Source: Capitulum mitella (Eukaryota; Arthropoda; Thecostraca; Pollicipedomorpha; Pollicipedidae). From it: a stretch of 64,000 nt of DNA. How positions within the stretch are numbered: the stretch's first letter is position 1; each line of letters starts with the position of its first letter. The position numbers were made by a program, and so were the translations under genes. Where the stretch lies: NCBI GenBank assembly GCA_030062745.1, contig CP099844.1:25792596-25856595 (forward strand), read 5' to 3'. The notes beneath the pieces were generated by a model. That model did not search any database. It worked only from the letters and a program-made list of their open reading frames with translations, and was not told where the DNA came from. This document shows, one piece after another, positions 1 through 64,000 of this stretch.

Positions 1-119
1 TGAACTGAAGGCGTAGTAACCTAATCTCATCCAAGTGTGGTTTTCCCAGAGGATTTATCCCACTTTGTTTTGACCAACAGCAATTTTGATTTTGATTTTT
101 TACCATTTATTGAATCTTC

Positions 120-121
<2 letters not shown>

Positions 122-182
<61 letters not shown>
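122..182. repeat. (TA)n microsatellite
   Basis: About 30 uninterrupted TA units. It follows a 120-base tail (aacctaatctcatccaagtg and onward) that also precedes (TA)n tracts near 30857 and 47036, and in looser form near 28032. Confidence 0.97.
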
Positions 183-186
<4 letters not shown>

Positions 187-2254
187 AGCTGGTTATATAT
201 ATACATATATGTATATATTATTAGATCATGGGGTAGCAACATAGGGGGCATGGGTGTAGAGTCGGCACCAATTTTTTTATGGAAAAATAAGTTCATCGAA
301 CCGAAAAATCTGGCATCGATAATGTATTTAGAGAATTCTGTTAAAAAAAAAACAAGAAAACACGTGAATGGGTGAAAATTTTGGGATTGAATTCCATACC
401 AATAATTTCCTTTGGTGCGGAAAGCTCCATACCAATGGTACATAAAGTTATGCCCCTGATGGGGGGCTATGAGCCCCGCAAGAAGATTCAAGGTTCCGCC
501 TCTGGCATTGGATGTGGTGAGATGGCTTACAAATTTCATGCCAAGATGAGGTAAGACAAGGTATTCTCAAATACTTGACCTCAGGTGAAAATTCTCAGTC
601 TGGAGTGGCATAATTTCGGTACCAAACAGAACTATTACCAAATAGGAGTTTATTACAACTGATTTAATGTTGATCGGATTAGGTAGCTGTTAAGCTCTGA
701 GCAGTCAGCACTGGTAAAAATGTAGTGTTTGAGGGTGGTGTAGGGAATATGACATCCCGACATTGTGAAAGACCTCCGTGGTGTCTTTGACTTTCTTATT
801 TTGCCTCGCGTGCATACTAATCGTCGTCACACCAAGAAAATGAATTCTGAAACCAAAGTAACTTGCATGTGAGATAACTACAACGTTGGGTGATTAGGAG
901 AATGGAGACATATTGGTTAGAAATTCGGGTTCTTGTATTATGTTATGTATTTCAGGCATCACTGATCTGTATGTTTGTTATGTATGTTTTTATCTGTATG
1001 TATATGTTTTTATCTTTTTTATCTGTATGTTTTTATCATAGATGTATGTTTTCCTTGCCTTCATCGTCTTTGAAGTGTTGAATTATTTTTACTCCTGAAG
1101 AGTTACCTGATAATGGATTCAAGCAAAATTACCATGACTACCTATTTCCATTGGCAGGCAAGGGTCATCATCCTGATATACTTATGATTATCATGCTATG
1201 ATAATAGGTATAGTAATAGGTAGGTACAGATTGTCATGGAATAGTTAAAGAAGTGGTCAGTGGCCCCACGAACTCATCGGAAATTTAATGTTATCCGATA
1301 TTTTTCATCAATGTCTTCAAAATAGCTCTGGTCTCACCAACTTAGAAGCCATGCCTATGACTATGGTTGTAGCAAAAACTCCGTTGTTCCATGTGGCATG
1401 GGTTTACATCTAGCACTCTGGATGGGATGGCGACAACATTTGGCATTTAGGTTGCTGTAATGGAATGCAATGAATATAAATGTAGTGAAAACTGCTATGG
1501 ACTGACATCCATGGGTGGATACACCAGCATTGCAGACCGTGCCAAATCCCATTCCACCATGTGACTATGCTAGCCTTTTCTGTGATTTTCCAGTTCCACT
1601 TATATTTGTATGTGTAATGTGAAATCTGAAATGGTAGTTTCAATGTCAGCAATGATTCTCACTGTAAAGGGGTGCTGCACAAATAATATAATGCGTGCTT
1701 AATGCAATACGTGGCAAGATATACCATGCCTTTATAATACAGTTGGGTAAAGATATTGTGAGTACAAGATGCCCTGGAGGGTGCATAATCCATATTGATG
1801 GAACTTTCTGTTCCATAAGATACATGACTTCGTGATTTCTGTGCACAAAGAAGAACATGCTAACAACATAAATTACATGAAGGTATAATGGGAGGGAGGG
1901 GGGGCTATCTTAAGCACTCATGGGGCTATTTTGAAGATTGGGGCTTGCAACCCCTAAAGAGATACAAATCTCAGCTAGTGCTTCATGAACAACATACTCC
2001 ACTTCCAGTTGAACAGGGTATGGAATCAATGAGTCAACAACAGCAACATGTGACTCTCGAACATGTATCAACGCCAACCACGAAAAGACCATATTCCATA
2101 ACAACTGACGAGAAAGTAAATTTGCCTTTGGAGGATAGCATACCAAATGGCTGTCTATGTTCTTGAATACAAGAAATTTAGCATCTACCCACCCAGGTTT
2201 ATGCATATAGTCCAAGCTGGGCACCCCAAGGTCAAGATTAAAGCCTGGTTGGAT

Positions 2255-2641
2255 TCAGCCCACAGTACATGGATTATTTTGAGATGGGCTTAAATCAAAC
2301 TGAATCATGCAGGCAGGTAGCGGAAAATCGGGTATAATCGGAGAACAGTAAACATCGGATGGTGGACTATCAAGAAATCTTGCCACCTGGCAGTAAAGAC
2401 GAAAATGTAGTTTTGCACCATGACATTGATGTCCATTTCCCTGCTGATCAATTCCGGGTAGGAGCACAGGTAAGTGCTTCATAACCACACCTATGCTTGA
2501 TAAACGGGTCCCATAAAAGCTCAGGCCTCCGGCCATGCCTGATTTTCCCCTAACTAAAGTGAGGGACCGTGATAGCGGGGATGCTTCTAGACAGCGGACC
2601 GCTTTGTCACCTGACATTGATTTCAAGAGTGATTCAGTCAT
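2255..2641 (-). other. Unrecognised 128-codon open frame inside unit A (probably not a gene)
   Basis: An ATG-started frame of 128 codons beginning MTESLLKSMSGDKAVRCLEA. The same frame is complete at 44572-44958 and frameshifted near 5945 in the copy starting at 5644. No domain is recognised. Comparing it with the 44572 copy gives about eleven amino-acid-changing codons against about five silent ones, the pattern of sequence drifting without protein constraint. The copies are therefore better read as repeat sequence with a chance open frame, though a fast-evolving element protein cannot be excluded. Confidence 0.3.
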
Positions 2642-2970
2642 GATACTGAGTCCGGTGTGCCTAGTCTTACCAAGCTTGTCCTCAACGAAACATCACTGAG
2701 GAATTAAATATCTTACATGCACGCATACACAAACAGACACACCGACATACATATATTCATACATACATATGTATATATCCACATCTATAAGCATGACTTA
2801 ACCACAGTCACAATATCACGACATAACCTAACAAGATTGATGCGTTGATGAGGAAGCTGGACTGATTATATAATGAAGATTAGACTAGGGTGAAACATCA
2901 GTATTTACCTCACCGCTTATGTACACCACATTATTAATTTATAAAACCATATATATATGTATATGTATAC

Positions 2971-2973
<3 letters not shown>

Positions 2974-3025
<52 letters not shown>
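2974..3025. repeat. (TA)n microsatellite
   Basis: Pure TA tract in the left palindrome arm; its counterpart at 5262-5311 differs slightly in length. Confidence 0.96.
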
Positions 3026-3028
<3 letters not shown>

Positions 3029-3204
3029 TTTATTTCAACACTTGTGACCATTACCAGCACCGGGGCACGTAACACTACCACATAAACGGCCTTGAACGAA
3101 CTACGGAATGATTGCACTGTACCATCGGCAGAGAGCAATCTGGCCTATCAGTTTTGTTTCGGTACCCCACGACATCGCGCAGTACACGTACAAGTACACG
3201 TATA

Positions 3205-3244
3205 ATTACATAGTGCACTATGATGCAATAGTGCACTATGTAAT
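3205..3244. repeat. Perfect 16-bp hairpin in the left arm
   Basis: Two 16-base arms (attacatagtgcacta and its exact reverse complement) flank an 8-base loop. Nearby half-copies of the same word (atagtgca near 3243-3250 and 3274-3281) and alternating acgt/gtac words make this a cluster of short palindromes. The same hairpin is at 5043-5082 in the other arm. In the copy at 43332 the hairpin is lost but the adjacent acgtgtacttgtacgtgta word remains near 44178. Confidence 0.85.
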
Positions 3245-4188
3245 AGTGCATTGTGTATAGCGTATATATGTAATAGTGCATAGTGATTGCAACCATATTT
3301 CGAGTTTCGACTCAGTTGCAGCGCAGGTGCGTTAATCGCCTGCGATACTTGGAAGTATCCCAAGTTTTATTCGGTGCGATTGTCAAGATTCGCCAGTGCT
3401 GCTTTTGGTCCCTAGTGGAGGATTGGGGGAGGGAAGGATTTGTGGCCTCCCTCGTGCAGAACAGTCTCGGGTGGAAACTCGATGTAAGATAATTTAGTAA
3501 TGCTCCGCAACGGGCTATGTACAGTAATGCTGTGGTATGGTCAACAAGTCATGGTAAATGATGGAAAGTATGCACGATGACAAAGTCCAGGGACCTCAAT
3601 CCCTGCGTTACCTATGATTTATGCTATGGAGCTTTTAGCTCGCGAAGTACATTGCTACCTTTTCACAAATTCCACTTAGTTGCTAGTCAGCAAGCAACCA
3701 GCATCCAGTACAGATGTCTGTTACTATATATGAACATTGTAGGTGAAATCAATAAGACATATTTACTTCCATCAGGTAAAACATGGTATGGTATGAAACA
3801 TATAGTCCTCCAGTCTCTCTCCACCTGTCGTCTATCTTACGGCTGTTCAAGGGAAGTGGTGGTGTCAATATCAGGAAGATGTCTAGCCTGTCTGTCTGTC
3901 TTTTCGTGAGCACTGAAAAGCACACAGGTTTGCACTACAAGAGGTAAAAAAAACTTTTTTTATAGTATTGTGAGATTAAAAAAGTTGAAATCCCCTGTCA
4001 ATGACAAGTACTACAGATGAGTTCTCATTTTATCATTTTTGATTTGAGCATTATTTGATAACTCATGTGTTTCATTGTTCGCATTTTTTATGGAAACAAT
4101 GAACTGGGTGACGGACCATTTTGAAACCTGCAAATCGGAGCTTTAGCTCACTTGAATACGCGTGAATAATTACTAAAATTACATCATA

Positions 4189-4578
4189 TACGGACATAAT
4201 AAACCGTTTTGCATTGCTTTTTTTTAACTTCATCAGAGGGAACCCAACCAAGTGTTGCCATATGTTTCATACCATACCATGTTTTACCTGATGTTGGAGG
4301 TAAATATGTCTAATTGATTTCACCTACAATGTCCAGATATAGTAACAGACATCTGTTACGTATATACGGACATAATAAACCATGTATAACTATGTCCGTA
4401 TATCATCATGTACGGACATAATAAACCGATTTGCATTGTTTTTTTTGACTTCATCAGAGGGAACCCAACCAAGTGTTGCCATATGTTTCATACCATACCA
4501 TGTTTTACCTGATGTTGGAAGTAAATATGTCTTATTGATTTCACCTACAATGTTCATATATAGTAACAGACATCTGTA
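4189..4578 (+). repeat. Local direct duplication of about 170 bp
   Basis: A segment starting tacggacataataaacc and ending in the motif agtaacagacatctgt occurs at 4189-4358 and again at 4411-4578, with a few substitutions. A fragment of its start (tacggacataataaacca) occurs a third time at about 4363-4381, next to a short inverted copy (tatgtccgta). The copy of unit A at 43332 has this segment only once (about 43713-43895). The duplication is therefore specific to the first copy, and lies in the palindrome spacer and inner arm. Confidence 0.85.
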
Positions 4579-5042
4579 CTGGATGCTGGTTGCGTGCTGA
4601 CTAGCAACTAAGTGGAATTTGTGAAAAGGTAGCAATGTACTTCGCGAGCTAAAAGCTCCATAGCATAAATCATAGGTAACGCAGGGATTGAGGTCCCTGG
4701 ACTTTGTCATCGTGCATACTTTCCATCATTTACCATGACTTGTTGACAATACCACAGCATTACTGTACATAGCCCGTTGCGGAGCATTACTAAATTATCT
4801 TACATCGAGTTTCCACCCGAGACTGTTCTGCACGAGGGAGGCCACAAATCCTTCCCTCCCCCAATCCTCCACTAGGGACCAAAAGCAGCACTGGCGAATC
4901 TTGACAATCGCACCGAATAAAACTTGGGATACTTCCAAGTATCGCAGGCGATTAACGCACCTGCGCTGCAACTGAGTCGAAACTCGAAATATGGTTGCAA
5001 TCACTATGCACTATTACATATATACGCTATACACAATGCACT

Positions 5043-5082
5043 ATTACATAGTGCACTATTGCATCATAGTGCACTATGTAAT
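5043..5082. repeat. Perfect 16-bp hairpin in the right arm
   Basis: Same hairpin as at 3205-3244, in inverted orientation, with both 16-base arms perfect. Confidence 0.85.
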
Positions 5083-5258
5083 TATACGTGTACTTGTACG
5101 TGTACTGCGCGATGTCGTGGGGTACCGAAACAAAACTGATAGGCCAGATTGCTCTCTGCCGATGGTACAGTGCAATCATTCCGTAGTTCGTTCAAGGCCG
5201 TTTATGTGGTAGTGTTACGTGCCCCGGTGCTGGTAATGGTCACAAGTGTTGAAATAAA

Positions 5259-5261
<3 letters not shown>

Positions 5262-5311
<50 letters not shown>
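5262..5311. repeat. (TA)n microsatellite
   Basis: Pure TA tract in the right palindrome arm, matching 2974-3025. Confidence 0.96.
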
Positions 5312-5314
<3 letters not shown>

Positions 5315-8097
5315 GTATACACATACATATATATATGGTTTTATAAATTAATAATGTGGTGTACATAAGCGGTGAGGTAAATACTGATGTTTCACCCTAG
5401 TCTAATCTTCATTATATAATCAGTCCAGCTTCCTCATCAACGCATCAATCTTGTTAGGTTATGTCGTGATATTGTGACTGTGGTTAAGTCATGCTTATAG
5501 ATGTGGATATATACATATGTATGTATGAATATATGTATGTCGGTGTGTCTGTTTGTGTATGCGTGCATGTAAGATATTTAATTCCTCAGTGATGTTTCGT
5601 TGAGGACAAGCTTGGTAAGACTAGGCACACCGGACTCAGTATCATGACTGAATCACTCTTGAAATCAATGTCAGGTGACAAAGCGGTCCGCTGTCTAGAA
5701 GCATCCCCGCTATCACGGTCCCTCACTTTAGTTAGGGGAAAATCAGGCATGGCCGGAGGCCTGAGCTTTTATGGGACCCGTTTATCAAGCATAGGTGTGG
5801 TTATGAAGCACTTACCTGTGCTCCTACCCGGAATTGATCAGCAGGGAAATGGACATCAATGTCATGGTGCAAAACTACATTTTCGTCTTTACTGCCAGGT
5901 GGCAAGATTTCTTGATAGTCCACCATCCGATGTTTACTGTTCTCCGAATACCCGATTTTCCGCTACCTGCCTGCATGATTCAGTTTGATTTAAGCCCATC
6001 TCAAAATAATCCATGTACTGTGGGCTGAATCCAACCAGGCTTTAATCTTGACCTTGGGGTGCCCAGCTTGGACTATATGCATAAACCTGGGTGGGTAGAT
6101 GCTAAATTTCTTGTATTCAAGAACATAGACAGCCATTTGGTATGCTATCCTCCAAAGGCAAATTTACTTTCTCGTCAGTTGTTATGGAATATGGTCTTTT
6201 CGTGGTTGGCGTTGATACATGTTCGAGAGTCACATGTTGCTGTTGTTGACTCATTGATTCCATACCCTGTTCAACTGGAAGTGGAGTATGTTGTTCATGA
6301 AGCACTAGCTGAGATTTGTATCTCTTTAGGGGTTGCAAGCCCCAATCTTCAAAATAGCCCCATGAGTGCTTAAGATAGCCCCCCCTCCCTCCCATTATAC
6401 CTTCATGTAATTTATGTTGTTAGCATGTTCTTCTTTGTGCACAGAAATCACGAAGTCATGTATCTTATGGAACAGAAAGTTCCATCAATATGGATTATGC
6501 ACCCTCCAGGGCATCTTGTACTCACAATATCTTTACCCAACTGTATTATAAAGGCATGGTATATCTTGCCACGTATTGCATTAAGCACGCATTATATTAT
6601 TTGTGCAGCACCCCTTTACAGTGAGAATCATTGCTGACATTGAAACTACCATTTCAGATTTCACATTACACATACAAATATAAGTGGAACTGGAAAATCA
6701 CAGAAAAGGCTAGCATAGTCACATGGTGGAATGGGATTTGGCACGGTCTGCAATGCTGGTGTATCCACCCATGGATGTCAGTCCATAGCAGTTTTCACTA
6801 CATTTATATTCATTGCATTCCATTACAGCAACCTAAATGCCAAATGTTGTCGCCATCCCATCCAGAGTGCTAGATGTAAACCCATGCCACATGGAACAAC
6901 GGAGTTTTTGCTACAACCATAGTCATAGGCATGGCTTCTAAGTTGGTGAGACCAGAGCTATTTTGAAGACATTGATGAAAAATATCGGATAACATTAAAT
7001 TTCCGATGAGTTCGTGGGGCCACTGACCACTTCTTTAACTATTCCATGACAATCTGTACCTACCTATTACTATACCTATTATCATAGCATGATAATCATA
7101 AGTATATCAGGATGATGACCCTTGCCTGCCAATGGAAATAGGTAGTCATGGTAATTTTGCTTGAATCCATTATCAGGTAACTCTTCAGGAGTAAAAATAA
7201 TTCAACACTTCAAAGACGATGAAGGCAAGGAAAGCATACATCTATGATAAAAACATACAGATAAAAAAGATAAAAACATATACATACAGATAAAAACATA
7301 CATAACAAACATACAGATCAGTGATGCCTGAAATACATAACATAATACAAGAACCCGAATTTCTAACCAATATGTCTCCATTCTCCTAATCACCCAACGT
7401 TGTAGTTATCTCACATGCAAGTTACTTTGGTTTCAGAATTCATTTTCTTGGTGTGACGACGATTAGTATGCACGCGAGGCAAAATAAGAAAGTCAAAGAC
7501 ACCACGGAGGTCTTTCACAATGTCGGGATGTCATATTCCCTACACCACCCTCAAACACTACATTTTTACCAGTGCTGACTGCTCAGAGCTTAACAGCTAC
7601 CTAATCCGATCAACATTAAATCAGTTGTAATAAACTCCTATTTGGTAATAGTTCTGTTTGGTACCGAAATTATGCCACTCCAGACTGAGAATTTTCACCT
7701 GAGGTCAAGTATTTGAGAATACCTTGTCTTACCTCATCTTGGCATGAAATTTGTAAGCCATCTCACCACATCCAATGCCAGAGGCGGAACCTTGAATCTT
7801 CTTGCGGGGCTCATAGCCCCCCATCAGGGGCATAACTTTATGTACCATTGGTATGGAGCTTTCCGCACCAAAGGAAATTATTGGTATGGAATTCAATCCC
7901 AAAATTTTCACCCATTCACGTGTTTTCTTGTTTTTTTTTTTAACAGAATTCTCTAAATACATTATCGATGCCAGATTTTTTGGTTCGATGAACTTATTTT
8001 TCCATAAAAAAATTGGTGCCGACTCTACACCCATGCCCCCTATGTTGCTACCCCATGATCTAATAATATATACATATATGTATATATATAACCAGCT

Positions 8098-8101
<4 letters not shown>

Positions 8102-8156
<55 letters not shown>
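8102..8156. repeat. (TA)n microsatellite
   Basis: Pure TA tract in the right palindrome arm, matching 122-182 but a few units shorter. Confidence 0.96.
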
Positions 8157-8158
<2 letters not shown>

Positions 8159-8639
8159 GAAGATTCAATAAATGGTAAAAAATCAAAATCAAAATTGCTG
8201 TTGGTCAAAACAAAGTGGGATAAATCCTCTGGGAAAACCACACTTGGATGAGATTAGGTTACTACGCCTTCAGTTCAGCCCGCCAATCATTTACACAATC
8301 TTCCATCCCTGTTAAGTAATTGGATTATTTTGTAGTTGATTGTTCTGGCAGCAGGTAAGATGAGCCTTCTTGTCAAATGCTGAATTTCAGACTAAACTCT
8401 GACTTGCCTGAAATTAGTTTTTGGACATTTTTTGTCAGTTACCTAAGGACCATAAGTTTATGGAACTTCAAATCCAAGTCTGACCCAAAATCGTGTTTTG
8501 AACAGCTTTGTAAATCCAATCCGGATCCAGTCCGGTGGATTGGATTGGATGGTAAGATCCGGCGGATTGATCAAGTCCATTTCGTACTCTTGATCCGGAA
8601 ACTGTCACAAAAACATCGCTATTTCAATACCAGCTGCCA

Positions 8640-9440
8640 ACGTACATTTCGAGGTTCCAATACGATTCCGGGACGCAGTCTGTCACTTGCAGTACTTGCA
8701 AGGAGGCTTTCAAGCGTGGCCTTTGCCCCGTAAGGAAGCTGGGTCATGCGTTCATCAGTACATGTCTCCGTTCGGGGAAGAAAGCATTTGACAGCTTTAA
8801 ACCTCACTAAGGGTGGCAAGCGCACCAGCTGGCGGTTCGGTACCTGATATCAAGGCTCGCGCCCTTATTCAGCGCATGTACTTTCTATGGCCGGGAAGGC
8901 GAAAGAGGATGCAGGATGCCCAAGCTACTCTGCGTAGCATATTTGATGCAGTTCAGTACATTGTTACTCCAAGTCTCGCGTCTGGGGACAAGAGGAAGAC
9001 GGCAACTTTCACCAGTTTCTGTACCTGCTGGAAGGCTTCGCGCCTGGACTGACGGCATGGCGTCAGAGAGGCGGCATGCTTACACATCGCACCAGAGTAA
9101 TCGGAAATCCTGGATCTCATGGCTAGTGAGACTTGTAAACGAGATCCACCCCAGAGCCATGCAAGAAGACAAGGCAGACAGCGGGAATCGCCGGCGTCCC
9201 TTCGCGCTGATGGTGGACAAGACGCGTGACATTTCTCGTCAAGAACGGCTAACCATCTGTGTCCGCTACGTTGATGACGGTTTGGTCCTCCACGAGATTT
9301 TCTTGGGCTGTGTGCAGCAGGCTCAACAGCATCGGAGAGTCTGACTAGTGTCATCAAGAACGTTTGATCCGGCTAGGTATTTCCTTGGATGACCTGCGAG
9401 GCCGGTGCTACTACGGAGCTTCCAAGAACAGGTCGATTCA
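8640..9440 (+). pseudogene. hAT-A transposase N-terminal half, degraded (TTF-type zinc finger plus DUF4371)
   Basis: DNA transposase remnant of the hAT superfamily (DUF4371/ZMYM1-like type). In order along the plus strand I see a zinc-finger-like block (YDSGTQSVTCSTCKEAFKRG near 8655-8715, then FISTCLRSGKKAFDSFKPH), then KRMQDAQATLRSIFDAVQYI near 8905, then the DUF4371 core FALMVDKTRDISRQERLTIC near 9201-9260, and finally a piece resembling the family's IIKD-LIRLGIS-DD-RG segment near 9350-9410. These lie in different frames, so several indels have broken the gene. The usually acidic E of the DET motif is K here; the copy at 48201 keeps E. No C-terminal dimerisation domain follows. Family-level recognition is secure; activity is excluded. 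Confidence 0.82.
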
Positions 9441-10632
9441 AGGGTTAGTTTGGGATGATATGCTGGTACAATAGGTATTTTGAAAAAGTTGTCATAAGAC
9501 ACTGCAATCTACGCTCTATACGGGCAGACAAATCGGCACAGCAGTCGTAGTTGAGAAGAACTAGGACACTAATTGTCTTTGCATTATTTGGTTTTCTGCA
9601 ATTTGCACAGATTTTCGTGGCGCGTTTTTCGTTACTCCACGTCATAGTGGATACAACAAGCAGGTGCCTAAAATTTCCATGCGGGAATGTTCTGCAAAGT
9701 GGAAGTTTAATGCTCCAGTTCTATCCTTTAAAAATTATATCAAATATACATCAAATATCATACATATATTTCATATATAGTCAAATACACATATTTCTGC
9801 AATGCATAGTATGTATGGAACATAGAATGCACAACTGACTTGCTTTCTTCAGTTGCATCTTCTTTTCATTGACTTTCACTAGTTATACGACTTGCTCCAT
9901 TCACTATCCAGCCCTTGGTTTCAATCTTCCATTCATTTTTATTTCACCCATGATTGTTCTAGGACAGAACCTGTCCAAAGCCTGGCCACTCCAGTTCAAT
10001 CCCCTCCTGAGGTTGCCGTCACAGTGGCCCCTCGTCTTCCTTGTCCCAGGCTGGCAGGTCTGCAGCTCATGAAAATCCTGCAAGTAAGTTGGTTTTACAG
10101 CATTGTTGTTATAAGAAAATTGTAGTTGTCTTATATAACCGAAACATTTTTCATATAATCAAATTATCAGTTCCTGTGCCACGCAACCAAGATGGATATT
10201 TTGTATTGCTGTGTTTCTGCACCACTTTCAAGCCAGTGACGGTGACTGATGTGCAGATGTTTTGCTCTCTCATTCCGTATGCTTTTGGGCTTACGAGCTA
10301 CCCTCCCCACGCAAGGCATATTTGTTTTGTGGCGTGTATCATAACGGGCAGTTTCAGACATCCCATCGGGCTTGCAACCGGCCACCTTGCATACTGTATC
10401 AGCATCTAAGTGTGGCTGAATGCAAGGAAACCAGATAGGCCCTGCCCCGATAGGATGCCATTATGTCAGCAGTCCACATCCAGCCCGGCCCCATGCATTT
10501 CAGGAAAGTGGAAAGGACCACGCTTAGTCCACTGAAAAGTGCTTACATTCCCAGATATGTAAAACTGTAAAAAGTCAAGACTGAATCGTGCCAGGCACAA
10601 AGTTCACAATCCACATTCATCATAATAATATA

Positions 10633-11132
10633 NNNNNNNNNNNNNNNNNNNNNNNNNNNNNNNNNNNNNNNNNNNNNNNNNNNNNNNNNNNNNNNNNNNN
10701 NNNNNNNNNNNNNNNNNNNNNNNNNNNNNNNNNNNNNNNNNNNNNNNNNNNNNNNNNNNNNNNNNNNNNNNNNNNNNNNNNNNNNNNNNNNNNNNNNNNN
10801 NNNNNNNNNNNNNNNNNNNNNNNNNNNNNNNNNNNNNNNNNNNNNNNNNNNNNNNNNNNNNNNNNNNNNNNNNNNNNNNNNNNNNNNNNNNNNNNNNNNN
10901 NNNNNNNNNNNNNNNNNNNNNNNNNNNNNNNNNNNNNNNNNNNNNNNNNNNNNNNNNNNNNNNNNNNNNNNNNNNNNNNNNNNNNNNNNNNNNNNNNNNN
11001 NNNNNNNNNNNNNNNNNNNNNNNNNNNNNNNNNNNNNNNNNNNNNNNNNNNNNNNNNNNNNNNNNNNNNNNNNNNNNNNNNNNNNNNNNNNNNNNNNNNN
11101 NNNNNNNNNNNNNNNNNNNNNNNNNNNNNNNN
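10633..11132. other. Assembly gap (500 N)
   Basis: Exactly 500 unknown bases, which suggests a fixed-length placeholder and not a measured size. The left flank is AT-rich unit A sequence and the right flank is extremely GC-rich. Long frames that appear to cross it are artefacts of reading N as an open codon. Confidence 0.98.
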
Positions 11133-11560
11133 CCGGCGCGCGGCGGCCACGCCGCGGCGCTGAAGGCCGGCCGCGGAGCATTCCCCACCAACGGAACAGC
11201 GGCGGATCGGAAAAACGCCCGGCCCGCGCGGCAGCTGGCGGCACGCGCCTGCGGCGGGCAGCGCGCACCGCGACCGTCTCAACAGAACGGCGCCGAGCGG
11301 GGGCGGGGGCCAGGTCGCGCGCGGACACCCGGAGAGGAGGGGCCGCGCGGCCGGCCATCTTCCGCCCATGCAAATCGGCCGTGGGTCGGCGGGGCCGTAA
11401 ATTTCCCGGCGGCGTGTTCGCGGCGCGGCGCCGGGCGTATCAGGCGGCCGGCCGATCAAAGCCGGGCCGGCCCGGTCGGCCGGGCAGCCGAGCGGGAAGG
11501 TCCGGCGCCATCGGGGCGCGGCACGGAACGGAGTCACGGAACCGCGGGGAACTCTGAGGA
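11133..11560. promoter_or_regulatory. CpG-dense block next to the gap
   Basis: Strongly GC-rich sequence packed with CpG and GGCC/CCGG words. It contains an octamer ATGCAAAT at 11368-11375 and, just before it, ggccatcttccgccc, which resembles a YY1/ETS core. No coding exon is recognised. It could be a CpG-island promoter of an unseen gene across the gap, but no transcription start can be placed. Confidence 0.4.
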
Positions 11561-13530
11561 GTCCATCAGATGCGCCTAATGGACTCGCAGTCCTAACCAG
11601 GAAACCGTGCGTCGCGCCCAGAGTAAAATGCTGACCGTTCGAAATTCAGGAATTTCGAGGTTAAAAAAGCGGAGAAGACAGTACAAAGAACTGTGCATTA
11701 TTACCAACCCTGCATGAATCAGCCGACCTCCTGTCCGAATCCCCGTGCATGTCTCGTCGACGAACGTTAACAGTTCCAGTGTTTCGATATCCAGTGCCAC
11801 TTTACGAATAATAGACTATGAGGCAGAAAGTTCACGAACCATCCACCCAACAATCCTGAACGGTGACAAGGCAAGTAGTTAGTCCTAAATGGGAGATACG
11901 ACGTCTTATGGCGTGGTGTAATTCAGGTCCTAAAACTGCGTTCAGGAAACTATGTCATAGCGTCCACAAAGAAACCTGTTCTTTTCTTGTTCCTTGCAGC
12001 ATTTTCTCTGAGGTCGACAGCGCTGAGTGACTGCTCCATCGCGCCCACCAGAAACAGAAAATGTAATAAACCAACAGGAAAAAACAACTACATACCATGC
12101 AATATGGAACAGTGGAACCAGTACACCACCAGCAGCAGCTGCGATTCCACAGTGTTATTTGTCCGAAGAAGTGGCACACAGGGTCTTATGGTAGTTTCGG
12201 GCAGCGGTGCTCCGAGAGCGAATTATTCTCCAATTTGTGGTGTCGAAGCAGTACAATGGCTGCGCTTCGATGACAGGCCCGCGCCCAAGAGATTACGTTT
12301 CAGCGCGCGGGCAGACGACGTTATCCTTTCCCACGGCATGATTTCGAACATTCCCTCGTATCACTAAAACCGTCACGCCAGGAACGAGTCACGAAGCGGC
12401 CGAATCTTCACGCGGTCCGCTTTCAACCGCCGCAGACTCGTTCGGGACAGGTCTGTGAGGCAGACGACCGGGACGCGTAACCGGGTGGTGACCGCACACG
12501 CCGACCGTGCCCGTATCACGGGAGACGCACTGCGGCAACAACGCCTCCCGCCGCCCTCGCCCGACATGTCCTCCAGCGTGTGATCCGGCTTCGTACAGCG
12601 GTCCACCTGGTACCACTGTACCGCACGGCCCCCCGTGGTGGTGTCTCGGGCTTCTGCCTGATAATGGTGCGGGTTCCGGGTACCATGTCCATTTTGCCTC
12701 GTTGAAGCCGGCTTAAGGGCCGCTGGTTCGGGGAAAATCCCTCGTATCTGTACGGTCATCGCTCGCAACGATCACGAAGTAAATTTCGGCCATCATATCG
12801 CCATAGACACACCACGCAGAGCTAAGCGTATTCATGAACTTATTATGCGCCACCTGCTAGAGCACTGCAGTCATCCGGTCACACCGCAATTAGTCGACGA
12901 TGCTCCTCGAACAACAGCAGACGTTGCAGGTATGAAAATCCTTCCGCAGCGTGAACATAGAGGGGCGCCAGCATTTCGAATGTGGTGCCATTCCAGATAA
13001 AGCCCGGACAGCCCTCTCCAGGCCATCATGGTTAATCATTCCTCCAAACGTTCAAGTGTCTGGATACACACCAGGCCAATTATGTGGAAGACCTGGTCAC
13101 GAAGGTGCGAATCCGAGAAGAGTTGACGGTGTGAGACAGGACCCGTTCCAGACGACCCTCCCTCGGAGCCAACTTTCTTCCCGTCCATCAGGACCACAGG
13201 GGAGCCGGAGTCAGTGGCGACAGCGCTGCGATTCGGGAAGAGCACCAACTTCACGACGGGCGAAAATACGACGTCGGACGACGCACGTCGCTTCGGAAAG
13301 TCGGACGACTGACGTGACCTGGTGGCTTCAAGACACCGCTGCCCTGCGCGGAATAAAACGGGACATAGCCGACAGACGACTGACCGTTGCCAGACCAGCG
13401 ACGGCGGCAGAGAGATGCCTGGCGCGAAAATCACCCGCCGGCGGCACGGCGAGTGCCGGCCGCTGTCCGGCCGCCGGACAACAAACAGGACGGGGCGCCG
13501 AATCAGCGGCCCGGCTGACGCCTGTCGCCG

Positions 13531-13555
13531 TCACGTGACCGGCGGGATGACGTCA
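13531..13555. promoter_or_regulatory. E-box plus palindromic CRE cluster
   Basis: TCACGTGA at 13531-13538 (CACGTG E-box, bHLH-type) is followed nine bases later by TGACGTCA at 13548-13555 (full cAMP-response element, bZIP-type). The region is CpG-rich and followed at 13806 by a TATAAGG word. The motifs are exact; function is inferred. Confidence 0.4.
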
Positions 13556-16500
13556 CGCGCGGAGCATTCTCCGCTCAGAGAGGCGGCCGTGTGGACGACA
13601 GCAGAGCGTCATCAACACAGCGATATAGCGATACAGCGTCCCTGCACGAGTTCCGGTCCGTACTGCGTGGGTAAAGCTGCAGCAGCGCCTCGTTTATCCC
13701 ACACGAGGGATTCACAAAGGGCTCCCCAAACAGGCGAATTCTGCAGAAAGTAGCTCGCCTTTCAGCGGTGGGATCGTGTTCGTGGCCATTGGGCCATTCG
13801 TGGGATATAAGGGGAGAGAAGGCCAGTTTCCATCACGATTTTTCCCAGCATAAAAAAAAACACAAAGACGATTCTAGCGTTGCCCCTTTTCTGACGAAAT
13901 AATTTCAAGACAGGCGCAGGGACGACTGAGTTCCTAGCGGAACAACGTCACTGATGCCAGCAGACTACCTTGGCCGTCCCGACATCGGCCCAAACAGGGT
14001 TCCTCACCCGTCCTCGAGATCGAATTCGTCCTCAGCAAGTCACCACTTCACAACAGCTGGCCAAAGCTACCGGCCAACCGCATAACGGAGTCCCGCGCGA
14101 AGCACTCGCCAGGCTCTGCCCCGTTAACATCTGACCTCACGTCTCCGTTGGCGCCTCGTCTCTGGGAGGTGGCCAGACATCGACTCGACAAACCTGAGCA
14201 CCAGACGACAGACAGCACCAACAGATGTTACTGCTTTCCGCCGGCTCCCGGTAATTAGACCGCCTTTGTCTGTCCTGGACAATGGCGCATCCAGACCATA
14301 TAATACGGGGGAGGGGCAAATCTCCATTCACGTCACCTAACGTTACCCCAAGGGTTGATTTCTTCTCGGATTTCAGTATCTTCGCTTCGTCATATTCTAA
14401 AATCAGCATATATATAAGCAGCTTTTGTTTCGAAAACAATACATCTCACGTTCCGTCCGAAAATGGGGTAAACGACACGTAGGAGCCAGGATTTCGCACG
14501 AAAGAGTGGACCATGCGAGGATGCACGCGGAATTTAATTCGGGCGGGGGGGGGGGGTAAAAGTGCAAGAGCGGGCCCCGTCCTTTCCTCCATCCGAAGTC
14601 TTCGGATTTCAATCGTTAGTTTTTTCATGCCCCCATTAACAAAGAAAGGAGAATAACAACTAATCTGCCGGTGATTTAAGAGTGCTTAGAACATCTGAAA
14701 GCTTGAAAAATATTTCAGCAATGGAAGATGCAGAAAATAGAGGAAAGGGAAACGGAGCGAAGGAGGGGGCAGAGGGAAGTGGGGGAGGACAGAGAGAGGG
14801 CGAGAGAGAGAGTTCGGGTAGTGTGGTCCGCAAAATCTGATCTGCTCAACACGTTCTCAGGGACGGACCTATCTTGCGCTATGAGTCAGAACAGCCACCC
14901 GGGAATGGCATGTTCAGGCAGTTGAAGATGAAAATGGGTAATGTGGGAGCCTATAGTGAGGCTTACGGACCCTGGCCTAAGGACTCTGTATAGAGCTTTC
15001 ACTCACTTCATTGTCTAAAATTCGGACGGAGCCTTCTATCTGCAGGATTCTGGCCCACTGGCCCCTGGCAACACGCCCCAACCAACAAGTCCCCTCGCTT
15101 ACGGGCCCCTAGCCTGCGGGTCCATCTGGCACACAGGACCCTACTCAACGTGCGGGCCCTGGTTCGTAGATCTTTAGCCGGGCCCCTAACCACTGACCCC
15201 TGAATCTGAATCACGTTACCTGCGGGATCCTCGAAAATTTAGGGGGGCCAGCTGACCCATATGACCACCCGCGTGCGCTATTGACACCATAGCCCCGATG
15301 GCCCCCCTCCTCGATCCGCCCCTGGTCCTGGGAAGAGTGCAAAACGTCTGGACCGGTCGCGGAGCACGGGCTGGGCTTCCCCGCCAGCGGTGACTCAGGG
15401 CAGCGACTGATCGGCCCGATAGCCAGAGACCCGACCGGCCGACTACGCGTCCCACGGCGCCGACGACCGGCGCTCGGCGAGCGCCGTCACTGACCGCACG
15501 GTCGTGATCCGGCAGGTGTGTCCGTGAAATAGCCGATCAACGAGGGGATTGGGCACGAGAAAAACAGCGTCAGGAATGGTCTGTTGGCACAAGAGCATAA
15601 GCAAAGACGTCACGAATTAAGGAAAGAGCCCAATATGATATGCACTAAAATATCTACAGCAGTGGAATGTTCCGCGTGGGATTACGGAAATCCGCGTACC
15701 ATTACGGAAAACGGCGGGAAAGAAAAAACCGCAGTATACAACAATCGGCGGTATCACGCGTTGCGAAATTGACTTACGAAACTGGCCTTCTAGTGGCCTC
15801 TACGACACAAGCAACGGAAATTTACGGGGTCCGATATCCGAATTTGACGCGACACAAGTGGTCGCGCCACTGGGGGTGGGGGCAGCCGAGGCAGCTGCTC
15901 TCCCCAGCTCGGGAAAAAATAGCATTATTTCAATGGCGATGCATGGAAAGAAAAAAACTCGAAACTGGCCACGCAGCCTGAATAAGTCGAGCCGCCACTG
16001 CACGAGAAACCAGATCAATGAAAGGAAAAAGTGGCGAAAGAGTACCCGCACACAAGAAGAATTCGGCTGAGTTCAAAAGAGTTCAACTGGAACCGATGAG
16101 CAAGAAGTGTCCTTCCTGAAACCCACCACAGTTCTGTTGCCGGCCCCTCCAAATCGTTCATTCCGCGTATACCGGTGAGGCAATCTACCTCGACCGGCGT
16201 CTGTTCTGGCCTCGGGCGCAGTCAGCGCCCTGGAGTCGACAGCTGGGCTTCCTCCGAGAAGAGCCGGCCGCGCCGGTGCGTCACGTTCGCCGCGACACGT
16301 GCGGCCCGCTCTGCACAGGGGCGCCCGGCGGCAACTGAGCGAATTACGCCACAAAGGAGACCTGCCGTAGCTGGGCTGTCTGGACGGGTATAGTTCCTCC
16401 CCCCCCCCACACACACACACGGAGTAATGCCGGCCAGCCGGGACAAAGACAGATAGATCCTAACGGACCAGCCGGCCCCCAAGCGGGAGGAACAACACCT

Positions 16501-16704
16501 TGAACCATCCTTCAGAGCTTGGCTACTTCACAGCTACCTCGGAGGGATTACAGGGCTATTGCTGAGCACGACAGTCCCATTACACGGGATATGCTTGACG
16601 TGACTCAGTGTCCCCCTCACTGTTCTTGCGTAACTCTTGAGCTCAAGCTCGAGCCGCCAGCGCCGGCGGCCAATGCAATGTGCAGCACTGCGCAATGTGC
16701 AGGT

Positions 16705-16717
16705 CAAAATGGCCGCC
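16705..16717 (+). promoter_or_regulatory. YY1-like motif in a CpG-rich block
   Basis: CAAAATGGCCGCC resembles the YY1 consensus AAnATGGCnGCC, which often lies just downstream of transcription starts. It lies about 200 bases beyond PCGF exon 4, inside what should be intron 4 of the minus-strand gene. A single motif is weak evidence. Confidence 0.3.
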
Positions 16718-16907
16718 GCTGACGGGTGTCGTGCCGCCGTCACGTTCCCACCGGTGCCCGGTCTCCACGGCCACGGCACGGTGGGCGAGGGGCGGCGCGA
16801 CCACCCACAGGTGGCACTCGACACCGGCCTGTCACCAGACTGGTGTTCAGGGACTCACTGAACTGCCTGGAGCACTCGACGGCAAAGAAGCTGACTCGCT
16901 CACTCAC

Positions 16908-17004
16908 CTGCAGTACTCGAGGCTGAAGCTGATGGGGTCGGTGAGCGTGTACACAAACTGCTGCGAGCTGACGTCACCCCGCCTCTCCGGGGACAAACTC
17001 CGGT
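16908..17004 (-). CDS. Psc/BMI1-like: PCGF exon 4 (linker with SLSLEY-like motif)
   Basis: Acceptor tgtccggcag, donor GTGAGT, 97 bases. Encodes [20 protein letters not shown] and [12 protein letters not shown]. The order SP-RRGD...ISFSLEY parallels TPEQRGD...MSLSLEY in Drosophila Psc/Su(z)2. It ends two bases into a codon, so a further exon must follow. A TGACGTCA word at 16969-16976 lies inside this exon and another at 17023-17030 in intron 3. Confidence 0.9.
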
Positions 17005-20000
17005 CTGCCGGACACACAACAGTGACGTCATAACACATCACACGCATCAAGTGCGCGCGCATTGGGCGGAGACAAACTGCGACACATGAACGCTATCAAT
17101 GCACGACATCAGATTTGCCATGTCACATCGAAAACAACGGTGACGACAGGGTGACACGTCACACACCGGCCTCTCAGGCGCCTGCCATCGGCAGTGCTCA
17201 GAATCGAGTGCCGCCGGGCAGCGACGGCTACCGCCCGGCGGGGGAAAGTGTTTCAGGCGCCGATCTGAGTGGGCCAGCGCTTCAGTCTGGGATCTTGATG
17301 ATCGGGCTCACAAAACCAGCGACTGGCGCAGGAGAAACGCATCGACACACGCGCACTGGTCCGGACGACGACGAGAGGGGCACCACGCATATCCCCGGCC
17401 TGGACGGATGCCTCGGCTCGGACCGATGCCCGCTCTCTACACACGTGCGGCATCATGACGGCATGAACACCGCCGCCGGCAAGACGATCTTGAGGACTGA
17501 ATGTCGAAACTTCCCCGTGAAACCGCTCTGACGCTCCTGTGACGATTCCCTGCGACTGGAGACTGGCACAACATTCCCCCAACTGTAAGCATGCGAGACA
17601 TCCAATACCTTTCACATAGTCCGGTCATGAAGACACCAAGCGAGAGGCGTCGCTCCGAAAGTGGGCCACGCCGGAAACGACGCTCACCTCTCTGAGGGTG
17701 GTGCTGGTAGAAGTCCCTGCGTCGCAGCATCTCGTCGTTGAACAGGCGCGGCACCAGCTTGTACACCACCGACTGCAGGGTCTGGTCCGGCCTGGGGAGG
17801 AACGACTGGTTAGTGGTCAGGTCAGGACACTGCCTGACCTGGGCCATGCCGCAGGGTCTGGTCGGGGCTAAGTAGGATGACCCGTCAGTGGGTCGGACAG
17901 GGCACGGTCCGACCCGGATCGCATCACACGGTCCGCCTGACATGGCCAAGGGCGCGGGACGCAGCAATCACCACGATGGCAGGACATTTGCTACCGGGTC
18001 TACCTGGCCAGTTGATTCCAACACAATGCTCCGAACTAGAAACCCGCAGCCGGAGGGTTCCCCTTTTTCGGAAGCCAGCGAGCGTGCCCACAATCGCGGT
18101 GACGCGCCGACAAGCTCCGGTCGGCTGCCGCCCGCCGCCGGCCAGCTGGCCAGACCACCGCCCGCGTCGCAGCCATCACGTCACCCTTTCAGCGCTGCTC
18201 CCCGCGCACGGGGTCCGCCACAGGATCCGGCGGCCCGCCGGCGTCCGCGTACTCCGCCGGCGCGGTCAGCCGCGGCGCGCGCGCGGGCGGGCCGATCGGT
18301 TTTTGCCGGCGCGGCCGACACGGGATACTAACGAAGACGGCTTGTTCTAATTACGCGGCGACAGAGCCGGCGCGCGGCTCCGGGCGACGCGCGACCGGCC
18401 GACGTCAGAGAGCGGCCCGCGACGTCAGCCGACGTCAGGGAGCGGTCCGCGCCGTCACAGGGCAGCGGTTTGGGACAGAAGTGGCGACCCTAGCTGTCGG
18501 AAGGGCCAGGGAGGTTGTGACGGCCTGGTCGCGGTGGTCAAGCAAGAGGACGAACGGATCATGCGGGTCGCAGCCCACCGATTTCCAGAGGCCAACGACG
18601 TGTCGTCTGCCCGGCATGATGACGATGAAGTAGGCCTCTTAAAGTAAGACTTTCTCTGAAGAGCATGCAAGCCTGCTTTTCCCTTCTTCACGGACTACTC
18701 CGCCCGCAGGCCTCGCCTAATTTAAAAAGAGCCTCTTCTGAAGCGATGGTTAAGCTGCGACTGAACTGATGCCAACATTCGAAAAACATGGCGTCAATTA
18801 CCGGCAGCGGCGGCACACTTTCCCGCTTCAAAACAGGCGCGTATGGAACGCGGCCCCAAAACGAGCCGATGGCGGCGGGAGCTCACTTCTTTATCGTTCG
18901 ATAACCAATACCTAACCACGGGCTCCACCGCCGCCCCGTCAATTAGGCCGGAACGTCAGGTGAGCCGGCGCACCAATTTCCTCGGCCGGAACGGCGGCCG
19001 AGAGCGCGCGCTCCGCCGCCGCCCGGGCCCGCGCGCCGCCGTTTAACAGCCCGAGCGTTTCCATTAAACGATTAAACCGGATTGATAGGATCCGTTCCCC
19101 TTCCCGGCGCGATTAAAGCGGCCGCGTCGGCGGCGCGCACCCGCCGGCGCCGGCGCCCGGCCCTGCCGGCCGTCGGCGGGTCACGTCAGGTCACCGGGTG
19201 AAACCGGCGACGCCGGCGGCCTCCGGGCCGGCCCGCGCCGGACCGCCGGAGGACGCCGGGGCCGGACCGGCCGGGGCGTCATCCGCGGCCCCCGCGGCGC
19301 CGGCGCGCGGCGGCGGTCGGCCAGCACGCCTCCGACGCGGAACCGTAAAGGGATCGGAGTCGATGCATCAAGCCATGCTTAGAACGGGCTCCGATCGCTA
19401 ACATCACCTCAGCAAATAACTGGATCAAGTTCACGCAATAAAAACAAAAAATGAGACCAGAACGGCAGCTGAAACAAGACAGCAGTGCTTCTCTCGAAGA
19501 CGAGATCCAAGTCAAAAACATTGTCTCGGCGCTGGGTGCACTGTCCCAAACATCGTCTTTTGTTCGGAAAGGCGGGACACACAAGAAGAGTGCCAACGGT
19601 AGGTATTCGCCACCAGTGCACCCAACGGACGGCACGGCAATTTGACAATTAACCACCGCGCAAATGACATTAAAAGCTGCCCCACGCAATACCGTAGCGA
19701 CCCAATCACGAACACCGGCCCAGGAAAGTATCCGGGAAAATGTCATACTCAGCCGCTGACACACGCCACACAATGGAGTCGAGTCCCTTGTGATCATCCC
19801 CCGTGGCGTGTCCAAATGGCCGAAGAGCATGCGAAAGAGCCCGAAATCGCGTCATCAGCACCGCTGGCGACCACCGAATTCCCGGGAAGACTGAGTGGCG
19901 GCTGGTTCTGGACGTCCGACGGAAAAAGGTCGGTAAAAAAGCCGACGCGGCGCCGCGTCCTCGGCCGATCCCGGCCTGCAGGAGGCCCGCGCCGCCAGCT

Positions 20001-22541
20001 GACGCGCCGCAGTGGGGCGAGGCGGGGCTTTTTGTCACCTGACAGTTAGCGCCCGCTCTGGCCGTACAAACCGCGAGGCCACGTCCGGGCGGGAGGGGGC
20101 GTCGAATGACGCGCGCCCCCCGAACTTAACACGGCGTATCTGTTTCGACGTTTAGGCCTGGGTGGACACCGCACAATGTCCAGACGCGACCTATGCAGAT
20201 GAATGCCACTGATTGGCTCTCGTGGATTTTCGTTCGTTTTTTTTCGGACTCAGCACCTTCCTCTGTCAGTCATCGTCCTCCGTCGCTCTCGAATTTTAGC
20301 AAAGTATACCAAAGCACAGTCATTCAGTGCATCAAGACGTTTTCTTCCTTTGGCGGCATCAGATCACTCTAGTCTCCAAAGAATCGGCTGACCACCCGCC
20401 CACTTCACAAGAAAACTCGCGTTGACCTCGGCGGCTGGACACGCCGGGACCGTTTGTACGTTACACCGAGTCAGGTAGCTTCACGGGCCCCGGTACATTG
20501 GCGGATCCGGGCCACTCCCAAAAAATACATGGCTTTTACTACACAACCAGATTCAAACCAGAGTTTGAAGTCGCTGGACCCTCCGAACCTACAGCGCCTT
20601 CTACCCCTCCCTCGGTCGCCGACTTGCTGCTGACCTACCATCCATACTCAGTCGCTGAAGTACACTCTCAACCCACGGCCAGCGTCTTCCGCCTTCCCCC
20701 CCCCCCGATGTTTACTCGCTGAGCTACCATCCATACCATCCAACCAGCAAATTCTGCTGTTCCCCCCCCCCCCCGCCTCAAAAAACCCGAGCCGCTGGAT
20801 CCGTCCCTGGCCCGGTGCGGTCTCATCAGCTGACGGATCGGACTCCAGCCACAGTTACGGCCGCGCCAGGAAATGGCACGTCCACTCTTCGTACTCACCC
20901 GCCGGCCGACCCATTTGTCCACCGGTCCACAGCTCTCATTACAACGCCTCACACCGTAAAGCACATTGCCGCTTTACGAGTCTCCGAGCGGACAGCGTCC
21001 CCCTCCCCATCCTCGGAGACCCTTCTCAGAACAGGAACACGTCAACTCGGCTCATTTACACGGCGTCGAAAGAGCACGTTCGCACAAGAGCTTCTGATGG
21101 TCAGACGACGTCTGAAGACGGTCTGAAAATTGCTCCGCTAACCACAAGCCACGCCACAAACGATCCCCTCACATGAACTTTCCAGTTCTTTCGAGCCCGA
21201 CTCGAAATCACTGGAACACGAAGGGCACGAAATTCAGGCACGGAATTCATGACATCATCTCAGGCCACTGGGTCGTTCATGATGCAATGATACCACCAGC
21301 GATCGTTCAAAATCTGTTAAGAACTTGCAGTTAAGACAGTGAACGCATCGGAATGGAAAAATACAGTTTATGAACCAACAAACGCGTCAAGGCCGGGCCA
21401 ATTATACATTTGATGACGAGAAATACGCGGTATTTCGTTCCCGGTAGGCAAAATAATCCGTGAAACAAAGGACTGGGCAAGGGGCGAGGGAGTCATGGTT
21501 CACAGTCTATAATTCCGAATGCCAGCTCTACGACGCTGCAAAGAGAACACAAAACATGTCGGTCGCCCAACCCCACTTTTCCCCACGTCTCCGTACTTTT
21601 CGTCACGCAAACCGTTACCAAATTGAATAAACCATCAATTTTCTCCTACTCATGCGTGGCAGATAGGGGAGAAACTGCCGCAAAAAAGCATAATCAATTA
21701 ACTGTCCGGCTACACGGGTTGCAGACCCAGGACCATCCCTAGTGCTCCACAATCCAATTTCAGTAACAATCCGATCCAGGACCTCATAACCTGCTACGAA
21801 GACTGATGCATCCGACCAAGGATTGAATTTCAATTTCCGCTGAAATGCTGGTCGTGGCTCGCATTCTAAACGACAGATAACGATATAAGACACATACGAC
21901 CACTTCACAGAATCCTTCAGCCTGGGGCTGGCTCACATCATACAATGCTCTGGAGTCTTCGATACTACGGCGGCCGCCGCACAAGATGCTGTACTGACCT
22001 GAGAGCTGCAGTCAGTCTGGCCTGGTTCAGCTGGGTTCCACATGTTGGACAAGCGCACGTCTTCTTCACGTGATTCATGATGCACGATTTGCAAACTGCA
22101 AAAGTCGGGCGAACAACAATCAGCACGACACAACAAAGCAAGGCCTCTAATTAAGAGCCTCCGAAGCTTGCCAAAACACAAGGTCGGCCTATCGCACCTG
22201 GCTGCCGTGTGGCAAACATCACTGTCCCACCATTAACTCCAAGGTCCGCAGGATGCTTTTGATTTCGTCAGGTTCGCCGGCCGTTCAACACCAGCTTATA
22301 TTTGTCTTTTGCTCAGGGGTACACACTGCAGCATCACACGTGACCAAACCCAGAAGAAACCTTTCCGACTGTTTCAGGAAACCACAAACGGAGGCAAGAG
22401 CGGCACGAATCTGAGCGCCGTTCGCTTACACGAGTGGAGGCACTCCACCACGGTGAAGGCGTCCACGAAGTAGCCGCCGCAGAGCCGGCACGTGAGCTCG
22501 GGGGCGAGCTCCCTGATCTTCAGCCGGCGGGCCCGCTCCAT
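16908..22541 (-). CDS. Psc/BMI1-like: Polycomb group RING finger protein, PCGF2/PCGF4 (MEL18/BMI1/Psc) class, 5' four exons
   Basis: Chromatin repressor subunit expected in the nucleus: PCGF proteins pair with a RING1-type E3 in PRC1 to monoubiquitinate histone H2A. Four exons (22430-22541, 21999-22095, 17688-17791, 16908-17004) have AG/GT borders and join in phase to 136 codons with no stop. An in-frame TGA lies 28-30 bases before the ATG, fixing the start. The product aligns to vertebrate BMI1 without gaps from Met1 to Pro102. The C3HC4 RING ligands are all present: C18, C21, C34, H36, C39, C42, C53, C56. Then come [20 protein letters not shown] and RRDFYQHHP, matching the family block, and SFSLEY, matching SLSLEY of Drosophila Psc. 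The C-terminal RAWUL domain is not seen, so the gene is incomplete here. The RING's second half (residues 44-69) is unusually divergent, including the loss of the PLL motif found in most family members. Confidence 0.93.
17005..17687 (-). other. PCGF intron 3
   Basis: GC-rich intron between exons 4 and 3, bounded by a consistent donor and acceptor. It contains a palindromic CRE (TGACGTCA) at 17023-17030. No other gene is seen. Confidence 0.7.
17688..17791 (-). CDS. Psc/BMI1-like: PCGF exon 3 (post-RING conserved block)
   Basis: Acceptor tccccag, donor GTGAGC, 104 bases. Encodes [20 protein letters not shown] and the following [15 protein letters not shown]. This is the family block TLQDIVYKLVPGLF-EM-RRRDFY, with Arg replacing the usual Gly after LVP. 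The intron before it is about 4.2 kb. Confidence 0.95.
17792..21998 (-). other. PCGF intron 2
   Basis: About 4.2 kb between exons 3 and 2. It contains dense CpG blocks (18120-18470 and 18950-19340), a 30-bp tandem repeat at 18398-18457, and homopolymer C runs near 20697-20706 and 20763-20774. The frames open in this interval have no family motifs and run mostly through CpG-rich sequence. Confidence 0.65.
18398..18457 (+). repeat. Two-copy 30-bp tandem repeat carrying GACGTCA
   Basis: The 30-base unit starting gccgacgtcag is repeated immediately (18398-18427 and 18428-18457) with three or four changes. The unit holds GACGTCA cores, a CRE-related word, giving three within about 40 bases. It lies in a CpG block in PCGF intron 2 and could be a small intronic regulatory element. 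Confidence 0.75.
21999..22095 (-). CDS. Psc/BMI1-like: PCGF exon 2 (second half of RING)
   Basis: Acceptor ttttgcag, donor GTCAGT, 97 bases. The split Phe codon joins exon 1 exactly to give CLHS-FCKSC, as in BMI1 and Psc. It carries ligands C39, C42, C53 and C56 with the same spacing as BMI1. The loop (MNHVKKTCA) and the tail after C56 differ strongly from known PCGFs, with one additional cysteine at position 51. Confidence 0.92.
22430..22541 (-). CDS. Psc/BMI1-like: PCGF exon 1 (start codon, first half of RING)
   Basis: Encodes [20 protein letters not shown] and on to VVECLHS, 37 codons plus one base, ending at a GTAAGC donor. It contains RING ligands C18, C21, C34 and H36. CGGYFVDA matches CGGYFIDA of BMI1. 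The in-frame upstream stop at 22569-22571 supports this ATG. The sequence is CpG-rich on both sides. Confidence 0.93.
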
Positions 22542-22860
22542 TGCGGACTCCGCGCCACACGCGGCGCCTCAGGGCCGCTGAAACAGGCGTAGACCGGGCT
22601 CAGCGGAGGTTCGACCAGCCGGGCGCCGCGTCCTGCCCTTCTGCGTCCTCCGCAGGCGTCCGACGGTCAGCGACTCCACGTCCGGCCCGGGTCGGCCTGA
22701 CGCTGCCGACCCGCCCCGGTCACGGCCGAGACCCGCCCGCCCGGAAGCCCGACCCACTGCGCCAGCATGCGGTCCGCACGCTGATGACCGCCCCTCAGGC
22801 GCAGACATTTCCTCTCACAGCGACACAGAGGACCGGGCGGGGAGACGCACACGGGTCGAC
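22440..22860. promoter_or_regulatory. CpG-dense block over PCGF exon 1 and upstream
   Basis: CpG-rich sequence covering exon 1 and some 300 bases upstream on the minus strand. This fits a CpG-island-type 5' end for the PCGF gene, but no TATA or initiator can be placed with confidence. A more distant start near 26000-26700 is also possible. Confidence 0.45.
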
Positions 22861-25700
22861 CGCCCGCGAACGTATCCTGTGACTTGTGAACCCTAGCGGA
22901 GTGTCCGCAAGCACCGACGCTGGACTTGTCGCACACCAGCGGTAAGCCTCCAACGATGTGAACTCGTCATCGCTTCTTAAATATTCCAGAGTGAATCCGA
23001 TCGCGCTCCCTTACCCTAGCCGAAATAAAGGACGGGATAGAATTTCAAACCTCTCGGAAGCACCAAAGCCAAGGGGAATTTAAAACACAAAAGGACCAAC
23101 TGAAAGGGGCCAAGGTACGCACATGTCATCGCCATAACTAACAACAGCGCTACCACTTGGCCCCAGGCCTATCCATTCAAACGAATGGCACAGCGGCGAC
23201 CTTCTAGACATGGAGCCGTGGCACACCGCACGACACTTGGCGCTCGCAACGTCGTGAATGCTTCCAGAAGCACGCGCAAAAACCGCCTCGTCGAAGAAAC
23301 ATACCAAAGGCAGAGGAGATCAATCACAGTCCGTCTCGCTAGTTCCCCGATATGGCGCGGCTGAGCCGTAAACTCGTCCGGCCCAGCTTCAGTCACGAGC
23401 AGCCCCCCCCCCCCCCCAGAGACGGCTCTCACGCGGCACCAAGGTGGCCGTGCTCGGGGAGGGGGCCCGTCAAAGCCGGCGCCTTCATTCGCGACGAAGA
23501 CACACGAACGCTCGCATGTCGACGTAGAGGACAAGGGGGACACGATCGAATCACAGCGGAACAGTGGTGAAAAGGCGTTTTGGTGTTTAGCAACGCGAAA
23601 ACGAAATATCCAGGACAGGATTATGCTCCACAGAAATTCAAAAGTGTAAATAGACTTCATTCTCATTTTGGCAAAATCTCAAGCAATATGACAAATGCCT
23701 GTAACAGTACAACGGTTGCGCTGGAAAATGCGAAAAATGAATTTCAAGCCATAAAGTTTAGTAATGCCCCCGTCCCTGCCAGACCACCATAAGATGTGGC
23801 GAATGCCGAACTTCCTTGGTCCCAAACGAGGCAATCTGCGCAAAACAATGTGGACAAAACCTTACGGATACGACCCCAAACACGAAGCAAGCATATTGAA
23901 ACGACTATTAAGAGTTCGCGTTTCCTGTTTGTAGGTTCCGTAAAATGTATGTGCAAAACGAAACTGTATGCCCAAACACCAGGAATACAAACCGTTTCCA
24001 ACACTACAAGTCGGAATTTCACTGATGAAATGACAACCCTCGAAACTTCTTGTCAATCGTCGGGCCTTAGCTGATCCGCCTGGGTTGATGAAAAACGGTC
24101 CGAACAAGTGGTCTGAAAAGAATAAATGACATACACACTGCGGATATCAACTTGAACAACGCTCACTGACCTAACGTGTTTTTACCTTCCCTACATAACG
24201 GCACATTCTTGCTGAACGATTTTTGACTGGACACTGGATCTCTTTTTGGCAGAAATTTGACGTTAAGGAAACAAAACAGCAATATTTGACATACAAACGT
24301 TCTTTCACGCCCAGAGCAATCATAACATGCGGAAAGTGCACCTCTGATGCACTTCAGATACGTCTTTGCAACAGCGTAAGACGTTGCGAGACATAGATAG
24401 TTTACGCGGTCTTTTTTCGCCACACCATTTCAACTCGATGTATCATGCTTTCATGAATGTCAACTGGGTATACTTACTTTTCATTCTTCAGCAAAAGATA
24501 ACATGTGAGAATTTACCACAGTCCAAGAACATTATCAGAATTTATAACTCCACATTTTCATGTTTTCTTTGAGGCGAGAACACAAGCTTAAACAAGAGAC
24601 GACGGCTGTCGGATTAAGAGCTTCTTCAAAGTTATCGTGGTTCATAGTGAGACCGCATCACCACCCCATCAATCATGGCAATTATCTCTGCAGGGCTGCG
24701 GGGGACATGCCCCCGCAGTTTTCCAGCACTGTTGCTTTGTTCCCCCCATTTTTAAGGCATCACCTACGTATTTCCAATTAGCGACACAGTGCCTTAAACT
24801 CTGAAATCTAACAAATGGGATTTCAAACGTAGTTTGCCATACAACGCCTGAAAAAAGTTGTCTTCATCCCCCTGCCCTATTTATTCTTGGTGGATTGCAG
24901 ACAGGTTGTCCTCCCCCGTCCCCATTCCGACATTGCGGCTAAACCCATGCCATCGATAATTCAAGCAAAACAGCTTCATGTACACTGGCGCCGTATACAT
25001 ATAACAAATCATTTTACATGCATTCGTAAACACATATCGTCGGTCTGACTACTGGGTTCAATGCTAAACAGCCAGACAATGTTTGGTGAAACCAATCCCG
25101 GCTTCGTGGATGTACGGCACTCATAAAGGTATTTAAGAATTCCAACCTGCCGCGGATAACGATGCTTTCTACGGGCGCTTCACCAAGCAAAGCTCTGCCG
25201 ATGGCTACAGGGTGGTATCACAGGGTTAAATAGGACTGATCTAAATAGGCTCCAACAGGGCAAAACTTTAGAAACGTCTAGTCGGTGGCCAACAGGGCAG
25301 CTATAGCACGTTTTAACAAGATGTACCAAAAATGACAGTATCATCGCCATAATAACTTGGAGAAGCCTCCTTCACTTTGTCACTCATCTGAGCATGAGGT
25401 AAAGGTTTCGCGTATTCGTGAGCAATCGAACATTTGCGCGTGTACGCTTCACTTTGTGTTCGCTTGCCCAAACCAGTTAGAAAATTCCACAAATGGGTCA
25501 GAGCTCGCTTTGCTGTGCCACGAGCGTAGCAGGGAGCATGCTAGGACGGCAAACCTTCTGACAATGTTCACAGGTCTACGTCCAACATGAACGTGAGCGA
25601 AACCCCATCCCGGGAGCTAACTACCAAGAACGCCCATGAACACAGAAATCGCAGTCTTCCCCCCAACTAGCAGTCGGACGGAGAGCCGAACCCGTCACCG
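22861..25700. other. Intergenic or 5' intronic stretch without a recognised gene
   Basis: Composition falls from GC-rich to mixed. There is a C16 run at about 23402-23417 and a perfect 9-bp hairpin at 24696-24718 (ctgcggggg, 5-base loop, inverted copy). No exon or transposon protein is recognised. Confidence 0.5.
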
Positions 25701-26720
25701 CCGTCCCACCGCCTGTGTCTGGCTCCTGCCGATGGGCCCCGGGCGGCTAATGACCGACCCGGCAACAGCGCTGCGCGCGCGCCGCCTGCACGGGCCCCGC
25801 CGGGCCATTATCATAAATTACCGGCCGGCCCCCTCGCCGCAGCGTGACGCGCAGCATTTTCAGCGGGACTGAAAAGCACTCCAAAACTGATCGATCAGCA
25901 GCCTTTGAGCCCACGGGAGCCAGCCGGTCAGGAGCAGGTCTGCCCTCCTCTCCAGCTGCTCAGGCTCGTGGGGAGATGAGCTGCGGCCGCGCCAGACGCC
26001 TATTTTTGACGAGCGTCCCTGTGACGTCACCGGCAGGCCGGCAACGGCCACGCGTCCGCCCCCGGGGCAGCCCCTTGCCGACCTGGCACGCTGCCATGCC
26101 GTCCAACGCGTGTCATTGGTCTGCGCCGGCCTCTGCCGTCGCGCCGAAACAAAGCGGGCACATGTAAACAGACCCGACTGCGCATGCGCGGCCGACCGGC
26201 GGCGGACGAAAGCTGTCCAATAAATAACGCAACAGAAACCCGGGCACGTAACTCACGAACGACACGACGTATCGAAAAACCAATCGCACCATCGAATCGA
26301 GCATGCCCGAGTTGCACTTACCGCTGATTATCTCCTCTGAAACTGCTGCATTACCGTGGAAATCGTCCGAAACCCGCGCCCCACGCGCACACCGCCACAC
26401 AGACGACCTGAAAAACGCTTTTCCAAGCGGGCCGCAGCCGCCGAATCCCCCGCGGCGGTCACGTGACGCAAGTTCCCGGATGAAGCGCTCCCCACTGGCT
26501 CCGTCATTATCCAAGGCCGGAGAAATTCGCTTTAGCGTTTCGGAGGGTCGATGGCAATTACGGCTGGCGGGCGGGCGGCGGCGGCGGCGGACAGAGAGCG
26601 GGAGCCGGGTGGCCTTTTGTGCGGCGGCGGCCGGCTGCCGGGGAGAGAGCGCCGGAGCGGGCGGCCGGGACAACGGTCAACAGGACGCCGGCCTCACCGG
26701 GTATAATTAAGGGGGACGCC
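25700..26720. promoter_or_regulatory. CpG island-like block with NRF1 and CRE sites
   Basis: GC-rich block with a full palindromic CRE TGACGTCA at 26022-26029 and a perfect NRF1-type palindrome TGCGCATGCGC at 26179-26189. A ggcggcggcggcgg run lies near 26575-26592. NRF1 sites mark CpG-island promoters in animals. The block is some 3.5 kb upstream of PCGF exon 1 on the minus strand and could hold its transcription start, or that of a divergent plus-strand transcript. Confidence 0.5.
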
Positions 26721-28029
26721 GGGCGCACGGATGGACGTGGGGTGCCATTAGGGACCGGTCTGGCGTGCCCAATGCCGACAGAATGGCATGCGTGCTCGCT
26801 GCGCAGTACTGCGTTCGGCGGCCGCGGGACCCAGTAGGGTTTGTAACAGGCTAGGAAGTGATGCGTATGGCCTCGCGTGCCTGGCCTTCTGCAGTCTAGC
26901 GTTCAGGCCTGAAGATCATGTTTGTAATGCAGTTCATGGATAATTAATAGAAGCGGCAACTTTTTGGAAAACTAATGATAAATATTTCGTATAAGGTAAA
27001 ACATCCATTAAAATCGGACGAATTTAAACGTTACATGAAATATGGAAAACTTACGGACGCCTAGTAAAGTTCGCCATCCATGACACATTAGACCATTGCA
27101 TCCTTTTTAATTTATCCCATGAAAACTTCGTTTCATCTGTTGGTGATATGTCATCGAGCAATATTCCAAGCTTCCCTTTCACGATTGACTCGAATTTTCA
27201 CCGTCTGGCGTGAGGAACTTGACATGCATTCTAAAATCTTGAAAATGTCTGAAACAGTCATGCACATCTCCCTACATTTTGTTTTCATCATTACACTATT
27301 GCGGCGTTATTCCGTGTAAAGAACGTCTTGTGCCGTGTCAGTCTTATTCATAGTAAGGAGGGGCGGCGTTGGGGCACTGAAAATGGGAAAATAACTCAAA
27401 TATTTCGGAATCCCACAGGCCCTTTTAAATGATATTATTTCATCTTATTCACGTTATTCCTTCGACACCCCACACAGCGTTTTCGCAGCCGAAATAATTC
27501 CCTCATTTGTGTCTTGGTTTACAATACCTTCCACACATTTCGCTAATCACTCATGACATCACTCACGCTTTCAGGACTCTTGTCCTGGACTGACTCATCC
27601 ACAGCTCACCAAATGATGCACCATAAACAGTCGTTCATCATGACCTTATTCATGAAAAACTAACTTATTTGGCACACCCATAAGCGCACCAACCGTGATA
27701 ACGCCCACACTTTCAATTCACTTACATCTCGCTTTCATGAAATGAGGGATTCTGTCTGCAGTATTGACAATTTGTTCAAACCCACTACCGTTTCACTGGC
27801 CTCACCCGTTCGGGAACTTATTTGCCTACATTCACAGGTATCGTTTTGCCTAAATGATTTGAGGACTGGGAGCCGAGGCGGAAGACAACCTAATTTCTCA
27901 CCAAATGTGGGTTTCTCAACAGCTTTACGTCACTTCAACGGCTGCGGTTTCCATTTGTACTAATGCTCTTAAATAGATAATGAGGTGCAAATACCCCATT
28001 ATATATTTGTGAAGCCACTAACTTGTCCC

Positions 28030-28031
<2 letters not shown>
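26721..28031. other. AT-rich stretch without a recognised gene
   Basis: From about 26900 the sequence switches to AT-rich. No exon is recognised. Bases 27860-28031 resemble 30714-30856: both have gagccgagg, then gacaacctaa, then atgggtttctcaac-like words before a (TA)n tract, and so belong to one repeat-tail family. Confidence 0.5.
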
Positions 28032-28087
<56 letters not shown>

Positions 28088-28088
28088 T

Positions 28089-28134
<46 letters not shown>

Positions 28135-28152
28135 CTGTGTGTGTGTGTGTCT
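28032..28152. repeat. Compound microsatellite (TA)n-(GATA)n-(GT)n
   Basis: TA units to about 28085, then roughly twelve GATA units to 28134, then GT units. This is a three-motif compound tract. Confidence 0.97.
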
Positions 28153-28982
28153 GTGTAAATGCTGTCTTTCAAGTGTCGTTTACAAAAGACCAACTCATTT
28201 TGGCCTTCTCTAGATTCCTTTCCTTTTGCTCAATATAGGCTCGATTCGCGTTTGTTCTTATTTCGGCCGCGTGTGGTAACATTTCGGCATGTCATGGTGT
28301 TCCATTTGCGGCATTAGCGACTGCGGAGTGGGCGTCTATTAGCGCTCGCTGCAATGAACAAATCGCGACATTTTCCTTTTTATTTCACAGTTGCTGGAAA
28401 CCTAAGAACATTAAGAAAAATGTATGGGTATCGTCGAAATCAGCAATCTTCTTTACATAAAATGTTGCTATTTTTGTTATGAAAGCAACGAAAATGAATC
28501 CGCACTTTTTGTCTTGCTGAACCTTTACGGAGGTTAAATTGCACTGTGCACGTCGATTTTATCATCTGGAAACCGTGTCCAGCCACACAAAAAGCTTTTG
28601 CAGCTGCGGTTACTTCCGTTTTAAGAATGTGCAATAGTGAAACATACATTCTCAATGTGTGGCGAACGGAACTGCATGACTTCTGGCACACTCAACCTTT
28701 AGATGTACCCACACTTTTTAATTTAACCCGGCACTGGCTGGGGATATTCTGGCACTTTCCATCTAGGGGGGAGAGGGCGCTTAGCGTCCACCTGGTCCAT
28801 CTCAAGAATCAATCGCTCGATTTCGCTGATTTAACCGGTAATCGATAGCACTCAACCGTGCGGTCTCGTGACACACGTTTGTTATGTTTGGGTCACTGAC
28901 GACGTAATAGGTCATGTCAAACACCCTCCCAAAAAGATTATTGCTTTATCATTATTATTATTAATCAAAACGAAGAGCTCAC

Positions 28983-29040
28983 CGAGACTGAAGTTTCCAT
29001 GGTAGTATGTCCCAGGCAGCTTGCAGTTCCCGAGTGCCAC
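28983..29040 (-). CDS. Possible isolated coding exon, function unknown
   Basis: A 58-base minus-strand segment sits between a plausible acceptor (gacctctggtcag) and a good GTGAGC donor. One frame reads ALGNCKLPGTYYHGNFSL, which looks protein-like, but I recognise no family and no partner exon. The short length makes chance likely. Confidence 0.22.
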
Positions 29041-29639
29041 CTGACCAGAGGTCATCAAAGGTCAAGGCCACTGGCGAGGTTTGCTTTGACGTCCGTGTGA
29101 ACAGGTCATGTAATCAGGGGCGCGGAACTCCTCCACAGTTGGGGGAGGGGCGAAGAGGGCAAAGAAGCATTTGGGCCAATTCTTTCCAGTCATCGCCCAT
29201 AGGGCCAATGTTAAACTTCAAAAAAGCTGGGGGCGGCTGCCCCCATGCCCCCCCCCCCCTTGCTTCCCGCGTCCCTGCATGTTTCCTATCGCACTGACAG
29301 GCAAGTTCTAAAAAGGCACTTTAAAACAGTTTTTCGGATGAGTAAAACCTTCGAATAACTCTCATAATCATCTATCATGCCATACAGTAACAATCTGGAG
29401 ATTCCACCGTCAAGTATAGCGAGTATAGCGTGCGTAGTTTTTTATCTCCCTCAAAGTGTCCTGTGACAAGCTTTGATTTTAATCATTTCATTGTGCTGGT
29501 GCACAAACCCGTACCTTTGATCATATATGCAACAGCATATGGACACAGATACATTAAATATACGCATCAGCTAAATAAACCGTCGTATTATAATGCACAA
29601 AGCATGCACCGAGGACGTCCGCGGGACTCCGGCTAGCGC

Positions 29640-30330
29640 TCTCCGCGTGACGAGCTTGCGCAAGTTGCAACTTATCAGCCGGCCGGGGTCTGAACAGGTC
29701 CAGCATCGTCTAAAGCCTTTTGATTAGCGTCCTTTCAGCCGGTGCCACAACAGTGCGGCGTTTTTTCATATCACAAAAACAAAGACAAATGGAGTTCGAG
29801 AAGCTTGTTGCTTCCGCTGCTCAGTGGGCCTTCAGGCTGGGCTTCACTGTGTGCACCATTCGCTCCAGCGGACCATTGGACTGTAGTCTCTAAGCCGAAA
29901 TTCTGATGTTTGGTGTCTAGTTGCGTCATGAAATCTTCAAACTCTCTAGAGGTCAGCTATGGCCGTTGTCGGTTACTGTTTGTACTGGAATTGTGTACCG
30001 CTTGAATATCTCTGACAGCTGTTTTGAGGGGGATTATTTTTTCCGTTGATACAGTCTGTGGTCATTCTGAATGAATACCAACCACTACTATAAGCCGACC
30101 GGCTTCTAAACGGTCGGTAAACGGACCGGCAAAATCCAAACGAACTCGTTGCCATGGCTTTCAGATGCACTCCCATGACTGAAGAAATACAGATGATCGC
30201 TCACTTCTCACAGCTTGACATCTAGCGCAATCCTGCACGACCTTTTCGACCTGATTTTCGACCTGATATTCATCCATTGCTACAGGCCAATGATGTGCTA
30301 CATAAAAATTAGGGATCATTTTGTTACAAA
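29640..30330 (-). pseudogene. Ty3/gypsy-like retrotransposon integrase fragment
   Basis: Minus-strand integrase core of an LTR retrotransposon, which would join element DNA to the genome. In order I see VQDCARCQAVRSER (zinc-finger tail) near 30230, PWQRVRLDFAGPF near 30140 (first catalytic Asp), a stretch matching the family's KTA-VRDIQAVF region, then PVQTVTDNG near 29970 (second Asp), and ERMVHTVKPSLKAH near 29840 at the position of the family's ER-VQTFK helix. Frames shift several times and stops interrupt. No LTR, reverse transcriptase or protease is seen nearby, so this is an orphan fragment. Confidence 0.75.
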
Positions 30331-30854
30331 AAGTATTGGAAACTAACAGAAATTATCAAAGGTTATTGGAAAATTAACGTACGGAGGCATTTAGTTCGAC
30401 AGATCGGGTGCTTTAAATTTGTATTTATAATTCTTCAAAACAAAAAAATTGTTTTGTAGCGTAGCATTTCGTAGTTGTCGCCATCTAGTGGATCCGACAG
30501 TAGCTAGTGATATATCTTGCTACTAATATGTACTGACCCGAAGTCGCTAATGACGCAAATGAAACGCCACGCTTTTTCTTTCGTATGACGTTTCGTAACA
30601 GTAACACGACTGCAAAAGCAGGTTTTAACTTAAGTTTTGTATCGATCGTTCAAAATAAAAGGCTACGGCGGCAGCAGTGATATTGAACTCAAGGACGTCA
30701 ATTTTTGTAAATGACTGAGGGGGCCGAGCCGAGGACCCGACAACCTAACCTCCACCCAAATATGGGTTTCTCAACGTATTTAGCCCACTTTTGATCAACG
30801 GAAATCTATAACTTTTTTGCTGCTATTTATCAAATGAAACTTGCATTTATCCAC

Positions 30855-30856
<2 letters not shown>

Positions 30857-30905
<49 letters not shown>
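30857..30905. repeat. (TA)n microsatellite with interruptions
   Basis: TA tract broken by one TAC. It is preceded by a tail (gacaacctaacctccaccca) related to those preceding the tracts at 122 and 28032. Confidence 0.9.
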
Positions 30906-31089
30906 GAAGATAGAAAAACAGATACATCTTTTTAGACTTTATTCCGTACTTTCTGCGATACATTGCTTTAAACTTTATTTCTGTTTTTATTCTTTACTTT
31001 CTACTCTAATTTATTGTGGCCGTTCTTTTCGTTATTATTGCTAATTTTCCTTTAAAACTGTCAGAAAATATTGGGGAAGGGAGCAAACC

Positions 31090-32480
31090 AACTTAAAGAG
31101 AGCCTAAATCAACATTGGATGGATCAGGTCAGGGCCCTCTCAAGAGAATACAAATCGACACCCCTAACTGAACTGGAGACCACTGTTGTTTAGGCACCAT
31201 AGGGCTCCATCACATTTTTATGCCCCATTAGAGCTCTGTTAGACCCATTTACAAGGTCCTTCCGGATTTTAGCAGGCGCTAATGACGGCCCGTCCTGTTG
31301 AGGCCCTGATCAAATCTTTCAGGCCCATTTGAGAAAAATTTAATATTTATAGGGCATGAAGCACACGCAAACTTTTGAAGGCTGCCAAGATCTTCACGAA
31401 CGCTAATAATTTTTGAAAGGCCCTCCAGCCCTCACAAAGCCCAGCTCATGTCCTTGTGAAATCTTGCAGGTCTTCGTATGAGCCCACCAAATAGTTTGAG
31501 GGCCTCTCAAATTTTTTTCTGGTTTATGAAAGCCTTTCAGCATTCTCTTGCGACTTTAAGAGGGTCTTCAAAAATTCTGCGGCCCGTACACTACTATGAC
31601 TGTCCTCCAGACTTCTGGCTGCCCTGTAGATCTTTGCGTTGACTCCCCGTATTTTTAAGGGCACGTACAGCTCCGTGAAGGTCGGCTGAGAATTTGTGCC
31701 TCATTATATATTTGTGAAGACACTCCAATCAAATCGAGGGCCCTTCAGGGTCTTGTGATGGCCCTCGACCTTTGAAGAAGGCCATTAAAATGTTTAGAGT
31801 GGTCCTCGCACGATCCAGGGGCCCCTATACATTTATATGAGGCCTCAATTTTTCGTGACACATGATCGGAGCCTGATGAAGGTTCCTCACACTACCGTGG
31901 AGAACTATGGGCATTTACAAGGGCCCTCCAGATTTTAGTGGGCCCTGATCAGATTCTGCCGAGTCATCTCAATCCTTTTTTGGCTTTGTTTTAGTCTTTC
32001 AAGTCCGTTTCGGTGTTTATCATGGCCTTTGAGTGTTTTTGAGAACAGTAGGCTACTTCTAAAGGGGCCGGCTCAGTCTTATTCACGGCCTTCATGGTCT
32101 TCGTGTGGGCCTATCAGACGCCCGGAGTGGCCAAAGGCCATTCCAAGCGCCTTCCATTCCATTCAGACCCACTCGGACTTTCATGAGTGTCTCTCGTGGC
32201 TATAGCCATCAGAGCCATTATAGACGCCCTCTAACCTCCATGAGGGCCAGCTTACGCCTTGCGATGGCCATTCCAGGTTTCCACGTGAGACACATCAACT
32301 TTCGGAGGGTCCCTAACGCCGGCAACAGAATCGTAGACATTTCTAAGGGTACGTCGGAATTCCCTGGGTCCCTGACGGGTTTGTGTCGAGTTGTCGAGAG
32401 TCCATTATTTTTCCACCCATTCGAGAGTCCCGACTTCAGCGCAGAAACGCTCTTCAAGGCTGTGTGCGACGTCATGGATG
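31090..32480 (+). repeat. Decayed minisatellite, unit roughly 30 bp
   Basis: Loose copies of a unit like ggccctccagattttagtg recur for about 1.4 kb, usually spaced 25-35 bases apart: GGCCCT or GGCCAT, then a T-rich word, then GTGA/ATGA. Examples are at 31249, 31297, 31420, 31733, 31757 and 31919. Copies are strongly diverged and spacing drifts. A 141-codon open frame at 32105-32530 translates the GC-richer end of the array and shows internal repetition, so I do not call it a gene. Confidence 0.65.
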
Positions 32481-34119
32481 TCGGACAGCGACTCTTGGAA
32501 GCAACAGCGATGCTGAGAGGCCAGTGTTGAGAGGCGCTAACAATATGGCCGGTCGGCAGTCAAGAGTTTAAAAGCCCGTGTGCAAGAAGTTCAGCCAAGG
32601 TGATCTACATTCACTGTGGAAAACATCTCTTGACCTCACTCTCGCAGAAGGATCAAGGCAGGCGTCCATCGTCAGCCACGTCGTAGTGCTGGTGAGAGAA
32701 GCCTCCAGCTGCCTGGACACTGGTAAAGGACAGAACATAGGTAAAGGCCAGGACAAACCCTCCCCATTCAAAGCTAAATTTTCTCGGATTTCGGCCGTCT
32801 TTTGATGCATAAAGACGGCACATTTTCAGCCAAGGGAAACTATGACCCATTGTCTCCTTTCACTACATACCTACCCTCAGAAGCGCAGGCAGAATTTCCT
32901 CAACGGTCGGCCGGCTCAGGGTGAGTGTAGACCCTTCTTTGTAATGTACACATCCTTCTAAGTTATGCACCGCCTGGAGCATGCTACTGATTATATTGTC
33001 ATGAAAATATGGCTACCTCACGTGCCAGAAACGGCAAAATTATGTTCATTTATGAAAATGAGCAACCCATGACATAAAATGGCACGCTCCCTGGAAGGAA
33101 AATAAACTCATCAAAAAACTGGAATTTTGGGCACTATTGTCCGTTCCCGTCCCTTCTGCTCTTTCTCGTCGAGAGAAACAAAATGCTGAAACCGCCCATG
33201 AACCTGGTTTCCTCTCCTGAACATGCCTCTGCCTACACGACATTTACTTTTCTGAGAAAATCCCACGAACATGGCAATAAAACACAAAACTCCCAAGTAC
33301 CACATCATGCAAGTAGTTTACTTTTTCATTGTTTATTCTAGCATTTTGCGATTATGTTGACTTTTCTTTGTTTGCGCTCATTGGAATTCAACACGTAGAA
33401 TAGTAAGATAAAACTAATTAGGTAATGTAGCAGATAAGGGTGTACAAAGATAAGTAAACTAGATTTTAATTACATAGAATGTACCATAAATATACTTACT
33501 TGCGCAAATTTTACACGACGGCTATTTCAGCTAAGAAATACTTGTTGAAATGGAAACACATGCAAAAAGCATTTAGTGTGCATGAGGTAAACAACATAGC
33601 ATTCCAGATGACACGAGCACTTTCACGCACGGGAGCTTGTCAACAGGGACGGAACCAAATATCTCCTGGGGAGTGTCATGGCACCCCAAAACAAAATATG
33701 GACAACCCAAAAGCATAAAGGATGAAATTAGACAACTTAAACAACATACAAGCACTACTGATTACCGCTGAATCGATTTTTCATTGACAAGAATGTGGGA
33801 CAGTGGGTGCGTACTCGGGTCCAGAGATGGGATGTAATAATTTAGTAGTTTTGGGGGCTAGGTGTTGTGTGGGCTAATCAGTCGGTTGGAGAATGCGCTC
33901 TCAAGCTCAAGACCCGTCTTACGATGGTCGAAGGGCGGCACCGGCGTTTCCACGAGTTCTGGGACGCCCTGGAGGAGAAGCGATCTGCGCTGCAGCGGAA
34001 CGCGAGGCCTCCCTGCGCCTGCATAACGGTTCAGCCCCACAGCAGCCGACGTCTGGGCGACATGAGTCGACATGTACGGCGCGGCTAGTGGTCGGCCGCG
34101 TGGCGGTCTGGACTCGCGT
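32481..34119. other. AT-rich stretch without a recognised gene
   Basis: No exon, RNA gene or transposase is recognised on either strand. The GC-richer piece at 33870-34119 adjoins the fold-back repeat and may be part of the same element. Confidence 0.45.
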
Positions 34120-36078
34120 TTCGGCGATGGTGGTGTGCTGGCTGATGCCGAGCTGTTACTCACGATGGCTGAACCCGATTAAGCGAAAAGAACGGCGGCA
34201 GAAAGAACTGCTTCATCCTGTCGAGAGTTTCAGGTGGACGGATGGCCGACGTTCGGGCAGATAGTGCTTACCTCTGGCGCGAGCACCGATGAAGAGTGAC
34301 ACCTGAGTGAGTGCAGTGACTGAATGTGTAATATGCTTGCAGTTGCAACGGGATATGTCGTCATAGTCAACTCATGCTTAATACGCTGCTAAGACTGCGA
34401 AGTGGGTCTAAAGCACCTTTATTATACACTGAAGGTTTCATCCTCCTCCCCTCCCCACCTCCTTGAACTAATGTGTTCTCCCCGGTACTGTATGTCCCCC
34501 TCTATTCTGCAGCTTCTTTTCCCCATGCTCCGATCTGCCGGCGAGTACGGCGCGCCAGCCCACACCGGCAAGAGCTTCCAAAGGTGAGGGATGCTCCCTC
34601 TACATCCCGTTTCCCTTCTGCAGAGCCCATGTGTGAAGACTACAAAAGATTAGTCAGTTGTTCATCATTGTATGCCTGTACAGAAGCTGGATTTTTTTCA
34701 GTCAGGGTTTACTGTGTAAGCCTCGACTGAAAAATTCAGCTTCATAAACACTTTCATTCAGCTTCATTTCAGTTTCAAAGACCTTCGACATAAAGCACGT
34801 GGCCAAAGAATGATATAAATAAGTCCATCACACAATGATATAGATATCGTTGCGCATTAAGTGATAATTACATTTTTTCATTTTCTGACCACGTGTTTTA
34901 TGTATATGTTGCCATCTGGCATATTCTCTGTCCTAAATCTGAGAGGGTGCTATCTTTTGCTTGACATAGGCTTGAAAATGGTGTCGTATCTTCGGAATCC
35001 ACGCCCATAAAACTTCAAAGATGATGAAATTTTCATAGAAGACAGAAAGGCGAATCACAGCATAAAGTTCATTGTAACCCACGTCCTGACCACAACTGAC
35101 GATATCAAACTTTAATTAAAGTTCAAAGTGGTGTTTCTTCGCTTTGATAGGTTTTGATAGCGTTAGCTGTGGTCAGGACGTGCGTCACAACGATTTCTAT
35201 GCGGCGAGTCGCTTTTCTGTCTTTTATAGAAGTTTCACCGTCTTTGAAGTTTTACGACTGTGGGTTCCGAAGATAAGACTTGTTCAAGCTCATGTCGAAC
35301 AAAAAATATTACCTTCTCTGATTTACTACACTTAACATGACAAATAGGAGAATTAATACAAAGGACGTGACCAAAGAATTAAAACCATCACACAATGCGC
35401 AATGATATAGTAAACCCCGGCTGCAAAAATCAGCTTAGGACAGACATACAATGGCTAACAACTGATTCTCCTATGGCCTTTACACATGGGCTTTGCGGAA
35501 GGGACGTGGGATGTAGAGAAAACATCCCTCATCCCTCACCTTTGAGAGCTCTTGCCGGTGTGGGCTGGTGCGCCGTACTCGCCGGCAACTCGGAGCATGG
35601 GGAAAAGAAACTGCAGAATAGAGGGGGACATACAGTACCGGGGAAAACACATTAGTTCAGGGAGGTGGGGGAGGGGGGTGGAACCTTCAATGCATAATAA
35701 AAGCTGCTTTAGACCTACGTCGCAGTCTTAGCAGCGTATTAACCCTATTCCCGGCAGGGGGGGGCTGAATCAGCCCCCCTCGAGTTTTTTGCTTGTCAAT
35801 TCCAGGCTTTTTTGACGCAGCTACACAAAACTTTGTCACTTTTCCTAGCTATTCTTTCTACGTGCCATGACAGAATTTCAAAGTTGTGTTTTGCTCAGGG
35901 GCGGAGCCAGGCAACGTTTCTGGGAGGCGCGTCAGGCCCTTTTTGGCCATGTTGAGGGAAAAAGAAAAATGTCTGCCAAAAGTAGCGTTTTTAAGATAGA
36001 ACTTAAAACTTTACGTGGGTGTATAGCGAAACAGTTGGGTAATGTGCAGATGCAATTTTTTTATGTGAAGTCAAGGTG

Positions 36079-36090
36079 AGGTCAAGGTCA
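36079..36090 (+). promoter_or_regulatory. Direct AGGTCA pair (DR0, includes TCAAGGTCA)
   Basis: Two AGGTCA half-sites abut without spacer, creating the extended monomer site TCAAGGTCA at 36082-36090, which is bound by FTZ-F1/SF-1 and ERR-type nuclear receptors. The equivalent in copy 2 is at 63534-63545. Binding is inferred from the motif only. Confidence 0.5.
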
Positions 36091-36362
36091 AAAGTCCAAA
36101 TTTGGTTTTATAGTAATAATTTCGGCATTGTTTCGAATGCCAAATTCGGAATATATGTGGCGTAGAAGGATGCCCTCTACTTATGTATTAAGTTGCAGCT
36201 TGATATCAGGTCGGGTCACGGAGCTATGACCTAAAATGTCAGTGTAAGTACCCTGTTTCACAATGGCCAGAAAATGGAATTTTTGAAACAGAGTGAAATC
36301 AAATGATTGAAAACGTTTACAGATAATATTAAATGCAGACGAGATCATTCCAAGTGACTCAA

Positions 36363-36395
36363 AGGTCACTGAAGGTCATTTAAGGTCAAAGGTCA
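36363..36395 (+). promoter_or_regulatory. Four AGGTCA half-sites spaced 4-4-1
   Basis: AGGTCA occurs at 36363, 36373, 36383 and 36390, giving spacings of 4, 4 and 1 bases. The last pair is a perfect DR1 (HNF4/RXR-USP type), and the DR4 pairs suit RXR heterodimers including the EcR-USP type. The order is kept in copy 2 (63228-63260, minus strand) with one half-site changed to TGACCC. Confidence 0.55.
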
Positions 36396-37049
36396 CAAGT
36401 TGATCTGAAGAACGTGTGACCATGACAGTTCCCCCCTTTTTCATGTCCCTGGCACCGCCTATGCTAACATCATGCAAACAGTGCCATGCAAATTGCACTT
36501 CTTTAGCATAACAGGACTAGCGGAAGCCAAAAAAGTGTTTTTGCCTTTTTTCATTCAGTGGTTGAAAACTAATCATCCTATTTTTGAAGCCCTGTGGACG
36601 CCCATGGATTTTCTCAAAATTTCAAATGTGTGCATGAATGGTGAAAATCCCATCCATAATCTCTCGATTCATGCCAGCTTCATCGAAATCGGTACATAAA
36701 CAACCGAGTTATAAGAGGTCCAAAAATACCCCTAATTTTGACATTTTTGCCCCCCTGCATCCAACACTTTCCAAATTTTGAAATTCTCTTTTGATAAAAA
36801 AGTAGTTAACGTCATGGTAAATCGATTGCCGTTCGTTGTGATGACAATCGATGTGTAGTTCTCGAGATCTCAGGGGGGGGGGCCGAATCTGGCCCCTGCC
36901 AGGAATCGACCATACCGTCTAGCCCTCCGGGAATAGGGTTAAACATGAGTTGATTACGACGACATATTCAGTTGCAATTGCAAGCAAATCACCCATTCAA
37001 TGACTGCAATCATTCGGGTGTCACTTTTCATCGGTGCTAGGGCCAGAGG

Positions 37050-37290
37050 TCAGCACGATAAGACGTCCGAACATCTTGTCGGCCCTCTGTCCACCCGCAA
37101 CCCTAGGCAGGATGAAGCGGTTCTTCCTTCGGTCATGTTGATCAACTCGCGGAAAAGCTGCGCCCGGTCCATGGTCATGATCCAGTCAGCATATGCCGCG
37201 CAGGTGGCATTGTGGTTGAGGCGCTCTCTCTTCAGAGCTGTGCGAAGCCACGTTTCACTCACCGGAACAGGCTGAAACTCCGTTCATCCC
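37050..37290 (-). pseudogene. hAT transposase C-terminal dimerisation fragment
   Basis: The minus strand reads NSRDERSFSLFR near 37285-37250, then a TGA in place of an expected Arg codon, then after a one-base shift TWLRTALKRERLN and AAYADWIMTMDRAQLFRELI. This is the ERSFSALRRLKTWLR-ERLN block of the hAT C-terminal (Dimer_Tnp_hAT) region. A stop and a frameshift show it is dead. It is present in the right fold-back arm and deleted from the left. Confidence 0.7.
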
Positions 37291-37540
37291 TGCTGTTAGT
37301 ATAATGTTTAACAACTGTTTTCATCCTACCAGCATGGTCTTGATTTTTGTTTTTGGGTCAGCCAGGACAGTTCCCACGCCCGCGAAAACCCGCAGCTCCC
37401 GGTTGTTTGCCATGAAGCAGCTTGCCAGCATTATGCAGAGGAGGAGTCAATTCTTGCACCGCCCGCAAATCGCTGCCCTTCCTTTTATTTGATCGGATTA
37501 TGCCATCGTGAGTAATAGTTCGGCATCAACTGGCTCGCCT

Positions 37541-40500
37541 TCGTCATCTTTGTTGAAAATAATGCTCTGAAAAAATGAAAGTAATGAATCTGGTTTTTTG
37601 CTGGAAAAATACTTTTTGTTTCAGTACACAGTTTTGTTTTTTACCCGTGAAAGGTCGGCTGCTTGCCCATTACCCATCCGTTACTCGTGTTATTTTGCAT
37701 GACTGTACCCACATCCGCGGGTTTACATATTGGTAATGAAGGGTAAACCCATCCGTTGAATGTCTCTACTATGGCACATCTTTGGTATGGAATGTCTCTA
37801 TTGGGCTCTTATGTATTTGCCTGATTTATTGTTATCGGTTCGCTCATTGTCATTTTGTTCTGATGTTTTTTGGCACGTTTAGTTTTACTCCCTTCATATA
37901 AGGTCTCATTTGTAGCTTGTAAACGATATTTTGAAGTATTACATGACGCCGTGTACATATATGGATGACAACGCATGCAGTAGATATTGCCTATTTTACC
38001 CGAAGTTTTACACTCAAGACAAACACATTAAATCAAAACATTTGTCTTTGCATCAGCAAAGTTCTTACAATCCTGCAAAATTGTGAACTGTTGGGAATAA
38101 CAAGACAAATTCCAGGAAATGGTCAATTAACAGACACAGTTTGGATTTTTGCACCAATGTGCAGACTGCAGAAACTGCTGGGTAACTTAGCATCAGAACT
38201 GAAGTGCACTGTTCAGTGTAAGAAAACTACTCTTATTTGTTTTGTGAAATTTGGGTAACCGTACCAAAATGACATGGACTGTGGAGTCAGTTAAGACCTC
38301 CCTGATTCTGGTTAAGTCATTATTACCTATGACAGCAATGGCTGTTGACACTGACCTGCAAGTGCCTATAATATATGGATTTTTGGGAACTGCTTTTGTC
38401 GTATTTCATTGCACGCATGGCTAGTGTACTGACAATTTGTCAGAGAGGGGAGGAATATTATCAACGACAGAGAAATGTTATTAATGACATTAAAACGTTT
38501 TTTTCCGAAGAGAAAAAAAGAGGTATGGACGAATCTGAATATTTCATAGTTTATGGCGCCACCTTTGGAGGAATGCTGAGTCAGTAGAACATATGACTGC
38601 ATTAGTGCATTTCCTACGAAATAAATTTCTGGTCATTAGAAACCCAAAACCGGAAACTACTGTGTTTATGAGACGAACCAAAACTGCATGAAAGAAGCAC
38701 GAGTTTTCACACTATTCCACTTGTTTGTTTTTTTGGTTTCAGGGTACCTGTCGTGCATGATGCTTTTTTGGATATGTGACTTATGGCCAGTCTGTAAATT
38801 TGTACTACGTTTAGAAGTGGGTGTGGCGTGGTTGACATGCTCACCTAGCAACAGTGAAATTGTTCCAACCAGCAATTCATTATCAGTAAACTTCCAATTT
38901 TATTGACTTATCAGCTGTCTCCTCATTTGTAGGACGACAATAAGTACGAGCTGTGGTACTGGTGGCCGAATTGTACATCATTAAACCACTAAAGTAGCGC
39001 ATTCGTCATCCGACAATATATATGGGGCCAGTAAACCATCATAATAACAAATGCCAACCCATCATGGTATCATATCACCTCTTAATGGGAATACTCTGGA
39101 GTTATCTATCCTTTATCATTATAGCATGGCTGCCATAAACTAATCTGCAACATTTGGAATCAGAAACATGGACATTACCCATCAGCACTAGCAATCCGAG
39201 TGTAATCATGTAAAGTGATGAAGGGTGAATCGAATTGTGACTTGGTTTCCAAATTGCAGGAGGGCATGTTGCATGCTGTGAGATGTTTCTGGGATATTGA
39301 GATGCTACGTCATTGTCTAAACGTCATGGTCTCGACCTTATGAAGGTTGCTGCAAAAATGTCTTTATGGATTGTAAGGCTCCCTGATACTAGACATCTCT
39401 TTTTGGCCAAGAGGTCAAAAGCATCAGCTACCACTCCACTGAGTTATGAGTTGCAGCCTGGTGACTGCCACTCGCCAGAGAAGTTCATGGCCATTTTGGG
39501 GGAATTTGGAGCGTCGGTTTCGCCATGAAGCGGTCGTGAAGCCGAGCTGCGTGACACGTGAACATATCTCATTATGTTTTATTGTCTCCTGGGATGAAAT
39601 AATTCCGTTGTTTGGAGTTTTGGATTACTTTGGTGACGAGCGAGGTCAAATGCGGAGTCTTCCGTCAAACTGGCGAAAATTTTACGTACTGTCGGCTCGG
39701 TCTCACACGATCTTGATGCTTTCGGACGGCTCATATTCCCCACCTAATAGGTTGGGGGGCGGGGGGCAGAAAGTTGAACCTTATATCAATGAAAAGCTGC
39801 AGGATTTCTGTAATTCTTCTTCGGCGTGAATTAACAAGTAAATGAGGCCTGTTATTGAGTACGCAAAACACATTTCTTATAAACGCGCAAAACCGCAAAA
39901 CATGAGACCAAGGCCGACGCCGCGTTTTGGTACTTCATCGCTCGATGTTCGCCATGGGCTTATGTAATATCAGCCTAGCCCGGACCCATGAAAATTGAGC
40001 TCGGGCCCAGTCCGGCCCAAGATACTTTTATTTACAGCGTACGCCCAAGCGAGGACTTCACGCCCAGTGATGTCACAGCTTGTTTCCCGTCGTTTGGTGG
40101 TAATCCAGCAGCGTTTTATTTCATTCGTTTTTCGACGCGCCACTTGACTCAGGACACTGGTGCTTGAGCCTAAGAGGCTGTGGGTCAAAACTCACAACAA
40201 ACAAGCAAACATTACATTCAACGACTAACTGACGTACGACGAAACCTAAGACTTCATTCAAGACACATACGCTTGAGCCCAAGAGGTTGTGTGCCCAAAC
40301 TCACAATTAACTAACCTCTGTCCAGCTGATTTCATTATCATATTGTTCCAAGGACGATTGTATAGGTAGAAGGTTGTGCAATAGTGCCATATCCCAGGAT
40401 GGTAAATTTGGGTGTGAATGATTTCGTGACCATAGGAGTGCGTCATGAAATTCCATGTGTAAATTTCCACTAGCGCGAGAACAAATATGGTCAAAAGGGT

Positions 40501-40788
40501 CAAAAGAAAAATGTTAATTCAAAGCAAAACAGATGGTAGGTTAGTACCCAGGTGGTAGGTAAGTAATGACAACAGCAGAAAATTATGCATATTTGAATCA
40601 TAGCCCAAAGTTAATTCTGCTGGGCCTATTCTTGCTCCAAAATAATGACGCCAGCTTTGTTTGACAAGAATCTTGAAGTCTTGTTCGATTTTCCCCAAAC
40701 TAGTAAGTAGTGTGACTTGTGTGGCAGTGGCTTGTTGCGTTTCCCTTACAAGTTGCAGTTTAACAAAGGTCAGTACTATTTCACAGAC
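37541..40788. other. AT-rich stretch without a recognised gene
   Basis: Nothing with a recognisable family was found. A 70-codon frame at 38375-38587 (RQRNVINDIKTFFSEEKKRG within) looks protein-like but has no known match and no supporting context. Two related 35-base words (gcttgagcctaagaggctgt near 40159 and a variant near 40271) each precede an actcaca word and could be remnants of a tRNA-derived SINE. Confidence 0.4.
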
Positions 40789-41002
40789 ATGCCATACTGT
40801 GCAGAGCCAGGTTGCAACTGAGATTCAAGCAACGGCAATACCAAGTCAGCTTTGGTCCATGTGCAGCATTTTCCTAGATAGAAACCTTGCAAAACTCCGG
40901 TGGGTCAAAATTTTAAGGAAGGACTATATGAATGATGACAAGGACCTTTATGTTTGTTCAGCTCATGTTGCGGAAAGTGATTTCTTCAGATCTGAAGCCT
41001 GA
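40789..41002 (+). pseudogene. THAP-type zinc finger domain, broken
   Basis: THAP domains are C2CH zinc-binding DNA-binding modules found in P-element transposases and derived host proteins. The first part reads MPYCAEPGCN (C-x4-C), then an in-frame TGA, then SALVHVQHFPR; after a frameshift it continues LAKLRWVKILRKDYMNDD and LYVCSAHVAESDFFRSEA, giving the conserved Trp, the C-x2-H pair and the final SDF. The order C-x4-C ... FP ... W ... C-x2-H fits the family. A stop and a frameshift within 75 codons mark it as a pseudogene. No P-type transposase core follows. Confidence 0.72.
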
Positions 41003-41515
41003 ACCCACTAATTCTGTGCTTCCTGCTACTCAGGATGGAGAATACGGTGCGACGGGTGTTGCCTCTGCCACACCCACTTAAACAGTCGGTGTGACATGCC
41101 ACACCAACTTGTAGTGAGTGTTTCTAAAACAAGGCGTTGTATGAAACCATCCACACCCCAAATTTTACTTTTTTCGCAAATTTAGGGATTACAAAATCAA
41201 AAATAATTCACACAGTGTCCAAACTCACAACCAATCAAGTTGCATTCAACGGATTTCAACATTATTTGTCCTGAATCATACCGATTACGGAACAATGTCA
41301 TCATGGAGCACTCCATTTCAGTGGGGATGCAGTGTTTACCGTTTAGTTCGCTTTACTCTTCAGTTTTGGTTTACACAGTGCTGTGCTAAAAAGCTGTCGC
41401 TGGCAAAAAAGTTTTCTTTTCTAAGTCGTTTTCATCAAAACCGAAAATGAAGTGGTTAAAATTCAGCGAGACAATAATGGGGACGAGGGGGGAACTGAGT
41501 ATATGGAACTGGCCC

Positions 41516-41760
41516 AGGGACGTAGCAGGAGGTCCATAGGGGCCATGGCCCCCCCGAGCCAAGCGTTCCACACTAGATATATAGTGATTCCGCAGGAATA
41601 CATAATAATAATCATATATATGTTGCAAAAGCAAACATTCTGTGTTTTCCTGGACGTTAAATAGGAGACAAATTACGTAAAATTGCTGTTTTTTAAATAA
41701 ATTTCTTTATATGTCAGTGACATGTGACAAAATTTGACATCTGGCCCCCACCCCCGAGGA
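41516..41760 (-). mobile_element. MITE of the 57329 family, diverged copy
   Basis: About 245 bases homologous, in reverse orientation, to 57329-57562. Shared landmarks are the ggacgtagc terminus, the ggggccatggccccc block, aagcaaacattctgtg versus its counterpart, and tgacaaaatttgacat. No coding capacity. The far end is less well preserved. Confidence 0.72.
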
Positions 41761-43331
41761 AAATGCTGTCTACATGCCTGTACTGACGAGGCTGACCTTC
41801 GCCGCACCAACTTTCAACACAATGCTCGAGCCATGCTGCTGCTTGTTGGCTGCTGCACCCAGCTGCGACTCCTTCCAGCCAGCCATTTCGGAAGGTTTGA
41901 ATCTTACTGCTTATTATGGGTTACCAACGTTTCACTCCATACCTGGCTGCGTTATTGTTATGCGTTGTTTCCCTTCCCTCTCTTTGTAGATTGTAAGGTA
42001 CTCCAACATTGAAGCCAAAATTTCTGTCGACTTGACACCGTGTGTTCATAGACGTAGGAACACGGGAGGCCGGGGGCCATGATCCCCCACTTTTTGGGAA
42101 ATTTGGCATTAGTTCTAAGGGGAAAAACGTTTTTGGCCCCCACTTTTTTGGATGGTCCTACAATCCTACATGTGTTATCAAAAAATCATGAATCTATGAA
42201 TGTTATTAACTAGGGCAGCTTTTAAAGAAGAAACTACTACCAGTCCGGCAGAGGATTTGCAGTACATTAGCAGCAAGGAACTGATTCAACTGTTTATCTT
42301 CAGACAGCCAAACATTCACCACGGAGCAGCTGCTATGAAGGCTCGACAGCATATGATGGAGGCTGCCTGTCAGGATTGTGCGGAGGAGCTAAATCAAGCC
42401 ACGATGTCTTCTGATTTTATTGCCCACAGACTTTGGACATCGTGACATGACCTTGTTTGACATCTTGACCTTAAAATACGAACTGAGAGTCAATAGCTAT
42501 ATCTTTATTCTCCACAAAATTCCAGAACTTTTGATTGGTGCCACTCTTGTCTCTGAAGCGCTCTTACTTCTCGAGACCACAGGAGAAGCTTTCGAGCCTC
42601 CTTCCCCCCCGCCCCCTAAGTATGCGAAGGGCAACTGGGACACCCAGGAGTGTGCAGGTCAAATGATTTGTCGTGTTTGAATACAACGTTTAAACATGGG
42701 ATATCATTGCATTTTGAAATGTCTACATGGTTTATGTGTTTTCAGTAATTTTTAGATGACAAATATAACATAAATTAGTACAATCTTTTTAAAACTATCG
42801 TTAAATGTCTGTATCATCTTGCATTGAAACGTACGCCGGAAATGTGGGCAAATGCACCGCAGTAAATGCTCTTTATTGTGAACAAATATTGGTTCATGTA
42901 GTGACCATGGAAGGAAAGACGAAAAAAGCGAAATGAGGGTCTCGAAGATAGTAAGGACCTCAGCCTCCCGACTTCCAGCCACCCCAGATTTTCCAGCAAA
43001 GATGAGACGGGGCACAAGGTCTTCAGCATCTGGGTCCCCAGCACCTATACAGTTTTTAAACACAAAATTTGAATGTAAGACATCACGATATTTCGACTTT
43101 CCTGCCTGGCTGATCTAGACTTGACAAGAATGGCTTGATGTGTTGTGTTACCATATACCAAACTGCTGTTGCACATAACCAAGTGAATGTTTCGATCGAG
43201 ATCAACATAAAAGTCCTCACCAGACACCTATCCTTCAGGTGTAAATTGTTGTGTTGTTTCCATCGTTACTGGGTTTATAATTTGCGTGTGTAGTGGTTAT
43301 TGTTACCTTTATTTACTGTATCATTCTTGAT
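41761..43331. other. Stretch without a recognised gene
   Basis: A minus-strand frame running from 43044 to 42752 follows an acceptor-like tatag and starts GAGDPDAEDLVPRLIFAGKS, but no family or donor is recognised. Bases 42055-42150 (cataggaacacgggaggccgggggcc and onward) resemble the G/C-rich ends of other MITE-like repeats. Confidence 0.4.
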
Positions 43332-44340
43332 TATAGTCCTCCAGTCTCTCTCCACTTGTCGTCTATCTTACGGCTGTTCAAGGGAAGCAGTGGTGTCAGT
43401 GTCAGGAAGATGTCTAGCCTATATGTCTGTCTTTTCGTGAGCACTGAAAAGCACGTAGGTTTGAACTGCAAGAGGTAAAAAACTTTTTTAATGTGAGATC
43501 AAAAACTTGAAATCCTGTGTCAATGACAAGGGCTACAGATAAGGAGTTCTCAGTTTATCATTTTTGATTTGAGCATTATTTGATAACTCATATGTTCTCA
43601 TGGTCTGCATTTTTTATGGAAACAGTGAATTGGGTGACAGACCATTTTAAAACCTGCAGACTGAAGCTTTAACTCATTTGAATACGCATGAATAATTACT
43701 AAAATTGCATCATACACGGACATAATAAAACCGATTTGCATTGCTTTTATTACTTCAGAGGGAACCCCACCATCCAAGATCCAAGTGTTGCCATATGTTT
43801 CATGCCATACCATATGCTTTACCTGATGTTGGAGGTAAATATGTCTTACTGATTTCACCTACAATGTTCACATATTGTAACAGACATCTGTACTGGATGA
43901 TCGCACCGAATAAAACTTTGGGGACTTCCAAGTATCGCAGGCGATTAACGCACCTGCGCTGCAATTGAGTCTAAACTCGAAATATGGTTGCAATACGCTC
44001 TATGTTTTTGTCCTCAGATCATTTTTCATATACAGAATCGAATGGAAGAATCCACTATCATCACTAATCAGCATCCACTGTTTCCAGTATACGTAAATTT
44101 CGAGCCATTCCATGTAAAAGACAAAATTTATCCACCTGGTTCATATGTGGCTTTGCTGGGAAGTGCGTGTAATTGTACGTGTACTTGTACGTGTACTGCG
44201 TGATGTCGGGGGTACTGTAACAAAACTGATGTGCGAAATTGCTCTCTGCCAATAGCAGAGTGTAGTCATTTCGTAGTTCGTTCAAGGCCGTTTATGTGAT
44301 AATGTTACGTGCACCGTGCTGGTAATGGTCACAAGGGCTG

Positions 44341-44490
<150 letters not shown>

Positions 44491-44571
44491 GTGCGTGTAA
44501 GATATTTAATTCCTCAGTGATGTTTCGTTGAGGACAAGCATGGTAGGACTAGGCGCACCGGACTCAATATC

Positions 44572-44958
44572 ATGACTGAATCACTCTTGAAATCAATGTC
44601 AGGTGACAGAGCGGTCCGCTGTCTAGAAGCATCCCCGCTATCACGGTCCCTCACCTTAGTTAGGGGAAAATCAGGCATGGCCGGAGGCCTGACATTTTAT
44701 GGGACCGGTTTATCAAGCATAGGTGTGGTTATGAAGCACTTACCTGTGCTCCTAACCGGCATTGATCAGCAGGGAAATGGACATCAATGTCATGGTGCAA
44801 AACTATATTTTCGTCTTCGCTGCCAGGTGGCAAGATTTCCCGGAAGTCCACCATCCGATGTTTACTGTTCTCCGATCACACCCGATTTTCCCCTACCTAC
44901 CTACATGATTCAGTTTGATCTAAGCCCATCTCAGAATAATCCATGTACTGTGGGCTGA
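44572..44958 (+). other. Unrecognised 128-codon open frame, second-copy version
   Basis: Same length and frame as 2255-2641, with about eleven replacement and about five silent codon differences. No domain recognised. Open in two of three copies. Confidence 0.3.
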
Positions 44959-47035
44959 ATCCAACTTGGCATTAATCTTGACCCTGAGGTGCCGAGCTTG
45001 GACTATATGCATATACCTGGGTGGGTAGATGCTAAATTTCTTACATTCAAGAACATACACAACCTACACAATTTGGTATGCTATCCTCCAAAGGTAAATT
45101 TACTTTCTCGTCAGTTATTATGGAATATGGTCTTTTCGTAGTTGGCATTGATACATGTTCGAGGGTCACATGCTGATCCCATACCCAGTTCAACTGGAAG
45201 TCGAATATGTTGTTCATGAAGCACTAGCGGAGATTTGTATGTCTTTAGAGGCTGCAATCCCCAATCTTCAAAATAGCCCCATCAGTGCTTAAGATATCCC
45301 CCCCTTCCCTCCCACTATTCCTTCATGCAATTTATGTTGTTAGCATGTTCTTCTTTGTGCACAGAAATTACAAAGTCATGTATTTTATGGTACAGGAAGT
45401 ACCACCAATATGGGTTATGCACCCTCCAGGGCATCTTATACTCACAATATCTTTATCCAACTGTATTACAAATGCATGGTATATCTTGCCATGTATTACA
45501 TTGAGCACGCATTATATTATTTGCGCAGCACCTCTTTACAGTGAGAATAATTGCTGACATTGAAACTACCATTTCAGATTCCACATTACACATACAAACA
45601 CAAGTGGAACTGGAAAATCACAGAAAAGGCTAGCATAGTCACATGGTGGAATGGGATTTGGCACGGTCTGCAATGCTGGTGTATCCACCCATGGATGTCA
45701 ATCCATAGCAGTTTTCACTACATTTATATTCATTGCATTCCATTACAGCAACCTAAATGCCAAATGTTGGCGCCATCCCATCCAGAGTGCTAGATGTAAA
45801 CCCATGCCTCATGGAACAACGGAGTTTTTGCTTCAACCATAGTCATAGGCATGGCTTCTAAGTTGGTGAGACCAGAACTATTTTGAAGACATCGATGAAA
45901 AATATCGGATAACATTAAATTTCCGATGAGTTCGTAGGGTCACTGGCCACTTCTTTACCTATCCCATGACAATCTGTACCTACCTATTGCTATACCTATT
46001 ATCATAGCATGATAATCATAAGTATATCAGGATGATGACCCTTGCCTGCCAATGGAAATAGGTAGTCATGGTAATTTTGCTTGAATCCATTATCAGATAA
46101 CTCTTCAGGAGTAAAAATAATCCAACACTTCAAAGACGATGAAGGCAAAGAAAAACATACATCTATGATAAAAACATACAGATAAAAAAGATAAAAACAT
46201 ATACATACAGATAAAAACATACATAAAAAACATACGGATCAATGATGCCTGAAATACGTAACATAATGCAACAAGGACCCGAATTTCTAACCAATGTGTC
46301 TTCATTCTCCTAATTACCCAACGTTGTAGTTATCTCACATGTAAATTACTTTTGGTTTCAGAATTCATTTGCTTGGTGCGACGACGATTGGTATGCATGC
46401 GAGGCAAAATAAGAAAGTCAAGGACACGGCAGAGGCCTTTCATAATGTCGGGATGTCATATTCCCTACACCACCCTCAATCACTACATTTTTACCAGTGC
46501 TGACTGCCCAGAGCTAAACAGCTTCCTAATCCGATCAACATTAAAGCAGTTGTAATAAACTCCTTTTTGGCGATAGTTCTGTTTGGGACCGAAATTATGT
46601 CACTCCAGGCTGAGAATTTTCACCTGAGGTCAAGTATTTGAGAATACCTTGTCTTACCTCATCTTGGCATGAAATTTGTAAGCCATCTCACCACATCCAG
46701 TGCCAGAGGCGGAACTCTGAATCTCCTTGCGGAACTCCTAGCCCCCCATCAGTGACATAACTTTTTGTACCATTGGTATGGAGCTTTCCGCACCAAAGAA
46801 AATTATTGGTATGAAATTCAATGCCAAAATTTTCACCCATTTACGTGTTTTCTTGTTTTTTTTAATAGAATTCTCTGCATACATTATCGATGTCAGATTT
46901 TTCGTTTCGATGAATTTATTTTTCCGTAACAAAATTTGTTCCGACTCTACACCCATGCCCCCTATGTTGCTGCCCCGTGATCTAATAATATATACATATA
47001 TATATATATAACCAACTTATACATATATATATCTG

Positions 47036-47095
<60 letters not shown>
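47036..47095. repeat. (TA)n microsatellite
   Basis: About 30 TA units, equivalent to 8102-8156 in the first copy and flanked by the same agattcaataaatggta word. Short ctgctata and tatagcag words bracket it. Confidence 0.96.
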
Positions 47096-47097
<2 letters not shown>

Positions 47098-47599
47098 CAG
47101 AAGATTCAATAAATGGTAAATATAAAACAATAAAAATAAAAATGGTAAAGGAAAATAATTAAACAAAAAAACAGAAATTGCTGTTGCTCAAAATAAAGTG
47201 GGATAAATCCTCTGGGAAAACCACACTTGGGTGAGATTAGGTTGCTAGACCTTCAGTTCAGCCCGCCAATCATTTACACAATCTTCCACCCCTGTTAAGT
47301 AATTGGATTATTTTGCAGCTGATTGTTCTGGCAGCAGCTAAGATGAGCTTTCTTGTCAAATGCTGGATTTTAGACTAAACTCTGACTTGCTTGAATTTAG
47401 TTTTTGGACATTTTTTGTCAGTTACCTAAGGACTTGTTCATGGAAGTTCATGGAACTTCAAATCCAAATCTGATCCAAAATCGTGTTTTGAACAGCTTTG
47501 TCAATCCAATCCGGATCCAGTCCGGCGGATTGGATTGGATGGTAAGATCCGGCGGATTGATCAAGTCCGTTTCGTACTCTATCCGGAAACTGTCACAAA

Positions 47600-48420
47600 A
47601 ATATCGCTATTTCAATACCAGCTGGCAACGTACATTTCCGTGGCTCCAGTACGATTCCGGGACGCAGTCTGTCACTTGCAGTACTTACAAGGAGGCTTTC
47701 AAGCGTGGCCTTTGCCCCGTAAGGAAGCTGGGTCATGCGTTCATCAGTACATGTCTCCGTTCGGGGAAGAAAGCATTTGACAGCTTTAAACCTCACTAAG
47801 GGTGGCAAACGCACCAGCCGGCGGTTCGGTAACTAGATCAAAGCTCGCACCCTAATCCAGCACATGTACTTTCTATGGCCGGGAAGGCGAAAGAAATGCA
47901 GGATGCCCAAGCTACTCTGCGTAGCATATTTGATACAGTTCAGTACATTGTTACTCGAAGTCTCGCGTCTGGGGACAAGAGGAAGACGGCAACTTTCACC
48001 AGTTTCTGTATCTGCTGGAAGGCTTAGCGCCTGGACTGACGGCATGACGTCAGAGAGGCGGCCATGCTTACACGTCGCACCAGGAGTAGTCCGAAATCCT
48101 GGATCTCATGGCTAGTGAGACTGTTCAGCGCCTTGTAAACGAGATCCACCCCAGAGCCATGCAAGGAAACAAGGCAGACAGCGAGAATCGCCGGCGTCCC
48201 TTCGCGCTGATGGTGGACGAGACGCGTGACATTTCCCGTCAAGAACGGCTAACCATCTGTGTCCGCTACGTTGACGACGGTTTGGTCCTCCACGAGATTT
48301 TCTTGGGCTGTGTGCAGCAGGCTCAACGGCGTCGGAGAGTCTAACTAGTATCATCAAGGACGTTTGATCCGGCTAGGTATTTCCTTGGATGACCTGCGAG
48401 GCCGGTGCTAATACGGAGCT
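47600..48420 (+). pseudogene. hAT-A transposase N-terminal half, second copy
   Basis: Same fragment as at 8640-9440: zinc-finger-like block (STYKEAFKRGLCPVRKLGHA near 47680, with Tyr in place of a zinc-binding Cys), then EMQDAQATLRSIFDTVQYIV near 47895, ASETVQRLVNEIHPRA near 48110, and FALMVDETRDISRQERLTIC near 48201, the DUF4371 core with the acidic DET motif intact. Frames change at least twice between these motifs. The frame ends after AQRRRRV. No C-terminal half follows within this unit. Confidence 0.82.
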
Positions 48421-49983
48421 TCCAAGAACAGGTCGATTCAAGGGTTAGTTTGGGATGATATGCTGGTACGATAAGTATTTTGAAAAAGTTGTCATAAGAC
48501 ACTGCAATCTACGCTCTATACAGCCGAGACAAAGTCGGCACAGCAGTCGTAGTTTGGAAGAACTAGGACACTAATTATCTTTGCATTATTTGGTTTTCCG
48601 CAATTTGCACAGATTTTCGTGGCGCGTTTTTCATTACTCCACGTCATGGTGGATGCAACAAGCAGGTGCCTAAAATTTCCATGCGCGAATGTTCTCTGGA
48701 GTGGAAGTTTAATGCTCCAGTTGTCTCCTTAAAAATTATATCAAATATACATGAGATATATCATACATATATCTCATATATAGTCAAATACACATATTTC
48801 TGCAATGCATAGTATGTATGGAACATAGAATGCACAACTGACTTGTTTTCTTCAGTTGCATCTTCATTTCATTAACTTTCACTAGTTATATGACTTGCTC
48901 CATTCACTATCTAGCCCTTGGTTTAGATCTTTCATTCATTTTCATTTCACCCATGATTGTTCTAGGACAGAACCTGTCCAAAGCCTGGCCACTCCAGTTC
49001 AATCCCCTCCTGAGGTTGCCGTCACAGTCAGTGGCCCCTCGTCTTCCTTGTCCCAGGCTGGCAGGTTTGCAGCTCATGATGATCCTGCAAGCAAGTTGGT
49101 TTGACAGCATTGTTGTTAGAAGAAACAGTGTAGTTGCCTCATATAACCAAACCATTTTTTATATAATTATCAGTTCCCTGTGCTACGCAACCAAGATAGA
49201 TGTTTTGTATTGCTGTGTTTCTGCACCACTTTCAAGCCAGTGGCGGTGATTGATGTGCAGATGTTCTGCTCTCTCATTCCATATGCTTTGGGCTTACAAG
49301 CTGCCCTCCACGCAAGGCATATTTGTTTTGTGGCGTGTATCATAACAGGCATTTCAGACATCCCATCGGGCTTGCAACCAGCCACCTTGCATACTGTATT
49401 AGCATCTAGGTGTGGTTGGATGCAAGGAAACCAGATAGGCCCTGCCCTCAATAGGATGCCATTATGTCAGCGGTCCACATCCAGCCGGGCCCCATGCATT
49501 TCAGGAAAGTGGAGGACCACGCTTAGTCCACTGAAAAGTGCTCACATTCCAGATATGTACTCGTAAAACTATAAAAAGTCAAGCCTGAATCGTGCCAACC
49601 ACAAAGTTCACAATCCACATCCATCATATTCATACTCATTCACACACATATTTCACGTTATGGCTGAAACGGGTGGTCATGTGCAGGCTTGACTTGATTT
49701 CTGTCAAAGCCTCTGCAGGGTTTGGCTTGACCTGAGCCTGTTCAGGCCCATTCGTTTCCTCAGATTCTGGACCCAGCCCAGGCCCAGCCCTGAGCCCTTG
49801 GGCTGGGAGTAGAATATAAAAAAGTCATTCGCCGGCTGGGCCCAAGGCGAATACTGCCGTATTCCCATGCTACACGATTCAGACTTGTTCATGATGCAGC
49901 GTTGTACGGGTAGATAGTTACAAAGGTAGATAAAAGAAGAAAAAATAAAAGCTTGTGAAATGTCAAGGTGATTCCAGCGGAAC

Positions 49984-50399
49984 AAGCCTAGTTATGTCAG
50001 ATACCATCACCCAACGATGGTGTCGCCATTGTCATTTCTATAGAGACCTTTTACTTGGATATAGGAGGAAAACGAAAGGACATCGCAGATGACGCAGTGT
50101 TTGTCCAATACCGCACACTCATGACAGGGTGCTGTTTCGGCGAATATATGTCGTACCGTCGTTATTCCCTACCGATGCTTTCTGTTTCTTATTAGTTTGA
50201 GCGGGGGCTGTGGACACATCTGAACCCCGAAATCCGTCGATTCCTTGATTTTGTCCTCAATCCGTGATGCCGTTCGTTGTTTTGTCCTTGCCTTTCCCTT
50301 TCCCCAGGTTTCAGTGAAAAGCCAACGTCAAACGACATCGGGCGATTTTTCTCGTCATCCTCATCTCTTGACCACGAGGCAATCGCATAACTACTCGAG
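49984..50399. other. Spacer between unit B and hAT-B
   Basis: No recognised gene. It separates the end of the unit A homology (49968) from the hAT-B transposase and may hold that element's 5' end. Confidence 0.4.
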
Positions 50400-52380
50400 A
50401 ACCCATGGGTGCCGAAGCAAGCCTTTGTTTTTCTTATCGTGGATGGTAGTGGGAAAAAACGGAGGCTCCAGCGTTCTTACACGGAAAATACAACTGACTG
50501 TCATACAGCCAAGTACCAGGAATGGTGGCTGGGGGACGTTCTGCCGGTGCTGTGCTTTTCTGCGGGAAGGTGCGTGGCTGTGGTGGTCAGCATCTGGGGA
50601 CGCTAGTGACGGAATGCCTCAGAAATCTGATGAAAGTGACGGGAACACTGGAGGAACACTACAACCGGCACTACCATTTGTTCTCGTTGGCCCAGGCGGA
50701 GGCCTTTCTGTCACAACAAAAGCTGGAATCATCCATCTCCGTTCTGCTAGGCTGCCAGCAGAAGGCTGCGGTAGAGAATCGGGCAAGAGAAAAGGAGCAG
50801 TATGCAAGGAGCCTGCTTCCAGTCGCAAACACCTTCATCCTCTGTGGCAGTCAAAACCTCGCTGTCTGTGGCTATCGTGATACGGGAGGAGTGTGTCTCC
50901 ACGATCCCGAGGAAAACGACGGCAATTTCAGGGCCCTCCGATACCATGTGGATGCTGGAGACTCGCATTTAAAGCAACATCTTCAGGTCGCGGCTGGAAA
51001 CGCACTGCTGGCCAGCTGGGACATCGAGAATCAGCTAATCAGTGCATGTGGCGACATGATTGCTGGGAAAATCGTCGAAGAAGTGAAGACCGCTGAAATG
51101 TTCTCGCTTATAGCCGACGAGACAACAGACATGTCAACCAAGGAACAGCTGGCTATATGCGTGCGGTATGTTCACCGAGAGCCTGAGACCAGGGAAGATT
51201 TTGCCGCATTGGTGAGCACCCCTGAAACGACTAGATCGTCCCTAGCTGATGTGATGATCAGAACAGTTCAAGATCTGGGGCTTAATTTAAGTCAGCTCCA
51301 TGGGCAAGGGTACGATGGCGGAGGCAATACGAACGACACATTCACTGGTGCACAGGTGTGCATCTCTCGCGCTCAGTCACTAGCTACGTATGTGCACTGC
51401 GCGTGCCACAGGCTGAATTTGGCCCTCTGCAAATCTTGTACGCTGACACCGATCCGGAACATATACGGTATCATCGCTGGAGTACACGGTTTCTTCAGTA
51501 GATCTGCAGGACGCACTCAGCTTCTGGAGAAACACATCTCGGAGTTCCACAGTTAAACCTAAGAGGGGCGTCTGAACGCGCTATGCTAAACAAGGTGGGT
51601 GGAGAAGCACGACGCAGTCATCTTGTTCCATGACATGCTGCTCGCCATCGTGGCCTTGCTTCCAAGAGAGGCAGGAGACGGGAGACAGCGAAGCTGCAGC
51701 GAAAGCGGCCTGCCCCCTGCCTGCTCTGTCGAGGTTCGAGTTCGTGGTCGCCCTCGAGGCATCAGTGCTCCTGCTCGTAATCACCCTCCCCTTGTCGGTA
51801 AGCCTTCAGGAGGTTGACCTGGACCTCCCACCAGAGCGAGAGGGTAAACGCTCCGGCGGACACTCTACAGGAGTGTTATCGGTGGGACAGGTTCAATCCA
51901 TTTGCCGACTTCCTCGTCGCTGAGATCGAAAGGCGCTTCCCCGCCAACCACACAGCAACTCCTCTGCAAGGCCTCGTTCCCACAAGGGACATGGAGGTGA
52001 ACGCCGTTCTGGTAGCTGCAGAAAAGTATGAGAGGGACCTGGAAAGTCCAACAGCCCTGCTCCGTAAGCTGTGGTACTGGCACATGAAGTGGGAGTTGGT
52101 GGAGGAAAATGAGAAACCAAAGTCTACTATTCAGGCTTTGCGTACCTGCCACCTACCAAACACTCGGATCCTACTCAAGTTGCTTTGCACGCTCCCTGTC
52201 ACCAGCTGCGGGGCAGAGCGGACCTTCTCTGCCCTCAAATGGACCAGGTCACTCCTGAGGTTCACCAGGAGTGAGGAGCGGCTTGAGGGCTTGCTGCTCA
52301 TAGCTGTCCACCGGCGCATACCGGTCAGTGCGAAGAGGATAGTGAAAAAGTTCCTGGAGAGCGGCGCTCGAAGCATTTAA
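50400..52380 (+). pseudogene. hAT-B transposase (DUF4371 plus hAT dimerisation), nearly full length, frameshifted
   Basis: Cut-and-paste DNA transposase of the hAT superfamily, DUF4371/ZMYM1-like. The main open frame, 50522-51556, carries ILCGSQNLAVCGYRD, then GNFRALRYHVDAGD, then SLIADETTDMSTKEQLAICV (DUF4371 core), GQGYDGGGNTNDTF and YVHCACHRLNLALC. After the stop at 51554 the protein resumes in other frames: a TAA directly before TRWVEKHDAVILFHDMLLAI near 51590, then VVALEASVLLLVITLPLS near 51745, then NPFADFLVAEIERRFPA (51890) and PNTRILLKLLCTLPVTSCGA near 52157, with ERTFSALKWTRSLLRFT, ending at 52380. The order and total length (about 660 codons) fit a complete transposase with a few disabling mutations. 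Zinc-finger remnants before 50520 are uncertain. Confidence 0.9.
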
Positions 52381-52815
52381 GAGGCGAAGTACGGAGCCCA
52401 GTGGAACTCTGGTATATTGGTTATTGGCGGTTGGTGGTTGGTTCGTTTTGCCTGACACAAGCTGTCTCGCTGCGTAGCGCCACTGGAAGTGACATGTTGG
52501 TTTTATATAGTTACTGACTGGTGTTTGCGTTGTTTCTGGCACAAACGTTGTCGAAACGAGGACGAAAAGTCGTTCTAGAGTGATGCTACGTTCTGTGGAG
52601 CAACAATGCTGCGTCATTTCGCTAGTGCAACGGTCAAAATAGAAGCAGTACTTCATTGTCGATGACGTTGTTTGGAATCTTTTGAGTAGTGACTGAATAT
52701 TCGCCGAAACAAAGTTAGATCAATACAAAGGCAACACACCAATGGTGCAAGAACACTGAGAATGCAGGAAATGGTACTCCTGGGTTGCAAGTATGATGGG
52801 TACCGGCGTATGAAT
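52381..52815 (+). repeat. hAT-B 3' flank, left arm of an inverted pair
   Basis: Non-coding continuation after the transposase stop. Together with the transposase 3' part (from about 51838) it is repeated in reverse orientation at 54955-55925. Homology ends near gatgggtaccggcgt on this side and acgccggtacccatc on the other, which may mark the element terminus. Confidence 0.8.
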
Positions 52816-52879
52816 TGAAAGTGCATCGATTCAAGACATAATGTTGCCACGGTCTATTTAAAAAGGAATTTATTTATTT

Positions 52880-53342
52880 AGCTACCGTAATCACCCAAGT
52901 ATAATGCTTACCCAAGTATAACGCTCCCCCACTTTTGAATCGAAAAACAGGTCTTTTTTGTCATACCCAAGTATAACGCTCCCCCTAAGTTTTCAGATTT
53001 TTCTGTTAAAAAGAAGTTTTCATATTTTTTATGAAAAAAATTTATTTCCGATAAAAAACTAAATTTTCTGCATTTCAGTCATAATCCATCAAAGTCATCA
53101 TCATCACTGTCATCAAAAAGTTCATGAAACTCTTCCGGAGTTAGTCTTGCATCTGTATCCCAGTTGGGGTCAAGTTGGTCTTCATCTTCTTCATTTTCTT
53201 CTTCTGTGTCTTCTTTCCAGAGTTCATCGTCTTCTGTGCCATCCAAATTGTTTGAGATTCCAGTCTTCAGGAAACTCTTGACAACCATCTGAGACGGAAT
53301 GTCATCCCAGGCTTCCTTGACCCAAGTAGAGACTAGAGACAG
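52880..53342 (-). pseudogene. pogo/Tigger-type transposase C-terminus with 3' terminal region
   Basis: The minus strand reads LVSTWVKEAWDDIPSQMVVK and SFLKTGISNNLDGTEDDELW, followed by a strongly acidic tail ending DDSDDDDFDGL (stop at 53079). The W-IP-S-KKCGISNALDGTEDD block plus acidic tail is the C-terminal signature of pogo/Tigger/Jerky-type DDE transposases. Downstream (52885-52990) three copies of acccaagtataacgctcccc lie close together, presumably the terminal repeat. Everything upstream of the C-terminus is missing, so this is a 5'-truncated fragment between the two hAT-B arms. Confidence 0.75.
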
Positions 53343-54200
53343 GCTACCTATTTGGATAACTTTGGTTCAGAATATGCAATTTGTTTTGAACAGTTAAAAG
53401 AGGGCGTGAACAAAAACTCGAAAAATGATAGGAAATGGATAAAAAAATCTCATAACTTCGCTGACGCTGATGAACAGACTGGAGAAGTCTCCTTGTTGAT
53501 CCACGGAACATTTGGGAATGCAATTTGTTTTGCAGAGACAGCCAAAGAAAATCATCCATTACCGCCATCCGCTGGACGTAGAAATGTAGTGGTTGTGGGG
53601 AATTTTAACGGACACTAGGCCTCTTAGTCATATGCTAACCAACTAACCTGTGGCAAACCTTTCCATGCTTAAATCAGAACTTGAGGGGAAGGAAGAGGTA
53701 CTCCAGTAAGATGCAAGGCAGACTACGTCAAAACAACACAATTTACAATCGTCTGATATCGATCATCAAACGCGGTATGGCCGATTTGCTCGATCTTCAT
53801 GGCATGGAAATACTGGGCGATGTTCTGTATTTAATCACCACAGCCACACCACAGATGCCGCCAACTCAGCGTTGCCACCCATTGGTAAAATATTCCAGTT
53901 CTAGTCTGAATCTCTGAACCTGTCATATTTATGGTTCTTTTTAGTATGTAGTATGGCAGACTTAAGCGTAACCGTTGTTCAAATGCTCTGAGTCACTATG
54001 TCTCCGGAGATGGGTGGTTGTAGTATTGGGGCGTTTTTACATCAAGGATGTGAGTGGTATCGAGTGGGTGCTAAATCCCATTTTTGTTATTGCATTAACA
54101 GTACGAGTATTTTGCATGGATTGTGGAGGCAATGAAGAGACAGTTTTCTGGAAATTTTGACATGTTGTACAGGCAGTTTGCTGCTTATAAATAGCGGAAA
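53343..54200. other. Stretch without a recognised gene between hAT-B arms
   Basis: No family motif recognised. A short frame at 53352-53618 is open but overlaps no recognisable domain. Confidence 0.4.
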
Positions 54201-54480
54201 ATATTGCATTCAGGTGTGCACGCTCAGCCGAAGGACGAGCAGCTCAGAGCCATTTTTATCCACCTCTCAGCACACCGGCTGAACCAAACGTGCCACGATG
54301 TCGCCGCAGAAGTTCCAGAGCTGTGCAGCACCGTGGGTGAGGTGTTCAGGGCGGCCACATACGTGCGAGACTTTCCAAGCGTGTAACGTCTCTAATCCAA
54401 GCAGGAGCCGCGCCGTCGCTGCGGCCTCTGTGTCGCACCAGACGGATGTACTCGGAGCCGGCGCTGGTATTCGTCTTGTT
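54200..54480 (+). pseudogene. Possible third hAT transposase fragment
   Basis: The frame 54204-54386 reads AIFIHLSAHRLNQTCHDVAA followed by EVPELCSTVGEVF. This resembles the hAT/DUF4371 segment HC-AHRLNLALVD...-PE-..-F, with Leu-Ser where the Cys is usual. It is short, unsupported by neighbouring motifs, and different from hAT-B at this position. Confidence 0.45.
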
Positions 54481-54954
54481 CAAATGGAGTGTCCTCCGCG
54501 ACGAATTCGAAGGAGGCCAGGCACGCGGCCGGACGTGGCGAGCACGGCTAACGGCTTTTCGCGTTTCCCGGAATCATTTAATATCTGGTTCTGCACAGGA
54601 GATCCAAACGATGGCCGAGACTCTGCACCTCATCAGGACTTTGCGTGATGCGGCAGTCCTTCGTCGCGACAGGTTCGACGAGTCTCTAGCGATAGGAGCC
54701 CTCGGACGACCAGAGGGCCCCCTGAAACTACTAAACCTTCAGACGACGTTCCAAAATGTTCCCAGTTTCGTCCCCAAATGTTACCTAGATCTGCAAGGAG
54801 ACTTCTCCAGGATGTCCTGCAGCGTCAACAAAGCTATGTGAGCGTTTTATATGATCCATTTTCCATCATTTTTTAAGTTTTTGCCCACGCCCTGTTTTGG
54901 CTGTTCAAAACAAATTTTCAAATTTCAAAACAAACAAAAACAAAACACAAAAAC

Positions 54955-55925
54955 GCCGGTACCCATCATACTTGCAACCCAGGAGCACCATTTCCTGCAT
55001 TTTCGGTATTCTTGCGCCACTGGTGTGTTGGCTTTGTATTGATCTAACTTTGTTTCGGCGAGGATTCAGGCGCTACGGAAATGATTCCAAACAACGTCAT
55101 CAGCAATGAGGTACTGCTTCTATTTTGACCGTTGCACTAGCCAAATGACGCAGCGTTGTTGCTCCACAGAACGCAGCAACACTTCAAAACGATTTTTTGC
55201 CCTCGTTTCGACAAAGTTCGTGCCAGAAACAACGCAAACACCAGTCAATAACCATATAAAACCAACATGCCACTTCCAGTGGCGCTACGCAGCGAGACAG
55301 CTTGTGTCAGGCAAAACGAACCAATCACCAACCGCTAATAACCAATATACGAGAGTTCCACTAGGCTCCGTACTTCGCCTCTTAAATGCTTCGAGCGCCG
55401 CTCTCCAGGAACTTTTTCACCATCCTCTTCCGCACTGACCGGTATGCGCCGGTGGACAGCTATGAGCAGCAAGCCCTCAAGCCGCTCCTCACTCATGGTA
55501 GACCTCAGGAGTGTCTTGGTCCGCTTGAGGGCAGAAAACGTCAGCTCCGCCCTGCAGCTGGTGACAGGGAGGGTGCAAAGCAGCTTGAGTAGGATCCGAG
55601 TGTTTGGTAGGTGGCAGGTACGCAAAGCGTGGACAGCGGACTTTGGTCTCTGGTTTTCCTCCACCAACTCTCACTTCGTCTGCCAGGACAATAGCTCAAC
55701 TCGCAAGGCCGTTGGACTTTCTAGGTCTCTTTCATACTGTCCTGCAGCTGCCAGAATGTCGTCCACGTCCATGTCCCTTGCAGGAACGAGGCCCTGCAGA
55801 GGAGTTGCTGTGTGGTTGGCGGGGAAGCGCCTTTCGATCTCAGCGACGAGGAAGTCGGCAAATGGGAGGAACATGTTCCGCCGGTAGTGCTCCTGTAGAG
55901 TGTCCGCTGGAGCGGACCTTGACAT
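54955..55925 (-). pseudogene. hAT-B C-terminal part and 3' flank, inverted copy
   Basis: On the minus strand, ADTLQEHYRRN and PFADFLVAEIERRFPANHTA (near 55860) are followed, after a frameshift near 55675, by PNTRILLKLLCTLPVTSCRA near 55605 and EERLEGLLLIAVHRRIP near 55460, i.e. the hAT dimerisation domain. The 3' flank from about 55385 to 54955 matches 52381-52815. The conserved Gly and Glu of SCGAE-RTF read as Arg and Leu changes (SCRAELTF). The N-terminal two-thirds is absent: the copy starts directly at the junction with the inverted unit A fragment at 55920. Confidence 0.88.
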
Positions 55926-57037
55926 TTCACGATCTTTTATTTTTTCTTCTTTTATCTACCTCTTTAACTATCTATCAGTGCAAGGTTGCATCATCAACAA
56001 GTCTGCATCATGTAGCATGGGAATACGGCAATGTTCGTCATGGGCTGTGCCCTCGAATGACTTTTTTGTATTTTGCTCCCAGCCCTAACCCTATGGGCTT
56101 AGGGCTGGGCCTGGGCTGGGTCCAGAATCTGAGGAAACGAATGGGCCTGAACGGGCCCAGGTCAAGCCAAACCCTGCAGGGGCTTTGACAGAAATCAAAT
56201 TAAACCTGCACATGACCACCCGTTTTAGCTAAACGGTGAACATGAATAGGCAAATCTGTGTTTGACACCATTCAGACTTGACTTTTCACAGCTTTTCATA
56301 CTGGAATGTGAACACTTCAATGGACTAAGCATCGTTCTTCACTTTCCTGAAATGCATAGGCCCGCACTGGACCTGGGCCGCACCTGGATGGGCCTGGGTT
56401 AAGCTGGGCTCACTTTGAATCAGCCCATGGTGGACTTCAACATAATGACATCCTACTGAGGGCAGAGCCCATCTGGTTTCCTTGCATCCAACCACACCTA
56501 GGTGCTAATACAGTATGCAAGGTGGCTGGGTGCAGGCCGAGATGGGATGTCTACAATGCCTGTTAAGACACATGCCACAAAACAAATATATATTGCATGG
56601 AGGGCAGCTTGTAAGCCCAAAGCATATGGAATGACAGAGCAAAACAACAGGAAGTTAAACTGGAACATATGCAATGCTCTACACAACATCAATCATCACC
56701 ACTGGCTAAAAATTTGTGCTGAAACACATCAGTACAAAACATCTAACTTGACTGCATGGCACAGTGAGTTGATAGCTTAATTATATGAAAAATGGTTTAG
56801 TTATATGAGACAGCTATATGCTTCCTCCCGCGACAATGCTGTCAAACCAGTTTGCTTGCAGGATTATCATGAACTGCAAATTTGCCAGCCTGGGACAAGG
56901 AAGGCGCGGGGCCACTGACTGTGGCAGCAACCTCAGGAGGGGACTAAGCTGGAGGGGACAAGCTCCGGACAGGTTCTGCCCTGGAACAATCGTGGGTGAA
57001 ATAAAAATGAATGAAAGGTCTGTAGCAAGGGTTGGAT

Positions 57038-57040
<3 letters not shown>

Positions 57041-57091
<51 letters not shown>
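57041..57091. repeat. (AT)n microsatellite
   Basis: About 25 AT units inside the inverted unit A copy. The equivalent site in the other copies has no such tract. Confidence 0.95.
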
Positions 57092-57093
<2 letters not shown>

Positions 57094-57328
57094 CAAGGAT
57101 TTGATATATGTATAAATATAATGATATCTGATATTTGATATAGATTTGATATGGTTACTTAGGAGACAATGTAAGCATCAGATTTCCACTCAGGAGAACA
57201 TTTGCGCATGGGAATTTTAGGCGCCTGTTTGCTGCAGCCAACATCAGATGGAGTCATGAAAAGCATGCTATTAAAATCGGTGCAAACTGCAGCGAATCAA
57301 ATAATGCAAAGATAATTGGTGCCCTAGT

Positions 57329-57562
57329 CAGGCACGTAGCGAGAATTTTTTTCAGGGGAGACAAATGTCAAATTTCGTAATATACCGCTGGCATATAACA
57401 AAATTTATAGGACAAAGCAGCAATTCTTTTGTAATAACGTTTGCTTTCGCTACATATATATGATCACTGTTCCGTATTCGTGCGAAATGGTCATATATTT
57501 AGTGTAGACCGCGTGGCTCGGGGGGAGGCATGGCCCCCATGGCGCCCCCTTGGCTACGTCCA
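57329..57562 (+). mobile_element. MITE, 234 bp, nested in unit A copy 3
   Basis: Short element with imperfect terminal inverted repeats caggcacgtagc and ggctacgtcca, and G/C-rich subterminal sequence (ggaggcatggcccccatgg). It interrupts the unit A word cctagttcttctcaac, which is continuous in the other copies near 9560 and 48560; TAGT is present on both sides (57325-57328 and 57563-57566), consistent with a 4-base target duplication. No coding capacity. A diverged relative is at 41516-41760. Confidence 0.82.
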
Positions 57563-57671
57563 TAGTTGCTCTCCACTATGATTGCTGTGCCGACTTTGAA
57601 GTGCCCGTATAGAGCGCACATTGCAATGTCTTATGACAGCTTCTTCAAAATACCTATCATGCCAGCAAATC

Positions 57672-57990
57672 ATCCCAAACTAATCTTTCAGTCGACCAGC
57701 CATTCTGGATGTCCCGTCGTAGCATTGGCCCCGCTGGTCATCCATGGAGATGCCAAGCCGGATCAAGGCGTCCTTGATGATATTAGTTAGCCTCTGTTGC
57801 ATACAGCCCCAAGAAAATCTCGTGGGCGACCAAATCGTCGTCAACACAACGCAAGCGGACACAGACAGCCACCTGCTCGTGTTGAGTCGTCAACCTTCAG
57901 CGCGAGGAGGTGTCTGCGGTTTTCGTTGTCTGTCTTGTCTCCTCGGATGGCGCTGGGGCGGATTTCGTTTACAAGGCGAAAAATAGTCTA
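57672..57990 (-). pseudogene. hAT-A transposase fragment, third copy
   Basis: The minus strand reads LVNEIRPSAIRGDKTDNENR near 57975, then a decayed DUF4371 core, then QQRLTNIIKDALIRLGISMD and QRGQCYDGTSRMAGRLKD at about 57790-57680. The latter is the IIKD-LIRLGI-..-RGQCYDGASNMSG block of DUF4371 hAT transposases, better preserved here than in the other two copies. The Asp-Glu-Thr region has lost the motif, and stops intervene. Confidence 0.78.
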
Positions 57991-58375
57991 CCTAGCCATG
58001 AGCTCTTATCACTCGCGTCTTATCACGTGCCATGCTAAGTATTTCAAATTTTGTGAAAAATTAAAATATGGAAAAAATGTATTTTGTCCTGAAGAAGGCA
58101 ATACAGCCGAAACCTCGCAATATTTTTTTGTTTTGTTTTTAGCACTTTATCGATACCTTCTCTTTTTAAACTTGAGTTTGAGCGGTATTTGCACCAAAGT
58201 ATGCGCAGACAATATTCTGTGTGATATGCGACATTTTACACCAGTTTTCGAGCTCATGGTGAAAATCCAGTTTAGAAACATTCATCATAATACACAGTGA
58301 ACAAGAACGGCAAACTGACCTCTTGACCTAAATTGAATTTCGTGACGCCAAACCAGAAATGGTCAAAGTGAACAT

Positions 58376-58509
58376 TTAAAGACATCTGCTGTGTGCCTGC
58401 AACCACAGTTCGTGTCCTGCATCGTAGTAGGTCGGACTCACGTCAAAAGCATACGGCCTAGAAATTAGCGACATCTTCCTTGACCGGATTGCGAAGTAAT
58501 CGGTGACCT
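58376..58509 (-). CDS. Possible terminal coding exon, function unknown
   Basis: A minus-strand segment follows a strong acceptor (tttttgttttcttcctag) and stays open for 43 codons to a TAA: VTDYFAIRSRKMSLISRPYA then FDVSPTYYDAGHELWLQAHS. The composition looks protein-like, but no family is recognised. No partner exon or polyadenylation signal was found close by, so it may be a transposon piece or chance. Confidence 0.3.
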
Positions 58510-59925
58510 CTAGGAAGAAAACAAAAATACACATCAGTAAACATTACTTTTGGTTTTCTTATTGCACTTATATATTATGTCTATATTATTATACATTATT
58601 AAATATATCATACTATATATCATATCATGTATAATAAGCGTTTGAATTCATGGAATCGGTTCATTGATTGCAAAGATAGATAGAGTAAGCTCCGTTCCAG
58701 GAAGTCACGTATCCCCGACTTACTGGGGACTTTTTAGCCCTCCCCATTAAGTGACGTTGTGAGATACCTCCAAGTTACTGCCGGGTTAAGTCGCTGTGGT
58801 TAGTAAGTCTTGAGCGTTTTACAGGTCAGGTCGACATCCTGTACACATGGATGTAACAATGAATCGTACCGTGTTCTGCTCTCGGGCGACAGCCACCTGC
58901 CTCCTTGACGAGGCTGGATATGAAGGCACATATACTGCACGTCATGGGCAACAAGAGCATATGCTGTCTGCGTCACTACAGCGCACAAGCAACAACAGCG
59001 CAGCTGAAGGACATGAACGCTCTCGTCAACGGCAGCACCCCTTAACGCAGCGGGACCAGCAGCAGCAGCGCCACTGTCACATCGGGGCAGCACTCAGAAA
59101 TGCCATCAATATGACCGGCTGCATCCTTGCGTTGCAAAAACGTCAGTAGACGCTTGAAATGTGTCACACTGTTTGACTCTTGTTCAATGTCCACGTGACA
59201 ATATATAAATATATGTCCATGGGCGGCGCCACAGGGGGTGGGGGCGCGTGCCCCCCAAAGTTTTCCAGAGAGGGACCGACCAGCTCCAACATTTTACTCC
59301 AATGATGCGTAGTTGGTGAAAAAGGAAAAGGATTAAAAACATCGATAAAGGTGGCGATAGGTAATACATCAGGCGTGCTTTGTCGCCGTCTGTCATGTGA
59401 ACCGCGACAGGTTAAAAGGTGTTCTTGATCATGACGTGGCCAGGAATTTTGTATCCCTCAACGAAAGGAGGCGGCGTGCCCTCGGAACTATACCTAGTGG
59501 CCCTTCAGCTGTGGTCCTGGTGCTCCTACTTAAGCCAAGTAATTCAAAAAGTCTTCCAGCATTGCATGAATGTTTCTGAAGGCCTCTGCTACAATAGATA
59601 CATTTCGAAATCAGCGTTCTTTGTTTACTGCTAATGGATTTTCACGTGCATGCTGAAGGTTTCCGGTACGAACTGGGCTGGTGATGCGAACTCGTGGAGT
59701 ACAGCAGTCCCAATAAGACATTTTCCACCGAAGCTCATTGCCTTTTGCCAAGTTGACTTCGAGCGGCTGAAGTGGAAATGTTGCGAAAATACTCCTTACT
59801 TATACGTCAAGGCTCCTCATGATTTCGACAACGAGAAAACAGGAACTATAGTGTGAAGACCTCTTTGAGTTGCAATCCGATAACTGGATGAGATGGTAGA
59901 GCTAGGTGGAGGGCGCGGGAGGGGC
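58510..59925. other. Stretch without a recognised gene
   Basis: Contains AT-rich simple sequence near 58560-58640, a 100-codon plus-strand frame (58847-59149) without recognised domain, and a G/C-rich word near 59219-59262 (ggcggcgccacagggggtgg) resembling MITE ends. Confidence 0.4.
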
Positions 59926-59959
59926 TTAACCCTTAACCCTTAACCCTTAACCCTTAACC
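59926..59959 (+). repeat. (TTAACCC)n tandem tract
   Basis: Four full TTAACCC units and a partial fifth. It sits exactly at the left edge of a degraded piggyBac-like copy, whose target site plus first bases would be TTAA-CCC. It resembles but is not the TTAGGG/CCCTAA telomere unit. Confidence 0.93.
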
Positions 59960-60350
59960 ATATACTCATATGGGAGGGGCTTCAGAAGCCTCCCCCTCCG
60001 GTTTTTTGGTCGCCATTTTCAGTTTTTTTAAAGGAACTTTACGAAATTTGACAACGTTCCCTATCTACCCATTCTTTCTATGTTTTATGCTAAGTTCTTA
60101 CATTTTTTCTCGGGGGCGGAGCCAGGCCAAGTTGTAGGGAAGCACCTCAGGCCATTTCTGGCAGAGTTGAACGTAAAAGAAAAATGACTACCAAAAAGAG
60201 AACTTTTAAGATAAATCTTAAAACACTATATAAGTGTGGAGGTCAGTAACCAGGAAAATACAATGAAGTATTTGTGTTAAGCTGAAATCACTTAACTATG
60301 TCAGGTCAAGGTCAAAAGCCAAAATTCAGCTTTATGTAAATAAAACCAAA
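59926..60350 (+). mobile_element. piggyBac-like element, copy 3, degraded left end only
   Basis: Diverged homologue of 35743-36120: shared landmarks are the gggcggagccaggc word (60113 versus 35899), the aggccatttctggcagagttga stretch, aaagaaaaatg, ttttaagata, and the aggtcaaggtcaaaag DR0 half-site pair near 60303. The right half and terminal repeat are missing. Confidence 0.75.
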
Positions 60351-60471
60351 TTTTGGCTTTTGATGGATTTGAAAGTAGACTTAAGGATGGCAGTTTTTAG
60401 TAATAAGGGGGACACGGATGACTGAAGATAAATATTAAAGAAAAATGTTAAGTGTTGTAAAATTGTCTTTT

Positions 60472-61860
60472 CAGTACCTAATATAATTTGTGTACTTCCG
60501 CCGTGACCTCAGTTTTTCCAGACGCGGTAGATAAGCTGTTTCGAAAGGGCTCATAACCTGGCTCAGTGAAACAGTCAGTTTGGTTCTTGCCTGAATGAGG
60601 AATGTTGCATTCCACTTTCTGACCGACAGAAGAAAAGAAACTATTAAATCCTTCGGAAAAGTCTTCTGCATTATAGAGTATGTTATCATCAAACAGAGCT
60701 GAGGGCAATTTGCCCTGTTTCCTGTCTTGTTTCTGCATTGAATTACTAATGGTTTGTCAAGCTTGCCTCATATTATTCTTATTCTCCTCCACTTCGTTCT
60801 CGAACGACAACTTTTTTGCATCGCTAAGGATAATTACCAATATATTTCTATGTTTTTGTAATTATTCGCGTGAATAATACCCTTTCGTTTTGAGCACTTC
60901 TTGTGCAGTTTAATTTTTCCTGATCTAATGAACACAATATCGCTTTGCTAATTCATGATTTCAGATGGCATTTTCTTCTGGAATGTTTCCTTCCCTTGGA
61001 AAATAAACCACTACCATTTTGATACGCTGGTAAAAACTCCTTGCCTGCTTCATTCGGGTCCTCGAAACTTCGAAAATGTCTCAATCGTGTCTAGGTATTC
61101 ATTTAAGTTTACCATCTTACTGACGTCAAATATTTTCCCTCTTTCTTTTCCACAGACATTTACGCTTACAGTAAGCGATGCTAATATCCGTAGACGATCC
61201 GATAAGTCAGATGTTATGATTCCTGGTGATCGGTAAATTGAGCCGTCTTTAACAAAAACGTTATCAATTAAAGATAGGCTTTGATTCGTAACACGGATTG
61301 GTTTGGTAATTGTGGTATAAAAGCCATAAGATTTTACTTGGTTGAGATATGATGAGGTTTCGTAGTTGCATGTTTGCTGAAGGTCATTGTTGAAGTTCCC
61401 AGATAGAAGAGATGTTTTCTTATTTTAGTCGAGCTGATCCAGCATAGATTCAATTTTTTTCCGTGAACAGCTTAACAGGATAAGTCGTTGCTCTATAAAT
61501 ATTTCATAGATTTATATGTTTATTTCTTGCAGCTGTGTTAACTTTTATTTCCAGGAATAACCTATCAAATTCATCATGAAAGAAATATTTTTTTTCAATG
61601 AATTGGTGCCTTTTATTAACATCAGTTGCAGAACCCCCACGTTCAGTATTATTCCTGCAGAAAGCAAAGAGATTGTAGTTCTCTAGGTAAAATATTCCAA
61701 GTTTTTTTCGCCATGTTTCAGAGATGCAGATGACGGACCAGTCAACACCAGATGATGATTGGAGCGCTTGGAAGTCATCAGATTTGTTACTTAATGACGT
61801 GGTATTTAAGTGCAGAACAAACTCATTGCTTATTGACTGTTTTTTTCAGGACAAAAGTAA
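60472..61860 (-). pseudogene. Non-LTR retrotransposon fragment (endonuclease and linker, CR1/L2/jockey-like)
   Basis: Minus-strand remnant of an ORF2-type protein that would nick target DNA and prime reverse transcription. In order: HLNTTSLSNKSDDFQALQSS then DWSVICISETW near 61735 (apurinic-endonuclease-like N-terminus), NYNLFAFCRNNTERGG near 61665, DEFDRLFLEIKV, then after frame changes LSGNFNNDLQQ near 61395, YGFYTTITKPIRV, LSLIDNVFVKDGS and SDLSDRLRILA near 61200. Downstream is the linker EDFSEGFNSFFSSVGQKVEC near 60635. It stops before the reverse transcriptase core. Stops and shifts interrupt it. The exact clade cannot be set without the RT domain. Confidence 0.8.
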
Positions 61861-62665
61861 CTGCAATTTGATTTGCACTTGTAGTCGGAGATATGCATTA
61901 AGTCACTACCCATTCGACTCATTTGTGAAGAGGTATTACTAATCATGTTGATTTGTGATGTTCCACGGCATCAAGTTTCAGTGGACTCGGTTGGAAAGCC
62001 AACTGGAATGTTTATCATTAAACAGTCTAAACAGGAGCAGTAACAAAATGTTTTTCCTTTCGTAGAAAAAGTATATACATATAAACGCAGCATGACAGCG
62101 CAACAGTAATGTTCAGAGAAACATTCCAAGAATTTCATTATTTAGGCAAATTGTAGTTGTTGTTCAGGTGAACAGTAATGTTGCTGTTCCAGGTGAACAG
62201 CAGCGTTCATGACAGAGTAGTTAAGGATTTGCAATATTACACTGACTTGCATTCCTTTACATTGACCTGATATTCTTCTTTGCAAACAATTCTGTGTTGT
62301 TTCAGTTGCTTGTAGTATGTTTATTTTTGTGTTTCGTAAACTCTGTGAACGGCATATTTTGTGTCTGTTTGTGGCGATGTATTTTTCATGTAGATGTGAT
62401 TCTGTCACTTGCTGAAGATTGTTTTCAACATTAGAGATAGAGTGTATGTGGCGAGTTTCAAACAGGAAGAGCGTTCCATTTAACTTTTCCATTACCATTT
62501 AACCAATAACAGCGGGAAATAGCGTGGTTGTTGAATTTGAGTTTTCATGTGTGCAGACTAAATTAAGAAGCCGCGTGGAAGATCGCCAAGTGTGGAGGCC
62601 ACTGTGAAGCAGAGACAAAACGCGCAGGGGAAGATCGTCGCCTTGACTGCTACAAGTGTCGTTAC
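61861..62665. other. AT-rich stretch without a recognised gene
   Basis: A minus-strand frame at 62142-62498 is open for 118 codons but shows no recognised family; its composition is ordinary for this AT-rich sequence. Confidence 0.4.
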
Positions 62666-63889
62666 TTAACCCTATTCCCGAAGGGCTGGACGGTATGGTC
62701 GATTCCCGGCAAGGGGGGCAGATTCGGCCCCCCTGAGATCTCGAGAACTACTCGTCCGATTTCATCGCAGCAAACAGCAATCGATGTGTCGTGACGTGAA
62801 CTACATTTTTATAAACATAAATTTTCCAAATTTCGAAATTTGTGGATACAAGGGGACAAAAGTGTCAAAATGGGAGGTACTTTTAGACTTCTTATAACTC
62901 CGTCGTTTATGGACCGATTTCAATGAAACTGGCATGAATCGAGAGATTTTGAATAGGGCTTTTACCATGGGTCCACAAATCTGAAATTTTGAAAAAATTC
63001 ATCGGCGTTCATAGGGTTTCAAAAACAGGAGGATTAATTTTCCAACAACTGAATGAACAAAAAAGGCAAAAACGCTTTTTTGGCTGCTAGTCATGCTATG
63101 CTAGAGAACTAATACAAATACAATAAATACAAATCGCATTACAATGTTGTATAATGTTAGCATAGGCGGTGCCAGGGACATGAAAAATGGGAAACTGTCA
63201 TGGTCACACGTTCTTCAGATCACCTTGTGACCTTTGACCTTAAATGACCCCCAGTGACCTTGGGGTCACCTGGAATGGTCTCGTGTGCATTTGATATTAT
63301 CTGTAAACATTTTCAATCATTTGCATTCACTCTATTCCAAAAATTTCATTTTATGGCTATTGCGATACAGGGTACGCACACTGACATTTTAGGTCACAGC
63401 TCCGTGACCCGACCTGATATCAAGCTGAAACTTGGTACACAAGTAGAGGGTACCTTTCTACGTCATATATATTCCGGGTTTGGCATCTGAAAAAAGGCGC
63501 CGAAATGATCGCAAAAAAATAAAGTTTGACTTTTGACCTTGACCCGACCTTGTGAAGTGCCCTCAGATAAACAAAATTTTGTGTGCATATTGCCCAGTTA
63601 TTAAGCTATACATCTATGTAAAGTTTTAAGTTGTATTTTAAAAACTCTGTTTTTGGCAAACATTTTCCTTTTACCCTCAACATGGCCAAAAATGGCCTGA
63701 GGTGCCTCCCAAAAACGTTGTCTGGCTCCGCTCCTGAAAAAAGTAGAATTGTGAAATTTTGTCACAGCGCGTAGAAAGAATACCTAGAAAAAGCGACCAA
63801 GTTTGGTAAAGCTGCGTTAAAAAGCCTGGAATTGGCAACCAAAAAACCCAAGGGGGGCAGATTCAGCCCCCTGCCGGGAATAGGGTTAA
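62666..63889 (-). mobile_element. Non-autonomous piggyBac-like element, copy 2
   Basis: Flanked by TTAA at 62666-62669 and 63886-63889. Ends are CCCTATTCCCG and CCGGGAATAGGG. It is the reverse complement of copy 1 along its length (for example gtctagccctccgggaatag there versus cccgaagggctggac here), 1,224 bases against 1,204. Conserved blocks include the gggcagattc-ggccccc subterminal repeats, the AGGTCA arrays and the agcggagcca-type word near 63725. No transposase is encoded. Confidence 0.85.
63228..63260 (-). promoter_or_regulatory. AGGTCA half-site array in copy 2
   Basis: On the plus strand, TGACCT at 63228 and 63235 (spacing 1, a DR1), then TGACCC at 63245 and TGACCT at 63255, spaced by 4 and 4. 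This is the same arrangement as 36363-36395 in copy 1. Confidence 0.55.
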
Positions 63890-64000
63890 GCCGTCCGTAA
63901 AACCCTTTACTGAGATACTTGACACGTGTTTCTTTTTTAACATGTCATCTTAATCGTGGTGTTTCCTGCTCTGTCTTCTCGATGGTAATCGGCACATTCC

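Follow-up and report, generated by a model that had tools for sequence, protein, structure and literature searches.

Commonly studied animals have few PCGF genes, which are conserved among them, and the fly has two of the Psc type, Psc and Su(z)2, the former encoding a subunit of PRC1. PMC10638273 describes RING1 and PCGF proteins as combining a RING with a RAWUL domain, and places the separation of PCGF2/4 from the other PCGF groups at the metazoan root. PMC10081246 reports salt bridges that join K62 and R64 of BMI1 to acidic residues in H3 and H4, and PMC8594731 links a positively charged disordered region of PSC to chromatin compaction. Among the papers listed by literature searches, none deals with a PCGF or Psc expansion in a crustacean. 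For the pattern of divergence reported below, the closest described cases are BMP8A/B, DDX19A/B and TUBG1/2, which PMC2720389 presents as paralogues on one chromosome whose high-identity patches adjoin diverged regions. The gene analyzed here, from Capitulum mitella, is of a known kind and belongs to a local expansion that is unusual and shows concerted evolution exon by exon.

The gene lies on the minus strand of a 64,000-nucleotide stretch (C6:25792596-25856595; hereafter the window), for which a preliminary description had proposed four phased exons encoding 136 residues of a PCGF2/4-class protein. Coding exon 1 (22430..22541, 112 nt) opens with a start codon at 22541 and provides 37 residues plus 1 nt; exon 2 (21999..22095, 97 nt), with the second half of the RING, and exon 3 (17688..17791, 104 nt) follow, and exon 4 (16908..17004, 97 nt) provides 32 residues plus 2 nt and ends at an open donor. 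A GT donor follows all four exons, AG precedes exons 2-4, the phases are compatible and the joined exons total 410 nt (136 codons plus 2 nt), all of which bears out the proposed structure. The top PDB matches found with phmmer were a RING1B-BMI1 chimera (E 2.2e-45) and BMI1 chains, including 9dby_K (E 5.6e-40, residues 1-135), and two Pfam RING models passed their cut-offs (PF00097, E 2.6e-08; PF13923, E 1.8e-07). The N-terminal C3HC4 RING characteristic of PCGF2/4 is present, with C18, C21, C34, H36, C39, C42, C53 and C56, which we take to be its eight zinc ligands. A scan for an alternative or mutually exclusive exon 2 returned eight phase-compatible candidates of the form C..C-C..C between exons 1 and 3, none of them a new RING-like exon: three are the known exon or its extensions, and the five others, within 19337-19556, are unlike a RING. 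The gene is surrounded by a GC-rich block (11133..26999) with a GC content of 0.49-0.65 in 1-kb bins, apart from a single bin of 0.435 at 24-25 kb, and with a CpG observed/expected ratio of 0.89-1.31.

Compared with BMI1, the product aligns free of gaps from Met1 to Pro102 with 57 of 103 positions identical; the alignment and the complete ligand set given in the preliminary description both stand. By segment, identity is 24/37 over residues 1-37, 5/26 over residues 44-69 and 23/33 over residues 70-102. The middle segment does have the Cys at 51, the Ala at 52 and the missing PLL that had been noted, but its portrayal as very different from known PCGFs was too strong, because fly Psc is about as far from BMI1 there (7/24 identical, and also without PLL) and residue 52 is variable. 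Tyr52 cannot serve as the PCGF norm, as the residue at this position is, in our alignment, T in PCGF3, D in PCGF5, R in PCGF6 and F in Psc. The window gene is itself 8/24 identical to Psc in this segment, and its RING segment appears about as distant from BMI1 as that of fly Psc. Further resemblances to Psc are seen in exon 4, which is similar to the segment between RING and RAWUL, and in a 22-residue segment that resembles Psc EQRGDD..LIFSPSDDMSLSLEY. The window gene has Gln at the position of BMI1 K62 and retains both R64 and the VYKLVP segment; this combination of residues 62 and 64 suggests that the contact with the nucleosome may be altered rather than lost.

A search of the 477-Mb, 16-contig assembly, in a census made from one query, gave 30 matches. 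Of these, 22 belong to eight copies on C6 (25.776-26.213 Mb), two to a further gene on C6 (gene K), two to a PCGF3-like locus on C10 and one to a RING1-like locus on C14; the remaining three, one on C8 and two on C9, are weak and were set aside when loci were read. Cluster loci were read individually and the intervals between cluster genes in part. The window gene is thus one of seven or eight PCGF2/4-like copies in a cluster of about 0.45 Mb. Subfamily 1 comprises copies A (25.776-25.782 Mb, minus strand; coordinates here are spans of the matches), B (the window copy, minus strand) and C (26.207-26.213 Mb, plus strand); subfamily 2 comprises D (25.892-25.898 Mb, minus), E (26.047-26.050 Mb, plus) and F (26.160-26.170 Mb, plus); and subfamily 3 comprises G (25.963-25.964 Mb, plus) and H (26.091-26.092 Mb, minus). 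In subfamily 3 exon 2 is 103 nt long, and two extra residues turn the last zinc pair from C-x2-C into C-x4-C (CPALTC and CPAATC). Gene K (27.986-27.992 Mb), 2.2 Mb from the cluster, is a more canonical PCGF2/4 gene, with CPICDVQVHKTKPLLSIR, a RAWUL domain and 20/26 identity to BMI1 in segment 44-69. The earlier suggestion of a lineage-specific paralogue therefore holds within this genome, where a local cluster stands beside a more canonical gene; other arthropod genomes lay outside the comparison.

The window copy is cut inside intron 4 by a 500-N assembly gap (10633..11132), which lies before the RAWUL exons and the last exon, and this accounts for the lack of RAWUL matches in the window: none was found there by tblastn with BMI1 and Psc or by Pfam in the minus-strand frames of 731-10632 and 11134-16907. 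The sister copies place the domain beyond the gap; in copy A the RAWUL exons start about 1.8 kb past the corresponding point. Exons 1-6 have their splice sites in place in copies A and C-H, the 5′ limit of exon 5 being approximate in D-H. When exon 5, exon 6 and the start of the last exon are joined, PF16207 passes its Pfam cut-off in all seven sister copies (E 3.3e-18, in copy A, to 7.5e-11); it also does so in gene K, which makes eight of eight tested loci. The last-exon frame is open to a conserved tail in four of the seven sisters (A, 934 codons; D, 791; E, 1034; G, 633) and closes before it in the other three (C, 187; F, 941; H, 97), where the tail sits in a separate open stretch, in another frame or, in C, in the same frame number with intervening stops. 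The last exons of C, F and H may reflect truncation, unrecognized introns or different splicing, or assembly errors. The last exon of copy A has a net charge of +46 (96 K+R and 50 D+E among the 933 residues counted), and the last 400 residues are net +35 in A, +33 in D and +32 in E; taken over its full length, the C-terminal region of E is net -39. As read in copy A, the full protein would combine a RING, a RAWUL domain and a C-terminal region that is long, of low complexity and net basic, which is the plan of Psc. Intron 4 of the window copy also contains a conserved block (13420..13559) that matches the copy C intron at about 77% identity. All three of its sense frames contain a stop, and it is a candidate regulatory element.

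In a tree of RING plus RAWUL, with copies A and C standing in for the window gene and with human and fly sequences, the cluster, gene K, BMI1, PCGF2 and Psc separate from PCGF1/3/5/6 and the C10 gene with support of 100/98, which supports the proposed PCGF2/4 class. Monophyly of the cluster within this tree is weakly supported (59/82), and a RING-only tree had little resolution. With PCGF2 and PCGF4 (MEL18 and BMI1) the locus shares this clade, the gap-free RING with its ligands and, in the sister copies, RAWUL; it differs from them in segment 44-69, in the replacement of K62 by Gln, in the long last exon read from copy A and in its local multigene cluster. With Drosophila Psc and Su(z)2 it shares the long net positive C-terminal region of copy A and the absence of PLL, and it differs in having eight copies plus gene K and, in copy E, a net negative C-terminal region.

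Divergence between copies A and C argues that the RING part of the window copy is under constraint. The window copy and copy C are identical at 110/112, 94/97, 103/104 and 96/97 nucleotides in exons 1-4, respectively, and copy A, which equals the window copy in these exons, differs from C by seven synonymous and no nonsynonymous changes. Introns 1 and 3 of A and C are unalignable, with about 48% alignment identity against 37-48% and 42-45% in five shuffles each, and introns 2 and 4, compared by BLAST only, yielded short matching pieces. Since dN is zero while introns 1 and 3 have lost all alignable similarity, the RING part is not decaying; in the RAWUL exons of the same pair, dN is 0.145 and dS 0.65. 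The preliminary description had held that a second, canonical Psc/BMI1 gene, with relaxed constraint on this copy, would count against it. Such a more canonical gene does exist (gene K), but the comparison of A/B with C shows no relaxed constraint in the RING part. We conclude that the window gene is a genuine, constrained fragment of a PCGF2/4-class (BMI1/Psc-type) gene.

Synonymous divergence among the copies is an exon mosaic. Across exons 1-6 in five within-subfamily pairs (A-C, D-E, D-F, E-F and G-H), the 30 per-exon dS values are bimodal: 19 are at or below 0.30, 11 are at or above 0.53 (up to saturation), and none falls between. For exons 1-6 in order, dS is 0, 1.0, 0.14, 0.9, 1.11 and 0 in G-H, and 0.06, 0.30, 2.88, 0, 0.12 and 1.15 in D-E. 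When codons were shuffled among exons, the observed heterogeneity was reached in none of 5000 trials in each of the five pairs, although the three D/E/F pairs of subfamily 2 are mutually dependent; we relied on permutation, as Fisher tests on exon groups picked post hoc are less reliable. Exon 3 has a dS of 0 in A-C and 2.88 in D-E, and exon 6 has 0 in G-H and 1.15 in D-E; the homogenized exons thus differ by subfamily, and homogenization cannot be ascribed to the exon itself. The ungapped match of a low-dS exon stops no more than 20 nt beyond its 3′ edge in 14 of 19 cases and no more than 20 nt beyond its 5′ edge in 8 of 16, the latter count leaving out three exon-5 comparisons with an unfixed border. 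An asymmetry of tracts toward the 3′ edge was apparent at first and failed once exon 4 was added, where the D-E block extends about 450 bp into the downstream intron and the D-F block 276 bp upstream. In the last exon, A-C, D-E, D-F and G-H pass from mostly 0.4-0.6 identity to 0.95-1.0 over the final 400-1000 bases, and the high identity falls away near the stop codon; in these pairs and in E-F, no more than about 35 nt separate the end of the BLAST block from that codon.

From the bimodal and pair-dependent dS, the shifting block ends and the abrupt identity changes in the last exon, we infer that the mosaic was caused by ectopic gene conversion of conserved coding blocks. A PCGF2/4 gene would have been duplicated to form the cluster, lineage-specific as far as seen, while the more canonical copy stayed 2.2 Mb away; conserved coding blocks would then have been copied recurrently among members of a subfamily, with introns and fast-evolving segments presumably too diverged to be converted, and some exons would have escaped conversion and diverged. 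Two expected traits of gene conversion are present, namely patchy dS along the paralogues (all five pairs) and tract ends that differ by pair and enter non-coding DNA (exon 4 of D, E and F). The tract ends at coding edges are nevertheless tighter than predicted, and conversion alone does not predict them unless heterology sets the limits of tracts. In this the cluster departs from the cases in PMC2720389, where the screen required introns and the tracts hold them; in the present cluster many tracts end at exon edges or close to them, and the introns are largely unalignable. The block ends at exon edges had raised the prospect of cDNA-mediated conversion as a general cause, which we rejected because the exon 4 blocks reach hundreds of bases into introns (D-E, D-F) and because the blocks in the last exon stop close to the stop codon and leave out the 3′ UTR. 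The account as a whole, in which the window holds the 5′ portion of a PCGF2/4 gene that appears functional, its cluster arose by duplication, its exons were converted individually and its product is inferred to pair with RING1 within PRC1, seems to us probable.

The low-dS exons might instead owe their identity to very strong selection on synonymous sites, through splicing, RNA or overlapping signals; in favor of this, the near-identity blocks match coding borders, mostly splice donors and, within the last exon, the stop codon. Conservation follows the pair rather than the exon, however, the ends of the exon 4 block vary within a single trio and extend far into introns, and the last exon of A-C remains mostly at 0.4-0.6 identity over roughly 1.8 kb, so that we regard synonymous selection as distinctly improbable. 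More improbable still is that the window gene is a decaying paralogue left open by chance, or that several members of the cluster are broken. This could be argued from the presence of gene K elsewhere in the genome, from the last-exon frames of C, F and H that stop short of the conserved tail and from the end of the window copy at a gap, but it is difficult to reconcile with the lack of any amino-acid change in 136 residues relative to copy C beside unalignable introns 1 and 3, with the retention of splice sites and of a Pfam-detectable RAWUL in all seven sister copies, and with the last exons of A, D, E and G, which stay open for 633-1034 codons until the tail is reached.

A different question is whether the window copy is a gene separate from copy A or its second haplotype, placed in tandem from overlapping contigs that were not merged, in which case the cluster has seven genes. 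The segment 11133..30891 of the window repeats C6:25770197-25789925 at 97.5% identity by BLAST, and over the 19.8 kb in common the two differ by 309 mismatches in 19647 positions (1.57%), with all 410 coding bases identical (112/112, 97/97, 104/104 and 97/97 by exon). On the B side, homology starts with the base that directly follows the 500-N gap, which is a contig end; on the A side it stops in an (AT)n tract at the start of a transposon-like element, past which the left contig ends at the gap. Gaps often interrupt true tandem duplicates as well, but we consider alleles left in tandem somewhat likelier than a real duplicate. The answer bears on the gene count alone and leaves the reality of the gene untouched. 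As for function, the altered RING might no longer pair with RING1, leaving a functional gene outside PRC1; the 5/26 identity to BMI1 in segment 44-69, the change of K62 to Q62 and the C-x4-C pair of subfamily 3 could be read in this way. Set against these are the retention of the eight ligands, R64 and the VYKLVP segment, the similar divergence in segment 44-69 of fly Psc, itself a PRC1 subunit, and the RAWUL domain kept by the sister copies, and we judge a role outside PRC1 unlikely, though less so than synonymous selection or decay. The window-gene protein would most likely pair through its RING with a RING1 protein, for which a single RING1-like locus, on C14, was seen in the genome, and would most likely act as an alternative core subunit of PRC1.

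Conversion among the copies means that any tree of the cluster genes is a mixture, and the mosaic is a warning that phylogenies of such genes differ by exon. An exon-resolved mosaic beside unalignable introns is also an unusually clean case for studying what limits gene-conversion tracts. More tentatively, and with considerable doubt, a core Polycomb subunit may here have expanded into a multigene family whose RING, linker, RAWUL and C-terminus behave as modules of exon size, each homogenized or released by conversion independently of the others, giving combinatorial PCGF partners for RING1, including some with C-x4-C RINGs. With eight PCGF2/4-like copies whose RING and RAWUL modules vary, it would be possible to test how much change the RING of PRC1 tolerates while its partner is retained.

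In the sister PCGF2/4-like copies C, F and H of the same C6 cluster, the frame of the last exon was found to close ahead of the conserved tail. This early closure may reflect truncation, hidden introns or assembly errors.

Comparison of the nearly identical copies A and B with copy C revealed a conserved non-coding block in intron 4 (window 13420-13559, ~77%), within which the words TGACGTCA and CACGTG occur; past the edge of exon 4, BLAST returned no further match in the rest of copy B intron 4. The 500-N gap that cuts copy B in this intron is the end point of a 13-kb palindrome (C6:25790247-25803225), which begins before the window and occupies window positions 1-10632. Its two inverted arms of ~6.15 kb each are 98.9% alike and are separated by a loop of ~0.7 kb, and an additional copy of the element, ~91% alike, lies at window ~43.3-49.9 kb. 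The palindrome could be an inverted pair of transposons or an artefact of a contig end.

Pieces of a hAT-type transposase were identified on the forward strand at window 50498-52380, with matches to DUF4371 (E 2.2e-16) and to the hAT C-terminal dimerisation domain (E 2.1e-07). Elsewhere on C6, self-matches delineate a tandem array (C6:27999133-28001999) ~7 kb past the RAWUL of gene K, the more canonical PCGF2/4 gene.

The gene lies within a block rich in both GC and CpG (window 11133-23999), where A outnumbers T on the strand opposite the gene. The skew was 0.07-0.26 in 12 of the 13 1-kb bins, and -0.03 in the 20-21 kb bin; its orientation is consistent with a transcription-linked strand bias.
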